Origin: Deltaproteobacteria bacterium
GTDB taxonomy: Bacteria; Desulfobacterota; Syntrophia; Syntrophales; UBA8958
Direction: 5' to 3'
DNA: 54,511 nucleotides
NCBI GenBank assembly: GCA_029553375.1
Contig: JAKPCH010000045.1
Location: 1 to 54,511 of the forward strand
Position numbers and translations under genes: made by a program. Below the pieces are notes generated by a model, which made no database searches, had not been told where the DNA came from, and saw only the letters and a program-made list of their open reading frames with translations. This document shows, piece after piece, positions 1 to 54,511 of the stretch (within the stretch, counting starts at the first letter, position 1; the number at the start of each line of letters is the position of its first letter).

Positions 1-258
1 TTTCCCTTTTTAGAGGCCATTACATGATCCGGGCACGATAATCTTCGGATTTTAGCCCTCGGACCACCCGCCCATTGAGGCTTTTTTAGCCCAAAAAGCC
101 AACGGCACCGTGTGCGGTGCACGTTCGCTCTGGATTCAGGATTAATAAATGCGGAGGCAAACATTCCTCAAAGAAGCCTTTTTGTCACTCTGGATTTTCC
201 CCTGGGCGGGGAGATCGTCAGCCTTCCTCTCGGCACGGGGTTCAGGGCGGCGTGGGAG
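1..258. other. Intergenic region left of the M23 peptidase gene
   Basis: No convincing gene lies here. It holds two perfect inverted repeats: GGCTTTTT (79-86) with AAAAAGCC (93-100), and GCACCG (105-110) with CGGTGC (115-120). Both lie downstream of the minus-strand M23 gene and could form 3'-end hairpins, but neither is followed by a clear U-run on that strand. At the left edge a minus-strand ATG (18-20) opens a frame reading MASKKG that runs off the window. It may be the start of a neighbouring gene but is too short to call and has no evident SD. Confidence 0.4.
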
Positions 259-1107
259 TCAGTTCCTCTCCAGAAAAGGTCTCGGGTTTACGGGCCGGCC
301 CTCGTTCCATATCTCGTAGTGGACGTGGCTGCCCGTCGCGCTGCCCGTGGAGCCGGCGTAGGCGATGATGTCCCCCCGGCGGACCAATTGGCCGACCCGG
401 ACGAGGTTCATGCTGTTGTGGGCGTAGCAGGTCGTGAAACCCTCCCCGTGGGAAAGGACGACCAGGTTTCCGCCGGGTCCGTTCCACCCGGAAAAGGTGA
501 CCACGCCGTCGGCCGTGGCCCGCACGGGTGAGCCGGCGGGCGCCGCGATGTCGAGGCCCCGGTGGAACTCGAGACGACGGGTGAGGGGGTTGATCCGCAC
601 CCCGAAGGGGGAGGTGACGACCCCGACAACGGGCACCCCCATGGGTGTGGCGAGGAAGAGCTCCCGTTTATGCCGGAGGTACTCGCGGATGGAAGAGACG
701 GTATTCATGGCAGTCTCGATTTGCCCCTCGATGGCCTCGATCTGGGCCGTCCCCGTGTCCATGCTTTCCATCTCGTTGAGGATCTTCTCCTTGGAACCTG
801 CCGCGAGGAGCCTCCGGAGCTCCCCCTCCGCCCTCTTCAGGTAAGACAAGGTGGCGTTGAATTCCTGGACCTTCCGGGCGTGGTCGGCGATGAGCCTCTC
901 CATGCCCTCGTACTTCGCCAGATTGATCATCATCGACACGACATAGCCCGCGGCCAAGAGGCTCAAAAAAACCAAAGAGACCACGAGACCGAGGGGAAGA
1001 CGGAAGTGGAAGGGGTTTCTTGAGGGGTGGGGTATGATCACGAAGCCGACGGGCGAAAGGGCCTTTTGATGGAGCCTTTCGATCACGGCACGAATGTTTT
1101 TTCTCAT
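259..1107 (-). CDS. M23 family metallopeptidase, membrane-anchored
   Basis: Predicted LytM/M23 zinc endopeptidase of 282 residues, the type that cuts peptidoglycan cross-links or activates amidases in the periplasm. One membrane helix is visible near residues 42-66, followed by a charged, probably coiled-coil stretch (about 75-140). The C-terminal M23 domain carries the zinc motifs HRGLD and HVHYE, so the catalytic ligands look intact. The ATG at 1107 is chosen because GGGAGGTAGG sits just upstream. The frame stays open to 1251, but that extension has no better SD. It is the last of five minus-strand genes starting with the ABC transporter near 5625. A non-catalytic EnvC/NlpD-like activator is less likely because the zinc residues are present. 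Confidence 0.88.
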   Translation of the reverse strand: MRKNIRAVIERLHQKALSPVGFVIIPHPSRNPFHFRLPLGLVVSLVFLSLLAAGYVVSMMINLAKYEGMERLIADHARKVQEFNATLSYLKRAEGELRRLLAAGSKEKILNEMESMDTGTAQIEAIEGQIETAMNTVSSIREYLRHKRELFLATPMGVPVVGVVTSPFGVRINPLTRRLEFHRGLDIAAPAGSPVRATADGVVTFSGWNGPGGNLVVLSHGEGFTTCYAHNSMNLVRVGQLVRRGDIIAYAGSTGSATGSHVHYEIWNEGRPVNPRPFLERN

Positions 1108-1210
1108 CCGTCCTACCTCCCATGGCAAAGACCAGGTGCCGGCCAAAGGGTACTCCCCGCCCGATATCCTCGGGAAATCAACCCCTTCAGCTGCGGCCGC
1201 CTTGTTTTTG

Positions 1211-1228
1211 AACGGAGGGCCCTCCGTT
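1211..1228. repeat. 18-bp perfect palindrome between GTPase and M23 genes
   Basis: The sequence AACGGAGGGCCCTCCGTT is its own reverse complement. It lies in the 169-bp gap between the stop of the TGS GTPase gene and the start of the M23 gene. As RNA it would fold as a 7-bp stem with a GGCC loop. There is no T-run after it on the minus strand, so a classical intrinsic terminator is doubtful. An RNA-processing hairpin or a protein-binding operator are alternatives. Confidence 0.5.
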
Positions 1229-1276
1229 GACAGACGAACTATCTGCCACAAGGAGAGGGAGGGCGCAAGTTAAAAT

Positions 1277-2269
1277 TCAACCCTGGAGTCCGAGCTCGAC
1301 GATGTCCCCCTCCTGGAGGACGTAATCGCGCTGGACCCGCTGGCCCTCCCGAACCGTTTTGCCCCATATCCGGGCGAATTTCAGGCGCTCCGGGAAATCC
1401 TTGTGTATCCGCCCCGCCAGTTCCTCCAGGGTGCTGCCCCTGGGGAGGACGAAGGGGGAGGTGAGATCCGCCTCTTTACCGGGACGCTTCGTGTATACCC
1501 GGATAAGACCCGAAAGTTCGTAGATGAACGCCAATAGATCCATGAGCATCAGGCCCGTCCTGGTGGACACGGCCATGGCGGGGATGTCCGTGCCCGTGAG
1601 CTCTTTGAATATGTCGAGATTTTCCAGGTCCCGGGGACTGTCGGCCTTGTTGAGGAGGATAAGCATTTTCTTTATGACGGGTTTTTTTGCCAGGTTCTCG
1701 GGGAGGGGGCAGGAGGGGGAGAAGATACGGTTCCTGTGGAGGATGTCCATGGTCTGTTCGAACTGGTCCACGGGATCGGCGAGGAGATCGACGAGGACGA
1801 GGACCATGTCCGTGCGGCGCATGAGGTCCAAGAGGCCGGGATCGGCGTATTCGGGCGTGAGGGGGGGAGTGTCGATGAGCTGGAACTGGATGTTTTCGAA
1901 GGGGGCCATGCCCGGCGTGGGTTTGTGGGTCGAATGGGGGAAGGGGGCGACCTCCGGGTTGGCGTTGGTGAGACGGGCCACGAGGGACGACTTACCCGTG
2001 TTCGGCGCCCCCGCGACGACGGCTTGGAGGGCCCCCTCGCGCTCGATGGCGTAGGCGGATTTGTGCTTGGCCGTCCCTTTCTTGGCGGCGGCCTGATCCT
2101 TGAGTTTCGAGATCCGCTCGCGGAGCATGGCCTTGAGCTTGTCCGTGCCCTTGTGCTTGGGCATGATGGCCAGCATCTCCTCGAGGGCCTCGATCTTGTC
2201 CTCGGGGGTCTGGGCCTCGCGGAACCTCTGCTCCGCCTCAAAATACTGGGGTGGGAGATTGGCCGGCAT
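1277..2269 (-). CDS. OBG/DRG-type GTPase with TGS domain
   Basis: P-loop GTPase of 330 residues in the Obg/DRG group, a group generally linked to ribosomes or translation. A helical N-terminus (1-75) precedes the G domain: G1 GAPNTGKS at 87-94, G3 DTPP near 133 and G4 NKAD near 209. A TGS domain fills roughly residues 255-330, ending in the usual DIVELGLQG-like strand. The order fits DRG/Rbg-like proteins better than HflX or Obg proper, which carry other accessory domains. The ATG at 2269 lies 6 bp after the stop of the aminopeptidase gene, implying co-transcription and probably translational coupling. The substrate or ribosomal partner cannot be read from the sequence. Confidence 0.85.
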   Translation of the reverse strand: MPANLPPQYFEAEQRFREAQTPEDKIEALEEMLAIMPKHKGTDKLKAMLRERISKLKDQAAAKKGTAKHKSAYAIEREGALQAVVAGAPNTGKSSLVARLTNANPEVAPFPHSTHKPTPGMAPFENIQFQLIDTPPLTPEYADPGLLDLMRRTDMVLVLVDLLADPVDQFEQTMDILHRNRIFSPSCPLPENLAKKPVIKKMLILLNKADSPRDLENLDIFKELTGTDIPAMAVSTRTGLMLMDLLAFIYELSGLIRVYTKRPGKEADLTSPFVLPRGSTLEELAGRIHKDFPERLKFARIWGKTVREGQRVQRDYVLQEGDIVELGLQG

Positions 2270-2275
2270 GGGACG

Positions 2276-3385
2276 TCAGGACGGATCGAAGAGGAAGCGG
2301 CCGTCCCGGTAGACGGTCTCGCCGTCGGCCCTTATCTCCCCGTCGGAGAGGTCGCATATGAGGTCCCAGTGAATGGACGAACGGTTGTTGCTCCCCGTCT
2401 CGGGGTAGCCGGCGCCCAGGGCGAGGTGGAAGGAACGGCAGATCTTCTCGTCGAAGAGGATCTGTTTCGTGAACCGCCTTATCCCCTCGTTGGTGCCGAT
2501 GGCGAACTCACCGACATAGCGGGAGCCCTCGTCGGTGTCGAGGATCTTCAGGAGGAACTCCTCGTTCTTGTCCGCCCTGGCCGACGTGACCCGTCCCTTT
2601 TTGAACTCGAGGGTGACGCCGACGACTTCCCGGGACTGGTAGATGGCGGGGTAGGAGAAGTGGACGGTCCCCTCGACGCTGTCCTCGACGGGGCCCGTGA
2701 AGACCTCGCCGTCGGGCAGGTTGTGACGGCCGTCGCAACTGATGAAGGTCCTCCCCGCCACGGACAGCCTCAGGTCCGTGCCGGGGCCGACGACATGGAT
2801 CTCCCTCTTGTCGGAAAGCCACCGGGCGATTTTACCCTGCCGGTGGGAGAACTCGCGCCAGTAGCCGACGGGATCGTCGGGATCGGGCATGCAGGCCCCG
2901 AAGACGAAATCCTCGTAGTCCTCCAGGCTCATCTCCGCGTCCTGGGCATAGGCGCTCGTGGGATAGAGGGCCCCCACCCAGCGCAGCTCGCCCGCCGCCG
3001 CCCGCCGCATGAAGACCTCGAGCATCTCCCTCCTCCCCCGGTTGCGGGTGACGACCCGCTGGGGGTCCACCTCGCTGAGGTTCTTGGTGTTTTCCGCTCC
3101 CGAGATGGAGATGACGGCGTCGTAGGTCTCGATGGCCGTCATCAGGGGGGGAGGGACGTGGAGGAGCTGTCCGTCCGAGGCGTGGCGATAGAGGATGTCT
3201 TCCATGTCGGGTAAGGAGACCATGGTCAGGGGGAAGCCTCCGGCCCTGAGGACGGCGGCGTATACCTCCCTGAGGAGGGGCGCGGCGAGGGTGCTGCCGT
3301 TGATCAGGACCTTGTCGCCCTCCTTGATTTCGACACTGTAGGCGACGATGAGCTCGGCGTATTTGGCGACACGGGGGTCTCTCAT
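2276..3385 (-). CDS. Aminopeptidase, M29 (thermophilic metalloprotease-like) family
   Basis: 369-residue protein resembling the M29 leucyl aminopeptidases (AmpS/PepS group), cytosolic enzymes using two metal ions. Candidate metal ligands lie in the expected order: acidic residues in DGEVFTGPVEDS, glutamate in GEFAIGTN, histidine in HLALG and the SSIHWD motif. The N-terminal half is the usual ligand-poor domain. Length is close to the roughly 370-410 residues of the family. The ATG at 3385 follows a good AAGGAGG. It lies between a small secreted protein and the TGS GTPase in a minus-strand run. Peptide recycling is the likely role; some relatives are annotated only as 'aminopeptidase' with unknown substrate. 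Confidence 0.85.
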   Translation of the reverse strand: MRDPRVAKYAELIVAYSVEIKEGDKVLINGSTLAAPLLREVYAAVLRAGGFPLTMVSLPDMEDILYRHASDGQLLHVPPPLMTAIETYDAVISISGAENTKNLSEVDPQRVVTRNRGRREMLEVFMRRAAAGELRWVGALYPTSAYAQDAEMSLEDYEDFVFGACMPDPDDPVGYWREFSHRQGKIARWLSDKREIHVVGPGTDLRLSVAGRTFISCDGRHNLPDGEVFTGPVEDSVEGTVHFSYPAIYQSREVVGVTLEFKKGRVTSARADKNEEFLLKILDTDEGSRYVGEFAIGTNEGIRRFTKQILFDEKICRSFHLALGAGYPETGSNNRSSIHWDLICDLSDGEIRADGETVYRDGRFLFDPS

Positions 3386-3418
3386 GCCGTCCTCCTTCTT
3401 GACCCTGCCCGGGGATTC

Positions 3419-3820
3419 TCAGCGGCCTTGGGCCCCCGGCGGGGCCGTGTCCCTGCCCTGTCGGTAACGCATCTCCAGGCCCGCGATCATCCGTTCCAGC
3501 TGTTCCCTCATCATCTTCAACTCACCCTGGACCCGCCGCTTGTCCGTGGCCATGATCCCCCGGGTCATCTCGTCCTGGATGATCACGATGGCCCTCATCA
3601 TCTTCATCACCTCGAAAAGGGCCATGTCCTGGGCGAGGGTCCTGTTGAGGGCGTCCATGCAGAGGGCGGCCGTATCCTGAGCCGTCCCTTCCTTCTGGAC
3701 CGGGGGGGCCTTGGCCTCCCCACCCGCCCCGGAGGCCGCCGGCGCCTGGGAAAGGGCCGGTGACGCGAAAAACAGCAACGAGAAGACGAGGATCCCAAGG
3801 ACCGTGATTTTCGATCTCAT
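3419..3820 (-). CDS. Small secreted protein of unknown function
   Basis: I do not recognise this 133-residue protein. The N-terminus has a clear signal peptide: basic start, a hydrophobic run and a likely cleavage site around the ALSQA sequence near residue 25. A low-complexity Ala/Gly/Pro/Lys stretch follows (about 26-50). The rest is a methionine-rich helical region with heptad-like spacing, probably a coiled coil, with one cysteine in the mature part. The ATG at 3820 has a GGGAGGGAAAG SD. It sits 33 bp upstream of the aminopeptidase gene and downstream of the ABC transporter, so it is probably in the same transcript. A periplasmic partner of the transporter is possible but nothing shows it. 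Confidence 0.65.
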   Translation of the reverse strand: MRSKITVLGILVFSLLFFASPALSQAPAASGAGGEAKAPPVQKEGTAQDTAALCMDALNRTLAQDMALFEVMKMMRAIVIIQDEMTRGIMATDKRRVQGELKMMREQLERMIAGLEMRYRQGRDTAPPGAQGR

Positions 3821-3882
3821 GACTTTCCCTCCCTTTCACCGCCGTGTTTATCCGATTTCCTTATCATTGTCGGCCGTTCCCA

Positions 3883-5625
3883 TCAAGACCGGGAATCGGC
3901 CGGGAGGAGAAGGGGCCCCTCGTCCCACCCCCCGTCGCCCCTCAAGGCCAGGCGCCGCGCATGCCACGGAAGGAGGGTCGAGCGGTGGGCGACGCTGAAA
4001 TAGACCGTCTCGGGGAGGCGCTGTTTCAGGGAGCCGTAGACGCGGGCCTCCGTTTCCTCGTCCAGGGAGGAGGTGGCCTCGTCGAGGAAGAGATAGTCCG
4101 GCTTGTGGAGGAGGGCGCGGATGAAGGCGATCCGCTGCTGTTCCCCCAGAGAGAGGGTCTGGGACCAGGGTTCCGTGTCGTCGAGGTGGTCGGCGAGGTA
4201 GGCGAGGCCGTGGGCGGCCAGGAGATCGCGCAGCTCCTCGTCGCTGCCACCGTTGGAGGCGGGGTAGGTAAGGGCGTCCCTCAGGGTGCCGAGGGGGAGG
4301 TAGGGGCGCTGGGAGAGAAAGACGCAGCTTTTCCCCTCGGGATAGCGGATCTCCCCCTCGCCGTAGGGCCAGAGGCCGGCCATCGCCTTGAGGAGGGTGC
4401 TCTTCCCGCACCCCGAGGGCCCCGTCACGATGAGGGACTCGCCGGGGCGAAGGTGGAAGGAGAGGCCCCTCACCAAGACCCTCCCGTCGGGTAGGAAGAG
4501 GTCCAGAGCGCGGACGGCGAAGGCGTCTTCCTCCGTCCCCCGGCGCTTGATCCTCTCCAGGGACCGGGCCTCTTCGATGGTCTTCATGGTGTCCGTGAAG
4601 GTGAGGAGGCGGTCCACCACGGCCTTCCATTCCGCGATCCCGACGTAGCTGTTCACGATGAAGGAGAGGGAGTCGTGGACCTGCCCGAAGGCCTGGGATA
4701 TCTGCATGAGCCCCCCCAGCTTGATCTGTCCCGAGAAGAAGCGGGGGGCGGCCACCACGAGGGGAAAGATGGCGGACAGCTGGTTATAGGTGCTGGTCAT
4801 CCACGTCAGGCGTTTCTGCTGGCGCATGATCCGCCAAAAGTTGGCGACGACCAGCTTGAAACGCCCCCAGAAGAGGGCCATCTCCCTTGCCTCGCCGCCG
4901 TAGATGGCGACGTTCTCGCTGTTTTCCCGCAGGCGGATCATGCCGTAGCGGAAATCCGCCTCCAGGCGCTGCTGGTTGAAGTTGAGCTTGATCAGGGGAT
5001 TGCCGATCACCATGGTCAGCCAGGTCCCGAAGAGGGCGTAGAAGAGGGCCGCCCAGACCATGTAGCCCCCTATGGTGACGGTCCCGAATCCCCCCAGGGG
5101 GATCTCTAGGGGGCCCGAGAGCTCCCAGAGGATGACGATGAAAGAGAGGAGGGTGACGACGGCCCGGAGGAACCCGAGGCCGAGATTGAGGGTCTTCTCC
5201 ACCAACGCGGCGATGTCCTCGCTGATGCGCTGGTCCGGGTTGTCCGTCCGCCTCTCGAAGATCTGCATCCGGTAGTAGGTCTGTCCGTCTAGCCACTCGG
5301 TGAGGTAGCGCCTGGTGAGCCACTTCCGCCAGCGGATCTGGAGCATCTGGTTGAGGTAGATCATGTAGACGGCCGTGGCGATGAAAACGGCGGCGAGGAC
5401 GGAGAATTCGACGAGGGAGTTGAGGAAGGCCTTCATCTCCAGGTTCTGGAGGGCGTTGTAGAAACCGTTCATCCAGCGGTTCAGAAGGACGTTGATGTAG
5501 ACGATGCCGAGGTTGAGGGCGACGACGACGGTCAAAAGGCCCCAGGCGGCCTTCTTGTCCTCGGAGACCCAATAGGGGCTGATGAGATGCCAAAAACTCT
5601 TGATGAAGGCCTTTTCCCTCTCCAC
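3883..5625 (-). CDS. SbmA/YddA-like ABC transporter, fused membrane and ATPase domains
   Basis: Half-size ABC transporter of about 580 residues with a membrane domain (about 1-340) and a C-terminal ATPase. The membrane part resembles the SbmA/BacA-YddA family (ABC transporter D-like), including the NPDQRISED motif. The ATPase has Walker A GPSGCGKST near 402-410, an unusual signature LSLGEQQ near 491-497 and Walker B YLFLDEATSSLDEE. A dimer in the inner membrane is expected; relatives move peptides, B12 or long-chain substrates, and the substrate here is unknown. A GTG at 5625 has GGAAAGGGG just before it and is preferred to a TTG at 5640 that lacks an SD. It is first in a five-gene minus-strand run. 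Confidence 0.87.
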   Translation of the reverse strand: MEREKAFIKSFWHLISPYWVSEDKKAAWGLLTVVVALNLGIVYINVLLNRWMNGFYNALQNLEMKAFLNSLVEFSVLAAVFIATAVYMIYLNQMLQIRWRKWLTRRYLTEWLDGQTYYRMQIFERRTDNPDQRISEDIAALVEKTLNLGLGFLRAVVTLLSFIVILWELSGPLEIPLGGFGTVTIGGYMVWAALFYALFGTWLTMVIGNPLIKLNFNQQRLEADFRYGMIRLRENSENVAIYGGEAREMALFWGRFKLVVANFWRIMRQQKRLTWMTSTYNQLSAIFPLVVAAPRFFSGQIKLGGLMQISQAFGQVHDSLSFIVNSYVGIAEWKAVVDRLLTFTDTMKTIEEARSLERIKRRGTEEDAFAVRALDLFLPDGRVLVRGLSFHLRPGESLIVTGPSGCGKSTLLKAMAGLWPYGEGEIRYPEGKSCVFLSQRPYLPLGTLRDALTYPASNGGSDEELRDLLAAHGLAYLADHLDDTEPWSQTLSLGEQQRIAFIRALLHKPDYLFLDEATSSLDEETEARVYGSLKQRLPETVYFSVAHRSTLLPWHARRLALRGDGGWDEGPLLLPADSRS

Positions 5626-5859
5626 GGGTCCCCTTTCCAACGGTCTTTTCAGGCTTATTATGGCCCCCTGGGGCTGTCAAGGGACTTTTAGCGGCACGCA
5701 AGTTCCTTCCTCGGCTTGATTCCCCTTGAAAGAGAGGGGATTCTGAGGGACCGGCCCCTTGAGGGCGGGTCGCGTCGGCCGTCGCCGGGCCCGCCGAGGG
5801 TATGACAAGCCCCATGACATCCCGTCAGGTGCCTATTTACAGGGCCGCGGGAAAAGGTT

Positions 5860-6465
5860 ATGGTGACGCCATTCATGGCGGGGGTAGGTCCTTTGTACCT
5901 CGATCAACTCTGGGGCGGAATCTCCGGATTCGTCATCGGCATAGGTCTGAGCGCGGCCTGCGGTTTTCGCGTCATCCTGCCCTTTCTGGGCCTGTCCCTC
6001 GCGGCGTTCTACGGTTTCGTCGAGCCTTCCCCGGGCTTTCAGTGGATGGGCACCTGGCCGGCCGTCGTGGCCTTCGCCACAGCCGCCGTCCTCGAGATCG
6101 GGGCGTACTACGTCCCCTGGATGGACAATCTCCTCGATGCCGCCGCCACCCCCTTGGCCGTGGCGGCGGGAACGATCATCACCGCCTCCCTCATGACCGA
6201 TGTCTCGCCCTTCATTAAATGGTCCCTGGCCCTCATCGCCGGAGGGGGTGTGGCCGGGACGGTCCAGGCCTCGACGGCCCTCCTGCGGGGTGTCTCAACC
6301 CTGTCGACGGGCGGGACGGCCAATATTCTCCTCGCCACCGCCGAGGTCCTGGCCTCGACCCTGACGACCTTCCTCGCCCTTCTCTTACCCCCCTTGGCCT
6401 TCCTCCTGGCGGCCTCGCTGATCGTGTGGGGATTCCTGAGGTTGAGGAGACGTCGGAACGGTTAG
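5860..6465 (+). CDS. DUF4126 family integral membrane protein
   Basis: 201-residue hydrophobic protein matching the DUF4126 family by its GLSAACGFRV motif near residues 28-37 and its alternation of Ala/Gly-rich membrane helices. About five or six membrane segments are visible, ending in a basic tail (RLRRRRNG). No catalytic motif is seen, and the family's function is not established. The ATG at 5860 follows GGGAAAAGG at good distance. The gene is divergent from the ABC transporter across a 234-bp region in which I found no strong promoter pair. The dehydrogenase gene follows after 92 bp on the same strand. Confidence 0.8.
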   Translation: MVTPFMAGVGPLYLDQLWGGISGFVIGIGLSAACGFRVILPFLGLSLAAFYGFVEPSPGFQWMGTWPAVVAFATAAVLEIGAYYVPWMDNLLDAAATPLAVAAGTIITASLMTDVSPFIKWSLALIAGGGVAGTVQASTALLRGVSTLSTGGTANILLATAEVLASTLTTFLALLLPPLAFLLAASLIVWGFLRLRRRRNG

Positions 6466-6557
6466 TCTTGCGGACCCTCGATTCTTGGTGCTATTGGGGA
6501 AAAATGAAAACATGGGAGAAAGACGGCGCCCGGCGCTTCTGAGAGGGGTACTGAGGG

Positions 6558-7562
6558 ATGAAGAGGAAAAAGATCCGGATCATACATTACGGTCTCGGTC
6601 CCATCGGTATGGAGACGGCCAGACTGGCCCAGACGAAGAGCAACCTCAAGACCGTGGGGGCCGTCGACATCTCGCCCGATCTCGTGGGGAAGGACCTGGG
6701 CACGATCCTGGGCCTGGGCAGGAGATTGGGGGTGGTCGTGACGGACAACCCCCAGAGACTCTTCGGCGAGGTGGAGGCGGACGTCGTCCTCCACACGGCG
6801 GGTTCCCGTATCCAGAAGATCTTCGATCAGCTCGTGGAGATCATCGAGGCGGGTATCAACATCATCTCCTCTTCGGAGGAGCTCCTGTTCCCGTTGAAGG
6901 AAAACGCGAGACTTGCCGCGAGACTGCACAATCTCGCCGTGGAGAACAAGGTGACCGTCCTGGGAACGGGCGTCAATCCCGGGTTCGTGATGGACGCCCT
7001 GCCCGTTTTCCTGACGGCCGTGTGCCAGGACGTGAGGACCGTCACGGTGAGACGGGTGGTCGACGCGACGACGAGACGCTACCCCTTGCAGAAAAAGATC
7101 GGGGCGGGCATGGACCCGAGGGACTTCCATGAACAGATCGCCCGGCACGAACTGGGGCACGTGGGCCTGAGGGAATCCCTGTATTTAGTGGCCGGTCGTC
7201 TGGGGATGGAACTCGACGACGTCATGGAGACCATCGAACCCGTCCTGGCCGATAAACCCGTGAAATCGAGTTATTTCTCCCTGACGCCGGGAGAGGTGGC
7301 GGGGATCAAGCACATCGTCAAGGGAAACCGGCAGGGGGAGAGGGTGATCACCCTAGAGTTGTACATGTACCTGGGGGCCGAAGACCCCCACGACGCCGTC
7401 TGTATCTGCGGGACGCCCAACATCAACCTTCGCATCGAGGGCGGGGTGGCGGGCGATCAGGCGACGGCCGCCGTCCTGGTCAACTCCATCGCGGCGGTCA
7501 TGGCGGCCCCCCCCGGCCTGACGACGGTGACGGAGATCACCCCTCCCCACTACTTCCGCTGA
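6558..7562 (+). CDS. 2,4-diaminopentanoate dehydrogenase-like NAD(P)-dependent oxidoreductase
   Basis: 334-residue enzyme of the dihydrodipicolinate-reductase-like fold. The Rossmann motif GLGPIG lies at residues 12-17, followed by a dinucleotide-binding half and a C-terminal substrate half with the TGVNPGFVMD loop. Length and motifs fit 2,4-diaminopentanoate dehydrogenase (Ord, clostridial ornithine fermentation) and its broader NAD(P)H-dependent amine dehydrogenase family. No other ornithine-pathway gene (OraS/OraE mutase, OrtA/OrtB thiolase) is in the window, so the true substrate is uncertain. The ATG at 6558 has a GAGGG SD directly upstream. It converges with the NuoF-GltD operon, 53 bp apart, across a hairpin. 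Confidence 0.78.
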   Translation: MKRKKIRIIHYGLGPIGMETARLAQTKSNLKTVGAVDISPDLVGKDLGTILGLGRRLGVVVTDNPQRLFGEVEADVVLHTAGSRIQKIFDQLVEIIEAGINIISSSEELLFPLKENARLAARLHNLAVENKVTVLGTGVNPGFVMDALPVFLTAVCQDVRTVTVRRVVDATTRRYPLQKKIGAGMDPRDFHEQIARHELGHVGLRESLYLVAGRLGMELDDVMETIEPVLADKPVKSSYFSLTPGEVAGIKHIVKGNRQGERVITLELYMYLGAEDPHDAVCICGTPNINLRIEGGVAGDQATAAVLVNSIAAVMAAPPGLTTVTEITPPHYFR

Positions 7563-7590
7563 AAAAAACGGGGGGGCGAATTCCCCCCCC
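7562..7590 (-). terminator. Intrinsic terminator of the NuoEF-GltD operon
   Basis: On the minus strand a 7-bp G:C stem (7584-7590 with 7570-7576, loop about 6-7 nt) is followed at once by a run of seven U (7568-7562). It sits about 25 bp past the stop of the NuoF-GltD gene. This is a textbook intrinsic terminator for the minus strand. On the plus strand the hairpin lies after the dehydrogenase gene but has no immediate U-run, so it is weaker in that direction. Confidence 0.85.
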
Positions 7591-7615
7591 GCCCTTGTCG
7601 TTCCTCTGTCTTTTC

Positions 7616-10600
7616 TCAGATCTCGGCGTCGCAACGCAGACAGCGGCAGGCCTCCTTGATGGCCTCTTCCCTGGTGAAGCCGAGCTCCACCTCGGCGAAA
7701 CCCTTCCGGCGCTCCGGGCCGTGCAGCTCGGGCATCTTCGCCTGAGGTGTCTCCGTCGTCTCCTCGTCGATCTCGAAGGGGATGTCGATCTTCTCCTCTT
7801 CCGGTTCCTCCCACGGCGGTTCTCCGGCCGCGCGGCGGATGGCCTCGTCGATATCGCGGGCCGCCTGGTGTCCGGCGGCGATGGCCCCTATGACCGTGTC
7901 CGGTCCCGTCACGGCGTCTCCGCCGGCATAGAACTTCTCGGCCGTCGTCTTGCTCTTGCTTCCCGCCTCCAGGTCGAAGCAGTCCCACTTGTTGATGGAG
8001 ATGCCGCTTTCCCTGGGGACGAAGGACAGGTCGGGCACCTGGCCGATGGCGGCGATGACGGAATCCACGGAGAGGGTGAACTCGGACCCCTTGACGGGCA
8101 CGGGCTTCTTGCGGCCGCTCCGGTCGAATTCCCCGAGTCTCATCCGCTCGCAGGTGATGCCCGCCACCTTGCCGTCCTTACCTTCGATCTTGAGGGGGGC
8201 GACGAGGTATTCGATCTTGATCCCCTCTTCTTCGGCGGCGACGATCTCTTCGACGGCGGCGGGCATGTCCTTCCTCTCCCGCCGATAGAGGATCGTCACC
8301 TCGGCGCCCAGGCGCAGGGCGACCCGGGCGGCGTCGATGGCCGAATTACCACCCCCGATGACGGCCACGCGGGCGCCGAGACTCTTCTTGCCCGTAAGCC
8401 AGTCCTCTTCGTTCATGTTGAAGTCCCGGAGGAACTCCACGCCGCCGTAGACCCCCGCCAGCTCCTCTCCCGGCACCTCCATCCTCTGGCTGCGGTGGGC
8501 GCCGGGGGCCATGTAGACATAGTCGTAATCCTCCTCGAGCCTGGCGAAGGGTATGTCTCGACCGACTCTCACCCCGCAGCGGATCTCCACCCCGAGGGCC
8601 GCCACGTCGGCGATCTCCTGGGCAAGGATGTTACGCGGCAGGCGGTAGGCCGGGATCGCCCAGCGCATCATCCCTCCCGCTTCGGGCAGTTCCTCGAAGA
8701 CCGTCACCTTGTAACCGCGGAGGGCCAGGTCACGGGCCGCGGTAAGACCGGCGGGGCCGGCCCCCACGATGGCGATCTTCTCCTTCCGGGTGACGGGGAC
8801 GGGCTTGACGGCGGGCCGCGGGGCGTTGTCGGTGATGAAACGCTTCAGGTACTTGATGGCGAGGGGCTCGTCCATATTGCCCCGGCGGCACTTCGACTGG
8901 CACTTGTGATCGCAGACGCGGCCGCAGACGGCGGGGAAGGGGTTCGTCTTCAGAAGGACCTTGTAGGCGTCCTCGAAGCGGCCGGCGCGGATCAGGGCGA
9001 TATAGGCCGGGATATCCATCTCCACGGGGCAGGTGTGCTGGCAGGGGGATTTGAAGAGGGCCGTGCACACGGCGGCCTCGCAGCGGTGATTGCGGATGTG
9101 GTCTTCGTATTCCTTGCGGAAGTAGCGGATCGTGCTCAGGACGGGGTTGGGGGCCGTCTGGCCGAGGCCGCACAGGGAGGCCTCCTTGATGATGCCGGCC
9201 ATTTCCTCGAGGAGTTCGATGTCCCCCTCCTTGCCCTTGCCCTGGGTGATGTTCGTCAGGATCTCGAGCATCCTCTTGGTCCCCTCGCGGCAGGGGGTGC
9301 ACTTCCCGCAGGACTCGTCCTGGCAGAAGTCCATGAAGAACCGCGCCATGTCCACGGCGCAGGAATCTTCGTTCATGACGATGAGTCCGCCGGAGCCCAT
9401 GATGGCCCCCAGTTCCGTGACGTTTTCGTAATCGACGGGGGCGTTGAGGTGTTGGATGGGTATACAGCCGCCCGACGGGCCGCCCAACTGGGCCGCCTTG
9501 AATTTCTTGCCCTTGGGGATGCCGCCGCCGATGTCGTAGACGATGGTCCCCAGGGTGGTACCCATGGGCACCTCCACGAGGCCCACGTTATTCACGTCGC
9601 CCGTCAGGGCGAAGACCTTCGTGCCCTTGCTCTTCTCCGTCCCGACGCTGGCGAACCAGGCCGCGCCCTTGAGGATGATCTGGCCGACGTTGGCGAAGGT
9701 CTCCACGTTGTTGAGGACGGAGGGTTTCTGCCAGAGACCGGCGACGGCGGGGAAGGGCGGGCGGGGACGGGGCATGCCCCTCTTGCCCTCGATGGAGGTC
9801 ATGAGGGCCGTTTCCTCGCCGCACACGAAGGCCCCGGCGCCCTGGTAGATCTCGAGGTCGAAATCGAAACCCGTCCCCAAAATGTCCTTACCGAGGAGGC
9901 CCATCTCCTTGGCCTGGGCGATGGCGATGTTGAGGCGGTGGATCGCCAGGGGGTACTCGGCGCGGCAGTAGATGTAACCCTGGTGGGAGCCGATGGCCTT
10001 GGCGGCGATGACCATCCCCTCCAGGACGGCATGGGGATCGGCCTCCAGGACGCTCCGGTCCATGAAGGCCCCCGGGTCACCCTCGTCGGCGTTGCAGAGG
10101 ACGTATTTGACGTCTCCGGGGGACGAGGCACAGAACTTCCACTTGAGACCCGTGGGGAACCCGGCGCCTCCCCTCCCCCTGAGACCCGAGGCGAGGACCT
10201 CCTGTACGATCTCTTCGGGGGTCATCTGGGTCAGGGCCTTGGCCATACCCTGGTAACCGTCCCGGGCGATGTATTCCTCGATCTTTTCCGGATCGATGAG
10301 ACCGCGATTGCGGAGGACACGGAGCTCCTGGAGGGCGAAGAAGGGGATATCCTGCATGGTGGGGATGACGGCCTCGGTGGTCGGTTCCCGGTAAAGGAGC
10401 CGCTCCAGGATCCTTCCCTTTACCAGGTGCTCCTCGACGAGGTCCGGGACGTCCTGGGGCTTGATCATCATGTAGATCACCCCCTCGGGGTACACGACCA
10501 TGATGGGTCCCTGGGCGCAGAAACCGTTGCAGCCCGTCTCCACCACCTTGACCTCTTCGGCAAGGCCCCTCTTCTCCAGCTCCTCCAGCAGGGCCTTCTT

Positions 10601-10672
10601 CACCGTCAGGCTCCCCGAGGCGTGGCAGCCCGTACCACCGCAGATGAGCAGATGTGAGCGGAAAACTTTCAT
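7616..10672 (-). CDS. NuoF/HydB-type flavin Fe-S subunit fused to a GltD-like NAD(P)H oxidoreductase
   Basis: 1018-residue fusion. Residues 1-90 form a thioredoxin-like 2Fe-2S domain (C11, C16, C48, C52). A NuoF core follows: NADH site GRGGAGFPTG at 166-175, FMN region CNADEGDPGAFMD at 193-205 and CGEETALM at 284-291. SLBB and 4Fe-4S parts have C455, C458, C461 and C501. The second half is GltD/NfnB-like: an Fe-S entry domain with cysteines at 544, 548, 583, 587, 591 and 595, FAD motif GAGPAG at 637-642 and a nucleotide motif GGGNSAID further on. It should pass electrons between NADH, FMN, Fe-S clusters and a second FAD with NAD(P)H. NuoE and a 2Fe-2S protein precede it. No hydrogenase subunit follows; the operon ends here. 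An Stn-like or SfrB-like transhydrogenase is the best guess. Confidence 0.92.
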   Translation of the reverse strand: MKVFRSHLLICGGTGCHASGSLTVKKALLEELEKRGLAEEVKVVETGCNGFCAQGPIMVVYPEGVIYMMIKPQDVPDLVEEHLVKGRILERLLYREPTTEAVIPTMQDIPFFALQELRVLRNRGLIDPEKIEEYIARDGYQGMAKALTQMTPEEIVQEVLASGLRGRGGAGFPTGLKWKFCASSPGDVKYVLCNADEGDPGAFMDRSVLEADPHAVLEGMVIAAKAIGSHQGYIYCRAEYPLAIHRLNIAIAQAKEMGLLGKDILGTGFDFDLEIYQGAGAFVCGEETALMTSIEGKRGMPRPRPPFPAVAGLWQKPSVLNNVETFANVGQIILKGAAWFASVGTEKSKGTKVFALTGDVNNVGLVEVPMGTTLGTIVYDIGGGIPKGKKFKAAQLGGPSGGCIPIQHLNAPVDYENVTELGAIMGSGGLIVMNEDSCAVDMARFFMDFCQDESCGKCTPCREGTKRMLEILTNITQGKGKEGDIELLEEMAGIIKEASLCGLGQTAPNPVLSTIRYFRKEYEDHIRNHRCEAAVCTALFKSPCQHTCPVEMDIPAYIALIRAGRFEDAYKVLLKTNPFPAVCGRVCDHKCQSKCRRGNMDEPLAIKYLKRFITDNAPRPAVKPVPVTRKEKIAIVGAGPAGLTAARDLALRGYKVTVFEELPEAGGMMRWAIPAYRLPRNILAQEIADVAALGVEIRCGVRVGRDIPFARLEEDYDYVYMAPGAHRSQRMEVPGEELAGVYGGVEFLRDFNMNEEDWLTGKKSLGARVAVIGGGNSAIDAARVALRLGAEVTILYRRERKDMPAAVEEIVAAEEEGIKIEYLVAPLKIEGKDGKVAGITCERMRLGEFDRSGRKKPVPVKGSEFTLSVDSVIAAIGQVPDLSFVPRESGISINKWDCFDLEAGSKSKTTAEKFYAGGDAVTGPDTVIGAIAAGHQAARDIDEAIRRAAGEPPWEEPEEEKIDIPFEIDEETTETPQAKMPELHGPERRKGFAEVELGFTREEAIKEACRCLRCDAEI

Positions 10673-10695
10673 CGTGGATTATGATCCTCCTTCCC

Positions 10696-11079
10696 CTATT
10701 TTTGTTCCTCCGTCCCCCTTGCCAGGACGAAGGGGGTCTGGATCTCACCGGCAAGGATGTGGCGTTTGAAGACCTGGCGCATCTTGTTGGGGGTCATGTA
10801 CTCGTACTTGATAGGTTCCTGACCGAGGATCTCGACCGTCACCAGGGGTTCCCGGCTGCAGAGTCCCATGCACCCCGAGGTGGTCACGATGATATCCGTC
10901 GCCCCGGAGGCCCCGATTTCGTCCATGAGGGCGTCCATGACGGTCTTGGCCCCGGAGGCGATCCCGCAGGTGCCCATGTGGACCGTCACCTTGACCCTTT
11001 TACCGCCCTCCCGCAGGGAGGTCTCCGCCTGCACCTTTTCCTTGATCTTCTTCAGGTCCTCTATGGTGATTTTTGCCAT
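10696..11079 (-). CDS. Thioredoxin-like [2Fe-2S] ferredoxin-type subunit
   Basis: 127-residue protein like the stand-alone 2Fe-2S subunits of NADH- or NADP-linked [FeFe] hydrogenase operons (HndB-like). A helical N-terminus (1-28) leads into the fold with GTCGIASGA (C38) and SGCMGLC (C70, C74). Only three cysteines sit in the usual ligand region; the fourth ligand of a standard NuoE-type cluster is not evident, as in some relatives. The ATG at 11079 follows an AGGGTGG SD; the upstream in-frame extension overlaps nuoE and is rejected. It lies 17 bp after nuoE and 23 bp before the NuoF fusion, consistent with a subunit of the same cytoplasmic complex. Confidence 0.85.
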   Translation of the reverse strand: MAKITIEDLKKIKEKVQAETSLREGGKRVKVTVHMGTCGIASGAKTVMDALMDEIGASGATDIIVTTSGCMGLCSREPLVTVEILGQEPIKYEYMTPNKMRQVFKRHILAGEIQTPFVLARGTEEQK

Positions 11080-11096
11080 AAGCCACCCTGCCTTTC

Positions 11097-11591
11097 TTAT
11101 TCGTATTGATTCAAAACTTCCTTTACCTTGGCGGGTTTCATGCGGCCGTGGACCTCGTCGTCGATGACCACGACGGGGCCGAGACCGCAAGCACCGAGGC
11201 ACCGTACCGTCTCGTAGGTGAAGCGACGGTCGGCCGTCGTTTCGCCTTCCTTGACATCGTAAAGCTTCTCGATGGTCTCGGCGATGGCTTTACCGCCCCG
11301 GACGTAGCAGGCGGTGCCGAGACAGACCCGGACGGTGTGGCGGCCCCGGGGGGTCATGGTGAAGAAGGAGTAGAAGGTCACCACGCCGTAGACCCGGCTC
11401 AAGGGGAGGTTAAGCTCCGCGGCGATCACCTTCTGGACCGGCACGGGCAGGTATTCGAGGGAGACCTGGGCTTCTTCCAGGACGGGGATCAGACCCCCGG
11501 GTTTGCCCTTGTATCGCTCTATGATCTCTTTGAGCTTTTCCACCTGTTCCGGCGTGAATTCCTTGAGCAGAGTGTCGTAATCAGCTTTCAT
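11097..11591 (-). CDS. NuoE/HydC-type [2Fe-2S] subunit
   Basis: 164-residue 24-kDa-type subunit of NADH-oxidising complexes. The helical N-terminus is followed by the GVVTFYSFF motif (69-77) and a thioredoxin-like domain whose four 2Fe-2S ligands are C90, C95, C131 and C135 (CLGTAC and CLGAC). Length and spacing match NuoE/HydC/HndA. The ATG at 11591 is preferred to a TTG at 11594 because AGGAGG lies 8 nt before it. The next two genes encode another 2Fe-2S protein and the NuoF-GltD fusion, so a soluble HydBC-like flavin/Fe-S core is the likely product. In bifurcating hydrogenases this subunit helps connect NuoF to the rest of the complex. Confidence 0.92.
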   Translation of the reverse strand: MKADYDTLLKEFTPEQVEKLKEIIERYKGKPGGLIPVLEEAQVSLEYLPVPVQKVIAAELNLPLSRVYGVVTFYSFFTMTPRGRHTVRVCLGTACYVRGGKAIAETIEKLYDVKEGETTADRRFTYETVRCLGACGLGPVVVIDDEVHGRMKPAKVKEVLNQYE

Positions 11592-11622
11592 CAATTAAAC
11601 CTCCTTATACTTGAGCTCGCCT

Positions 11623-12180
11623 TCAGGCCGATGACCCGATTTCACCAAGCCCCTCTCTGACATATTCCTTGATAAAGGAGAGCACCTCCGCGTTGTTCAG
11701 GGGCACGTCCCCCAAGATATCTCTTATATCCGCCGTCTCGAACTTGAAGACCTTACCGTTGCATTCATGGCGATAATGGATGTTTATCCCCGGATTGCCC
11801 GCCACCAGGGTCATGATCGCCCCGGGGACGTCCCCCAGGGGCTGTCTGTCCCAGTGGCTTTTCTGGAAATCCACCCGGACCCTTGTACCCGAACTGGGCG
11901 CGGAAATCAATGACAGATCACCCCCCGCCCTCCTGGCCGCCTCTTTCAGCATGGGGAGCCCCAACCCGACCCTCCTGACCTTCTTGGTGGTGTAGAAGGG
12001 GTCGAGGGCCCTCTCGAGGGTCTCCTCGTCCATGCCGACTCCGTCGTCCCTGATCTCTATGGCGATCCGGTCTTGTGCGTCGTCCTCGTCGATCAGGATC
12101 CAGATGTTTGCGGCCTCGGCCCGGATGGAGTTCTCGCCGATGTCGACTATGTGGAGGGCCAATTCCTGCAAGGGACTCAC
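11623..12180 (-). CDS. HATPase (GHKL) domain protein of hydrogenase-type operons
   Basis: 185-residue protein with a histidine-kinase-type ATP-binding domain: N-box HIVDIGENSIRA (10-21), G1 RDDGVGMD near 45 and a GLGL motif near 73 after FYTTKK. There is no sensor, HAMP or phospho-acceptor histidine domain. The C-terminal 65 residues form a separate unknown piece. Genes of this kind sit next to NuoE in [FeFe]-hydrogenase operons of Firmicutes and syntrophs, where they are called sensor kinases although partners are unknown. The GTG start overlaps the PHP gene's TGA by 4 bp (GTGA), implying coupled translation. Regulation of the downstream Fe-S complex is inference from conserved gene order. 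Confidence 0.85.
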   Translation of the reverse strand: MSPLQELALHIVDIGENSIRAEAANIWILIDEDDAQDRIAIEIRDDGVGMDEETLERALDPFYTTKKVRRVGLGLPMLKEAARRAGGDLSLISAPSSGTRVRVDFQKSHWDRQPLGDVPGAIMTLVAGNPGINIHYRHECNGKVFKFETADIRDILGDVPLNNAEVLSFIKEYVREGLGEIGSSA

Positions 12181-12914
12181 TCCTCGACGTAGCGCCCCTC
12201 GAGCCTGTGAAGGGCCAGGCGCAACTCGGCGAAAGAGGCCTCGGCCAGCCAGGCCCTCGTGAAAGATCTTCCTATTTGGGTCAGAAAGTGGGCGTCCGAG
12301 GAGCGAAGGAAGACGAAAGGGGCGAGTTCCGGGTGTTTTTCACGGAAGGATGACACGGATCCCGAGGTGATCTCCAGGGCGTCAAAGGGCAATGCGGGGT
12401 CGATGAACCCCAGTTGGCCGATGATGCCGAAACTTTGCCTCTCCACGTGGGAGGGGACGAGCAGACCGCCCCGGGAGTGAACGGCCGTCAGTACCTCTTC
12501 CAGGGAGAGACCCGTGGCCCCGATGAGGAGACGCTCGTTGATGCCCTCCACCTCGTCGAATTCGTTCACGATGGGCTGGCAGCCGAAGTACCGCTCGTCG
12601 TTGAGCCCCGGGAGGCATCGGTAAACGACCTCCTGAAAGGCCTCCAGGCTTTCCAAATTGTCAAAGATCGCCAGTAGGTGGACCTCCTCCCTGCTGGACA
12701 CCTCCATCCCGGGCAGGACGACGATCCCCTTCCCCTCGGCCGCCTGCTGGACATAACGGACGTTTTCCGAGGCGTTATGGTCGCAGACGGCGATCATATC
12801 GAGGCCCACCTCCCGGGCCCTCGCGACGATCGCCCGGGGGGTCATGTCGAGGTCACCACACGGGGACAGGCACGTGTGGATGTGAAGGTCACAGCGAAAG
12901 GGTTTCAGCTTCAA
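12177..12914 (-). CDS. PHP-domain metal-dependent phosphoesterase
   Basis: 245-residue PHP domain protein of the TrpH/YciV type. Metal-binding motifs are visible: DLHIHTCLSPCGD (10-21, H11 and H13), CDHNASEN at 44-51, a glutamate in MEVSSREEVHLL and the late SSDAHF motif. The fold usually hydrolyses phosphoesters or nucleotides with two or three metal ions. Such genes recur beside hydrogenase-type NuoEF modules together with DRTGG and HATPase proteins; the substrate is unknown. The best in-frame start is a TTG at 12914, with AGGAG unusually far upstream, so the start is uncertain. Its stop overlaps the HATPase gene start by 4 bp. Confidence 0.87.
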   Translation of the reverse strand: MKLKPFRCDLHIHTCLSPCGDLDMTPRAIVARAREVGLDMIAVCDHNASENVRYVQQAAEGKGIVVLPGMEVSSREEVHLLAIFDNLESLEAFQEVVYRCLPGLNDERYFGCQPIVNEFDEVEGINERLLIGATGLSLEEVLTAVHSRGGLLVPSHVERQSFGIIGQLGFIDPALPFDALEITSGSVSSFREKHPELAPFVFLRSSDAHFLTQIGRSFTRAWLAEASFAELRLALHRLEGRYVEE

Positions 12915-12937
12915 AAGATCGCTTGACCCTACTCCTT

Positions 12938-13297
12938 TCAGCCGGAGCGACCGGTCTTCTGGCTTGATATCATCTCAAAGAGCATGCCCGCGGTCTCGAA
13001 GGCCGAGCGGTTCGAGACGAGGATCGGTATCCCCTCTCTCTTTGCCTTTTCCAGGGTATCGGCCGCCGGTTCGGCACCTCCCGCCAGGATGATCCCCGCG
13101 TGATCCTTGAGGGAGGCCACGGCCACGATGTTCTGGTGGGTTTGGCGGGTTATCCAGAGATCACCCTCTTTACTCCCCGCCATGACGTCGCTCAGGAGAT
13201 CGCCGGTGTAACCCCCGTGGACCTCCGTCCCCATTTTGTCCTCGCCGGACCGCACCTTGAGGTCCAGGGCCGCGACGATCTCTCCCAAAGTGGCCAT
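12938..13297 (-). CDS. DRTGG-like domain protein, second copy
   Basis: 119-residue small protein with the fold of DRTGG domains, which elsewhere lie between the BioD-like and phosphotransacetylase parts of long Pta enzymes. The key segment is TGDLLSDVMAGSKEGDLWIT (30-49), followed by an Ala/Val-rich core and a C-terminal IPILVSNRSAFETAG stretch. It is a paralogue of the gene at 13751-14125 (similar order: LLSDVMA/LMSDVLA, TAGMLFEM/TAGRLYSR). No enzymatic motif is seen, and a ligand-binding or signalling role is inferred from context only. It lies between the SpoIIAB-like kinase and the PHP gene, as in [FeFe]-hydrogenase operons. Confidence 0.8.
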   Translation of the reverse strand: MATLGEIVAALDLKVRSGEDKMGTEVHGGYTGDLLSDVMAGSKEGDLWITRQTHQNIVAVASLKDHAGIILAGGAEPAADTLEKAKREGIPILVSNRSAFETAGMLFEMISSQKTGRSG

Positions 13298-13308
13298 GAG
13301 CGACTCCC

Positions 13309-13776
13309 TCAGATACCGTCGAAGAGCTTGTCGATCTTGATCACCATCTTCAGATGGGTGCCCTTTCCCACATCGGAGGTGATACGGAAGAAATCGGAAA
13401 AGTTGCGGATGTTACAGAGACCCATCCCCGCTCCGAAACCCATCTCCCGGATCTTGTCCGTGGCCGTTGAATATCCCTCCTGCATGGCCAGTTCTATGTC
13501 GGCGATTCCCTGACCCTTGTCGATGGCCTCGATCATCACGTAATCCGAGGTGACCTTGAGATAGATGCGGCCGTGGTCGGCGTAGGAGACGATGTTGATC
13601 TCCGACTCGTAGGTCACTAGGGCCGCCCTCCTCACCACGTCATTGGGCAGTCTCATGTGTTTCAGGAGGGCCTTTATCTGGCTCGATACGGAACCCGCGG
13701 TATCGAAATTGCCTCCTTCCACGAAAAAAGAGTTTTCATAAAGGGCCGCCTCAGGTGTTGACACGATCTTCTTCAA
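13309..13776 (-). CDS. SpoIIAB/RsbW-like ATP-binding anti-sigma or kinase protein
   Basis: 155-residue GHKL ATPase like the anti-sigma factor serine kinases. Motifs: E-rich N-box region around LVTYESEINIVSY (53-65), G1 AIDKGQGIAD near 84-93, then GFGAGMGLCNIRNFSD near 113-128. Proteins of this type are often annotated as hydrogenase-associated serine/threonine kinases when found in such operons. The TTG at 13776 has GGAGAAGG just upstream and overlaps the preceding DRTGG gene by 26 bp; a GTG at 13764 is an alternative. No sigma factor or STAS anti-anti-sigma gene lies nearby, so its target may be another protein of the cluster. Confidence 0.85.
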   Translation of the reverse strand: MKKIVSTPEAALYENSFFVEGGNFDTAGSVSSQIKALLKHMRLPNDVVRRAALVTYESEINIVSYADHGRIYLKVTSDYVMIEAIDKGQGIADIELAMQEGYSTATDKIREMGFGAGMGLCNIRNFSDFFRITSDVGKGTHLKMVIKIDKLFDGI

Positions 13777-14125
13777 CCTTCTCCAGGCAGCCTACCATAC
13801 CGCGGGAATAGAGCCGGCCCGCCGTTTCGAAGAGGATGTACTTTGTGGCCAGGATGGGGATGCGCAGTTCCTCGGCCAGGCGGATCGCCTCCATGCTGGG
13901 TCTCTTGCCGCGGACCATGATGATGGCCGCTATGTCGAGGACGTCGGAGGTGCGGATCACCTGGGAGTTGGTGAGACCGGTTAGAAGGAGGCTGCCGGGT
14001 TTGGCAAAGGCCAGGACGTCGCTCATGAGGTCGGCGCCGAAACCCGTTTTCACCTCTTTGTCCAGCTGATCGTGACCGACGATCACCTCTGCCTCCAGTA
14101 TGTCTTTAACCTCGCGAAGTGTCAC
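13751..14125 (-). CDS. DRTGG-like domain protein, first gene of operon
   Basis: 124-residue DRTGG-type protein, first gene of the eight-gene NuoEF-GltD operon. Visible core: VKTGFGADLMSDVLAFAKPG (25-44), then a nucleotide-fold-like IAAIIMVRGKRPS segment and IPILATKYILFETAGRLY near the C-terminus. It resembles the paralogue at 12938-13297 in length and motif order; the two flank the SpoIIAB-like gene. The GTG at 14125 follows AAGGAGAAGAAGG. Function is unknown; pairing of two DRTGG proteins with PHP and GHKL ATPases is a recurring arrangement next to hydrogenase-type NuoEF genes. A candidate promoter for the operon lies about 85-110 bp upstream. Confidence 0.8.
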   Translation of the reverse strand: MTLREVKDILEAEVIVGHDQLDKEVKTGFGADLMSDVLAFAKPGSLLLTGLTNSQVIRTSDVLDIAAIIMVRGKRPSMEAIRLAEELRIPILATKYILFETAGRLYSRGMVGCLEKVEEDRVNT

Positions 14126-14208
14126 CTTCTTCTCCTTCTTGGTATGTATTTCCGAGCTACTGAGTCCGACGCCGGCACACGGAAAAAGGGCGCCGATTTC
14201 GCCGAGCG

Positions 14209-14236
14209 AGTTAACACATGGGCCCCGTCATGTCAA
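14209..14236 (-). promoter_or_regulatory. Candidate sigma-70 promoter of the NuoEF-GltD operon
   Basis: On the minus strand a perfect -35 TTGACA (14236-14231) is followed after 16 nt by TTAACT (14214-14209), a weak -10 preceded by TG. The predicted start is near 14202, giving a leader of about 75 nt before the first DRTGG gene. It lies between this operon and the divergent xer gene. The good -35 but poor -10 could indicate activator dependence, which is inference. Confidence 0.5.
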
Positions 14237-14316
14237 CTGATTTGTCCGGCCCCTCCGTTATCCAAGCCGGGAAAAATACTTTGCTTCCTGCCGGCAAATG
14301 GGCTAAAAATCGGCCT

Positions 14317-15201
14317 ATGGACGAGATGGAGGGCTTCCTGCATTTCCTGGCGGCGGAGAAGGGGGTGTCGGTTCATACCCTCGATGCCTACAGCCGCGAT
14401 CTCAAGAGGTTTTACGATTATGTCGTCCGCCTCGGCATCGAGGACCTCGGGGCGGTAAAGACGGAGGAGCTCATGGGGTACCTGACGGAACTGAGATCCT
14501 CCGGCCTGGCCCCCTCTTCCGTGAATCGCAACCTGGCCGCCATACGGAGCTTTTTTCGGTATCTGGCCGGGGAAAGCAAGGGGAAGAGCACAGCCGTGAC
14601 GGATCTCCCCAGGGCGAGACTGTGGTTCCGTCTGCCGAAGACCATCACGCGGGAAGAGATGGAGAGGATCTTGAAGGCCCCGGGCACGGCAACCCCCCAA
14701 GCCGTCAGGGACACGGCCCTCATGGAGCTTATGTACGCCACGGGCCTGAGGGTCTCCGAGGCGGCCGACCTCGAGGTGGGCAGCGTCAACTGGCAGGTCG
14801 GTTATCTCGCCGTCCGGGGAAAAGGGGAAAAGGAGCGGATCGTCCCCGTCGGCCGCCACGCCCTGGAGATGACACGCGCCTATGTGGAAGAGATCCGTCC
14901 CCTGTTTCAAAAAAGCGCCAAGACGAGGATCCTGTTCCTCAATCGTTTCGGTAAACGCTTCTCCCGCCAGGGCCTTTGGAAACTGATCAGGAAGTACGCC
15001 TTGACGGCCGGTTTGGGCGACAAGGTCCATCCCCATACCTTTCGTCACTCCTTCGCCACCCACCTCCTGGAGGGAGGGGCCGACCTGAGGTCGGTGCAGG
15101 TGATGCTCGGCCACGCCCACATCTCCACGACCCAGATCTATACCCATGTCACGACGACCCATCTGAAGGAGATCCACCGGCGGTATCACCCCCGGGGTTG
15201 A
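14317..15201 (+). CDS. xerD: Tyrosine recombinase, XerC/XerD type
   Basis: 294-residue site-specific tyrosine recombinase, probably resolving chromosome dimers at dif with a partner. The SAM-like N-terminal core-binding domain spans about 1-90. The catalytic domain keeps the full set: R145 (TGLRVSEAADL), K169 (RGKGEKERIVPV), H240 and R243 (HPHTFRHSFATHLLEGGADL), H266 (LGHAHISTTQIYTH) and nucleophile Y275. The ATG at 14317 fits family N-termini; the frame is open to an ATG at 14218 but that adds 33 unrelated residues. No SD is obvious. A weak TTGCTT-N17-TAAAAA promoter (14281-14309) would give a nearly leaderless mRNA. XerC versus XerD cannot be settled by eye, and no integron or phage context is present. 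Confidence 0.88.
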   Translation: MDEMEGFLHFLAAEKGVSVHTLDAYSRDLKRFYDYVVRLGIEDLGAVKTEELMGYLTELRSSGLAPSSVNRNLAAIRSFFRYLAGESKGKSTAVTDLPRARLWFRLPKTITREEMERILKAPGTATPQAVRDTALMELMYATGLRVSEAADLEVGSVNWQVGYLAVRGKGEKERIVPVGRHALEMTRAYVEEIRPLFQKSAKTRILFLNRFGKRFSRQGLWKLIRKYALTAGLGDKVHPHTFRHSFATHLLEGGADLRSVQVMLGHAHISTTQIYTHVTTTHLKEIHRRYHPRG

Positions 15202-15213
15202 GAGGTAGGGTCC

Positions 15214-17238
15214 GTGGAACTCCATACGAGGAAGAAGAGAGATCGAGGCCCCCGCCTTTCGCTGCCGGGGCTGAAGAAAGGGATGACCGTGGCCGCCTTC
15301 GCCGTCCTCTCCCTGGCGGCGTTGGCGGCGGCGGCCGTCCTTGTCTTTTGGGAGTCGGGCAAGGGCGTGACCTTCGCGGGGCGGCGTCTTGTCAACACCG
15401 TCGCCTTCGCCGTCCGGGGCGGTGAGCCGCGGGTCTATTTCCTGGAGGGGGAGAAAAACGGGCAGACCTTCCGCCTGGAGAGGGATCGGCCCCTGACGGT
15501 GACCTATCGCGATGAGTTCGTCTTCCGGAGGATCGTCGCCGACGAGTGGCGGGCGGAGAACCTCTCCCTCGTCGTCGGGGAGGGGTCCGGGGGGGACGCG
15601 TTGGGGATTCCTCAACGGGGGGTGGACCTCGTCGACCGTCTCCTCTCCGCCACGGGAGGTCACCGCGGCGAGGCGTCCGAGGGGGAGACGAAGGTCGCCG
15701 TCCTCCACCGGGGCCGTCCCGTGGCGTCCTTTCCCCTGCGGGTCCTCCTTTCACCCCAGGACATGCTCCGTCACGCCCGTCAGGCGCGGGACACCCAGGT
15801 GAAGGTCGCCTACCTGAAGCGGGCCATTGCCATGGGCGGCGACGATCCGGAGCTGCGCAAGATGCTCGCCGACCTTTACGCGCGGTCCGGTCACGTGGAA
15901 GAGGCCTTGGGCCAGTATCAGACGGTCCTTGATAAGAACCCCAACGATCTCAAGGCCCTCTCCGAATCGGCGGCGGCCAGCGTCCGGGCGGGTGATTACC
16001 GCCGGGCCGTTTCCACCCTCGAGAGGCTCCTGAAACTGAATCCCCGCGACTCCGCCGCCCATGCCAATCTTGCCGCCGCATGGGGCAAGATGGGTAACTG
16101 GAAGAAGGCCGTGGCCCATTACCGTGAGGCCGTCCGCCTCCAGCCCGAACAGACGATCCTCCGCGTCCGCCTCGCGGAGGCCCTGGAGATGGCGGGCGAT
16201 CTCAAGGGGGCGATCGCCGTTTATCAGGAGATCCTCAAGAGGGAACCCCAGAACTGGGCGGTCCAAAACGCCCTCGGGGCCGCCTACCTCAAGGGCAAGG
16301 CCTATGACAGGGCGACGGAGACGTACCTCGCCGTGGTCAAGAAAAAACCCGATGCCGCCGCCTATGCCAATCTGGGCGTCGCCTACGGCATGCGGGGGAA
16401 AACGGCCCAGGAGATAGAGAGTTACAGAAAGGCCCTTGCTCTGGCCCCGAAGAATGCCGTCGTTTGGTATAATATGGCCGTAGCCCTGGAAAAGAGCGGG
16501 CGGGAGAAGGAGGCCTACGAAGCCTACGAGAAGGCCTTGGCCCTCGCCCCCGACGACCTGGAGACGGCCCTGCGCCTGGCGGCCCTCAAGGTCAAGAGAA
16601 AGGACTATGACGGGGCCCTGCGGCTCTACGAAAGGGTACTCAAGGGCCGGCCGAAGGATCCCGCCGTCTATGCCGCCGCGGCCTTCGCCTACGGGGAGAA
16701 GAAGCGTCATCGGGAGGCCGCGGCCCTTTACGAGAAGGCCGTTGGTTACGGATCCAAGGACCCGCAGGTCTATTTCAACCTCGGTCATGCTTATGAAGAA
16801 CTGGGGAACAAACGGTCAGCGGCGTCCATGTACGAACGGGCGGCGGCCCTGCGACCCACGGAGGGCGTCTTGGCCAAACTCGGGTCCTATTACCTGGCGG
16901 AGGGTAATCACGACGGGGCGATTCACGCCTACAAGCGCCTCATCGCCATGAAGCCCAAGAAAACGGCTTATTACTGGTCCCTCGGCCAGGCCTACGGGCG
17001 CAAGGGGGATCTGGACAAGGAGATCGAGACCTACCGCCAGGCCTTGAAGATCGACGGAGAGGACGACGCCGTCTGGCTCAGCCTGGGGGAGGCGTACGAG
17101 AAGAAGGGTTTACTGGAGAAGGCCCTCGAGGCGTACAAGAAGGCCTACGGATTCAACCCGGAATCGGACAAGGCCGCGCGGCGCATACCGGCCCTGCGCA
17201 TCCGGATAATGAAGCAGAAACAGGAAGGTCCATCGTGA
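15214..17238 (+). CDS. Membrane-anchored TPR repeat protein
   Basis: 674-residue protein. A basic N-terminus and one membrane helix (about 26-45) precede a region of about 130 residues of unknown fold. Roughly 13 tetratricopeptide repeats then fill residues 190-660, with typical W/Y-A-G-A-Y-P spacing (for example DLETALRLAALKVKRKDYDG). TPR solenoids bind other proteins, so a periplasm-facing scaffold is likely. The GTG at 15214 has GAGAGGTAGGG upstream. It lies 12 bp after xer and its stop overlaps the kdsA start by 4 bp (GTGA), tying it to lipopolysaccharide genes. A role in envelope assembly is suggested by this position only. I do not recognise a specific family for the N-terminal region. 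Confidence 0.82.
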   Translation: MELHTRKKRDRGPRLSLPGLKKGMTVAAFAVLSLAALAAAAVLVFWESGKGVTFAGRRLVNTVAFAVRGGEPRVYFLEGEKNGQTFRLERDRPLTVTYRDEFVFRRIVADEWRAENLSLVVGEGSGGDALGIPQRGVDLVDRLLSATGGHRGEASEGETKVAVLHRGRPVASFPLRVLLSPQDMLRHARQARDTQVKVAYLKRAIAMGGDDPELRKMLADLYARSGHVEEALGQYQTVLDKNPNDLKALSESAAASVRAGDYRRAVSTLERLLKLNPRDSAAHANLAAAWGKMGNWKKAVAHYREAVRLQPEQTILRVRLAEALEMAGDLKGAIAVYQEILKREPQNWAVQNALGAAYLKGKAYDRATETYLAVVKKKPDAAAYANLGVAYGMRGKTAQEIESYRKALALAPKNAVVWYNMAVALEKSGREKEAYEAYEKALALAPDDLETALRLAALKVKRKDYDGALRLYERVLKGRPKDPAVYAAAAFAYGEKKRHREAAALYEKAVGYGSKDPQVYFNLGHAYEELGNKRSAASMYERAAALRPTEGVLAKLGSYYLAEGNHDGAIHAYKRLIAMKPKKTAYYWSLGQAYGRKGDLDKEIETYRQALKIDGEDDAVWLSLGEAYEKKGLLEKALEAYKKAYGFNPESDKAARRIPALRIRIMKQKQEGPS

Positions 17239-18068
17239 GACAGATCCGTATCAAAGATATCGTCATCGGCGGCGGGGCCCCATTCGTCCTCATCGCCGGC
17301 CCCTGCGTCATCGAGGATGAGACGAAGACGAGGGAGACGGCCCTTTTCCTCAAGGAACTCACCGCCCGTCTCCGGATCCCCTTCATCTTCAAGGCCTCCT
17401 ACGACAAGGCCAACCGCACCTCCCTGAAGGGCTTCAGGGGGCCGGGGATCGAGGACGGCCTGGCCGTCCTTGAGTCCATCAGGAGGGATTTTGACATTGC
17501 CGTCCTTTCCGACGTCCACCGCTTCGAAGAGATAGAGAGGGCGGTGGAGGTCCTCGATGTCGTCCAGATCCCGGCCTTTCTCTGCCGCCAGACGGATTTC
17601 GTCATGGAGGTGGCAAGGGCCTCCAGGGTGGTGAACGTCAAGAAGGGTCAATTCCTTTCCCCCTGGGAGGTGGCCAACATCGTGGAGAAGGTCCGGGCGG
17701 CGGGGAACGAAAACCTCCTGATCACCGAGAGGGGGACCACCTTCGGCTACAACAACCTCGTGGCCGATTTCAGGTCCCTCCCCATCCTGAGGCGGATGGG
17801 TTATCCCGTGGTATTCGACGCCACCCACAGTGTCCAACTCCCCGGGGCGTCCGGCACGGCCTCGGGGGGACAGCGTTCCATGGTCCCATACCTGGCCCGG
17901 GCCGCCGCGGCCGTGGGGGTGGACGGTATCTTCATGGAGGTCCACCCCTGCCCCGACGAGGCCCTGTGCGACGGACCGAACTCCGTTTCCCTGGACTCCC
18001 TGGAGGATCTGCTTCTGACCTTGGCGGAAATAGATGGTCTGGTGAAGAAAAAGGAGAGTAAAGAGTAA
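17235..18068 (+). CDS. kdsA: 3-deoxy-8-phosphooctulonate (Kdo8P) synthase
   Basis: 277-residue TIM-barrel enzyme that condenses phosphoenolpyruvate with arabinose 5-phosphate to Kdo 8-phosphate, an early step of the lipopolysaccharide inner core. Diagnostic motifs are IAGPCVIED (20-28), FKASYDKANRTS, SDVHR, a Q-I-P-A-F-L-C-R-Q stretch, VFDATHSVQLPG and EVHPCPDEALCDGP. Cysteine C24 in GPCVIE marks the metal-dependent class, where the metal-independent E. coli type has Asn. The GTG start overlaps the TPR gene by 4 bp. kdsC follows with a TAATG overlap. Neither kdsB nor kdsD is in the window. Confidence 0.95.
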   Translation: MRQIRIKDIVIGGGAPFVLIAGPCVIEDETKTRETALFLKELTARLRIPFIFKASYDKANRTSLKGFRGPGIEDGLAVLESIRRDFDIAVLSDVHRFEEIERAVEVLDVVQIPAFLCRQTDFVMEVARASRVVNVKKGQFLSPWEVANIVEKVRAAGNENLLITERGTTFGYNNLVADFRSLPILRRMGYPVVFDATHSVQLPGASGTASGGQRSMVPYLARAAAAVGVDGIFMEVHPCPDEALCDGPNSVSLDSLEDLLLTLAEIDGLVKKKESKE

Positions 18069-18658
18069 TGGGAGAGAATGGACGCGACCCCTCCGCGAAG
18101 AACGCCGGGGTCTCTTTGCAGGAGAGGTTGAGGAAGATCCGCCTCTTGATCCTCGACGTGGACGGGGTCTTGACGGACGGGCGTATCGTCATGAACGATC
18201 GGGGCGAGGAGACCAAGTTCTTCGACGTCAAGGACGGCCACGGCATCAAGCTCCTCATGCGATACGGCATCGACGTGGTCTTCCTGACGGGGAGGCAATC
18301 GGCCGTCGTGGAACACCGGGCCAGTGATCTGGGGGTGAGGGAGGTCCATCAGAAGATTTGGAACAAGTTGGAAATCTACGAGGAGATCATCGCGAGGCGC
18401 GGCCTGAGGGACGAGGAGGTCGCCTTCGTGGGTGACGATATCGTGGACGTACCCCTCTTCCACCGGGTGGGCTTTGCCGCAGCCTGTGCCGACGCCGTCG
18501 GCGAGGCCAAGAGGGCGGCCCACTACGTGACGGGCCGCAGGGGGGGAAGGGGTGCCGTCCGGGAGGTCTGTGACATGATCCTCAAGGCCCGGGGGGATTG
18601 GCAGGAGGTGGCGGCCCGATACGGCCTGGACTGCGGGGATCGGGATCGTTTGCTTTAA
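18068..18658 (+). CDS. kdsC: Kdo8P phosphatase, HAD family
   Basis: 196-residue HAD-superfamily phosphatase releasing Kdo from Kdo 8-phosphate. Motif I is LLILDVDGVLTDG with D30 and D32 as nucleophile and acid-base, motif II is the threonine in FLTGR, motif III a lysine near NKLEIYEE and motif IV FVGDDIVDVP. There is no cap domain, as expected for the C0 tetrameric KdsC. The first 20 residues and the C-terminal tail (GDWQEVAARYGL) are slightly longer than in E. coli. The ATG at 18068 shares one base with the kdsA stop. The order kdsA-kdsC-lptC-lptA-lptB-rpoN is that of many proteobacteria. Confidence 0.93.
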   Translation: MGENGRDPSAKNAGVSLQERLRKIRLLILDVDGVLTDGRIVMNDRGEETKFFDVKDGHGIKLLMRYGIDVVFLTGRQSAVVEHRASDLGVREVHQKIWNKLEIYEEIIARRGLRDEEVAFVGDDIVDVPLFHRVGFAAACADAVGEAKRAAHYVTGRRGGRGAVREVCDMILKARGDWQEVAARYGLDCGDRDRLL

Positions 18659-18676
18659 GGGTTCCTCGGTGGTATA

Positions 18677-19228
18677 GTGACGCGGAAGAAAAAAGGTCTG
18701 GTGTTGGTCCTGCTGATCGCCGTCGCGGCGATGGGCGCTTTTCTCCTCTTTCAGACGGGCGGTAAGGAACGGCAGACCCTCAACAAGATCATCCCCGACG
18801 AAGTGGACCTCCAGGTGCGGGATGTCGTCTACACAGACGTGGGGAGTCGGGGTGTGAAATGGGAGGTTCGGGCGGCCAAGGGGGTGTTCGTCCGCAGGGA
18901 CGGCGAGGCCCGTCTGGAAGGGGTTACGGCGCGCATCCTCTTCGATGACGGCCGGTCCTACGAAATAAGGGGCGACACGGGCACCTACAACACGACGACG
19001 AAGGACATGGCCCTCAAGGGCAACGTCACCATCGTTTCGCCCGGGGGTGAGCGGGCCTCTACAGACCAGGTCTACTACCACGGGAAGGACAGGGTCCTCA
19101 CGACGGATTCCGTGGTTACGCTGGAGACGGAAAAGAGCAGACTGCAGGGCAAGGGGATGATCTTGAGAATCGACACGAGGGAGATGAGGCTCCAGAAGGA
19201 CATCTCCGCCTTGCTCAAGGGCAGATAG
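18677..19228 (+). CDS. lptC: LPS export protein LptC
   Basis: 183-residue inner-membrane protein of the Lpt bridge that passes lipopolysaccharide from LptB2FG to LptA. One N-terminal helix (about 7-25) is followed by a periplasmic beta-jellyroll, seen as alternating strands with Y-E-I-R-G-D, G-T-Y-N-T and D-M-A-L-K-G-N-V-T-I-V, typical of the LptC/OstA-like fold. The GTG at 18677 has GGTGG four bases before it; no better start is near. The stop is TAG, which shows that amber codons are used as ordinary stops in this genome. It sits 18 bp after kdsC and before lptA. Confidence 0.87.
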   Translation: MTRKKKGLVLVLLIAVAAMGAFLLFQTGGKERQTLNKIIPDEVDLQVRDVVYTDVGSRGVKWEVRAAKGVFVRRDGEARLEGVTARILFDDGRSYEIRGDTGTYNTTTKDMALKGNVTIVSPGGERASTDQVYYHGKDRVLTTDSVVTLETEKSRLQGKGMILRIDTREMRLQKDISALLKGR

Positions 19229-19246
19229 GCCCTGACGGGGGTGGTG

Positions 19247-19813
19247 ATGATCCATCGCATGGGAAAATTTTTGTTACCGTTGCTTTTTTTACTGCTCCTG
19301 CCCGCCGAGGGGGTCTCGGGGGCCCAGGGGGGACCTCAGGCCATCATGCCGAAAGGCCAACCCATCCGCATCACCTCCGATCGTCTGGAGGCCTTGGGGC
19401 AGAAGGGTATGGTCGTCTTCATCGGCAACGCCACGGCCGTCCAGGGGGACAGGATCCTCAAGGCGGACCGCCTGCATCTGTTCTACCGGCAGGGTTCAGA
19501 ACAGGCTAAGCCCGAGGGCGTGGGCGCCCCCGGCGGGGGGGATCTGGAGCGCATCGAGGCCCACGGTCGGGTGAGGCTCATCCAGGGAAAGCGGGTGGTC
19601 ACGGGGGATGAGGCCGTCTTCGATCAGGCCGCCCAGACCATCGTCTTGACGGGGAACGCCGTCATGTCCGAGGAGGGGAATGTCGTGCGGGGCCATAAGA
19701 TAACGGTCCTCCTCAACGAAAATCGCGGTGTCGTCGAAGGGCTCGACAAAGGGCGGGTCCAGGCGACCGTTTTCCCTTCCCGGAATCTCCAGGAGGGGGG
19801 CAAGAAACGTTAA
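19247..19813 (+). CDS. lptA: LPS transport periplasmic protein LptA
   Basis: About 188 residues with a cleavable signal peptide (hydrophobic run then VSGAQ) and an OstA/LptA beta-jellyroll: PIRITSDRLEALGQKGMVVF, GNATAVQGDRILKADRL, and later TGNAVMSEEGNVVRGHKITV. It should form the periplasmic bridge between LptC and LptD. A Pro/Gly-rich insertion (near EGVGAPGGG) breaks the repeat pattern between the two halves. Start is uncertain among GTG 19241, GTG 19244, ATG 19247 and ATG 19259; ATG 19247 has GGGGG five bases upstream. The stop TAA is followed by one base and the lptB ATG, so translation is probably coupled. Confidence 0.88.
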   Translation: MIHRMGKFLLPLLFLLLLPAEGVSGAQGGPQAIMPKGQPIRITSDRLEALGQKGMVVFIGNATAVQGDRILKADRLHLFYRQGSEQAKPEGVGAPGGGDLERIEAHGRVRLIQGKRVVTGDEAVFDQAAQTIVLTGNAVMSEEGNVVRGHKITVLLNENRGVVEGLDKGRVQATVFPSRNLQEGGKKR

Positions 19814-19814
19814 C

Positions 19815-20552
19815 ATGGCGGCGTCCGGTTTACTTGAGGCCCGGGGCCTGGTAAAAATATACGGGGGGCGCCGGGTCGTGGGGGGTGTTGACCTGAGGAT
19901 AAGCCCCGGCGAGGTGGTGGGCCTTCTGGGTCCCAACGGCGCGGGGAAGACCACGACCTTCTATATGATCGTCGGCCTCGTCAGGCAGGATGGCGGGACG
20001 ATCCTCCTCGACGGCGAGGACATCGGGCGCCTGCCCATGTACGTGAGGGCGAGGCAGGGGTTGAACTATCTCCCCCAGGAGCCTTCCATCTTCCGTAAAT
20101 TGACGGTGAGGGACAATATCATGGCCATCCTCGAGACCCTCGACCTGACGCGGGAGGAAAGGGAGGAGCGCCTGTGGGAGCTCCTCAGGGAACTGGACCT
20201 GACGGCCCTGTCGGGGAATTTCGCCTATTCCCTTTCGGGTGGTGAGCGGCGACGCGTGGAGATCACCCGCGCCCTGGTGACGTCGCCGCGTTTCATTCTC
20301 CTCGACGAGCCTTTCGCCGGTATCGATCCCCTGGCCGTGGCGGACATCCAGAAGATCGTCGGCCGGCTCAAGGACAAGGGGATCGGGGTGATCATCTCGG
20401 ACCACAACGTCCGGGAGACCTTGAGCGTCTGCGACCGCGCCTATATCATCCATGAGGGTTCGGTCCTGGTGGAGGGGGATCCGGCGGTCATCACGGCCAG
20501 CGAGGTGGCCAAAAGGGTGTATTTCGGAGAGGACTTCGTTTTCAACGGTTGA
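19815..20552 (+). CDS. lptB: LPS export ABC transporter ATPase LptB
   Basis: 245-residue ABC ATPase powering LPS extraction with LptF and LptG. Walker A is GPNGAGKTT (39-47), Q-loop Q88 in LNYLPQEPS, signature LSGGERRR from 140, Walker B ILLDEPFAGIDP (161-172) and switch histidine in ISDHNVRETL. The FAGIDP and QEPSIFRKLTV sequences are characteristic of LptB. The ATG at 19815 is chosen by family N-termini; the frame stays open upstream into lptA. lptF and lptG are not in the window, as is usual where they lie elsewhere. rpoN follows after 3 bp. Confidence 0.95.
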   Translation: MAASGLLEARGLVKIYGGRRVVGGVDLRISPGEVVGLLGPNGAGKTTTFYMIVGLVRQDGGTILLDGEDIGRLPMYVRARQGLNYLPQEPSIFRKLTVRDNIMAILETLDLTREEREERLWELLRELDLTALSGNFAYSLSGGERRRVEITRALVTSPRFILLDEPFAGIDPLAVADIQKIVGRLKDKGIGVIISDHNVRETLSVCDRAYIIHEGSVLVEGDPAVITASEVAKRVYFGEDFVFNG

Positions 20553-20555
20553 CCT

Positions 20556-22043
20556 ATGGCCTTGGAACTCAAACAGAACCTGAAACTCGCCCAGCAGCTC
20601 ATCATGACGCCGCAGCTCCAGCAGGCGATCAAGCTCCTCCAGCTGTCTCGTCTGGAACTGCAGGAAATGATCAACCAGGAGCTGGAACAGAACCCCCTCC
20701 TCGAGGAGCAGCAGGACGACAACACCCTGGAGCTCGAACCGCCCGCGGAACTCGATACCGTCGTCACCCTGGAGGGCGAGCTCGGCAAACCCCTCGAACG
20801 CACCTGCGAGATCACCGGGGAGGGTGACGGAAGGACGGATTTCGATTGGGATAATTACCTGGAGGATTACGGTCCCCTGGGGGTCTCCTACGAGCGGCAC
20901 GACGAGGAAGGTACCCCGTGGGAGAACATGGTGAGCAAGAGCCCCACCCTCTACGATCACCTCATGTGGCAGCTCAGGCTTTCCCCCCTGAACGAGAGGG
21001 AGATGCGGATCGGCGAGCAGATCATCGGCAACCTCGATCCCAACGGTTACCTCGCCGCCACCATCGAGGAGATCGCCGAACAGGAGGCCGTGGAACCCCG
21101 GGAGGTGGAGGCGGTTCTCTCGGTGGTCCAAGATTTCGACCCCCCGGGGATCGCCGCCCGGGACCTCAAGGAATGCCTCCTCATTCAGGCCAGGCAGCTG
21201 GGGGTCTGCGACACCGTGATGGAGAGGATCATCACGAACCATCTGAAAGACCTGGAGCTCAAGAATTACAAGGCCATCGCCGCCAAGCTCAAGATCTCCG
21301 TCGAGGATGTCATGAAGGTCGTCGGCATTATCAGCGGTATGGACCCCAAGCCGGGCAGCCGCCTGGGCGAGGAGCGGGCCCAGACCATCATCCCCGACGT
21401 CTACGTCGTCAAATCCGGCGACGATTACAAGGTCGTCTTGAACGATGACGGCCTGCCGAGGCTGAGGATCAGCAATTTTTACCGCGAGTTGATGGCGGGC
21501 ATGGGCGGGGGGGCCTCGGCGGACACGGGTCGCAAATACGTGAAGGAAAAGGTCCAATCGGCCACCTGGCTCATCAAGAGCATAGAACAGCGTCAGAAGA
21601 CGATCCTGAAGGTGGCCCAGAGCATCGTCGGTTTTCAGAAGGAGTTTCTGGACAAGGGTGTGCGCCACCTCAAGCCCCTGGTCCTGAGGGACGTGGCCGC
21701 CGATGTGGAGATGCACGAGTCCACCGTCAGTCGCGTCGTTACGAACAAGTACATCCAGACCCCCCGCGGCGTCTTCGAACTCAAGTATTTCTTCGGCAGC
21801 GGCCTCTCCTCGACGATGGGCGGCGAGGCGGTGGCGTCGAAGAGTGTCAAGGAAGACATACGCAGGCTCATCAGCGAGGAGGACCCCGCCCATCCCTTGA
21901 GTGACAGCGAAATCGCGAAGAGGTTGAAGGCTTCGGGGATCGATATCGCCCGCCGGACCGTCGCCAAGTACAGGGAGATGATGAACATCCTCCCTTCGGC
22001 CCGGCGCCGGAGGTACCCCCTGGAAACGAAAAATGGGGGTTGA
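20556..22043 (+). CDS. rpoN: RNA polymerase sigma-54 factor
   Basis: 495-residue sigma-54. The Gln/Leu-rich activator-binding region I spans about 1-50 (NLKLAQQLIMTPQLQQAIKL), an acidic region II follows, the core-binding domain covers roughly 110-310, a helix-turn-helix lies near ESTVSRVVTNKYIQTPRG, and the RpoN box ARRTVAKYRE is at about 465-474. It directs transcription from -24/-12 promoters with enhancer-binding proteins. ATG 20556 lies 3 bp after lptB. The lptB-rpoN-hpf-ptsN-rapZ order is the same as in gammaproteobacteria. A strong promoter for hpf overlaps its stop codon. Confidence 0.97.
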   Translation: MALELKQNLKLAQQLIMTPQLQQAIKLLQLSRLELQEMINQELEQNPLLEEQQDDNTLELEPPAELDTVVTLEGELGKPLERTCEITGEGDGRTDFDWDNYLEDYGPLGVSYERHDEEGTPWENMVSKSPTLYDHLMWQLRLSPLNEREMRIGEQIIGNLDPNGYLAATIEEIAEQEAVEPREVEAVLSVVQDFDPPGIAARDLKECLLIQARQLGVCDTVMERIITNHLKDLELKNYKAIAAKLKISVEDVMKVVGIISGMDPKPGSRLGEERAQTIIPDVYVVKSGDDYKVVLNDDGLPRLRISNFYRELMAGMGGGASADTGRKYVKEKVQSATWLIKSIEQRQKTILKVAQSIVGFQKEFLDKGVRHLKPLVLRDVAADVEMHESTVSRVVTNKYIQTPRGVFELKYFFGSGLSSTMGGEAVASKSVKEDIRRLISEEDPAHPLSDSEIAKRLKASGIDIARRTVAKYREMMNILPSARRRRYPLETKNGG

Positions 22044-22068
22044 CATTTCCTGAACGTGCCACTATAGC
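22040..22068 (+). promoter_or_regulatory. Sigma-70 promoter of hpf-ptsN-rapZ
   Basis: TTGACA (22040-22045), 17-nt spacer, TATAGC (22063-22068). The -35 overlaps the last codons and stop of rpoN. The predicted start near 22075 gives a leader of about 35 nt with an AGGAGGG SD before hpf. It lets ribosome hibernation and PTS genes be transcribed apart from the lpt-rpoN genes. Confidence 0.8.
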
Positions 22069-22109
22069 ACAGGACCTTTGTCGGGAAACAATTTAGGAGG
22101 GATTGTTTT

Positions 22110-22643
22110 ATGAAGATCTCGGTGACCTTCAGGAACACAGAAGGCGAGGCCTGGTACAGGGAGTACCTGGACGAGAAGTTGGGAAAGCTCAAGAAGTATC
22201 TCGACAATCCCGTGGAGGTCCACGTGGTCCTCTCCGTAGAGAAGTTCCGCAACGTGGCGGAAATCAACATGTCCGACAACGGCATGAACATCATCGCCAA
22301 GGAAGAGGCGAAGGAGATGATCCTGGCCATCGATGAGGCGGTGGAGAAGGTTGAGAGGCAGCTGAAGAAGAGACGGGAAAAGATCCGCGATCACAAGGGC
22401 GCCATGGGCCGGAACGAGGCGAAGGAGACGGCGCCCGTGGTCGAGGAAGGGGAAGACTTGGGTGAAGGAAGGATCATCGAGACCCGGCGCGTGGTCTTGA
22501 AGCCCATGTCCCACGAAGACGCCATCCTGGAGTTGGAATCGGGCCGGAATCGTTTCGTCGTCTTCAGGGATGCCGCCACGGAGGCCCTCTGCGTTCTCTA
22601 TCGGCGGGACGACGGCGGTTATGTCATGATCGAGACCAGTTAA
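22110..22643 (+). CDS. hpf: Long-form ribosome hibernation promoting factor
   Basis: 177-residue HPF/RaiA protein. The S30AE N-terminal domain (1-95: MKISVTFRNTEG, beta-alpha-beta-beta-beta-alpha) blocks the decoding centre. A charged linker (about 100-122) is followed by the C-terminal dimerisation domain (125-177, HEDAILELESGRNRFVVFRD) found only in the long form, which joins two 70S ribosomes into 100S without RMF. SD GGAGGG lies 8 bases before ATG 22110. The gene has its own promoter overlapping the rpoN end. Long HPF is usual outside the gammaproteobacteria. Confidence 0.94.
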   Translation: MKISVTFRNTEGEAWYREYLDEKLGKLKKYLDNPVEVHVVLSVEKFRNVAEINMSDNGMNIIAKEEAKEMILAIDEAVEKVERQLKKRREKIRDHKGAMGRNEAKETAPVVEEGEDLGEGRIIETRRVVLKPMSHEDAILELESGRNRFVVFRDAATEALCVLYRRDDGGYVMIETS

Positions 22644-22663
22644 CCGATGCCGGGGGAAGACGG

Positions 22664-23125
22664 ATGAAGATAATGGATATGCTAAGGAAGGACTGTATCA
22701 CGGCCTCTTTGAAGGGTCAGACGAAGAGGGACGTCCTTCTTGAGATGTCGCGGACCGTCGCCCTCGCCGAACCCGTGTGCGACGCCGACCGGATCGTGGA
22801 GGTCCTCCTGGAGAGGGAAAAACTCGGCAGCACGGGTATCGGTGACGGTATCGCCATCCCCCACGGAAAACTCGTCGAGTTGGAAAACATGGTCATCGGC
22901 TTCGGCCGCAGCCTCAACGGCATAGACTTCAACGCCATGGACGGACGCCCCGTCCATCTTTTTTTCCTGCTTTTGGCGCCGGAAAGCTCGACAGGCTACC
23001 ACCTCAAGGCCCTGGCGAGGGTTTCCAAGATGCTCAAGGACGAGACCTTCCGCAGGCGGCTCCTCAAAGCCTCCTCGGAGGATGAGATCTACAGGATCAT
23101 CGAGGAGAAGGACGAGGTCTTCTGA
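22664..23125 (+). CDS. ptsN: PTS IIA-Ntr-like regulatory protein
   Basis: 153-residue EIIA of the nitrogen/fructose-mannitol type. The phospho-histidine is H67 in GDGIAIPHGKL, within the standard GSTGIG...IPH motif. The rest shows the mixed alpha/beta IIA fold with PVHLFFLLLAPESSTGYHLKAL. No sugar-transporting EIIB or EIIC domain is attached, so it likely acts as a regulatory phosphocarrier with EI-Ntr and NPr, which are not in this window. It lies 20 bp after hpf with GGGGGAAGACGG upstream of ATG 22664. rapZ follows after 53 bp. Confidence 0.93.
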   Translation: MKIMDMLRKDCITASLKGQTKRDVLLEMSRTVALAEPVCDADRIVEVLLEREKLGSTGIGDGIAIPHGKLVELENMVIGFGRSLNGIDFNAMDGRPVHLFFLLLAPESSTGYHLKALARVSKMLKDETFRRRLLKASSEDEIYRIIEEKDEVF

Positions 23126-23178
23126 GTTCCCGCATCAGGGCGGCAGGGCGACTCCCCCTGTAGTGACGAGGGTGGCCG

Positions 23179-24096
23179 TTGATTCATCCCGGGGGCCTCT
23201 CGAAAAAGATGACGTCAAGGTCTCGGGCCGTGAAATCTATCCAGATCGTCATCATAACGGGCATGTCGGGCTCGGGCAAGAGCACGGCTCTCAGGGCCCT
23301 GGAGGATATCGGTTTCTTCTGCGTAGACAATCTCCCCGTCGTCCTCCTCCCCCGGTTTATCCAGATCCAATGCGGGGCGGCCAACCGCATATCGCGTGTG
23401 GCCATCGTCATGGACCTGCGGGAGCCGTTCTTCCTCGAGAAGTACCCCGAGATCTTCGCCAAGGTCAAACAGAAGGGATTCGAGATCCAGATCCTCTTTC
23501 TCGACGCCAGCGACGAGGCCCTCGTCCACCGTTTCAGCGAAACGAGGCGCGTCCACCCGTTGGCCGTCCAGGGGTCGGTCATGGAGGGGATTCGGCAGGA
23601 ACGTCTGCGCCTCGCCATCCTCAAGGAGATGGCCGACAAGGTCATCGACACCACGGCCTACAACGTTCACCAGCTGAAGGACGCCGTTCAGAGGGCCTTC
23701 ATCGGTCCCGCGGAGGCCAGGAGGCTCTTTGTCCACGTCACCTCCTTCGGGTATCGTTACGGGCTGCCCGCCGACGCCGACATCGTCCTGGACGTCCGCT
23801 TCCTACCCAATCCTTATTTCGTTGATCACCTGAGAAACCGGGACGGCCATGACGAGGAGGTTCGCCGTTACGTCCTGGAAGGGGAAGAGGCGAGGATCTT
23901 CGTGCAGAAACTGTTCGACCTCATGGCCTTTCTCATTCCCCTCTACGAGGGGGAGGGCAAGACGCGCCTCAACATCGCCATCGGGTGCACGGGGGGTCAT
24001 CATCGGTCCGTCGTCATGGCCAACGAGCTGGCGGCCTATTTCACGGAACAGAACTACAACGTGACGCTGACCCACCGGGACATCAACAAGAGCTGA
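23179..24096 (+). CDS. rapZ: RNase adapter RapZ (YvcJ-type P-loop protein)
   Basis: 305-residue nucleotide-binding protein. Walker [10 protein letters not shown] lies at 28-36, followed by [11 protein letters not shown], a Walker-B-like [12 protein letters not shown] segment and the C-terminal RNA-binding/sensing part with [11 protein letters not shown] and [16 protein letters not shown]. In enterobacteria RapZ senses glucosamine 6-phosphate and directs RNase E to GlmZ; in other phyla the target is unknown. TTG 23179 has GAGGGTGG upstream, while ATG 23209 and GTG 23230 are alternatives closer to typical lengths (about 285-290). Its 3' end overlaps the convergent M23 gene by 14 bp. Confidence 0.93.
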
Positions 24097-25429
24097 AACC
24101 CCTCCAAGACAGTTCGAGCTTTTTCGTCACGTTATCCTTTATCCAGTGGGGATCCCACCATTCCTTGGGGTCCACGAAACGCCCGCCGACGACGAGGGAG
24201 AAGTGGAGATGATCACCCCCCGCCAGGCCCGTCATGCCGCTTCTACCCACCACCTCCCCCTTCTTCACCCTCTGGCCCTGTCTGACGTCGATTTGAGAAA
24301 GGTGGGCGTAGAGGGAAAAGAGACCGAGGCCGTGGTCGATGATCACCGTGTTGCCGTATATGCCCAACTTACCCGTGAAGACGACGAGACCGCTGTTGGC
24401 CGCCTCGACGGGGGCCTGGGCGAGGGAAGCCAGGTCCACGCCCATGTGGACGCTTTCGCCGACTGCCTTCCCTCCGTGGAGATAGGTGCGGCGGTCCCCG
24501 AATAGGGCCATGGGGGCCGCGTCTTTCATCCTCAGGAACGGCCCCTCCCAGAGCTGACGGGGTTCGGACTTGGCGCAGACGGCCTGGATGGTCTTGAAGT
24601 TTTCTTCCCTGAGGGACGTGTTGATGTAAACGAAGCGCTCCAGGGGGGTCTTTTCCCTCAGGGGGGGATGCGCGGGCACGAACTCGGCCGTCTTGCCTTC
24701 CAGAAAGGCGTCGCTCAGGGTCATCTTGTCATGACGGAAGGTCTTCTTCAGCATGACGCGGGGGACCGTTTGGATCGCTTCGTTCCCACCCCCGTCCCGG
24801 GCGGCGATCCTGATCCTGGGGCCGCCCGCCGCGGAATCCATGGGTACGGCGAAATAGACGATCCTGAGGTTCCTACCCCCCTGACTGATGGCATAGGAGG
24901 GGAAAAAGACGTCATCCACCCAGACCCCGTCGGCGGTCACCGGTTTGGAGAGGGTGTAGAGGACCACACCCGTTCCCCCCGGGCTCAGGTGATTCATGGT
25001 GGTCAAGAGGGCGATGCGGGGTGGATCGAGGTCCATCGAGACGTTTTTTTGCCACCGGGCCTTGTTCTTCCAGAGGGAACGGTCCTCGGCCACGACGGTG
25101 AGGACGGCCTGGCCGTCCCGGAGCCGGAGGGCGCCGGCGTCTAACGGGACGGAGACGGTGGTCTCCTTCGTTTTCCCGTCCCGGAAACTCAGGGACGACA
25201 GGACCCGGACCTGGTCGTCCTGGGTGATGGTGACGGCGACGGAGGAGAGACCGCTGCCGCCGTCGGTGACGCTGAACTTGAGGGCCGCCCCCCGGCCGAT
25301 GGTCTGGAGATCCGCAAGGGGCCTGATCTCGGGTTTGACCCATTCGCCGACGGTCAGGAAAAACCAAGCGCCCAGGGCCGCCAAGATAATCGAAGAACCG
25401 ATAATAATTGGTTTTACGTATGTTTTCAT
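24083..25429 (-). CDS. M23 family metallopeptidase with large N-terminal periplasmic region
   Basis: 448-residue envelope protease. A signal-anchor helix (about 9-27) is followed by a beta-rich region (about 35-290) with DGGSGLSSV and DGGGNEA segments resembling bacterial Ig-like strands. The C-terminal LytM domain has zinc ligands in HMGVDLAS and HLHFSLV, plus the usual [19 protein letters not shown] core. The ATG at 25429 follows CAGGTG; the frame is open further upstream but crosses the promoter region. The gene converges on rapZ with a 14-bp overlap of coding ends. The catalytic motifs look complete, so a peptidoglycan hydrolase is expected. Confidence 0.9.
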
Positions 25430-25458
25430 GAACACCTGCCCGGTGCGTGATGGGGAAG

Positions 25459-25487
25459 GGTATAATCCCTTTTCAGGGACCAGGCAA
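25459..25487 (-). promoter_or_regulatory. Promoter of the second M23 gene
   Basis: Minus strand: TTGCCT (25487-25482), 17-nt spacer, TATACC (25464-25459), giving a predicted start near 25452. Its -35 lies in one arm of an 8-bp inverted repeat (GGCAAGGG 25483-25490 with CCCTTGCC 25505-25512) whose other arm holds the -35 of coaBC. Confidence 0.5.
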
Positions 25488-25507
25488 GGGAAAACGGTAA
25501 AGACCCC

Positions 25508-25536
25508 TTGCCAGGGCGTTTCGGTCCTGTTAATAT
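25508..25536 (+). promoter_or_regulatory. Promoter of coaBC
   Basis: TTGCCA (25508-25513), 17-nt spacer, TAATAT (25531-25536), with predicted start near 25543 and a 27-nt leader holding GAGGAAGGA. The two promoters of this region are back to back with their -35 boxes about 20 bp apart. Confidence 0.65.
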
Positions 25537-25569
25537 GACGCCGATTACCAAACAAGACGAGGAAGGATC

Positions 25570-26778
25570 ATGCTGAGGGGCAAGAGGGTGGTGCTGGGGG
25601 TGTGCGGCGGCATCGCCGCTTACAAGGCCGCTGAGTTGACGAGGGAGCTGATCCGCGAGGGGGCCGAGGTACGGGTGGTGATGACGCAAAACGCCACGCG
25701 GTTCGTCACCCCCCTGACCTTTCAGGTCCTTTCGGGACGGCGCGTCCTGACGGACACCTTCGGCGACGACGGATACGACATGAACCACATCGCCCTGGCC
25801 GATTACGCCGAGCTGATGATCATCGCCCCGGCGACGGCCAACATGGTCGGCAAGGCGGCCTCGGGCATCGCCGACGATCTTTTGAGCACGACCGTCATGA
25901 CCCTGCGCTGCCCCGTCCTATTCTGTCCGGCCATGAACGCGGCCATGTACGAGAGCCCCATCGTCCAGGACAACCTCGAGAAACTCCGCCGCGCGGGGTT
26001 TCACGTCCTGGAACCCGCCGCGGGGGATCTGGCCTGCGGCGTTTCCGGCAAGGGCCGTTTGCCCGAGATCTCCCTCATCGTGACGGAGGCGGCCCGCCTC
26101 CTGTCCCCCCAGGACCTCGCGGGGGAGAGGATCCTGGTCACCGCCGGGCCCACGCGGGAACCCTTCGATCCCGTTCGTTTCATCACCAACTATTCCTCCG
26201 GCAAGATGGGGTACGCCCTGGCGGCGGCGGCGAGGCGCCGGGGGGCCGAAGTGGTCCTCGTCAGCGGCCCCGTGACCCTCCCACCCCCTTACGGCGTCGA
26301 GGCGGTCATGGTCGAGAGCGCCCGGGAGATGTTCGAGAAGGTCATGGAGCATCTGGAGAGGTCCACGGTGATCATCAAGGCCGCCGCCGTCGCCGATTAC
26401 CGGCCCGCCGTCCGGTCCCGGGGCAAGATCAAGAAGACCAAAGGTCCCCTCATCCTGGAGTTGGAGCGAAACCCGGACATCATCGCCGAGGTGGGCAAAC
26501 GGAAGGGAGACAGGATCCTCGTGGGTTTCGCCATGGAGTCGGAGAATCTCGTGGAAAACGCCGCCGCCAAGATGAAGGCGAAGGGGATGGATTTCATCGT
26601 CGCCAACGACCTCAACGAGGAGGGGGCGGGTTTTCAGCACGACACGAACAAGGTGCGGATCATCATGAACGACGGTTCCATCGAGTCCCTGCCCCTGATG
26701 GACAAGCTGGAGGTGGCCCACGCCATCCTCGACCGCGTGAAGAAGCTCCGCCGGGAAAGGAAACGGGATGGCTCCTGA
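25570..26778 (+). CDS. coaBC: Bifunctional phosphopantothenoylcysteine decarboxylase/synthase
   Basis: 402-residue coenzyme A biosynthesis enzyme. The N-terminal CoaC flavoprotein (1-185) has GVCGGIAAYKA, active-site H73 in MNHIALAD, the PAMNAAMY motif (120-127) and cysteine C156 in ACGVSGKGRLPE. The C-terminal CoaB ligase (190-395) has TAGPTREPFDPVRFITNYSS, KAAAVADYRP and the KKTKG lysines used for CTP/acyl-cytidylate chemistry. Together they convert phosphopantothenate plus cysteine to phosphopantetheine. ATG 25570 follows GGAAGGA. The udg gene begins 11 bp before its stop, implying coupling. Confidence 0.96.
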   Translation: MLRGKRVVLGVCGGIAAYKAAELTRELIREGAEVRVVMTQNATRFVTPLTFQVLSGRRVLTDTFGDDGYDMNHIALADYAELMIIAPATANMVGKAASGIADDLLSTTVMTLRCPVLFCPAMNAAMYESPIVQDNLEKLRRAGFHVLEPAAGDLACGVSGKGRLPEISLIVTEAARLLSPQDLAGERILVTAGPTREPFDPVRFITNYSSGKMGYALAAAARRRGAEVVLVSGPVTLPPPYGVEAVMVESAREMFEKVMEHLERSTVIIKAAAVADYRPAVRSRGKIKKTKGPLILELERNPDIIAEVGKRKGDRILVGFAMESENLVENAAAKMKAKGMDFIVANDLNEEGAGFQHDTNKVRIIMNDGSIESLPLMDKLEVAHAILDRVKKLRRERKRDGS

Positions 26779-27508
26779 GGGACCTGCGGGGGAGGAGAGG
26801 GAGACCCTCCGGACGCTCCTTGACTCGCTGCGCCTCCGTCTCGCCTTGTCGGAGAGACCGGAGAGGTATTTTCGTTACGGGAAGGACGAGGTAGGAGGGG
26901 ACACGGAGAGACACCCCTCTTTCGAGACCCCGAAGGCCGAGGGCGAGACCCTGGAGGAAATCGCCGCCGAGGCGGCCCGTTGTTCCCTCTGTCCCCTCCA
27001 CGCCACGCGGACGAGTGTGGTCTTCGGCGAGGGCAACCCCCGCGCCCGCTTGGTGTTCGTCGGCGAGGCCCCCGGGGCCGATGAGGACAGGCAGGGCCGT
27101 CCCTTCGTGGGGAGGGCGGGTCAGCTCCTGACCAGGATCATCGAGGCCATGAAGCTGAAAAGGGAGGATGTGTATATCTGCAACATCCTCAAATGCCGGC
27201 CCCCCGGCAACCGGGACCCCCGGGGGGAGGAGATCGCCGCCTGCGAGCCCTATCTGATGAGGCAACTGGCCGCCATCGGCCCGGAGGTGATCTGCGCCCT
27301 CGGGACCTTCGCGGCCCGGACACTCCTGAAGACGGAGGCCCCCATCACGGTCCTGCGGGGGCGCTTCCACAGTTATCAGGGGGTGCCCCTCATGCCGACC
27401 TATCATCCCGCCTACCTCCTGCGGAACCCGGAGGCGAAGAAGCAGGTTTGGGAGGACGTGCGGAAGATCATGGAGGTCCTCAAAGACAAAAAGGGGGTGC
27501 GGATGTGA
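26768..27508 (+). CDS. Uracil-DNA glycosylase, family 4 (4Fe-4S)
   Basis: 246-residue UDG of the thermophile/UdgA type, which removes uracil from deaminated DNA. Fe-S ligands are C72, C75, C143 and C159, with the family spacing. Motif 1 is [20 protein letters not shown] (99-118) and motif 2 YHPAYLLRN near the C-terminus. About 60 N-terminal residues precede the core and are variable, acidic and of no recognised fold. ATG 26768 overlaps coaBC by 11 bp, and the nfeD GTG overlaps its stop by 4 bp. The enzyme is cytoplasmic and acts in base-excision repair. Confidence 0.93.
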
Positions 27509-28827
27509 TCGGTAAAGGGGTAACGTCCTTACCGGGCCTGATCTTATTGCTCTTGGGGCTTTGGGGGTTCATCGCTCCGCCTGCGGTCCCTGCCGCGCCG
27601 CCGCCCGTCTTCAACAAAATCACCGTCAGCGGCGCCATCACGCCCCCCATGGCGGAATTCATCCTGGCGAACATCGAAGAGGCGTCCCGGGAGGGCCGAG
27701 CCGGTCTGATCATCCTTCTCGACACCCCCGGGGGTCTCGACCTGGCCATGAGGGACATCGCCAAGGGGATCCTCAACGCCCCCCTGCCCGTCATCGTCTT
27801 CGTCTATCCCGCCGGCGCCCGGGCGGCCTCGGCGGGGGTCATCGTCACCGTGGCGGCCCACGTGGCGGCCATGGCGCCGGGGACCAACATCGGGGCGGCC
27901 CATCCCGTCGCCATCGGTTTCGGCGGGGGAGACAAGACCATGATGGAGAAGGTGGAGAACGACGCCGCCGCCTATGTGAGGGGTATCGCCCGGCAGCGGG
28001 GTAGGAGCGAGGAGTGGGTGGAGAGGGCCGTTCGGAAAAGCGAATCCGTCACCGCCGAGGAGGCCCTGAAGAAAGGGGTGATCGACCTCGTCGCCGCCGA
28101 CGTGCCCGAGCTTTTAAGAGGCATCGACGGCCGGGAGGTGAAGGTGGGTGGCAAGACGGTGGTCATCAAGACCCAGGGGGCCGTCGTGACGGAGAAGAAG
28201 ATGGGGACCCGCCAGAGGGTCCTGACGGCCATCAGCGACCCCAACGTGGCCTACATCCTCTTCCTCCTGGGTCTGGCGGGGCTCTATTTCGAGTTCTCCC
28301 ATCCGGGGGTCATCCTCCCGGGCGTCGTCGGCGCCATCTCCCTCATCCTCGCCTTCTTCGCCATGCAGACCCTGCCGATCAACTACGCGGGCATCCTCCT
28401 CATCGTCCTCGGGGTCATTCTCTTCATCGCCGAGATGAAGGTGGTCAGCCACGGCATCCTCACCGTCGGGGGCATCATCTCCCTCGTCGTGGGGTCCCTG
28501 ATGCTCTTCGAGTCCCCCGACCCGGCCCTGCGCGTCTCCCTGGACGTCATGATCCCGAGCCTCGTGATCATCACCCTGTTTTTCGTGGCGGTGATCGTCC
28601 TGGTCGTCCGGGCCCAGCTGAGGCGAAAGAGGACCGGTCGGGAGGGGATGGTGGACGCCGAGGGGGTGGCCGTCACCGATGTCGATCCCGTGGGCAAGGT
28701 CCTGGTCAAGGGGGAATACTGGCAGGCGACGAGCGTCAGGCCCATCAAGGCGGGGATGCCGGTACGCGTGATTTCCGTGGACGGGCTGCGGCTCCAGGTC
28801 GAGGCCCGAGAGAGAGACAGGGGTTAA
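27505..28827 (+). CDS. NfeD family membrane serine protease (NfeD1b type)
   Basis: 440-residue protein. A signal-like helix (about 8-30) precedes a ClpP-class protease domain (35-230). The likely catalytic dyad is S109 in [10 protein letters not shown] and K149 in [11 protein letters not shown], 40 residues apart as in archaeal stomatin-specific proteases. DTPGGLD and GTNIGAAHP are family motifs. Four or five membrane helices follow (about 245-375), and a C-terminal OB-like NfeD domain (385-440). It probably cuts membrane proteins, with the adjacent slipin as partner. GTG 27505 overlaps the udg stop (GTGA); GGGGGTGCGG is the SD. Confidence 0.92.
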
Positions 28828-28843
28828 CGAAAGGAGGCGACTT

Positions 28844-29599
28844 ATGTTTTACACCATCACGATTCTTGTTTTTCTGGCGATCATGTTCCTGGCGTCGGCC
28901 ATCCGGGTCCTCAACGAATATGAACGGGCGGTCATCTTTCGTCTGGGGCGGATCATCGATACCAAGGGGCCGGGTCTCATCATCCTCATCCCCGTCATCG
29001 ACAAGATGGTGAAGGTCGACATGCGGACCATCACCATGGACGTCCCACCGCAGGACGTCATCACCAGGGACAACGTCTCCATCAAGGTCAACGCCGTGGT
29101 CTATTTCCGGGTCATGGACGCCAACTCCGCCGTAACGGAGGTGGAGAACTTCCTCTACGCCACGTCCCAGCTGGCCCAGACGACCCTGAGAAGCGTCTGC
29201 GGCCAGGTGGAACTGGACGAGATCCTGTCGGAACGGGAAAAGATCAACATCAACCTCCAGGAGATCCTCGATCGCAGCACCGATCCCTGGGGCATCAAGG
29301 TGACCCTCGTGGAGGTGAAGCATATCGACCTGCCCGAGGAGATGAAACGGGCCATGGCCAAGCAGGCCGAGGCGGAGAGGGAACGCCGCGCCAAGGTCAT
29401 CAATGCCGAAGGGGAGTTCCAGGCGGCGGAAAAGCTCATGGAGGCCGCCTCGGTCATCTCCCGTCAACCCATCGCCCTCCAGCTCCGTTACCTCCAGACC
29501 CTGAGCCAGATCTCCACGGGCAACAACGCCACGACGATCCTCCCCATCCCCCTGGACCTGTTCCGGATGGCCGTGCGGTCGGAAGGAGGTGAGAAGTAA
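28844..29599 (+). CDS. Slipin (SPFH/stomatin family membrane protein)
   Basis: 251-residue slipin. One N-terminal hydrophobic anchor (1-20) precedes the SPFH/band-7 domain ([34 protein letters not shown]). A coiled-coil helix with many Glu/Ala/Arg (about 165-215) and a short C-terminal tail follow. Slipins assemble into ring-like membrane scaffolds; pairing with NfeD1b proteases is a well-known gene arrangement. ATG 28844 has AAAGGAGG at normal distance. Its stop shares one base with the start of the next gene (TAATG). Confidence 0.94.
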
Positions 29600-29916
29600 T
29601 GGAGAAGAGACAGAAGATGCAGATCATTATCGGGGGCCTGATCCTGATCACCCTGGGGGTCCTGATCATCCTTAGCAACACGGGGATCTACGAATTCGGG
29701 CGGAGCTGGCCCGTGCTGCTCATCGTCATCGCCATCGGGACCCTCATCCAGCGGGTGAAGGACATCGGCGGCTGGATCATCCTGACGGTGGGGACGGTCT
29801 TTCTCCTCACGGAGGGTTTCGGGATCAAGATGTACGAACTGGGGAAGTATCTCCTGCCCGTGCTGCTCATCGTCGTCGGGGCGAACATCATCATGAAATC
29901 GAAGAAGAAGGGGTGA
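29599..29916 (+). CDS. LiaI/LiaF-like (DUF5668) small membrane protein
   Basis: 105-residue protein with four predicted hydrophobic stretches (about 9-28, 35-50, 56-72, 84-98) in the pattern of LiaI/LiaF N-terminal transmembrane regions: GLILITLGVLIILSNTGI and SWPVLLIVIAIG. In Firmicutes such proteins belong to cell-envelope stress responses; here it follows NfeD and slipin in what looks like a membrane-quality operon. The tail is very basic (KSKKKG). ATG 29599 overlaps the slipin stop by one base. The function in diderm bacteria is unknown. Confidence 0.8.
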   Translation: MEKRQKMQIIIGGLILITLGVLIILSNTGIYEFGRSWPVLLIVIAIGTLIQRVKDIGGWIILTVGTVFLLTEGFGIKMYELGKYLLPVLLIVVGANIIMKSKKKG

Positions 29917-29922
29917 CGGTCC

Positions 29923-30837
29923 ATGTCGGGGGAGGAGCTCAGTGAGGGGCGGCGTCAAGGGGCGAGTCAGCACCTGCGGAGGGGTCCCTTAGGGGTCCTT
30001 TTGTTTCTCTCCCTCCTGTGCCTGGTGACGGCGGGCTGCCTCCCCAAGGAGGTGCCGCCGACGAGGCCGGCGAAGGTGGCCCTCGTTCTCGGGGCGGGGG
30101 CCGCGAAGGGATTCGCCCACATCGGGGTCATAAAGGTCCTCGAGATGAACCGTATCCCAATCCACATGGTCGTCGGCACGAGTGCCGGGAGTTTCGTCGG
30201 GAGCCTCTACGCCTACGGTTATGACGCCTACCGGCTCCAGGCCATGGCCATGGCCCTGACGAGGGACGACATCGCCGATCTCTCCCTCCCCGACAACGGG
30301 TTTCTCAAGGGGGAGAAGCTCGAGTCCTACGTGAACCGGGCCGTGAAGGGGACGCCCATCGAGAAGTTGAGACTGCCCTTCTACGCCGTGGCGACGAACA
30401 TCATCACGGGCGAGCGCGTGGTCTTCGGTCAGGGAAACACGGGCATGGCCGTGCGGGCGAGCTGCTCCGTTCCCGGTGTCTTTCAGCCGCCGCGGTTCGG
30501 CGCCGCCGCCTACGTGGACGGGGGGGTCGTCGATCCCCTGGCCGTGGGCGTGGCGCGGGACTACGGGGCGGACGTGGTGATAGCCGTGGACATCTCCGGC
30601 GGCGTCGGCAAGACGGACCCCCAGAACATCTTCGACACCATCCTGAAGTCCATCGACATCATGTACAACCGCATCGCGACCTCCCAGCACGCCCGGGCGG
30701 ACGTCCTGATAAGGCCCCAGGTGGGGCATATCGCCGGCAGCGATCTCTCGAAACGTCACGAGGCCATCCTCGCCGGTGAAAAGGCGGCCGCGGAGGCCGT
30801 CCCTCTCATCCGGGCCCTCCTGGAAGGTCGGAGGTGA
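29923..30837 (+). CDS. Patatin-like phospholipase, predicted lipoprotein
   Basis: 304-residue patatin-like acyl hydrolase of the RssA type. A 20-residue basic N-terminus and hydrophobic run end in lipobox LVTAGC with C39, so it is probably an outer- or inner-membrane lipoprotein. The oxyanion motif GAGAAKG, nucleophile elbow GTSAG (S86) and catalytic aspartate D198 in YVDGGVVDP are all present, so the Ser-Asp dyad is complete. ATG 29923 lies 6 bp after the LiaI-like gene. Location after NfeD-slipin suggests lipid or membrane homeostasis (inference). Possible alternatives are esterase or lysophospholipase. Confidence 0.88.
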   Translation: MSGEELSEGRRQGASQHLRRGPLGVLLFLSLLCLVTAGCLPKEVPPTRPAKVALVLGAGAAKGFAHIGVIKVLEMNRIPIHMVVGTSAGSFVGSLYAYGYDAYRLQAMAMALTRDDIADLSLPDNGFLKGEKLESYVNRAVKGTPIEKLRLPFYAVATNIITGERVVFGQGNTGMAVRASCSVPGVFQPPRFGAAAYVDGGVVDPLAVGVARDYGADVVIAVDISGGVGKTDPQNIFDTILKSIDIMYNRIATSQHARADVLIRPQVGHIAGSDLSKRHEAILAGEKAAAEAVPLIRALLEGRR

Positions 30838-30927
30838 GGGGTGGCTGAAAAAGATGGACAAGGGAGCGGATCTGTGGCATGGAGCGGCGCGGCCCCCCCC
30901 GGAGGGGCACGAGGAGTGTCACGTACC

Positions 30928-31851
30928 ATGGATGACAAGGTCATAATCACGGCGGCCATCACCGGCTCCATCCACACCCCCGGCATGTCTCCCTATCTCC
31001 CCATAACACCCCAGGAGATCGCCGACGAGGCCGTCAGGGCCTGGGAGGCCGGGGCGGCCGTCTGTCACATCCACGTCCGCAACCCGGAAACGGGCCGTCC
31101 GTCGCCGGATCTCAACCTCATCAAGGAGACGGTGACGAAGATCAAGAACCGGTGTGATGTCGTCATCAACATCTCCACGGGGGGGAGCCTCGGCATGACC
31201 ATCGCCGAACGTCTCCAGCCCGTGATCTTGTTTCGCCCCGAGCTCGCCTCCCTCAACGCCGGTTCCATGAACTTCGCCCTCTTTCACGCCCTCGAGAGGT
31301 ACCGGGATTTCAAGTACGACTGGGAAAAGGCCTACCTGGCCATGACGGAGGATTTCATCTTCCCCAACACCTTCAAATCCATGGGGGAATACCTCGAGGC
31401 CTTCCGGTCGACGGACACGAAGCCGGAATTCGAGGCCTACGACGCCGGGATGGTGAACAACATCGCCTTTTTGATCCAAAACGGTCACACCCGCGGCCCC
31501 GTCCTCATCCAGTTCGTCATGGGGATCCTGGGCGGCATCGGGGCCCACGTCAAAAATCTGGTCTTCTTGGTGAACTACGCCCGGAGGCAGCTCGGGGAGT
31601 TCCATTTCTCCGTCTGCGTCGCCGGGCGGTCCCAGTTCCCCCTGGGGACCCAGTCTCTCCTCTTGGGAGGTCACGTCCGGGTGGGGCTGGAGGACAATCT
31701 CTACCTCGAGAGGGGCAGGCTGGCCAAGAGCAACGCCGAACAGGTGGAGAAGATGGTCCGCATCGCCAGGGAACTGGGACGGGAACCCGCCACACCCGCC
31801 GAGGCGCGCCTGATGCTCGGTCTCAAGGGCCCCGATGGGGTCAATTTCTGA
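30928..31851 (+). CDS. BKACE family enzyme (3-keto-5-aminohexanoate cleavage-like)
   Basis: 307-residue beta-keto acid cleavage enzyme (DUF849). Zinc ligands appear in CHIHVRNPETGRPS, and the catalytic region includes INISTGGS, ELASLNAGSMNF and GHVRVGLEDNLYL with the late glutamate. The reference member, Kce, uses acetyl-CoA to cleave 3-keto-5-aminohexanoate in lysine fermentation, but the family is broad and substrates differ. No other lysine-fermentation gene is next to it, so the substrate is left open. ATG 30928 fits family N-termini (KVIITAAITG); an upstream in-frame extension is proline/glycine-rich and unlikely. It converges with hemW. Confidence 0.88.
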   Translation: MDDKVIITAAITGSIHTPGMSPYLPITPQEIADEAVRAWEAGAAVCHIHVRNPETGRPSPDLNLIKETVTKIKNRCDVVINISTGGSLGMTIAERLQPVILFRPELASLNAGSMNFALFHALERYRDFKYDWEKAYLAMTEDFIFPNTFKSMGEYLEAFRSTDTKPEFEAYDAGMVNNIAFLIQNGHTRGPVLIQFVMGILGGIGAHVKNLVFLVNYARRQLGEFHFSVCVAGRSQFPLGTQSLLLGGHVRVGLEDNLYLERGRLAKSNAEQVEKMVRIARELGREPATPAEARLMLGLKGPDGVNF

Positions 31852-31896
31852 GAGGGTCTCGGGACCGGATCACAGAACCCCAATCTGCAAAGGCGC

Positions 31897-33087
31897 CTAA
31901 GCGGTCCCTCCCCACAGCTCGACGGCCAGGCGGTCGGCCAGGGCGAGGCCCATGGTCGTGGGGAGGATCCTCTCCCCTTCCCGGCGCAGCAATCCCTCGC
32001 CGCAGGCGGCCTCCAGGACCCGGTCGTTTAAGAGACAGTTCTCCTCCCCATACCGTCTTCGCCACCCTTCCAGGTCCAGGCCGTCGGAGGTCCGCAGGGC
32101 GAGAAACAGGGCCTCGAAGGCCAAGGAACGGTGGTTGAGCTCCTCCGTCTCCTCAACGGGAAAGTTTCCCGACCGGAGGCGTCCGAGGTATTCATCCACG
32201 TCGGAGACGTTCCACCAGCGCCGGCCCACGGCGGGTGAGGCGTCTCGTCCCCCTGGCGGCAGGAAGGAATGGGCGGAGGGTCCCAGACCCAGGTACGGCT
32301 CGTGCCGCCAGTACCGGAGGTTGTGGCGGCAGCGCCGGGAAGTCCCCCGGGCGTAGGAAGAGACCTCGTAATGTTCGTATCCCGCCCGGGTCAGGAGGCG
32401 CGAGGTCTCTCTGAAGAAGAGGGCCGCCGTCTCCTCGCCGGGCATGGCGAAGAGTCCTCGCCGGTGTTCCTCCCAAAGTTCCGTCCCCCTCTCGAGGGTG
32501 AGCTCGTAGAGGGAGAGGTGGGCCGGCGACGTCTCGAGGATCTTCTCCAGGTCGCGGAGCCATTCCTCGAGGTCTTGTCCCGGCACCCCGTAGAGGAGGT
32601 CCACGGAGACGTTGACGATACCCGCCGCGGCGACGGCCTCGAGGGCCTTCAGGGCGTCAGCGGCGTCGTGGCGCCGGCGGAGGAAGGACAGTATGCCGGC
32701 CTGGAGGGACTGGATCCCCAGGCTCAGGCGGTTGACGCCCAACTCCCCGGCGCCGGTGAGCCACTTGTAGTCTAATCCTTCGGGCGTGACCTCGACGGTG
32801 ATCTCGGCCTCTTCGACGACCCGCCAGTGGCGGCCCACGGCCCCCAGGATCTTCTCGAGGTGGGAGAGGGTCATGAGGGAAGGGCTCCCGCCCCCGATAT
32901 AGACGGTGTCGAGGGCGGAGAAGAGGCGGTCCCGGCGCCCCATTTCCTTAGAAACTCCTTCAAAGAATTCATCCAAGTAATCGAGATTGTTTATGGAATA
33001 GAAATGGCAGTACGGGCATTTGGCCCTGCAGAAGGGGAAGTGGATGTAGAGCCCTCCCGTCGGCGGTGATTCGGTGATCCCCGTCAC
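31897..33087 (-). CDS. hemW: Radical SAM heme chaperone HemW
   Basis: 396-residue radical SAM protein of the coproporphyrinogen dehydrogenase-like group. The N-terminal core has YIHFPFC followed by the cluster motif CRAKCPYC and the SAM-binding GGGSPS sequence. The C-terminal HemN-like domain includes HNLRYWRHEPYLGLGPSAHS, typical of HemW. Unlike true HemN it lacks a long N-terminal extension, so a heme chaperone role is favoured over coproporphyrinogen oxidation. The start is a GTG at 33087 overlapping the lepA stop (GTGA); the in-frame extension to 33222 lies inside lepA. It is the second gene of a lepA-hemW pair, an order common in bacteria. Confidence 0.93.
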   Translation of the reverse strand: MTGITESPPTGGLYIHFPFCRAKCPYCHFYSINNLDYLDEFFEGVSKEMGRRDRLFSALDTVYIGGGSPSLMTLSHLEKILGAVGRHWRVVEEAEITVEVTPEGLDYKWLTGAGELGVNRLSLGIQSLQAGILSFLRRRHDAADALKALEAVAAAGIVNVSVDLLYGVPGQDLEEWLRDLEKILETSPAHLSLYELTLERGTELWEEHRRGLFAMPGEETAALFFRETSRLLTRAGYEHYEVSSYARGTSRRCRHNLRYWRHEPYLGLGPSAHSFLPPGGRDASPAVGRRWWNVSDVDEYLGRLRSGNFPVEETEELNHRSLAFEALFLALRTSDGLDLEGWRRRYGEENCLLNDRVLEAACGEGLLRREGERILPTTMGLALADRLAVELWGGTA

Positions 33088-34889
33088 GGCGAGTCCGATT
33101 TCAGGACGGCCAGGAAGGCGCTCTGGGGGATGCTGACGGAACCGATCATCTTCATGCGCTTTTTCCCCTTCTTCTGCTTCTCCAGGAGTTTGCGTTTTCT
33201 CGTGATGTCCCCTCCGTAGCATTTGGCCGTGACGTCCTTCCGGAAGGGGGAGATGGTGGTGCGGGCGATGATTTCGGAACCGATCGCCGCCTGGATGGCG
33301 ATTTTGAACATCTGGCGCGGTATCTCCTCCTGGAGGCGTTCGCAGGCCGTAAGCCCCCGGGGGCGGGCCTGGTCACGGTGGACGATCTGGGAGAGGGCGT
33401 CCACCCGCTCGCCGTTGACGAGGATATCCAGAAGGACCAGGCGGCTTGGGCGGTAGTCGATGAGCTCGTAATCGAAGGAACCGTAGCCCTGGGTCACGGA
33501 CTTGAAACGGTCGTAGAAGTCGTAGATCACCTCGGCCAGGGGCATCTCGAAGGTCATCTCCACCCTCCCCGGTGACGGGTAATGGAGATGGGGATTTTCC
33601 CCCCTCTTGTCTCGACACAGTTTCATGACGGCCCCGAGGTACCGGTCGGGAAGGATCATGACGGCCCGTATGTACGGCTCCTCGGCGTGATCGATGGCGG
33701 CGGGGTCGGGATAGCGTGCGGGGTTGTCCACCTCCACGACCTCCCCGCTCTTGAGGAGGAAACGGTAGCGGACGCTGGGGGGGGTCAGAATGATACCCAG
33801 GTCGTACTCCCGCTCGAGGCGTTCCTGGACGACCTCCAGGTGGAGGAGGCCCAGGAAGCCGCAGCGGAACCCGTGGCCGAGGGCGGCGGAGGAGTCCTTC
33901 TCGTAAACGAAGGAGGCGTCGTTGAGCTTGTACTTCTCCAGGGCCGCCGCGAGGTCCTCGTAGTCATCCGCGGCGATGGGGTAGATGGAGGCGAAGACGA
34001 CGGGCTTGCTCTCCCGGAAACCCGCCAGGGGCCTGGGACAGGGGCGCTCGTCGTGGGTGATCGTGTCCCCCGTCCGGACGTCCGCGATGGTCTTGATGCC
34101 GGCGATGACGTATCCCACCTCGCCGGCGCGCAGGGCCTCCCTCTTTTGACGGTGGAGGAGGAAATGCCCCACCTCCTCCACCCGGTAGGTCGCCCCCGTG
34201 GAGAAGAGGCGGATGACGTCCCCCGCCGCCACGGTGCCGTCGAAGAGGCGCACGTGGATGACCGTGCCCCGGTAGGAATCGTACTGGGCGTCGAAGATGA
34301 GGGCGGCCAGGGGTTTGTTTTCGTCGCCCCCGGGCGGGGGGATGCGCCTGACGATCTCCTCCATGACGGCCTCCACCCCCGTCCCCTCCTTGGCCGAACA
34401 GAGGAGGGCCTCCTCGGGGTCGAGGCCCAGTTCCGCGGCGATCTGACCCTTCACCTTGGGGATGTCGGCGGCGGGCAGATCGATCTTGTTGATGACGGGG
34501 ATGATGGTGAGGTCGTGCTCCAGGGCGAGGTAGAGATTGGCCACGGTCTGGGCCTGCACGCCCTGGGCGGCGTCGATGACGAGGAGGACCCCCTCGCAGG
34601 AGGCCAGGGCCCTCGAGACCTCGTACGAGAAGTCCACGTGCCCCGGCGTGTCGATAAGGTTGAGGGTGTAGGAGCGGCCGTCGGCGGCCACGTAGGGGAG
34701 GGCGACGGCCTGGCTCTTGATGGTGATACCCCTTTCCCTCTCGATCTCCATGTTGTCCAGGATCTGGTCCTGGAAGGTCCGCTCGTCCACGATCCCCGCC
34801 AGCTGGATGAGACGATCGGCGAGGGTGGACTTGCCGTGATCGATGTGGGCGATGATGCTGAAATTTCTGATCAGACCGACGTCGTGCAT
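33084..34889 (-). CDS. lepA: Elongation factor 4 (LepA)
   Basis: 601-residue translational GTPase. G1 AHIDHGKST (14-22), G2 RGITIKSQAV, G3 DTPGHVDF and G4 NKIDLP are intact. The C-terminal LepA domain is recognised by GGDITRKRKLLEKQKKGKKR, near the end, with the expected basic run. Length is typical. ATG 34889 has AGGTCGGG upstream; the open frame to 34961 would cross the adk terminator and is rejected. It acts in ribosome biogenesis or translation fidelity at the membrane-free ribosome. Confidence 0.97.
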   Translation of the reverse strand: MHDVGLIRNFSIIAHIDHGKSTLADRLIQLAGIVDERTFQDQILDNMEIERERGITIKSQAVALPYVAADGRSYTLNLIDTPGHVDFSYEVSRALASCEGVLLVIDAAQGVQAQTVANLYLALEHDLTIIPVINKIDLPAADIPKVKGQIAAELGLDPEEALLCSAKEGTGVEAVMEEIVRRIPPPGGDENKPLAALIFDAQYDSYRGTVIHVRLFDGTVAAGDVIRLFSTGATYRVEEVGHFLLHRQKREALRAGEVGYVIAGIKTIADVRTGDTITHDERPCPRPLAGFRESKPVVFASIYPIAADDYEDLAAALEKYKLNDASFVYEKDSSAALGHGFRCGFLGLLHLEVVQERLEREYDLGIILTPPSVRYRFLLKSGEVVEVDNPARYPDPAAIDHAEEPYIRAVMILPDRYLGAVMKLCRDKRGENPHLHYPSPGRVEMTFEMPLAEVIYDFYDRFKSVTQGYGSFDYELIDYRPSRLVLLDILVNGERVDALSQIVHRDQARPRGLTACERLQEEIPRQMFKIAIQAAIGSEIIARTTISPFRKDVTAKCYGGDITRKRKLLEKQKKGKKRMKMIGSVSIPQSAFLAVLKSDSP

Positions 34890-34905
34890 GACCCGACCTA
34901 TAGAA

Positions 34906-34933
34906 AAGGCCCCTCGAAACGCCGGGGGGCCTT
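34906..34933 (-). terminator. Intrinsic terminator after adk
   Basis: Minus strand AAGGCCCC (34933-34926 side) pairs with GGGGCCTT (34913-34906) around a 12-nt loop and is followed by UUC. It lies 25 bp past the adk stop and just before lepA, so lepA-hemW may have some separate transcription. Confidence 0.65.
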
Positions 34934-34957
34934 CTCTCTTTCTTAAAACTTCTCTTA

Positions 34958-35632
34958 TCAACCGAGCTTCTTGAGGAGCTCCTCGGAGACCTCCTTGACC
35001 CCGGGGGTCCCGTCGACCTCGATCACCTTGACGCGTTCCTTGAAGTAGTTGACCGCCGCCAGGGTCCCCGTCTTCGTGTCGTAATAAATGGCGTGGCGCT
35101 TGTCGATGGCCTCCTCGTCCTGGTCATCGGCGCGGGTGGTCAGGGTCTCGCAACCGCAGACGCGGCAGACGAGCTTGCCGTCTTTCTCGGCCGGCTTGAT
35201 GGCGTCGATGTAGATGTTGTTCGGGTGGTTGTTGTCGTTGGCGCAGAGCCTCCGGCCCATGATGCGCTTCTTGGCGATGTCCCTCGCCAGGACGATCTCG
35301 ATGACGTAGTCCAGCTTCATCCCCGCCTTCTCGAGGGCCTGCCAGAGGGCCTCGGCCTGGGCGAGGTTCCGGGGGAAGCCGTCGAGGAGCCATCCGCCCT
35401 TGCAGTCTTCCTGCTGGAGGCGATCCAGGATCATGGGGACCGTGATCTCGTCGGGGACCAGTTCGCCCTTGTCTATGTAGGCCTTGGCCTTCTTTCCCAA
35501 CTCCGTGCCTCCCTTGATGTTCTGGCGGAAGATGACCCCCGTCTCGATGTGGGGGACACCGAATTTTTTCTGGACGACGGCGCCTTGGGTTCCCTTGCCG
35601 CTCCCGTTGGGTCCGAAGATGAGGATGTTCAT
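34958..35632 (-). CDS. adk: Adenylate kinase
   Basis: 224-residue nucleotide kinase that interconverts ATP, ADP and AMP. The P-loop GPNGSGKGTQ is at 7-16, the AMP site includes the DGFPRNLAQAEAL sequence, and the LID arginines are present (GRRLC, DDQDEEAIDKR). The LID is unusual: a cysteine after GRRL, then an insertion rich in Asn/His/Pro (NNHPNNIYID) and a CRVCGC cluster, suggesting a zinc-binding LID of atypical spacing. ATG 35632 has GGAGATC upstream; the open frame to 35671 overlaps the -10 region and is rejected. It has its own promoter and terminator. Confidence 0.93.
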   Translation of the reverse strand: MNILIFGPNGSGKGTQGAVVQKKFGVPHIETGVIFRQNIKGGTELGKKAKAYIDKGELVPDEITVPMILDRLQQEDCKGGWLLDGFPRNLAQAEALWQALEKAGMKLDYVIEIVLARDIAKKRIMGRRLCANDNNHPNNIYIDAIKPAEKDGKLVCRVCGCETLTTRADDQDEEAIDKRHAIYYDTKTGTLAAVNYFKERVKVIEVDGTPGVKEVSEELLKKLG

Positions 35633-35671
35633 GCGATGATCTCCTTTCTCGCGAGTTTGGTCTGGCGCCAC

Positions 35672-35700
35672 CCTATAATGAATTGACGCCGATTTGGCAA
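35672..35700 (-). promoter_or_regulatory. Promoter of adk
   Basis: Minus strand TTGCCA (35700-35695), 17-nt spacer, TATAGG (35677-35672). The predicted start near 35665 leaves a leader of about 33 nt that contains the GGAG SD. Confidence 0.7.
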
Positions 35701-35708
35701 TGGGTATT

Positions 35709-35727
35709 TTGGGGCTCCCGGCCCCAA
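35709..35727 (-). terminator. Hairpin after fmdB-like gene, possible weak terminator
   Basis: TTGGGGC and GCCCCAA form a perfect 7-bp stem with a 5-nt loop, 14 bp past the fmdB stop. On the minus strand the stem is followed by AATACC with no U-run, so termination is probably inefficient. It also abuts the adk promoter. Confidence 0.45.
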
Positions 35728-35740
35728 TGGTTCAGCCGCC

Positions 35741-35932
35741 TCAGGTGGAGGAGCAGGTCGTGGCGGCGCAGGTTGAGCAGCCGGACTTGCCGCCGGCGAA
35801 GGCCGACATGAGCTTGCGGGTCTTTTTCGATTTGCAGCGGGGGCAGATGACGGGTTCGTCCTTCCCCGAAGAGAAGACGATCTTCTCGAACTCCGCTTTG
35901 CACTTTTCGCACCGGTATTCGTAGATGGGCAT
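35741..35932 (-). CDS. FmdB-type zinc ribbon protein
   Basis: 63-residue FmdB/CxxC regulatory-type zinc ribbon. It begins MPIYEYRCEKC, with a second pair CPRC near residue 30, giving a four-cysteine zinc site, and ends in a Ser/Cys tail (GCSTCAATTCSST) common in these small proteins. They are widespread and their role is not settled despite the 'regulatory protein' name. The ATG at 35932 is fixed by this N-terminal motif; GGAG is only two bases upstream. It is divergent from the aminotransferase gene. Confidence 0.9.
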   Translation of the reverse strand: MPIYEYRCEKCKAEFEKIVFSSGKDEPVICPRCKSKKTRKLMSAFAGGKSGCSTCAATTCSST

Positions 35933-35971
35933 GGCTCCTTTGTCTCCCTTTAATGAGTGATGCGGGCAGAA

Positions 35972-35998
35972 TTTATATACCCCGCCCGGCCTTGTCAA
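35972..35998 (-). promoter_or_regulatory. Candidate promoter of the fmdB-like gene
   Basis: Minus strand TTGACA (35998-35993) with TATAAA (35977-35972) after 15 nt; a TAAATT at 17-nt spacing overlaps it. The -35 lies 7 bp from the -35 of the divergent aminotransferase promoter. Confidence 0.55.
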
Positions 35999-36005
35999 GG
36001 CGCCG

Positions 36006-36034
36006 TTGACACACGGGCGCTTATCTCCTATAGT
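36006..36034 (+). promoter_or_regulatory. Sigma-70 promoter of the aminotransferase gene
   Basis: TTGACA (36006-36011), 17-nt spacer, TATAGT (36029-36034): near-consensus. Predicted start near 36041, leader about 43 nt with GGAGAGGGGG before the ATG. The strength suggests steady expression. Confidence 0.85.
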
Positions 36035-36083
36035 CGCGCCGCAAAGCCGTAGGTCAGGGAAAAAAGTCGGAGAGGGGGATTTT

Positions 36084-37265
36084 ATGGCCATCGCGAGAAA
36101 GATCGAGGATTTCATCGGTAAGGCCTCCTGGATAAGGAGGATGTTCGAGGAGGGGGCGGAGTTGAAACGGCTCCACGGGGCCGAAAACGTCTACGATTTC
36201 AGCCTCGGGAACCCCGACGTCCCCCCGCCGGCGGCGTTCCAGAGGGAGCTGACGGCGGCGGCGGCGGCCGAGATACCGAACAAGCACAACTACATGCCCA
36301 ACGCGGGCTATCCCTGGGTGAGGGAGTCCCTGGCCTCCTATTTGTCCCCTCAGCAGGGGGTGGACCTCGGCCCGGATCATGTCATCATGACGGCGGGGGC
36401 GGGAGGGGCCCTCAACGTCATCTTCAAGACCATCCTCGACCCCGGGGACGAGGTCATCGTGCCGGCGCCGTGCTTCGTGGAATACGGGTTCTATGTGGAC
36501 AACGCGGGAGGGGTCGTTCGTTTCGTGCCCACGCGGGAGGACTTCTCCCTCGACGTATCGGCCGTCGCCGCGGCCATGAACCAGAGGACGAAGGCCGTCC
36601 TCATCAATTCCCCCAACAACCCCACGGGCAAGGTCTACGACGAAAAATCCCTCCGTGACCTGGCCGGTGTCCTGGCGGACGGCTTTCGGACCTACGGGAG
36701 GGAGATCTACCTCGTCGCCGACGAGCCCTATCGGGACATCGTCTATGACGGCATGGAGGTCCCGGGGATCATGGCCCTTTACCCCGAGACGATCGTGGCC
36801 TCTTCTTATTCCAAATCCCTGTCCCTGGCGGGGGAACGGATCGGATACATCGCCGTCCACCCCGCCGCGGCGGAGGTGGGGAAACTCATCGCCGGCCTGA
36901 CCCTCTGCAACCGGATCCTCGGCTTCGTCAACGCCCCGGCCCTGATGCAGCGCGTCGTCAGCCGTCTCCAGGGGGTGAAGGTGGACGTGGAGGTCTACAG
37001 GAGGAAGCGGGATCTCCTCTGCGACGGCCTCGCGGCGGCGGGCTACGAGGTGAGGAGGCCCGAGGGGGCCTTCTACCTCTTCCAGAGGGTCCCCGGCGGG
37101 GACGACGTGGCCTACGTCCGGGCCCTCCAGAAGCGGCGGATCCTGACCGTGCCGGGGAGGGGCTTCATGGGCGAGGGTTATATAAGAATCGCCTACTGCG
37201 TGGACGATGCCGTCATCGAGAGGTCCCTGGACGGTTTCGCCGCCACCCTCAGAGAGTTCCTCTAA
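36084..37265 (+). CDS. Pyridoxal-phosphate aminotransferase, class I/II
   Basis: 393-residue fold-type I aminotransferase. The substrate-binding FSLGNPDVPPP motif is at 38-48. The cofactor site shows AGAGGALNV, NSPNNPTGKVY, a DEPYRDIVYDG stretch with the pyridoxal-binding aspartate, and the Schiff-base lysine in SSYSKSLSLAGERIGY. A C-terminal arginine for the carboxylate lies in YIRIAYCV. It resembles aspartate/alanine-type aminotransferases common in anaerobes; the exact amino acid is not readable. ATG 36084 has GGAGAGGGGG upstream, and the start of the open frame coincides with the promoter so is rejected. It converges with dctM. Confidence 0.9.
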   Translation: MAIARKIEDFIGKASWIRRMFEEGAELKRLHGAENVYDFSLGNPDVPPPAAFQRELTAAAAAEIPNKHNYMPNAGYPWVRESLASYLSPQQGVDLGPDHVIMTAGAGGALNVIFKTILDPGDEVIVPAPCFVEYGFYVDNAGGVVRFVPTREDFSLDVSAVAAAMNQRTKAVLINSPNNPTGKVYDEKSLRDLAGVLADGFRTYGREIYLVADEPYRDIVYDGMEVPGIMALYPETIVASSYSKSLSLAGERIGYIAVHPAAAEVGKLIAGLTLCNRILGFVNAPALMQRVVSRLQGVKVDVEVYRRKRDLLCDGLAAAGYEVRRPEGAFYLFQRVPGGDDVAYVRALQKRRILTVPGRGFMGEGYIRIAYCVDDAVIERSLDGFAATLREFL

Positions 37266-37283
37266 GGGGACGTCGGACCCGTT

Positions 37284-38582
37284 TCATTTCATCATCCCCG
37301 GGAGGAACAGGGCGATCTGGGGGAAGGCCGTCAAGAGCACCGTCGCCGCGAGCATGAGGAGGAAGAAGGGAAAGGCCGCCTTGGCGATGGTTCCGATGGG
37401 GTCGTTGTTCAGGCCGCTGATGACGAAGAGGTTGAAACCCACGGGGGGCGTGACCTGCGCCAGCTCGATCATGAGGACCAGGTAGATCCCGAACCAGACG
37501 GTGTCGAATCCCGCCGCCTCGATGAGGGGCAGGACGAGGGGGGCCGTCATGACGATCATGGAGAAGCCGTCGATCAGACAGCCCAGGATGAGATAGAGGA
37601 TCGTGAGGATGAAGATCAGGGCGTAGGGTGAGAGGCTCAAACCCACGACGAACTGGGTCAGTCCCCTGGTGATCCCCAGAAACCCAAGGGCGTTGGAGAG
37701 ATAGGACGCCCCCATGACGATGAGCATGATCATGCAGCTCGTCCGGACGGAGTTGATGAGGCTCACCTTGAAGACCGACCAGGTGAGGCTGCGGGACAAG
37801 GCGGCGAAGAAGAGGGACCCCACGACCCCCACGGCCCCCGCCTCCGTCGGCGTCGCCCAGCCGAGGTAGATGCTCCCCAGGACGAGGAAGACGAGGATCA
37901 CGACGGGGGCGATGGCCGGGACGGCCCGCAGGCGGTCGGACCAGGTGTGGGTTTCGCTGCCCGGGGGGGCCAGGGCCGGGTCGAGGAGGCACTTCAGGAA
38001 GATGTAGCCGCTGAAGAGACAGGCGATCATGATCCCGGGGAGGAATCCGGCGATGAAGAGCTTGCCGATGCTCACGTCGCCGATGATCCCGTAGACGAGC
38101 ATCATCATGCTCGGGGGGATCATGAAACCCAACGTCCCCGCCCCCGCCAGGGAACCGATGGAGAGCTTGTAATCGTAGTTCCTCGCCCTGAGCTCGGGGA
38201 CCGTTATCTTTCCCACCGTGGCCGTCGTGGCCGCCGAGGAGCCGCTCACGGCGGCGAAAAAGGTGCAGGCCAGGACGTTGACGTGGAGGAGGCGGCCCGG
38301 GATGGAGTCCATCCACGGCGAGAGGCCCCGGAAGAGGTTCTCGGAGATCTTGCTCCGGAAGAGGATCTCCCCCATCCAGATGAAGAAGGGAAGGGCCATC
38401 ATGGCCGAGCCGCTGGTGTTGTTCCAGGCCACGTTGGCGAGGATGGAGCCGAAGGACACGTCGCTGAAGAAGAAAAACCCCCCCATCCCCACGAGGAAGA
38501 GGGAGATGCCGATCCAGATCGAGCCCCCGAGGAGGACGATGAGGAGGCCGAGGATGACGGCGGAGAGATGACCCAGTTCCAA
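37284..38582 (-). CDS. dctM: TRAP transporter large permease, DctM family
   Basis: 432-residue integral membrane protein of about 12 helices, the ion-coupled permease of a TRAP transporter. Typical sequences: FFAAVSGSSAATTATVGKI, PPSMMMLVYGI, WATPTEAGAVG and an ITPPVG-like VTPPVGFNLFV stretch. With DctQ and the binding protein it would import an organic acid, amino acid or related solute using a Na+ gradient. The start is a TTG at 38582 with GAGGAGG about 13 nt upstream; no ATG near it fits. It follows dctQ by 25 bp in the same transcript. Confidence 0.93.
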   Translation of the reverse strand: MELGHLSAVILGLLIVLLGGSIWIGISLFLVGMGGFFFFSDVSFGSILANVAWNNTSGSAMMALPFFIWMGEILFRSKISENLFRGLSPWMDSIPGRLLHVNVLACTFFAAVSGSSAATTATVGKITVPELRARNYDYKLSIGSLAGAGTLGFMIPPSMMMLVYGIIGDVSIGKLFIAGFLPGIMIACLFSGYIFLKCLLDPALAPPGSETHTWSDRLRAVPAIAPVVILVFLVLGSIYLGWATPTEAGAVGVVGSLFFAALSRSLTWSVFKVSLINSVRTSCMIMLIVMGASYLSNALGFLGITRGLTQFVVGLSLSPYALIFILTILYLILGCLIDGFSMIVMTAPLVLPLIEAAGFDTVWFGIYLVLMIELAQVTPPVGFNLFVISGLNNDPIGTIAKAAFPFFLLMLAATVLLTAFPQIALFLPGMMK

Positions 38583-38607
38583 GTTCTAGCTACGCCTCCT
38601 CGTTAGT

Positions 38608-39144
38608 TCAGCGTCCCAGGTCATCGGCCTCCTCCATGATCCTGAGACCCGCCGTGTCTCCCCTGAGGACGGCGATGCCCTTGAGAAACTCCCCCAGGAA
38701 CTGCAGGGTCAGGAGGGCCGAACCGAAGGGCATAAAGACCTGGGGGATGGCCAGATAGGTCTCGGAGACCTGCATGGACCGAGACTGGTTGACGTAGGAG
38801 TCCCAGAAGAAGTCGAAGGTGTAGTAAGTGAGGGCGATCCCGAACAGGAGGCCGACGATATGGCAGACCATGTTGAAGACGGTCCTCTTGTTTCCCTTCA
38901 GGTGGTGGGGCAGGAGCATCATCCTGATGTGTCCCCTCTCCCTGAGGGTGTAGGCGAGGCCGCAGAAGGTCAGCATGGCCATGAGATAGCCCGTGTACTC
39001 GTCGCTGACGTAGATCGTCCTGGAGAAGACGCTCCGGTAGACAATCTCCGTCACGGTGAGGAGCAGGGCCGCCACGGTCATGACGGCGGCCGTCCACCCC
39101 CCCAGTCCGGAAAGGGCGTCGATGAACCGGATGACGTGTTTCAT
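38608..39144 (-). CDS. dctQ: TRAP transporter small permease, DctQ family
   Basis: 178-residue protein with four membrane helices and the DctQ pattern: YVSDEYTGYLMAMLTFCGLA, then LRERGHIRMMLLP and a C-terminal FMPFGSALLTLQFLGE. It bridges the binding protein and DctM. ATG 39144 is used because the family begins close to this residue; upstream in-frame TTG codons (39153, 39171) are alternatives and the SD is weak either way. A hairpin in the gap between the binding-protein gene and dctQ may reduce permease expression. Confidence 0.88.
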   Translation of the reverse strand: MKHVIRFIDALSGLGGWTAAVMTVAALLLTVTEIVYRSVFSRTIYVSDEYTGYLMAMLTFCGLAYTLRERGHIRMMLLPHHLKGNKRTVFNMVCHIVGLLFGIALTYYTFDFFWDSYVNQSRSMQVSETYLAIPQVFMPFGSALLTLQFLGEFLKGIAVLRGDTAGLRIMEEADDLGR

Positions 39145-39159
39145 GAAAGACAATGGAAA

Positions 39160-39180
39160 GGGGCCCGTCAACGGGGCCCC
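39160..39180 (-). terminator. Attenuating hairpin between dctP and dctQ
   Basis: Minus strand GGGGCCC (from 39180) pairs with GGGCCCC (to 39160) around a short loop and is followed by UUUCC. It lies about 70 bp past the dctP end and just before dctQ. Such leaky terminators often lower permease relative to binding protein; here the binding protein is interrupted. Confidence 0.6.
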
Positions 39181-39248
39181 TGGGTCTCACAATCCATTTT
39201 TTTGACCGACCCGCCCGTACCCCCCACGGGGACGGATGAGCTATCCCC

Positions 39249-40277
39249 TTAACGTTTCACCTTCTTCTTGAACTCGGCGTAGATCTGCTTCGCCTCCGGG
39301 GGGGCGCCCTTGAGCCACTCGGCCCGGATGTTCTCCGTGATCTTCTCCAGATCGGAGATGAGCTTCTTGGAGGGGGCCACCACCTTGATCCCGTTCTTCT
39401 TGCTGATATTGACCATGTCGGCGTCCCATTTCTTCACGCCCTTCCACATGGCGGCCTCCATCTCCTTGCCCGCCTTGACCAGGGCGTCCTGCTGGGCCTT
39501 GGGGAGTTTCTCGAAGGCCTTGAGGTTGACCGTGACCATGTTGGTGGCGATGGTGATGTTGAGGGGCTCGAAATACTTCAGGACCTCCCAGAACTTGGCG
39601 TCCACGGCCGTCGGCGAGGAGGTCATGACGGAGTCGATGACACCCGTCTGGAGGGAGGTGTAGACCTCGCTGAAGGGGAGGGCCAGGGGGGTGGCGCCCA
39701 CGGCCTCCATGACGAGGGCCCCGTTCTTGTCATAGGTGCGGGTCTTGAGGCCCTTCAGGTCGGCGAGGGTCTTGACCTCCTTCTTGGTCCACAATCCGGC
39801 GCCGGGCCAGGGGGCGATGTAGAGGATCTTCTGGTTCCACTTCTGGGCCACCTTGTCGAAGTAGGGGCGGGAGATGTCGATGAGGGTCTTGAGTTCGTCG
39901 AAGTTGCGGACGAGGAAGGGGAGGGTGACGATCTACAGGAGCTTCTCGTCCCCCGCCACGCCGCTGATGAGCATGTCGGAGACGGGGACCAGGCCGTCGC
40001 GGACTACCTTGAGGAGCTCCGGCCCCTTGTAGCCGAGGGACCCCCCACTGTGGACGACCAGCTCGAGTTCGCCGCCCGTGTAGGCCTTCACCTTCTTGGC
40101 GAACTCCTCAAGGCCGATGCTGTGCTGGTTCTTGGGCGGCCAGACGGAGTTGGCGTTCCAGGTCGTCTTGGCCGAAACCGCCGTCACACCGAAGGCGGCC
40201 AGCAGCAGTACGGCGGAAAAAACGGCGATAATCTTCTTTCCCTTTTTTATACCCCCTTGATAAATTTTGGTGACCAC
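39249..40277 (-). pseudogene. dctP: TRAP transporter substrate-binding protein, interrupted by an in-frame amber codon
   Basis: About 343 codons of a DctP-type periplasmic binding protein, in one reading frame but split by TAG at 39933-39935. The first part has a signal peptide (KKGKKIIAVFSAVLLLAAFG) and WPPKNQHSIGLEEFAKKV. The second resumes with IVTLPFLVRNFDE and keeps the family core GLKTRTYDKNGALVMEAVGA and SLQTGVIDSVMTS. No frameshift is needed. There is also no good start: the expected first codon before KKGKKII is ATA, and the nearest in-frame GTG (40277) or TTG (40283) has no SD. A point mutation, assembly error or readthrough could explain it. dctQ and dctM are intact. Confidence 0.8.
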
Positions 40278-40293
40278 GGTCAAACAATGTGTC

Positions 40294-40322
40294 TCTATAG
40301 TGTTTCCGCCCCTCCGTGTCAA
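40294..40322 (-). promoter_or_regulatory. Promoter of the dctPQM operon
   Basis: Minus strand TTGACA (40322-40317), 17-nt spacer, TATAGA (40299-40294): near-consensus, start expected near 40287. It begins 20 bp past the acyP stop, so the TRAP operon is transcribed apart from the ligA-pxp run despite the shared direction. Confidence 0.8.
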
Positions 40323-40341
40323 GCTAAACCCGTCTCGCTTC

Positions 40342-40617
40342 TCACCGATAACGGATGACGAAACCTTCCGCCGTCCGCCCCGGCTCCTCCTCCACGACCT
40401 CGACGGCGGTGACGCGGGCCGCCGGCGGCCCCTGGCGGCACCACTTCACCATGGCCTCCACGGCTGCGTCGTCCCCCTCGAAGACGGCCTCGACGCGGCC
40501 GTCGGGGAGGTTCCTCACCCAGCCCGAGACGCCGAGGAGGTGGGCCTGGTATTGGGTGTAGGCCCTGAAGGCCACCCCCTGGACGCGCCCTTCTATCCAG
40601 CAGTGGAGGCGTTTCAA
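40342..40617 (-). CDS. acyP: Acylphosphatase
   Basis: 91-residue acylphosphatase hydrolysing carboxyl-phosphate bonds. Catalytic R18 is in GRVQGVAFRAY and N36 in GWVRNLPDG, both at family positions; length is standard. ATG 40617 overlaps pxpC by 4 bp (ATGA), so it is the last gene of pxpA-pxpB-pxpC-acyP. Since 5-oxoprolinase works through phosphorylated intermediates of pyroglutamate, a metabolic link is conceivable, but this is inference. It could equally be a general housekeeping enzyme. Confidence 0.92.
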   Translation of the reverse strand: MKRLHCWIEGRVQGVAFRAYTQYQAHLLGVSGWVRNLPDGRVEAVFEGDDAAVEAMVKWCRQGPPAARVTAVEVVEEEPGRTAEGFVIRYR

Positions 40618-41567
40618 TGGTCCGCACCCTCGATCTCTTGTATCTTCAAGGCCCCGACGGCCTCTTCGTGATCGAGGCGGGCCTCTTCCTCGGAGATCTT
40701 CATGAAGGATACGGCGTCGCCGGGGCGCAGATGGGCCAGCAGGGGCAGATCGGCCCGGCAGACGACGGCGGCGCGGGCGTAACCGCCGATGGTCCGCTCG
40801 TAGAGGACGATGATGGGCAAGCCGTCGCCGGGGACCTGGACGGTCCCGGGGAGGAGGGGTTCGGAGACGATACTCCTGGGGACACCGTCCCGGAAGGTCA
40901 ACGGGGGACCCCCCTCGAGGCGGATGCCGACGCGGTTGGCCGACCGGGAAACGCGGTAGCGGAAGGGGCCGTCGGCACTGAAAAAGCCCGCCAGGTCCTC
41001 CTCGGAAAAGTGATCCGCCTCGGGGCCGACGAGGACCCGCAGGCGGTGGGGAGGCGTCAGGTCGGGGATGGAGGAGGGGACGACGAAGGCCGGGGGGACG
41101 TCCCGGTCCTCCCCCGTCTCGATGATGTCGCCCTTCGCCAAGGGACGGCCCTGGTAGCCCCCGAAACGGGCGTCGAGGTTGGTGGAGAAGCTGGCCATGA
41201 ACTCATCCAGGACCAGGGGGCGGGAGAAGGCGAGGTAATACCGGGCCCCCTGGAGGATCTGGCGGACCCTCAGGGTCTGTCCCGTCCGGACGGGAAAGGA
41301 CGACCAGTCGGCCACGGGGTCGTCGTCGAGGAAGGCCCGGACCCTGGCGCCCGTGAGGGCGCAGACGAGGGGGGCGGAGAAACGGACGGCGAAGTTGGGT
41401 CCCATGGCCTCGATGGCGGCCAGTCGGTCGTTCTTGAGGAGCATGGAGAGGGCCCGGTAGGCGTAGCCGTCCAGGGCGGATGACAACGGGACGCCCAGGG
41501 CGCCGCGGCCCTGACGGCCGCCGTCGACGATGAGGGAGAAGAGGCCGGGGTTTATGACCTCGATCAT
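40614..41567 (-). CDS. pxpC: 5-oxoprolinase subunit PxpC (biotin-dependent carboxyltransferase-like)
   Basis: 317-residue protein of the allophanate hydrolase subunit 2/KipA family. Family motifs: an IVDGGRQGRGALGVPLSSALD stretch at the N-terminus, LTPPHRLRVLVGPEADHF and VSRSANRVGIRLEGG in the second half, and DGLPIIVLYERTIGGYARAA. With PxpA and PxpB it forms the ATP-dependent 5-oxoprolinase that turns pyroglutamate into glutamate. ATG 41567 overlaps pxpB (ATGA) and its own end overlaps acyP, so all four genes are translationally chained. Confidence 0.92.
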   Translation of the reverse strand: MIEVINPGLFSLIVDGGRQGRGALGVPLSSALDGYAYRALSMLLKNDRLAAIEAMGPNFAVRFSAPLVCALTGARVRAFLDDDPVADWSSFPVRTGQTLRVRQILQGARYYLAFSRPLVLDEFMASFSTNLDARFGGYQGRPLAKGDIIETGEDRDVPPAFVVPSSIPDLTPPHRLRVLVGPEADHFSEEDLAGFFSADGPFRYRVSRSANRVGIRLEGGPPLTFRDGVPRSIVSEPLLPGTVQVPGDGLPIIVLYERTIGGYARAAVVCRADLPLLAHLRPGDAVSFMKISEEEARLDHEEAVGALKIQEIEGADH

Positions 41568-42205
41568 AGGCGCACGAAACGGACCTTGTCCCCGATCGCC
41601 ATGAGGCTGAAGGGCTCCCGCCGGGGGTTGAATAGTTCCGTCTCCGTCCGGCCGATGATCTGCCAGCCCCCGGGGGATTCGCAGGGGTAGATCCCCGTCT
41701 GGCCCTGGGCGAGGCCCACGGATCCGGCGGGCACCCGGATGCGGGGCGTCTCCAGTCTCGGGACCCGGATGCGTTCATCGAGGATCCCCAGGTACGGGAA
41801 GCCCGGGGTGAAACCGACGGTGAAGACGGTGTAGGTTACGGAGGTGTGGATCTCGATCAGTTCCTCCAGGGTGAGACCCGTGTGGCGGCAGACGAAGGGA
41901 CAATCGGGACCGTCTTCGCCGCCGTAGCGGACGGGGATCTCGTGGAAGGCCGGGGGGGGCGGATCGCTTTCCCCCAGGCGGCTCAGGTCCTCTTCCAGGG
42001 CCGCCGTCGCCTTCCGGCGCGAGACGAGGGTGTCGTCGAAGACCACCAGGACGCAGGTGAAAGAGGGGATGATGTCCCGGATAAAGGGCCGCTTCACCCG
42101 GGAAAGATGGAAATAACACCTCCTGACCTGGTCATGGGTCTCGAGGGTGATCTCGTTGCCGAAGGACACCCTGATCCCCTCCTCTCCGTAGGGTTTGACC
42201 GTCAT
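41564..42205 (-). CDS. pxpB: 5-oxoprolinase subunit PxpB (KipI family)
   Basis: 213-residue allophanate hydrolase subunit 1-like protein. Core motifs are an N-terminal alpha/beta part, then YTVFTVGFTPGFPYLGILDE, LETPRIRVPAGSVGLAQGQT and GIYPCESPGGWQIIGRTE, characteristic of KipI/PxpB. ATG 42205 overlaps the pxpA stop by 4 bp, and its stop overlaps pxpC the same way. It pairs with PxpC in the phosphorylation part of the 5-oxoprolinase reaction. Confidence 0.93.
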   Translation of the reverse strand: MTVKPYGEEGIRVSFGNEITLETHDQVRRCYFHLSRVKRPFIRDIIPSFTCVLVVFDDTLVSRRKATAALEEDLSRLGESDPPPPAFHEIPVRYGGEDGPDCPFVCRHTGLTLEELIEIHTSVTYTVFTVGFTPGFPYLGILDERIRVPRLETPRIRVPAGSVGLAQGQTGIYPCESPGGWQIIGRTETELFNPRREPFSLMAIGDKVRFVRL

Positions 42206-42978
42206 AGGAATCGGGACAGGGGTACGACGTCGATCCCCGCCTCCGCGAGGGCCCCCCTTACCCGCGCGGCGGCGGCGACGCTCTGGGGGTTGTCGCCGTG
42301 GAGACACAGGGTGTGGATCGACATGGACAGAGGCCTGCCCCCGACGGTGGTGACGATGCCGTCCCGGGCCATGGAAACGGCCCGCCGGGCGATCTCCTCC
42401 GGGTCCTCGAGAACGGCGCCGGGTCGATTGCGGGGGAGAAGAAAGCCTTCGTCCGTGTACATGCGGTCCGGGAAGGCCTCGAGGGCCAGGCGTATCCCCT
42501 CCCGCCGGCACCGTTCGAGGAAGGCGTCCGTCCTGCCCGTCCCCAGGGTCAGGAAGATGGGGTTGTCGAAAGCGGTGCGAACGGTGCGGGCCACGGCGAG
42601 GAGGAGCTCCTCGTCCCCCGCCAGGTGGTTGTAGAGGGCCCCGTGGAGCTTGACGTGCTGGAGGGTGAGGGAATGGCGGGCCAGGAACCCCTGGAGGGCC
42701 CCCACCTGGTAGACGATGTCGTTGAGGAGGTCCTCCCGGTCCACGGCCAGGTAACGGCGCCCGAAACCGACCCGGTCGGGATAGCCGGGATGGGCCCCGG
42801 CCATGACGCCGTACTTCTTGCATAGGCGCACCGTCCGGTCCATGACGGTGGGATCGGAGGCGTGGAAGCCGCAGGCGATGTTGGCGGAGGTGATGGAGGC
42901 GATGACCGTCTCGTCGTCGCCGATCCGGTAGGGCCCGAAGGATTCTCCCATGTCGCAGTTGAGATCGATGCGTGCCAT
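42202..42978 (-). CDS. pxpA: 5-oxoprolinase subunit PxpA (LamB/YcsF family)
   Basis: 258-residue TIM-barrel-like protein of the LamB/YcsF family. It begins ARIDLNCDMGESFGPY and keeps ANIACGFHASDP, VMAGAHPGYPDRVGFGRR, QHVKLHGALYN and SIHTLCLHGDNPQS, with several histidines and aspartates expected at the hydrolytic site. ATG 42978 matches the family N-terminus; ATG 42996 with AGGGG just upstream is an alternative adding six residues. It lies 24-42 bp after ligA and leads the pxpABC-acyP chain. Confidence 0.93.
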   Translation of the reverse strand: MARIDLNCDMGESFGPYRIGDDETVIASITSANIACGFHASDPTVMDRTVRLCKKYGVMAGAHPGYPDRVGFGRRYLAVDREDLLNDIVYQVGALQGFLARHSLTLQHVKLHGALYNHLAGDEELLLAVARTVRTAFDNPIFLTLGTGRTDAFLERCRREGIRLALEAFPDRMYTDEGFLLPRNRPGAVLEDPEEIARRAVSMARDGIVTTVGGRPLSMSIHTLCLHGDNPQSVAAAARVRGALAEAGIDVVPLSRFL

Positions 42979-43020
42979 GGATGTCGCCAATAGCATATCC
43001 CCTGCGCACGGCGCAACGGG

Positions 43021-45344
<2,324 letters not shown>

Positions 45345-45352
45345 GCCGGTCT

Positions 45353-45381
45353 ATTAGACAAAGGGGGAAGGAATTGTCAAC
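45353..45381 (-). promoter_or_regulatory. Promoter of the 95-residue gene-ligA-pxpABC-acyP run
   Basis: Minus strand TTGACA (45381-45376), 17-nt spacer, TCTAAT (45358-45353). The start is expected at about 45346, immediately before the ATG at 45344, leaving essentially no leader. Confidence 0.7.
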
Positions 45382-45389
45382 AATGGTCT

Positions 45390-45418
45390 TGTCTTTTCCC
45401 GCCGCGGGGTATATAAGC
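45390..45418 (+). promoter_or_regulatory. Promoter of the HIT-family gene
   Basis: TTGTCT (45390-45395), 17-nt spacer, TATAAG (45413-45418). It is divergent from the ligA promoter, with -35 boxes 8 bp apart. Predicted start near 45425 gives a leader of about 50 nt. Confidence 0.55.
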
Positions 45419-45475
45419 ACCCGACGTGGGGCCGCCCGGGCGGCAGCCGAGGCCGTGGCAGGGGGAGAAAAAGGG

Positions 45476-45949
45476 ATGAAGGCAATATCGGCTCCGTGGC
45501 GCATGGAATACATAAAGGCGGAAAAACCCGAGGGATGCGTTTTTTGCCTCGACGGGGAGCAGGCGGGGGATTTCGTCCTGAAGCGGGGCCGGAGGGCCTT
45601 CGTCATGATGAACCGTTACCCCTACACGGCGGGGCACGTCATGATCATCCCCTACCGTCACCTCTCCGATCCGTCCCAGCTCACGCCGGAGGAGCGCCTC
45701 GAGCTCTTCGATCTCACCGCCCTGGCCGTCTCGGCCCTGAGGGAGGCCATGGGACCCGAGGGGTTCAACATCGGTATGAACCTCGGGAAGGCGGCGGGGG
45801 CCGGGATCGAGGATCACCTCCATATCCATGTCGTCCCCCGCTGGACGGGGGATACGAACTTCGTCAGCGTCGTGGGAGAGGTCCGGGTCATCCCCGAGGC
45901 GGTGTCGGCAACATGGGAGAAACTGCTACCCTATTTCGGGAAAGAGTGA
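45476..45949 (+). CDS. HIT family nucleotide hydrolase/transferase
   Basis: 157-residue histidine-triad protein. The triad is HLHIHVV with H114, H116 and H118, the middle of which is expected to form the nucleotidyl intermediate. A CVFC pair (C21, C24) near the N-terminus suggests a zinc site as in the larger HIT proteins (AP4A phosphorylase-like group). GHVMIIPYRHL and GFNIGMNLGKAAGAGI are typical. ATG 45476 follows GGGGGAGAAAAAGG; the longer open frame begins in the promoter. A cytosolic enzyme acting on dinucleotide polyphosphates or nucleoside phosphoramidates is likely. Confidence 0.9.
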   Translation: MKAISAPWRMEYIKAEKPEGCVFCLDGEQAGDFVLKRGRRAFVMMNRYPYTAGHVMIIPYRHLSDPSQLTPEERLELFDLTALAVSALREAMGPEGFNIGMNLGKAAGAGIEDHLHIHVVPRWTGDTNFVSVVGEVRVIPEAVSATWEKLLPYFGKE

Positions 45950-45997
45950 TAGAGACATAGCGGTGATCGAGACCTTCACGCGTCGGGAGGCAATTCC

Positions 45998-46306
45998 ATG
46001 AAGATCGTCTATACCATCGTCGTCGTCTTGCTCATCCTTTTCGTCATCACCTTCTCCCTGGCCAACACCTTCCCCGTGCGCCTCCAGTATCTCGACCTCA
46101 TCGACGTCACGGTGCCCGTCTATCTCCTCATCTTCATCTGCTTCCTCGCCGGGGTCGTCTTCACGGGCTTCATGGGCATCGTGGAGAGATTCCGCATGAG
46201 CCGGACCATCAACCAACTCAACAGGACGATCCGGGAACTCCGCCGGGAGATCCGTTCCGCCGAGCCTCCCCCCGTCCTGGACGAGGACCGCACCAAGCCC
46301 CAATAA
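45998..46306 (+). CDS. LapA/DUF1049 family membrane protein
   Basis: 102-residue protein with two membrane helices (about 2-22 and 39-60) separated by a short loop FPVRLQYLDLIDVTVPV, then a cytoplasmic coiled-coil helix rich in Arg/Glu and a Pro/Asp tail. This is the LapA (YciS) pattern; in enterobacteria LapA works with LapB/YciM in lipopolysaccharide assembly control. No lapB is adjacent, so the link to LPS is by family only. ATG 45998 follows GGGAGG with normal spacing. It converges with tonB. Confidence 0.85.
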   Translation: MKIVYTIVVVLLILFVITFSLANTFPVRLQYLDLIDVTVPVYLLIFICFLAGVVFTGFMGIVERFRMSRTINQLNRTIRELRREIRSAEPPPVLDEDRTKPQ

Positions 46307-46313
46307 GTCAACG

Positions 46314-46333
46314 CCGTCCCCCGGGCGGGACGG
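46314..46333. terminator. Hairpin between lapA-like and tonB genes
   Basis: CCGTCCC (46314-46320) pairs with GGGACGG (46327-46333) over a 6-nt loop. It lies in the 44-bp gap between convergent genes and could stop both, though no U-run follows on either strand. Confidence 0.4.
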
Positions 46334-46350
46334 GGACGATCGGGTGATAG

Positions 46351-47064
46351 TCACTGGAGGCGGAAGCGGACGGGGACGTCCACCCACATGGTGACGGGGA
46401 TCCCCCGGCGGCGCCCCGGTTCGAAGGACCACCCCTTGACCCCGTCGAGGGCCGAGCGGTCGAGGAGGGGGTAGCCGGAGGACGTCTTGACGGTAAGGCG
46501 CCCGACACGGCCGTCGGGGAGGACCTCCACCGACAAGAGGACGACCCCCTCCTGGCCCTTGAGACGGGCCAGGGGGGGATAGGAGGGCTGGGGATTGACG
46601 TGGTAACGGGGTACGGCCACGGTCTGGGGGGCTTCGCCCCCGCCCGCCTTTGCCGCGTCCGCCGCTCCCTTGCCGTTTGAGGCGTTCCCTGCCCCGCCCG
46701 CCGGACCTCCCGCGTCCGTGACGACGGGGACGGGGGCCAGGGAGGCCAGGAAGACGGGGGAGGGGTGTTTCTCCTCCTCCCCGGCCTTCCCGGCGGCGGT
46801 CTCGCGAACGGTCACGGGGGCCTTTGGCGCGGCCGGGGGCTTTTTCTCGCGAACGGGGGGTGCGTCCGTCGGCGCCGGGGGGAGGGAGACGAGGTGGACC
46901 CTCAGGGCCGTGGGGGGCGCCGCGACGGGTCCGGCCGTCATGGAGGCCACCTCGGTGAAGAGGAGGACCGCCGCCACGGCATGGACCCCCAGGGACAGGA
47001 GGACCCCCCGGGGGAGGATCGTCTCCCCCCGTGTCCTCGTCTCTGCTACCCGTTCCTCCCTCAC
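46351..47064 (-). CDS. tonB: Energy transducer TonB
   Basis: 237-residue TonB protein. One N-terminal helix (about 18-38) anchors it in the inner membrane. A Pro/Ala/Lys-rich spacer (about 48-140) crosses the periplasm. The C-terminal TonB domain (about 155-237) has YPPLARLKGQEGVVLLSVEV and GWSFEPGRRRG. It would couple the proton gradient, through ExbB-ExbD not found here, to the outer-membrane receptor upstream. GTG 47064 lies 8 bp after the receptor stop, so the pair is co-transcribed under the cobalamin riboswitch. Confidence 0.9.
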   Translation of the reverse strand: MREERVAETRTRGETILPRGVLLSLGVHAVAAVLLFTEVASMTAGPVAAPPTALRVHLVSLPPAPTDAPPVREKKPPAAPKAPVTVRETAAGKAGEEEKHPSPVFLASLAPVPVVTDAGGPAGGAGNASNGKGAADAAKAGGGEAPQTVAVPRYHVNPQPSYPPLARLKGQEGVVLLSVEVLPDGRVGRLTVKTSSGYPLLDRSALDGVKGWSFEPGRRRGIPVTMWVDVPVRFRLQ

Positions 47065-47072
47065 GGTCCTCC

Positions 47073-49193
47073 TCAGAAGGTGATCGTCAGGCCCCCCTTG
47101 AAGAGCCTCTCCGGCATGGGGTAGTAGGTGTTCAGACCGCCCCAGGATTCGTTGTCCGTTCCGAAGCCCGCGTACTTTTCGTTGTTCAGGTTCTCGACGG
47201 CCAAGAAGGCGCGGATGGCCACGGCCCGCCCGGCGAGGGTGAATTTGCGATCGAAGAAGAGGTAGAGGTTGTAGAGGATATAAGATGAAAGCTTCTCCGC
47301 GTTGTTGTCGTAGTCGCCGGAGAGGTAGGAATCGCCGACGTAGCGGACCTCGGGGCGGAGGCTGAGGCCGAAGGGGAGGCGGATATCGGCGCTTCCCCCG
47401 ATGATCCGGTTCGGGACGAGGGGGAGCTCCTTCTTGTTGTACCGCCCGTCCTCGAAGGTCGCCTCGTGGTAGGTGAACTGGCCGCTGAGGGTCACGTACT
47501 TCAAGAGGTCGTAGGAGACGGAGGCCTCCAGGCCCTGGTGACGGGTCTTATCGAGGTTCTCGTTGCGGTTCGTGGCGTTGTTCCAGGCGATCTCGTCCTC
47601 CATGTCGATGCGGAAGACCGCGAGGGACACCTTCAGGCTGTCCAGGGGTCTGAACAGCGTGCCGACCTCCATGCTCTGTCCCCGCTCCCGGTCGAGGTCC
47701 GTGTAGAAGCCGCCGCCGAAACCGTTGTAGGAGGCCTGTTCGTCCAGGAAGGGGATGCGGTAGATCCGGGAGTACTTCCCGTAGAGGTTCGAGTTTTTAC
47801 CCATCAGGACCGTCGTCGAGACCTCCCAGGCCTCGGCGGGGTGCTTCTTCTCCTGGTTGGAGAAGCTGTTCTTGGGGGTGTTCACGTCCGTGTGGTCGCC
47901 CCCGAGGGTCGTCTCGCCCCCCCGGTAACCGGCGGCCAGGATGAGGTTCTTGAGGGGCATGAACTCGTCGCGGACGTAGTACTCCAAGGTCCGGCGGCGG
48001 AGTTCCGCCCAACTGTTCTTGACCTGCCGCTCCCGGCTGTCCCAGGCGGCCTTCCGATAGGGTTCGTTGTAGTAGTCGAACCCTGCCGTCACCTTGTTGC
48101 CGAAGCCGAAAAACCCCCTCTCGAGGGTGTACTTGGGCGTGAAGCTCATCGACTCCATGTCGGTGTTCGTGTACTGGTTGGAGTTCCAGGAGGGCATGTT
48201 GTAGTCGAAGAAACTCTTGGCGTAGCCGAAGGGGAGGTCGAGGCGGCCGAGGCGCTCGTGGACGAACTGGGCGCCCAGGGTGACACGGCCCGTCCGGTCC
48301 CGGCCGTCGTCGTCGGGGGCGGCGTTGGCCCAGTTCTCCGGCGTCGCCGGCTGATACTGACGGCGGTCCCTGTCCATCTGGGCCTTCGTGAGGGCGCCGG
48401 GGAGGTCGTAGTCGCTCCGGCTGCCGAAGAGGCCCAGGGAGAGCTGGAGGCGGTCGCTGAGGTCATAGGCGAAATCGACCCCCGCCGCCTGGGAGGCCAG
48501 CTTGGACCGGTCCCGGTAACCCCAGGAGAAGAAGGTCTCGCCGTTGGCGGCCCAGGAGAGCCTCCCCTGGCGGCCGGAGGCGGAGAGGCGCTCGTTGTGG
48601 AGGCCGTGGCTCCCCGCCGCGGCGGAGACGGAGGCGGCGAACCCCTCCTTGCCCTTCTTGGTGATGACGTTGATCACCCCGCCGATGGCGTTGTCGCCGT
48701 AGAGGACCGTGCTGGCCCCCCGGACGATCTCCACCCGCTCGATGTTCGCCAGGGGTATCTGGAACCAGTTGTTGGGACTCATGTCGGGGCGGTTTTGGCG
48801 CCGCCCGTCGACGAGGACGAGGGTCTTGCCGAAGGGGTTGTCGCCCCCGAAACCCCGGAGATCGACCATGGCCTGGGGGGATTGGCCGCTGTAGGAACGG
48901 ACCTGGAGCCCCTCGAGCTTCTCGAGGACCTCCACGAGGGTCGTCGCCCCCGAGCGCTCGATGTCGGCCTCCGTGATGACGGAGACTGAGGCGGCCACCT
49001 TCCTGACCTCCTCCCGGTCCCGGGTCGCCGTGACGACGACCTCCTCCAGGCGGGCGGCCGGTTTCTCGGGAACCGTCGCCGGCGGCGAGGCCTGGGCGAG
49101 CAGATAGGGCTCGGCCCCGGGGAGGCCGGGGCGCGCCAGGGCGGCCGCGGCCAGGACCAACGACAAGACGAGACAGACCTGATACCTTTTCAT
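47073..49193 (-). CDS. btuB: TonB-dependent outer-membrane receptor, predicted cobamide transporter
   Basis: 706-residue receptor. The signal peptide (about 1-33) is followed by the TonB box EEVVVTATR (50-58), a plug domain (DIERSGATTLVEVLEKLEGL, RGASTVLYGDNAIGGVINV) and a 22-strand barrel ending in aromatic Phe. Size and domain order match BtuB-like receptors, and a cobalamin riboswitch directly precedes it, which strongly supports cobamide or cobinamide uptake. ATG 49193 has AAGGAGG upstream. The receptor's exact corrinoid cannot be read from the sequence. Confidence 0.9.
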   Translation of the reverse strand: MKRYQVCLVLSLVLAAAALARPGLPGAEPYLLAQASPPATVPEKPAARLEEVVVTATRDREEVRKVAASVSVITEADIERSGATTLVEVLEKLEGLQVRSYSGQSPQAMVDLRGFGGDNPFGKTLVLVDGRRQNRPDMSPNNWFQIPLANIERVEIVRGASTVLYGDNAIGGVINVITKKGKEGFAASVSAAAGSHGLHNERLSASGRQGRLSWAANGETFFSWGYRDRSKLASQAAGVDFAYDLSDRLQLSLGLFGSRSDYDLPGALTKAQMDRDRRQYQPATPENWANAAPDDDGRDRTGRVTLGAQFVHERLGRLDLPFGYAKSFFDYNMPSWNSNQYTNTDMESMSFTPKYTLERGFFGFGNKVTAGFDYYNEPYRKAAWDSRERQVKNSWAELRRRTLEYYVRDEFMPLKNLILAAGYRGGETTLGGDHTDVNTPKNSFSNQEKKHPAEAWEVSTTVLMGKNSNLYGKYSRIYRIPFLDEQASYNGFGGGFYTDLDRERGQSMEVGTLFRPLDSLKVSLAVFRIDMEDEIAWNNATNRNENLDKTRHQGLEASVSYDLLKYVTLSGQFTYHEATFEDGRYNKKELPLVPNRIIGGSADIRLPFGLSLRPEVRYVGDSYLSGDYDNNAEKLSSYILYNLYLFFDRKFTLAGRAVAIRAFLAVENLNNEKYAGFGTDNESWGGLNTYYPMPERLFKGGLTITF

Positions 49194-49232
49194 AGTTCCT
49201 CCTTCTTCCCCCGCGGGAGAAAAGATTTTTTC

Positions 49233-49379
49233 GTCCGTCCGGCGAGTCTCCTGGCTCGGGGCTTCCTCCTAATCGCCGCGCCTTCCCGGCCTTGGCGGCC
49301 CGTGGCCTTATACGGCTTTCGTTCCCCTCACAGTTGCGGGGCAGCGCCGGATTCCCACCGGCTTCCTCCCCCGACGGAC
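49233..49379 (-). promoter_or_regulatory. Cobalamin riboswitch upstream of btuB-tonB
   Basis: Read on the minus strand: P1 arm GTCCGTC (49379-49373) pairs with GACGGAC (49239-49233). Between them lie the conserved GCTGCCCCGCAACTGT box, a GAACGAAAGCC segment, an AAGGCCACGGG part and the B12-box AGCCAGGAGAC. This is the class-I adenosylcobalamin aptamer order. A GATAAT -10 (49398-49393) with TTGTCG 19 nt upstream would start transcription just before P1. Roughly 40 nt with the AAGGAGG SD separate P1 from btuB. No terminator is clear, so control of translation is likely: bound cobamide lowers btuB-tonB. Confidence 0.92.
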
Positions 49380-49402
49380 CCTCTCATGCCAAATTATCGG
49401 AA

Positions 49403-49418
49403 GGGGCCCCCAGGCCCC
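49403..49418 (-). terminator. Possible weak terminator after the btuD-like gene
   Basis: Minus strand GGGGCC (49418-49413) pairs with GGCCCC (49408-49403) around TGGG, followed by UUCC. It lies about 16 bp past the ATPase stop and upstream of the second riboswitch's -10, so it may separate the two transport operons. It partly overlaps that promoter's spacer. Confidence 0.45.
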
Positions 49419-49433
49419 GACAAATCCCTTTCC

Positions 49434-50216
49434 TCACGCCCCGACCCGCGGCGTCACGACGGGGCGCCCCGTCGTCTCGTGGCGGGAGGCCGTGACGGCG
49501 ACGCCGTAGACGGCCTCGATGTTCTGGGTCGTCAAGATCTCCCCGGGCCCCCCGTCGGCGCGGATGCCCCCCCGGTCGAGGATGACGATGCGATCGCAGT
49601 AGAGGGAGGCGAGGTTGATGTCATGGGTGACGGCAACGACGGTTAACCCATTGATATTATTCAGCTTTTTTAGAAGGTTCAGGATCTCCACCTGGTGGCG
49701 GATGTCCAGGTAGGCCGTCGGCTCGTCGAGGAGGAGGATCCGGGGTTCCTGGGCGAGGGCCCGGGCGATGAGGACCCGCTGCCTCTCCCCCCCGCTGAGG
49801 CGGTCGAGGGTCCGCTCGGCGAGGGCGAGGGTGTCCGTCTGTTCCATGACGCGTCGGACGACGGCCAGGTCCTTCTCCCCCTCGAAGGACCAGGTCTTGA
49901 GGTGGGGCGAGCGGCCCATGAGGACGATCTCGGCGACCCGAAAGGCGAAGTCGACCGCCTGGCCCTGGGGGACGACGGCGATATGCCGTGCCACCTCCCG
50001 CCTTTTCATCGTGTGGACGGGTCGGCCCTCGAGGAGGACCCTCCCCTCCCGGGGTGTCAAAAGGCCGTCCATGAGGCGTAGCAGGGTCGATTTCCCCGCC
50101 CCGTTGGGGCCGAGGATGCCCATGAACTCCCCCTGGGCCACCCGGAAGGTCACGCCCCTGAGGACCCACGTCCCGTCGTAGGCGAATCCCAGATCCTCGA
50201 TCTCCATCAGGTTCAC
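49434..50216 (-). CDS. btuD: Corrinoid ABC transporter ATPase (BtuD/FecE type)
   Basis: 260-residue ATPase of the iron-siderophore/B12 importer family. Walker A GPNGAGKST (about 36-44), Q-loop VVPQGQAVDF, signature LSGGERQRV, Walker B ILLLDEPTAYLDIRHQ and switch histidine THDINLASLYCDR are all present. It powers the adjacent membrane permease. GTG 50216 overlaps the permease stop (GTGA); ATG 50207 is a shorter alternative. A cobalamin riboswitch upstream of the permease puts the pair under corrinoid control, favouring a B12 role over siderophores. Confidence 0.9.
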   Translation of the reverse strand: MNLMEIEDLGFAYDGTWVLRGVTFRVAQGEFMGILGPNGAGKSTLLRLMDGLLTPREGRVLLEGRPVHTMKRREVARHIAVVPQGQAVDFAFRVAEIVLMGRSPHLKTWSFEGEKDLAVVRRVMEQTDTLALAERTLDRLSGGERQRVLIARALAQEPRILLLDEPTAYLDIRHQVEILNLLKKLNNINGLTVVAVTHDINLASLYCDRIVILDRGGIRADGGPGEILTTQNIEAVYGVAVTASRHETTGRPVVTPRVGA

Positions 50217-51268
50217 GGCGACGACCTCAGACGGCGACGGAGGAGGAAGAGGAAGTAGGGGGCGCCGCAGAGGGCCGTGATGACCCCCACGGGGAGCTCC
50301 GTCGGGGCGGCGAGACAGCGGGCCAGGGTGTCGGCGGTGACGAGGAAGGCCGCCCCGAGGAAGAAGGCCGCGGGCAGGAGGAGGCGGTGATCGGGACCGA
50401 GGGCCAGACGGAGGATGTGGGGGATGATGAGGCCCACGAAACCGATGGTCCCGCTCGCCGACACGGCCGCCGCCGTGATGAGGGCCGCCGCCGCCAGGAG
50501 GGCGAGCTTGGTCCTCTCCACGGCCAGGCCCAGTTGCCGGGCCGTCTCCTCCCCCATGACGAGGAGGTTCAGGGGGCGGCTGAAGAGGTAGAGGAAGACG
50601 GTCCCCAAAACGAGGATCAGAGAGGTGTAGGAGAGCCCCCCCTGATCGGCCAGGCTCAGGTCCCCCATGATCCAGTGGAGGGCCCGCTGGAGGTGGAGGT
50701 GGTCGCTGATGGAAAAGATGAAGAGGATGACGGCGGAAAAGAAGGCGTTGACCATCACCCCCGTCAGGAGGAGGGTGTTGACCTCGAGGCGCCGGTCCCG
50801 CCCGGCGATGCCGAAGACGACGAGGACCGCCGCCAGGGCGCCGAGGAAGGCCAGGCCGGGGATGCCCACGGACCAGGCGCCGGCCCCCGTGATGATGCCC
50901 AAAACGGCCCCCACGGCCGAACCGGAGGAGATCCCCAGGATGTAGGGGTCCGCCAGGGGATTGCGCAGGAGGGCCTGGAAGACCACGCCCGCCACGGAGA
51001 GGGAGGCCCCGACGACGGCGGCGAGGACCACGCGGGGCAGGCGGACGGTGGTGATGATGGCGGCCTCCGCCTCGGTGAGGTCCCCCGTGAGGAAGGGGAG
51101 GGCGGGGAAGTACCTATGGACGACGGCGGTGACGGAGATCTCGGCCGTGCCGGCGAAGAGGGAGGCGAACGAGGCCGCGGCGAGGAGGAGACCCATGAGG
51201 AGACAGAGCCTCCCTATCCGGCCCGGCGTGACGTTCGTGAAGGTGTCTCTGGATGTGTAGGCGCCCAA
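50213..51268 (-). CDS. btuC: Corrinoid ABC transporter permease (BtuC/FecCD type)
   Basis: 351-residue FecCD/BtuC permease of about ten membrane helices. Typical sequences are RLPRVVLAAVVGASLSVAGV, FQALLRNPLADPYILGISSGS and GTIGFVGLIIPHILRLALG, including the GLIIPH coupling segment. The start is a TTG at 51268 with GGGAGGGGGGC immediately upstream and inside the riboswitch expression region. btuD follows with 4-bp overlap, and btuF lies on the other side of the riboswitch. Together they would import corrinoids across the inner membrane. Confidence 0.9.
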   Translation of the reverse strand: MGAYTSRDTFTNVTPGRIGRLCLLMGLLLAAASFASLFAGTAEISVTAVVHRYFPALPFLTGDLTEAEAAIITTVRLPRVVLAAVVGASLSVAGVVFQALLRNPLADPYILGISSGSAVGAVLGIITGAGAWSVGIPGLAFLGALAAVLVVFGIAGRDRRLEVNTLLLTGVMVNAFFSAVILFIFSISDHLHLQRALHWIMGDLSLADQGGLSYTSLILVLGTVFLYLFSRPLNLLVMGEETARQLGLAVERTKLALLAAAALITAAAVSASGTIGFVGLIIPHILRLALGPDHRLLLPAAFFLGAAFLVTADTLARCLAAPTELPVGVITALCGAPYFLFLLRRRLRSSP

Positions 51269-51290
51269 GCCCCCCTCCCGCGAGGTTCTA

Positions 51291-51431
51291 CGGATGGGCC
51301 GGTCTTCCGGCTCCGGGCGCCCTACTCGCCGCCTTCCCGACCCCCGGGGGTCAGTGGCTTCCGTGGCTTTCGTTCCCGTTACGGCTGCGGGGCAGCGGGG
51401 GCTTCACACCCCTCTTCCACACACCCATCCG
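51291..51431 (-). promoter_or_regulatory. Cobalamin riboswitch upstream of btuC-btuD
   Basis: Read on the minus strand: P1 CGGATGGG arms at 51431-51424 and 51298-51291 pair perfectly. Inside are GCTGCCCCGCAGCCGTAACG, GGGAACGAAAGCCACGG, the GCCACTG box and GAGCCGGAAGACC, the B12-box. These are the hallmarks of a class-I cobalamin riboswitch. The btuC SD lies about 10 nt past P1, so ligand-dependent masking of translation is likely. A TTGACA (51481-51476) with TAACCA at 18 nt could be its promoter, with a start near 51445. Confidence 0.92.
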
Positions 51432-51456
51432 CTTCGGCATGTCCGATCAGGTGGTT

Positions 51457-51490
51457 ACACCCCTCAAGTCCTTTTTGTCAAGAGGGGTGT
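51457..51490 (-). repeat. 9-bp inverted repeat between btuF and the btuC riboswitch
   Basis: ACACCCCTC and GAGGGGTGT (51457-51465 and 51482-51490) pair perfectly around a 16-nt loop, with TTGACA present twice on the minus strand around it. It sits just past the btuF stop. It can be a 3'-end hairpin of cbiR-cobU-btuF, a regulator site over the riboswitch promoter, or both. No U-run follows, so termination is not certain. Confidence 0.45.
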
Positions 51491-51507
51491 CAAGACGGGG
51501 AGGCACC

Positions 51508-52386
51508 CTACAGGCCGCTCTTCTCCACGGCCCTCTTCATTTCCTCGAGGCCCTCGACGATGCGGGGTCCCAGGCGGAAGAGGGTCTCCCGGACCGTGAA
51601 GACCCTCCCTTCACGGACGGCCGGGAGGGTTGCGAGCCTCTTGAGGAGGCGCCGCACGTCCTCGTCCATGCCCTTGGTCTGGCCGATGAAGACGATGCGG
51701 GGCTGGCGGCGGATCGTCTCTTCGAGGGAGTACTTGGGGTAGAAGCCCGGGGCGTCGGCGGCTATGTTCGTGAGGCCCAGGATGCTCATGGCGTCGTCCA
51801 TGATGGTGCGTTTCCCGGCCACGATGAGGGGTTCGGGCTGGATGACGAAGAGGGCGGGCGCTCCGCCCGCGCGGCGCCGAGGGGCGGCGGAGGCGGCGAA
51901 GTCCCTCAGGCTCCTCTCCAGGGAGGCCGCCAGGCGCCGGGCCTCCCCCTCCACGCCCAGGAACCGCCCCATGTCCCGGACGGCGCCGGGGAGCTCGGCG
52001 ATCTTGCGGGCCCGAAAGACGTAAACGGCAATGCCCGCCCTCTTCAGGCGGGCGGCGATCTCCGGGGGGTTGCCGTCCTCGGTGACGATGACGGCGTCGG
52101 GCCCGGCGGCGATGACGGCCTCGAGAGAGGGGTTGGAAAAGCCCCCGACCTTCTTTTTCCTCAACACCGCGGGGGGGTGGTCGCAGAAGGTCGTGACCCC
52201 TACGACGCGCTCCTTAAGGCCCAGGGCGAAGAGGATCTCCGTGATGTTGGGGGCCAGGGAGACGATCCGCCGCGGCGGGGAGAGAGAGGAGGCCTCCGGG
52301 GGGACGGCCGCCAGGAGCAGGATCAGGACCAGCGCCGCGGCCCCGGCGGCGGGGAGACGGCCTCTTGGGGGTCGCAGACGGGTCAT
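51508..52386 (-). CDS. btuF: Corrinoid ABC transporter periplasmic binding protein (BtuF type)
   Basis: 292-residue helical-backbone binding protein. A long signal peptide (about 1-33, hydrophobic LVLILLLAAVPP) is followed by RRIVSLAPNITEILFALGLKE, the classic BtuF start, then GVTTFCDHPPAV and a C-terminal RIVFIGQTKGMDEDV region. It delivers corrinoid to BtuCD, though relatives bind hemin or siderophores. ATG 52386 overlaps the cobU stop (ATGA), and neighbours cobU and cbiR support a corrinoid ligand. It is the last gene before the btuC riboswitch, so its own expression need not be riboswitch-controlled. Confidence 0.9.
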   Translation of the reverse strand: MTRLRPPRGRLPAAGAAALVLILLLAAVPPEASSLSPPRRIVSLAPNITEILFALGLKERVVGVTTFCDHPPAVLRKKKVGGFSNPSLEAVIAAGPDAVIVTEDGNPPEIAARLKRAGIAVYVFRARKIAELPGAVRDMGRFLGVEGEARRLAASLERSLRDFAASAAPRRRAGGAPALFVIQPEPLIVAGKRTIMDDAMSILGLTNIAADAPGFYPKYSLEETIRRQPRIVFIGQTKGMDEDVRRLLKRLATLPAVREGRVFTVRETLFRLGPRIVEGLEEMKRAVEKSGL

Positions 52387-52937
52387 CCGACGGCCTGGTC
52401 GCCCTTTATCCACAGGGGGATGCCGCTGACCATGAAGACGACGGCGTCGGCCGCCGCGGCGACGATCTGGTTGCACCTCCCCGCCAGGTCGCGGAAGAGG
52501 CGGGAGGCGTAATTGTCGGGGACGATGCCCATGCCCACCTCGTTGGTCACCAAGACGGTGTCGCCCCTCCGGGCCCGCGCCGCCTGCACGACCCCGCCGG
52601 CAAGGGCGGCCATGTGCCCCTCCGTCAGGGAGAGACCCCGCGAGTCGGCGTCGTACATGAGGTTGTTCACCCACAGGGTCAGGCAGTCCACGAGGACGAC
52701 CCCCTCGGGGGCGAGGCCCAGGGCTCCCGCCAGGTCCCTTTCCTCCTCCAGGGTGCGCCACGACCGGCCTTCCCGCGCCCGGCGGTGGATCGCGACCCGG
52801 GCGGCCAGCTCCTCGTCGAGGACGGGGCAGGTGGCGATGTAGGTCCTCTCCCGGGACAGAGACTCGGCGAGCCCCTGGGCGAAGGTGCTCTTGCCGCTCC
52901 TGGCGCCGCCCGTGACGAGAAAGACCCGGGCCTTCAC
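52383..52937 (-). CDS. cobU: Adenosylcobinamide kinase/guanylyltransferase
   Basis: 184-residue bifunctional enzyme of late cobamide synthesis: phosphorylates adenosylcobinamide and attaches GMP. P-loop GGARSGKS is at 10-17, guanylylated histidine H51 in AIHRRAREGR, and VLVTNEVGMGIVPDN is the family signature. Length is typical of CobU/CobP. GTG 52937 overlaps the cbiR stop, and its own stop overlaps btuF. It acts on cobinamide released by remodelling or scavenged from outside. cobS and cobT are not in the window. Confidence 0.95.
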   Translation of the reverse strand: MKARVFLVTGGARSGKSTFAQGLAESLSRERTYIATCPVLDEELAARVAIHRRAREGRSWRTLEEERDLAGALGLAPEGVVLVDCLTLWVNNLMYDADSRGLSLTEGHMAALAGGVVQAARARRGDTVLVTNEVGMGIVPDNYASRLFRDLAGRCNQIVAAAADAVVFMVSGIPLWIKGDQAVG

Positions 52938-53758
52938 AGGAGCCCCTCCAGGCGCCTCAGGGAAGGCTCGAGATCGTCCCACGAAAAGACCTCGATGGAC
53001 GCGGAGCCGCGGAAATCCCTGAGAAACGTCGATACGGCCCCCCAGGCGCCGTCGGGTATCCCCGCGAGGGAACGGTGATCCTTCCCGCCTTCCAGGCCGT
53101 GGAGGTGGACCATCACCGTCTCGGGGCCGTAGAGGTCCAGGGCCTGGGGGACATCCTCCCCCTGGGCGAGGAGGTGCCCCACGTCCAGGCAGACGGGCAG
53201 GCCCAGGTCGCGCAGGAGGGGGTAGACCCACGTGAAGGTGTAGTCGAGGTTCTCCACGGCCGTGCGGGCCGTGTCGAGACCCGCCCCGAGGAGTTCCTCC
53301 AGGGAGCGGAGGAGGTTCCACAGCCAGTCTGAGACCTCGTCGCGGTCCATGTCCCCCGGGCCGTTCTTCTCCAGGTGGAGGCAGTAGAGGGTCGGCTTCA
53401 GGGGGGCCGTCCGCTCCAGGAAACGCAGGATCGTCCCGCAGGCCCGGCGGCGGACGACCTCGTCGGGGTGGCCGAGGCGGACGTCCGTGGGGAGATGGAC
53501 GTTGTAGGTCAGGCCGTGACGGTCCGCCATTTCCCCCAGGACGGTGATCTCCTCGGGGGTGGGGAGATTGCCGTCGCGGCCGCTCTCGAAGAGGACGAGC
53601 TCCACCTCGTCCACGAGGGGGGCCAGGAAGGCCACGTTGGGGACGATGGGGGCGGGGATGATGTAGGAGGTCGTGGCCAGGCGGAAGGGGAAGCGCCCCT
53701 TCAAAGACGTCGTCCCGCCCGCCGCCGGTGAGGGTTGCTGCACGCCGTGATCCTTCAA
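52934..53758 (-). CDS. cbiR: Cobamide-remodelling phosphodiesterase CbiR (AP-endonuclease-fold)
   Basis: 274-residue TIM-barrel protein of the AP endonuclease 2/xylose isomerase superfamily. FPFRLATTSYIIPAPIVPNV and FLAPLVDEVELVLFE at the N-terminus resemble CbiR, the enzyme that cleaves the nucleotide loop of cobamides so the lower ligand can be replaced. Metal-site candidates are LPTDVRLGHPDE, CLHLEKNG, a glutamate in AVENLDYTFT, CLDVGHLL and VHLHGLEGGKDH. It starts TTG 53758 with GGGAG upstream and is chained by GTGA overlap to cobU and then btuF. A sugar isomerase is the main alternative, but cobU next to it argues for cobamide chemistry. Confidence 0.8.
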   Translation of the reverse strand: MKDHGVQQPSPAAGGTTSLKGRFPFRLATTSYIIPAPIVPNVAFLAPLVDEVELVLFESGRDGNLPTPEEITVLGEMADRHGLTYNVHLPTDVRLGHPDEVVRRRACGTILRFLERTAPLKPTLYCLHLEKNGPGDMDRDEVSDWLWNLLRSLEELLGAGLDTARTAVENLDYTFTWVYPLLRDLGLPVCLDVGHLLAQGEDVPQALDLYGPETVMVHLHGLEGGKDHRSLAGIPDGAWGAVSTFLRDFRGSASIEVFSWDDLEPSLRRLEGLL

Positions 53759-53786
53759 GGTCGATCTCCCTTTCTCGATGCCTGCC

Positions 53787-53814
53787 TTTACAGCGAATCG
53801 CCGCCGTCCGTCAA
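53787..53814 (-). promoter_or_regulatory. Candidate promoter of cbiR-cobU-btuF
   Basis: Minus strand TTGACG (53814-53809), 16-nt spacer, TGTAAA (53792-53787), start near 53780. No cobalamin riboswitch elements occur between it and cbiR. Confidence 0.5.
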
Positions 53815-53892
53815 AACAAAAGTGGCCAGGGGACCTTAACCGCCCCGCCTCTGCCGCGGATGCCCACGCGTAGATAGACCCGACTCCGGGGC

Positions 53893-53921
53893 TTGGCAGA
53901 GGACCGCGGTCGTGACATAAT
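53893..53921 (+). promoter_or_regulatory. Promoter of the marC-family gene
   Basis: TTGGCA (53893-53898), 17-nt spacer, CATAAT (53916-53921). Predicted start near 53928 leaves a 27-nt leader with GAGGG before ATG 53955. Confidence 0.7.
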
Positions 53922-53954
53922 GTAAGTACTCTTTATCTTAGAGGGCCGGGTGTC

Positions 53955-54511
53955 ATGGGTTCCTTCCTGTTGTGTTTCGTGCCCCTCTTCGTCGCCGTGG
54001 ACGCCTTCGGCCTCCTGCCCGTCTTTTTCGGTTTGACCCAGGGCATGGAGGCCCGGCGCCTGAGGCGCGTCATCTGGGAGTCCGTCGCCACGGCCGCCGT
54101 CGTGGCCCTCGTCTTTGCCGTGGCGGGGACCTCCCTGTTGAGGATGCTCGGCGTCGCCATCGCCGATTTCATGATCGCCGGCGGGGTGGTCCTCTTCGCC
54201 GTCTCCCTTGCCGACCTCCTGTCGGCCGAGAAGGCGGCCCTCCATATCGACCGGGAGAGCATGGGAGCCGTCCCCCTCGGCGTCCCCCTCATCACGGGCC
54301 CGGCCGTCATGACCACCTCCATCGTCCTGGTGAACGAGTACGGCATCCTCCCCACCGCCGGGGCGATCCTGGCCAACATCCTCATCGCCGGGGTGGTCTT
54401 CACCTTCGCCTCGGGCCTCAACCGCTTCCTCGGTCAGACGGGGGCGGGCATCGTCTCCAAGATCGGGAATCTCCTCCTGGCGGCCATCGCCATCATGATG
54501 ATCCGCAAGGG
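53955..54511 (+). CDS. MarC (UPF0056) family integral membrane protein, 3' end beyond window
   Basis: The open frame runs from ATG 53955 to the window end (185 codons), so the gene is incomplete. It starts MGSFLLCFVPLFVAVDAFGL, typical of MarC: DxxG-type helix, then VPLGVPLITGPAVMTTSIVL and IGNLLLAAIAIMMIRKG. Five or six membrane helices are seen. Family members are about 200-220 residues, so roughly 20-35 residues are missing. MarC was once tied to multiple antibiotic resistance, but its function is unknown. It has its own promoter, divergent from cbiR. Confidence 0.9.
   Translation, partial: MGSFLLCFVPLFVAVDAFGLLPVFFGLTQGMEARRLRRVIWESVATAAVVALVFAVAGTSLLRMLGVAIADFMIAGGVVLFAVSLADLLSAEKAALHIDRESMGAVPLGVPLITGPAVMTTSIVLVNEYGILPTAGAILANILIAGVVFTFASGLNRFLGQTGAGIVSKIGNLLLAAIAIMMIRK

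What the first reader, a model, noticed from the sequence alone, without database searches (positions are those of the whole stretch)
12177..14125. Five-protein signalling module of unknown mechanism (two DRTGG, two GHKL ATPases, PHP)
Two paralogous DRTGG proteins flank a SpoIIAB-like ATPase, and a PHP phosphoesterase and a second GHKL ATPase follow with a 4-bp overlap. No sigma factor, STAS protein, response regulator or sensor is present. The proteins may form a closed phospho- or nucleotide-switch that acts on the Fe-S complex itself and not on transcription. The module is conserved beside hydrogenases but its biochemistry is not described to my knowledge.
Basis: partly seen in the sequence, partly recalled or inferred. 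Interest (0 to 1): 0.7.

Follow-up and report, generated by a model that had tools for sequence, protein, structure and literature searches.

The report
Switch module for electron-bifurcating enzyme complexes
A set of five small signalling proteins, found in at least fifteen bacterial phyla and nearly always encoded next to the core of electron-bifurcating enzymes (hydrogenases and formate dehydrogenases), looks like a dedicated regulator of those enzymes; its mechanism is undescribed, and in relatives it carries exchangeable sensors that hint at redox and energy sensing.

Summary
The operon reads DRTGG1 - SpoIIAB-like ATPase (HATP1) - DRTGG2 - PHP - GHKL ATPase (HATP2) - NuoE - 2Fe-2S protein - NuoF/GltD fusion. 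Of 96 relatives with long flanks, 83 keep all five genes; 79 have NuoE and 78 NuoF within about 10 kb. In 247 phylum genomes the module tracks one clade of BfuB/NuoF (53 of 56 module genomes, 15 of 191 others), not [FeFe]-hydrogenase, which this genome lacks. The constant partner is the BfuBC bifurcating core; the third-substrate subunit varies ([FeFe], formate dehydrogenase, possibly [NiFe] here). New: relatives carry exchangeable inputs: a group D HydS-like protein between HATP1 and DRTGG2, a CBS pair fused to HATP1, or REC proteins, including REC-NuoE fusions. Most HydS-bearing genomes sampled lack HydF/HydG, which suggests Fe-S rather than H2 sensing. Catalytic and ligand residues are conserved; no STAS, sigma or PP2C recurs locally. 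Most likely it is an ATP- or nucleotide-driven switch acting on the BfuBC complex. 'Dedicated regulator' is well supported; direct action on the complex and the chemistry are inferred. The window holds the sensor-less form.

The parts
13751..14125 (-). DRTGG1, 124 aa, GTG start with a good ribosome-binding site; invariant D32, S35, T49 across the family
   Evidence: Pfam PF07085 1.4e-11; family invariants; AF2 pLDDT 93, best fold match 2ioj (DRTGG) and 3l2b/3l31 (CBS-DRTGG of a pyrophosphatase)
13309..13776 (-). HATP1, SpoIIAB/RsbW-like GHKL ATPase, TTG start (or GTG at 13764), overlapping DRTGG1 by 26 (or 14) bp
   Evidence: Pfam HATPase_c; TIGR01925 spIIAB 3.3e-13; closest PDB chains SpoIIAB; invariant E57, N61, DxGxG, GAGMGL
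12938..13297 (-). DRTGG2, 119 aa; invariant D33-L-L-S36, W48, T50, H54, N56
   Evidence: Pfam PF07085 1.6e-8; family invariants
12177..12914 (-). PHP phosphoesterase, 245 aa, metal-ligand positions invariant (H11, H13, D45/H46, E71, H79, H156, D207, H209)
   Evidence: Pfam PF02811; alignment A1; 133 sequences; closest solved: EndoQ, 5'-3' exoribonuclease, PHP phosphoesterases
11623..12171 (-). HATP2, second GHKL ATPase with a conserved C-terminal extension (HxD..PxG) and no DHp domain; ORF extends to GTG at 12180
   Evidence: Pfam; start inferred from alignment A2; AF2 pLDDT 90, best folds MutL, WalK, MLH1, topo VI-B
11097..11591 (-). NuoE/BfuC-like 2Fe-2S thioredoxin-like subunit
   Evidence: Pfam PF01257 2e-50; ATG at 11591 after AAGGAGG
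10696..11079 (-). Second small 2Fe-2S thioredoxin-like protein (Fd2), 127 aa from ATG 11079
   Evidence: Pfam PF01257 2.2e-4; length agrees with relatives
7616..10672 (-). NuoF/BfuB-like subunit: N-terminal 2Fe-2S domain, FMN domain, then a GltD-like Fer4_20 + FAD/NAD(P) domain
   Evidence: Pfam; TIGR01959 and PRK12771
7570..7589 (-). Terminator-like hairpin with T-run right after the operon
   Evidence: GGGGGGG-AATTCG-CCCCCCC then GTTTTTTT; 6 such patterns found in the region against 6.2 expected, so only its position after the last stop codon supports it

Best explanation
The five proteins are a dedicated regulatory module for electron-bifurcating complexes built on a NuoE/NuoF (BfuBC) core. 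A sensor input changes the state of the SpoIIAB-like ATPase HATP1; in relatives this input is a group D HydS-like Fe-S protein, a CBS pair on HATP1, or REC proteins, and in the window it is none of these. HATP1 sets the state of the two DRTGG proteins, either by phosphorylating their invariant Ser or by delivering or reading an adenine nucleotide. The PHP enzyme hydrolyses the phosphate or nucleotide and resets the switch. HATP2, encoded beside BfuC, couples the switch to the complex and gates its activity. Shown here: the genes, their conservation, linkage, fusions and intact sites. Inferred: all interactions, the direction of the signal, the chemistry, and that the action is on the complex rather than on transcription.
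For: Conserved order and tight spacing (median gaps -4 to +11 nt within the module) in 132 non-redundant loci. The module goes with the BfuBC core whatever the third-substrate subunit is: HydA, FdhA or other BfuA types. 53 of 56 module genomes have a high-scoring BfuB against 15 of 191 others (Fisher p 3e-36, not corrected for phylogeny). Gene fusions link the parts: DRTGG1-HATP1 (L089, L258, L260), HydS-DRTGG1 (L036), HydS-DRTGG2 (L136, L271, L277), PHP-HATP2 (L146, L156, L259) and REC-NuoE (L140, L161). CBS-HATP1 and HydS-like proteins behave as alternative inputs: 20 and 49 loci, none with both in the first set, one (L263) with both later. Catalytic and ligand positions are invariant. HATP2 lies next to NuoE, and in one phylum sample the order is NuoE-HATP2-Fd2-NuoF-HydA, which matches by position the extra, cofactor-less subunit HydD of the purified A. 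woodii hydrogenase (PMC6288185; gene order of A. woodii from my own knowledge). No STAS, sigma or PP2C family is among the commonest families of 125 small extra ORFs; REC is the commonest, with 8.
Against: No interaction or activity was measured. 16 of 96 loci have neither NuoE nor NuoF within about 10 kb, and PHP-HATP2 pairs occur without either (L217, L219-L221). PHP relatives of known structure act on nucleic acids and nucleotides, not on phosphoproteins, so the 'phosphatase' step may be a nucleotide step. That HydD equals HATP2 rests on gene order and the absence of a cofactor only; HydD is smaller (about 15 kDa) and the A. woodii sequence was not compared. An AraC-type regulator next to a HydS gene elsewhere (PMC8163306) leaves room for transcriptional output.
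Confidence: 0.5

Rival explanations
1. Transcriptional partner switching: HATP1 is an anti-sigma/anti-regulator kinase that binds a remote STAS protein or regulator, and the module controls expression of the operon, not the enzyme.
For: HATP1 is closest to SpoIIAB in sequence and among solved structures. The genome holds STAS and SpoIIE proteins elsewhere. A HydS relative is flanked by an AraC-type regulator (PMC8163306). hfs deletions change adhE transcripts (PMC5707799).
Against: No STAS, sigma or PP2C family is among the commonest families of 125 small extra ORFs around the module. The three STAS/SpoIIE loci of this genome each carry their own RsbW-like ATPase. HATP1 consistently sits between DRTGG genes and fuses to one of them.
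Confidence: 0.2
2. Assembly or repair factors: the GHKL ATPases, PHP and DRTGG proteins help assemble, insert cofactors into or quality-control the Fe-S/FMN complex.
For: HATP2's best fold match is MutL and its gene lies between subunit genes in some phyla. The module is constant while catalytic subunits vary.
Against: CBS, REC and HydS-like inputs are typical of signalling, not assembly. Many BfuB-type proteins exist in genomes with no module.
Confidence: 0.2
3. H2-sensing accessory of [FeFe]-hydrogenase: the module belongs to the group D sensory hydrogenase and reports H2.
For: In many relatives a group D-like HydS protein is encoded inside the module, and Land et al. 2020 propose a sensory role (PMC8163306).
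Against: The window's genome has no Fe_hyd_lg_C protein. Only 9 of 56 module genomes have HydF, no more than expected (p 0.23). 17 of 19 genomes with HydS in the module have neither HydF nor HydG, so a normal diiron site is unlikely to be made there.
Confidence: 0.07
4. Neutral neighbours: five unrelated genes that merely share an operon.
For: None found.
Against: Order kept across many phyla, several gene fusions, invariant sites.
Confidence: 0.03

Closest known systems
SpoIIAB/RsbW partner-switching systems
   Same: HATP1 is a GHKL ATPase closest to SpoIIAB, with the catalytic Glu and Asn and both glycine boxes conserved
   Different: No STAS antagonist, PP2C phosphatase or sigma factor recurs; DRTGG proteins and a PHP enzyme take those places
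HydD / BfuD, the extra subunit of some electron-bifurcating hydrogenases (A. woodii HydABCD)
   Same: HATP2 lies at the matching position (NuoE-HATP2-Fd2-NuoF-HydA in one phylum sample) and is predicted to carry no cofactor
   Different: HydD is about 15 kDa, HATP2 about 20 kDa; sequences not compared; the other four proteins are not described with it in the papers read
Group D (M2e) putative sensory [FeFe]-hydrogenase, TamHydS
   Same: The embedded protein of relatives has the C-terminal Cx2Cx4Cx16C motif (71 of 71), loss of C299, Ser/Thr at M353 (64 of 75), no PAS domain, and lies beside bifurcating complexes
   Different: Absent from the window; in most genomes of the phylum sample it occurs without HydF/HydG and often beside formate dehydrogenase or other complexes
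CBS-DRTGG regulatory region of family II pyrophosphatases
   Same: DRTGG1 has this fold (2ioj, 3l2b, 3l31); CBS pairs occur in the same module in relatives
   Different: DRTGG and CBS lie on separate proteins together with GHKL ATPases; no pyrophosphatase domain
Bfu family of electron-bifurcating enzymes (Schut et al. 2022, PMC9304861)
   Same: The linked NuoE and NuoF are a BfuBC-type core
   Different: The regulatory module is not discussed in that paper's text (terms searched); the window's NuoF carries a GltD-like extension and no BfuA is encoded in the operon

Membership tests
SpoIIAB/RsbW partner-switching system | GHKL kinase with catalytic Glu, Asn and glycine boxes | tested here: met
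   HATP1 E57, N61, DxGxG, GAGMGL invariant in 119 sequences; nearest solved structure SpoIIAB
SpoIIAB/RsbW partner-switching system | Cognate STAS protein and sigma factor or PP2C in the locus | tested here: not met
   None in the operon; none among the 25 commonest families of 125 small extra ORFs around related modules; remote STAS loci have their own RsbW-like ATPase
Two-component histidine kinase (for HATP2) | DHp domain with phosphoacceptor His | tested here: not met
   185 aa, ATPase fold starts at residue 7 in the model, C-terminal extension only
Bfu electron-bifurcating family | BfuC (NuoE-like) and BfuB (2Fe-2S + FMN + 4Fe-4S) core | tested here: met
   Pfam/NCBIfam hits of NuoE and NuoF with N-terminal 2Fe-2S domain
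Bfu electron-bifurcating family | All of clusters B2-B5 present | not tested
   Only domain hits were checked; after the NuoF part a GltD-type Fer4_20 domain follows
Bfu electron-bifurcating family | A BfuA-type or other third-substrate subunit | tested here: inconclusive
   Not in the operon; a BfuA-like 590-aa protein with [NiFe]-hydrogenase small and large subunits lies on another contig of the genome, and likewise in the sister genus
Group D (M2e) [FeFe]-hydrogenase (embedded protein in relatives) | C-terminal Cx2Cx4Cx16C, four H-cluster Cys, C299 lost, M353 to Ser/Thr, no PAS | tested here: met
   71/71, 75/75, 75/75 and 64/75; domain content
Group D (M2e) [FeFe]-hydrogenase (embedded protein in relatives) | Diiron H-cluster | tested here: inconclusive
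   Ligand Cys kept, but HydF and HydG absent in 17 of 19 genomes
HydD of A. woodii hydrogenase (for HATP2) | Sequence homology and co-purification | not testable with these tools
   Only gene order and lack of cofactor agree
PHP phosphoesterase | Complete set of metal ligands | tested here: met
   Invariant in 133 sequences
DRTGG domain | DRTGG fold | tested here: met
   Pfam; Foldseek 2ioj TM 0.79

The most novel reading that the evidence does not exclude
An undescribed post-translational control system for electron bifurcation: a nucleotide- or phospho-switch (DRTGG/GHKL/PHP/GHKL) that docks on the BfuBC core and gates it regardless of whether the complex uses H2, formate or another substrate, with plug-in sensors, including a [FeFe]-hydrogenase-like protein repurposed as an Fe-S redox sensor without its diiron site.
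Probability: 0.35. Interest if true: 0.85.

Novelty: new variant of a known kind. Interest (0 to 1): 0.62.

Why it matters
Electron bifurcation sets the energy budget of many anaerobes, and how its enzymes are switched on and off is largely unknown. A module that follows the bifurcating core across phyla and across different substrates, with exchangeable sensors, would be a general control point. It would also give testable roles to three orphan observations: the extra HydD subunit, the group D sensory hydrogenases, and the REC-NuoE fusions.

Tried and rejected
Rejected: a [FeFe]-hydrogenase accessory (genome has none); a local sigma/STAS partner; histidine kinase for HATP2 (no DHp). HydF at a loose E-value gave general GTPase hits, so only matches over the curated cut-off were counted, plus one genome (G093) with split fragments.
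Full report
What is there. On the - strand the operon runs DRTGG1 (13751-14125), HATP1 (13309-13776), DRTGG2 (12938-13297), PHP (12177-12914), HATP2 (11623-12171 or 12180), NuoE (11097-11591), a small 2Fe-2S protein (10696-11079) and a 1018-aa NuoF/GltD fusion (7616-10672). A hairpin with a T-run follows the last stop codon. Downstream lies a convergent 2,4-diaminopentanoate dehydrogenase-like gene, so no catalytic subunit is encoded in the operon. The stated 4-bp PHP/HATP2 overlap depends on a GTG start that the family alignment does not favour.

Partner in this genome. The genome has no Fe_hyd_lg_C protein at all. A BfuA-like 590-aa protein is encoded on another contig together with [NiFe]-hydrogenase small and large subunits and a protease-like ORF, and the same block occurs in the other sampled genome of the family. 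The NuoE/NuoF of the window may therefore serve a [NiFe] complex; this is inferred from gene content and is not shown.

Conservation. I collected 55 neighbourhoods from genomes of the same phylum, 80 named loci from many phyla and two annotated records. Of 132 non-redundant loci, 96 have at least 2.6 kb upstream and 5 kb downstream; 83 of these hold all five genes, 79 NuoE and 78 NuoF. Within the module the median gaps are -4 to +11 nt. Record titles name delta-proteobacterial lineages, Nitrospirae, Bacteroidetes, Chlorobi, Ignavibacteria, Aminicenantes, Cloacimonadota, Stahlbacteria, Delongbacteria, Zixibacteria, Planctomycetes, Spirochaetes, Chloroflexi, Cyanobacteria, Firmicutes and others. 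In two further phylum samples HATP2 was found in 21 of 199 and 43 of 119 genomes, and the 40 neighbourhoods read there mostly show the same order.

What it follows. The third-substrate subunit next to the core varies: HydA (14 of 96 loci), FdhA (39 of 96; often an ORF cut at a stop after 'NVDHCARL', which I read as a selenocysteine codon) or other types. In 247 genomes of the phylum the module is present in 56. A high-scoring BfuB (at least 324 bits to the window's N-terminal 240 aa) is present in 53 of these and in 15 of the other 191; at the three exceptions the locus lies on a short contig or at a contig end. The module shows no association with the HydF maturase (9 of 56 against 19 of 191, p 0.23). 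These tests are not corrected for phylogeny, and the BfuB query comes from the window, which favours its own clade. BfuB-like proteins as such are much more widespread than the module (194 of 247 genomes at E 1e-35, complex I NuoF included).

Inputs. Three architectures occur. (a) In 41 of 96 loci a 424-460-aa protein lies between HATP1 and DRTGG2, with two N-terminal 4Fe-4S motifs, an H-domain and a C-terminal FeS domain (PF04060). It carries the published features of group D (M2e) sensory hydrogenase: Cx2Cx4Cx16C in 71 of 71, all four H-cluster cysteines in 75 of 75, loss of C299 in 75 of 75, Ser/Thr at M353 in 64 of 75, no PAS (PMC8163306). In the phylum sample 17 of 19 genomes with it have neither HydF nor HydG, so it probably holds only 4Fe-4S clusters there; one of the 17 (G201) has several other Fe_hyd_lg_C proteins, so its lack may be an assembly gap. 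(b) In 15 loci HATP1 is about 300 aa with an N-terminal tandem CBS pair. (c) In 40 loci, including the window, there is neither. (a) and (b) never coincide in the first set (49, 20 and 0 loci; Fisher p 3e-6, uncorrected) and once in a later set (L263). REC proteins are the commonest small extra family (8 of 125 ORFs), and in two Nitrospirae loci a REC domain is fused to NuoE (L140, L161).

Physical logic. Fusions connect DRTGG1 with HATP1 (L089, L258, L260), HydS with DRTGG1 (L036) or DRTGG2 (L136, L271, L277), and PHP with HATP2 (L146, L156, L259). PHP and HATP2 also occur as a pair without the rest (L217, L219-L221). This suggests two sub-units of the switch: HydS/CBS-HATP1-DRTGG and PHP-HATP2. 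Sites are intact: the GHKL boxes, the PHP metal ligands, and invariant Asp/Ser/Thr in DRTGG1 and Asp/Ser/Trp/Thr/His/Asn in DRTGG2. HATP1 is closest to SpoIIAB; PHP to nucleotide- and nucleic-acid-acting enzymes; DRTGG1 to the CBS-DRTGG region of a pyrophosphatase, which points to adenine nucleotides; HATP2 to MutL/MLH1 and histidine-kinase ATPase domains.

HATP2 and HydD. In one phylum sample (that of a locus titled Firmicutes) the order is PHP-NuoE-HATP2-Fd2-NuoF-HydA. The purified A. woodii hydrogenase contains an extra cofactor-less subunit HydD (PMC6288185), and 'BfuD' has been proposed as regulatory in Hydrogenedentota (PMC11406978). The equation HATP2 = HydD is a lead from position, not a test; in C. 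aceticum the name HydD is used for a 2Fe-2S protein (PMC7911925).

Remote partners. The genome has STAS and SpoIIE proteins in three other loci, each with its own RsbW-like ATPase, so HATP1 is not needed there; cross-talk is not excluded.

Verdict. A dedicated regulatory module of BfuBC complexes: well supported by linkage. Direct action on the complex: plausible, about even. Exact chemistry: unknown. I found no description of the module as a whole in the papers that could be searched; most subscription literature was not covered.

Noticed in passing
window 7616-10672: NuoF fused to a GltD-like Fer4_20 + FAD/NAD(P) domain; a BfuB of this make-up (DPD_II + FAD) is shown for Hydrogenedentota in PMC11406978. 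It might let the core react with NADP(H).
   Followed up: partly
L181 5168-9477 (G000:C6) and L182 662-5008: BfuA-like protein followed by [NiFe]-hydrogenase small and large subunits and a protease-like ORF, unlinked to the window operon; candidate partner of the window's NuoE/NuoF.
   Followed up: partly
L044 3809-4903, L074 15218-16279 and similar loci: FdhA-like ORFs of about 351-364 aa end at 'NVDHCARL' before a stop, as expected for an in-frame selenocysteine codon; the rest follows as a separate ORF in several loci.
   Followed up: partly
L140 7508-8371, L161 12591-13460: Receiver (REC) domain fused to the N-terminus of NuoE, a direct link between a two-component input and the bifurcating core.
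   Followed up: partly
embedded HydS-like proteins, e.g. L051 8222-9496, L068 2900-4246: Group D-like [FeFe]-hydrogenase proteins keep all H-cluster cysteines in genomes that lack HydF and HydG.
   Followed up: yes
L217, L219, L220, L221: PHP-HATP2 pair without DRTGG, HATP1 or NuoE/NuoF; in L219 and L220 it is followed by a cNMP-binding-like ORF (by eye) and a 707-710-aa membrane protein-like ORF (the L219 one has no Pfam match).
   Followed up: partly
L069, L070, L072, L079, L090: Reduced form DRTGG1-HATP1-PHP without DRTGG2 or HATP2 and without NuoE/NuoF nearby, in one family (f22).
   Followed up: no
L047, L050, L100: A second DRTGG1 copy just upstream of DRTGG1.
   Followed up: no
window 6558-7562 (+): 2,4-diaminopentanoate dehydrogenase-like gene convergent with the operon.
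   Followed up: no
window 14218-22043 (+): Tyrosine recombinase-like and TPR genes, then a kdsA/kdsC/lpt/rpoN-like cluster (by eye); housekeeping, unrelated to the finding.
   Followed up: no
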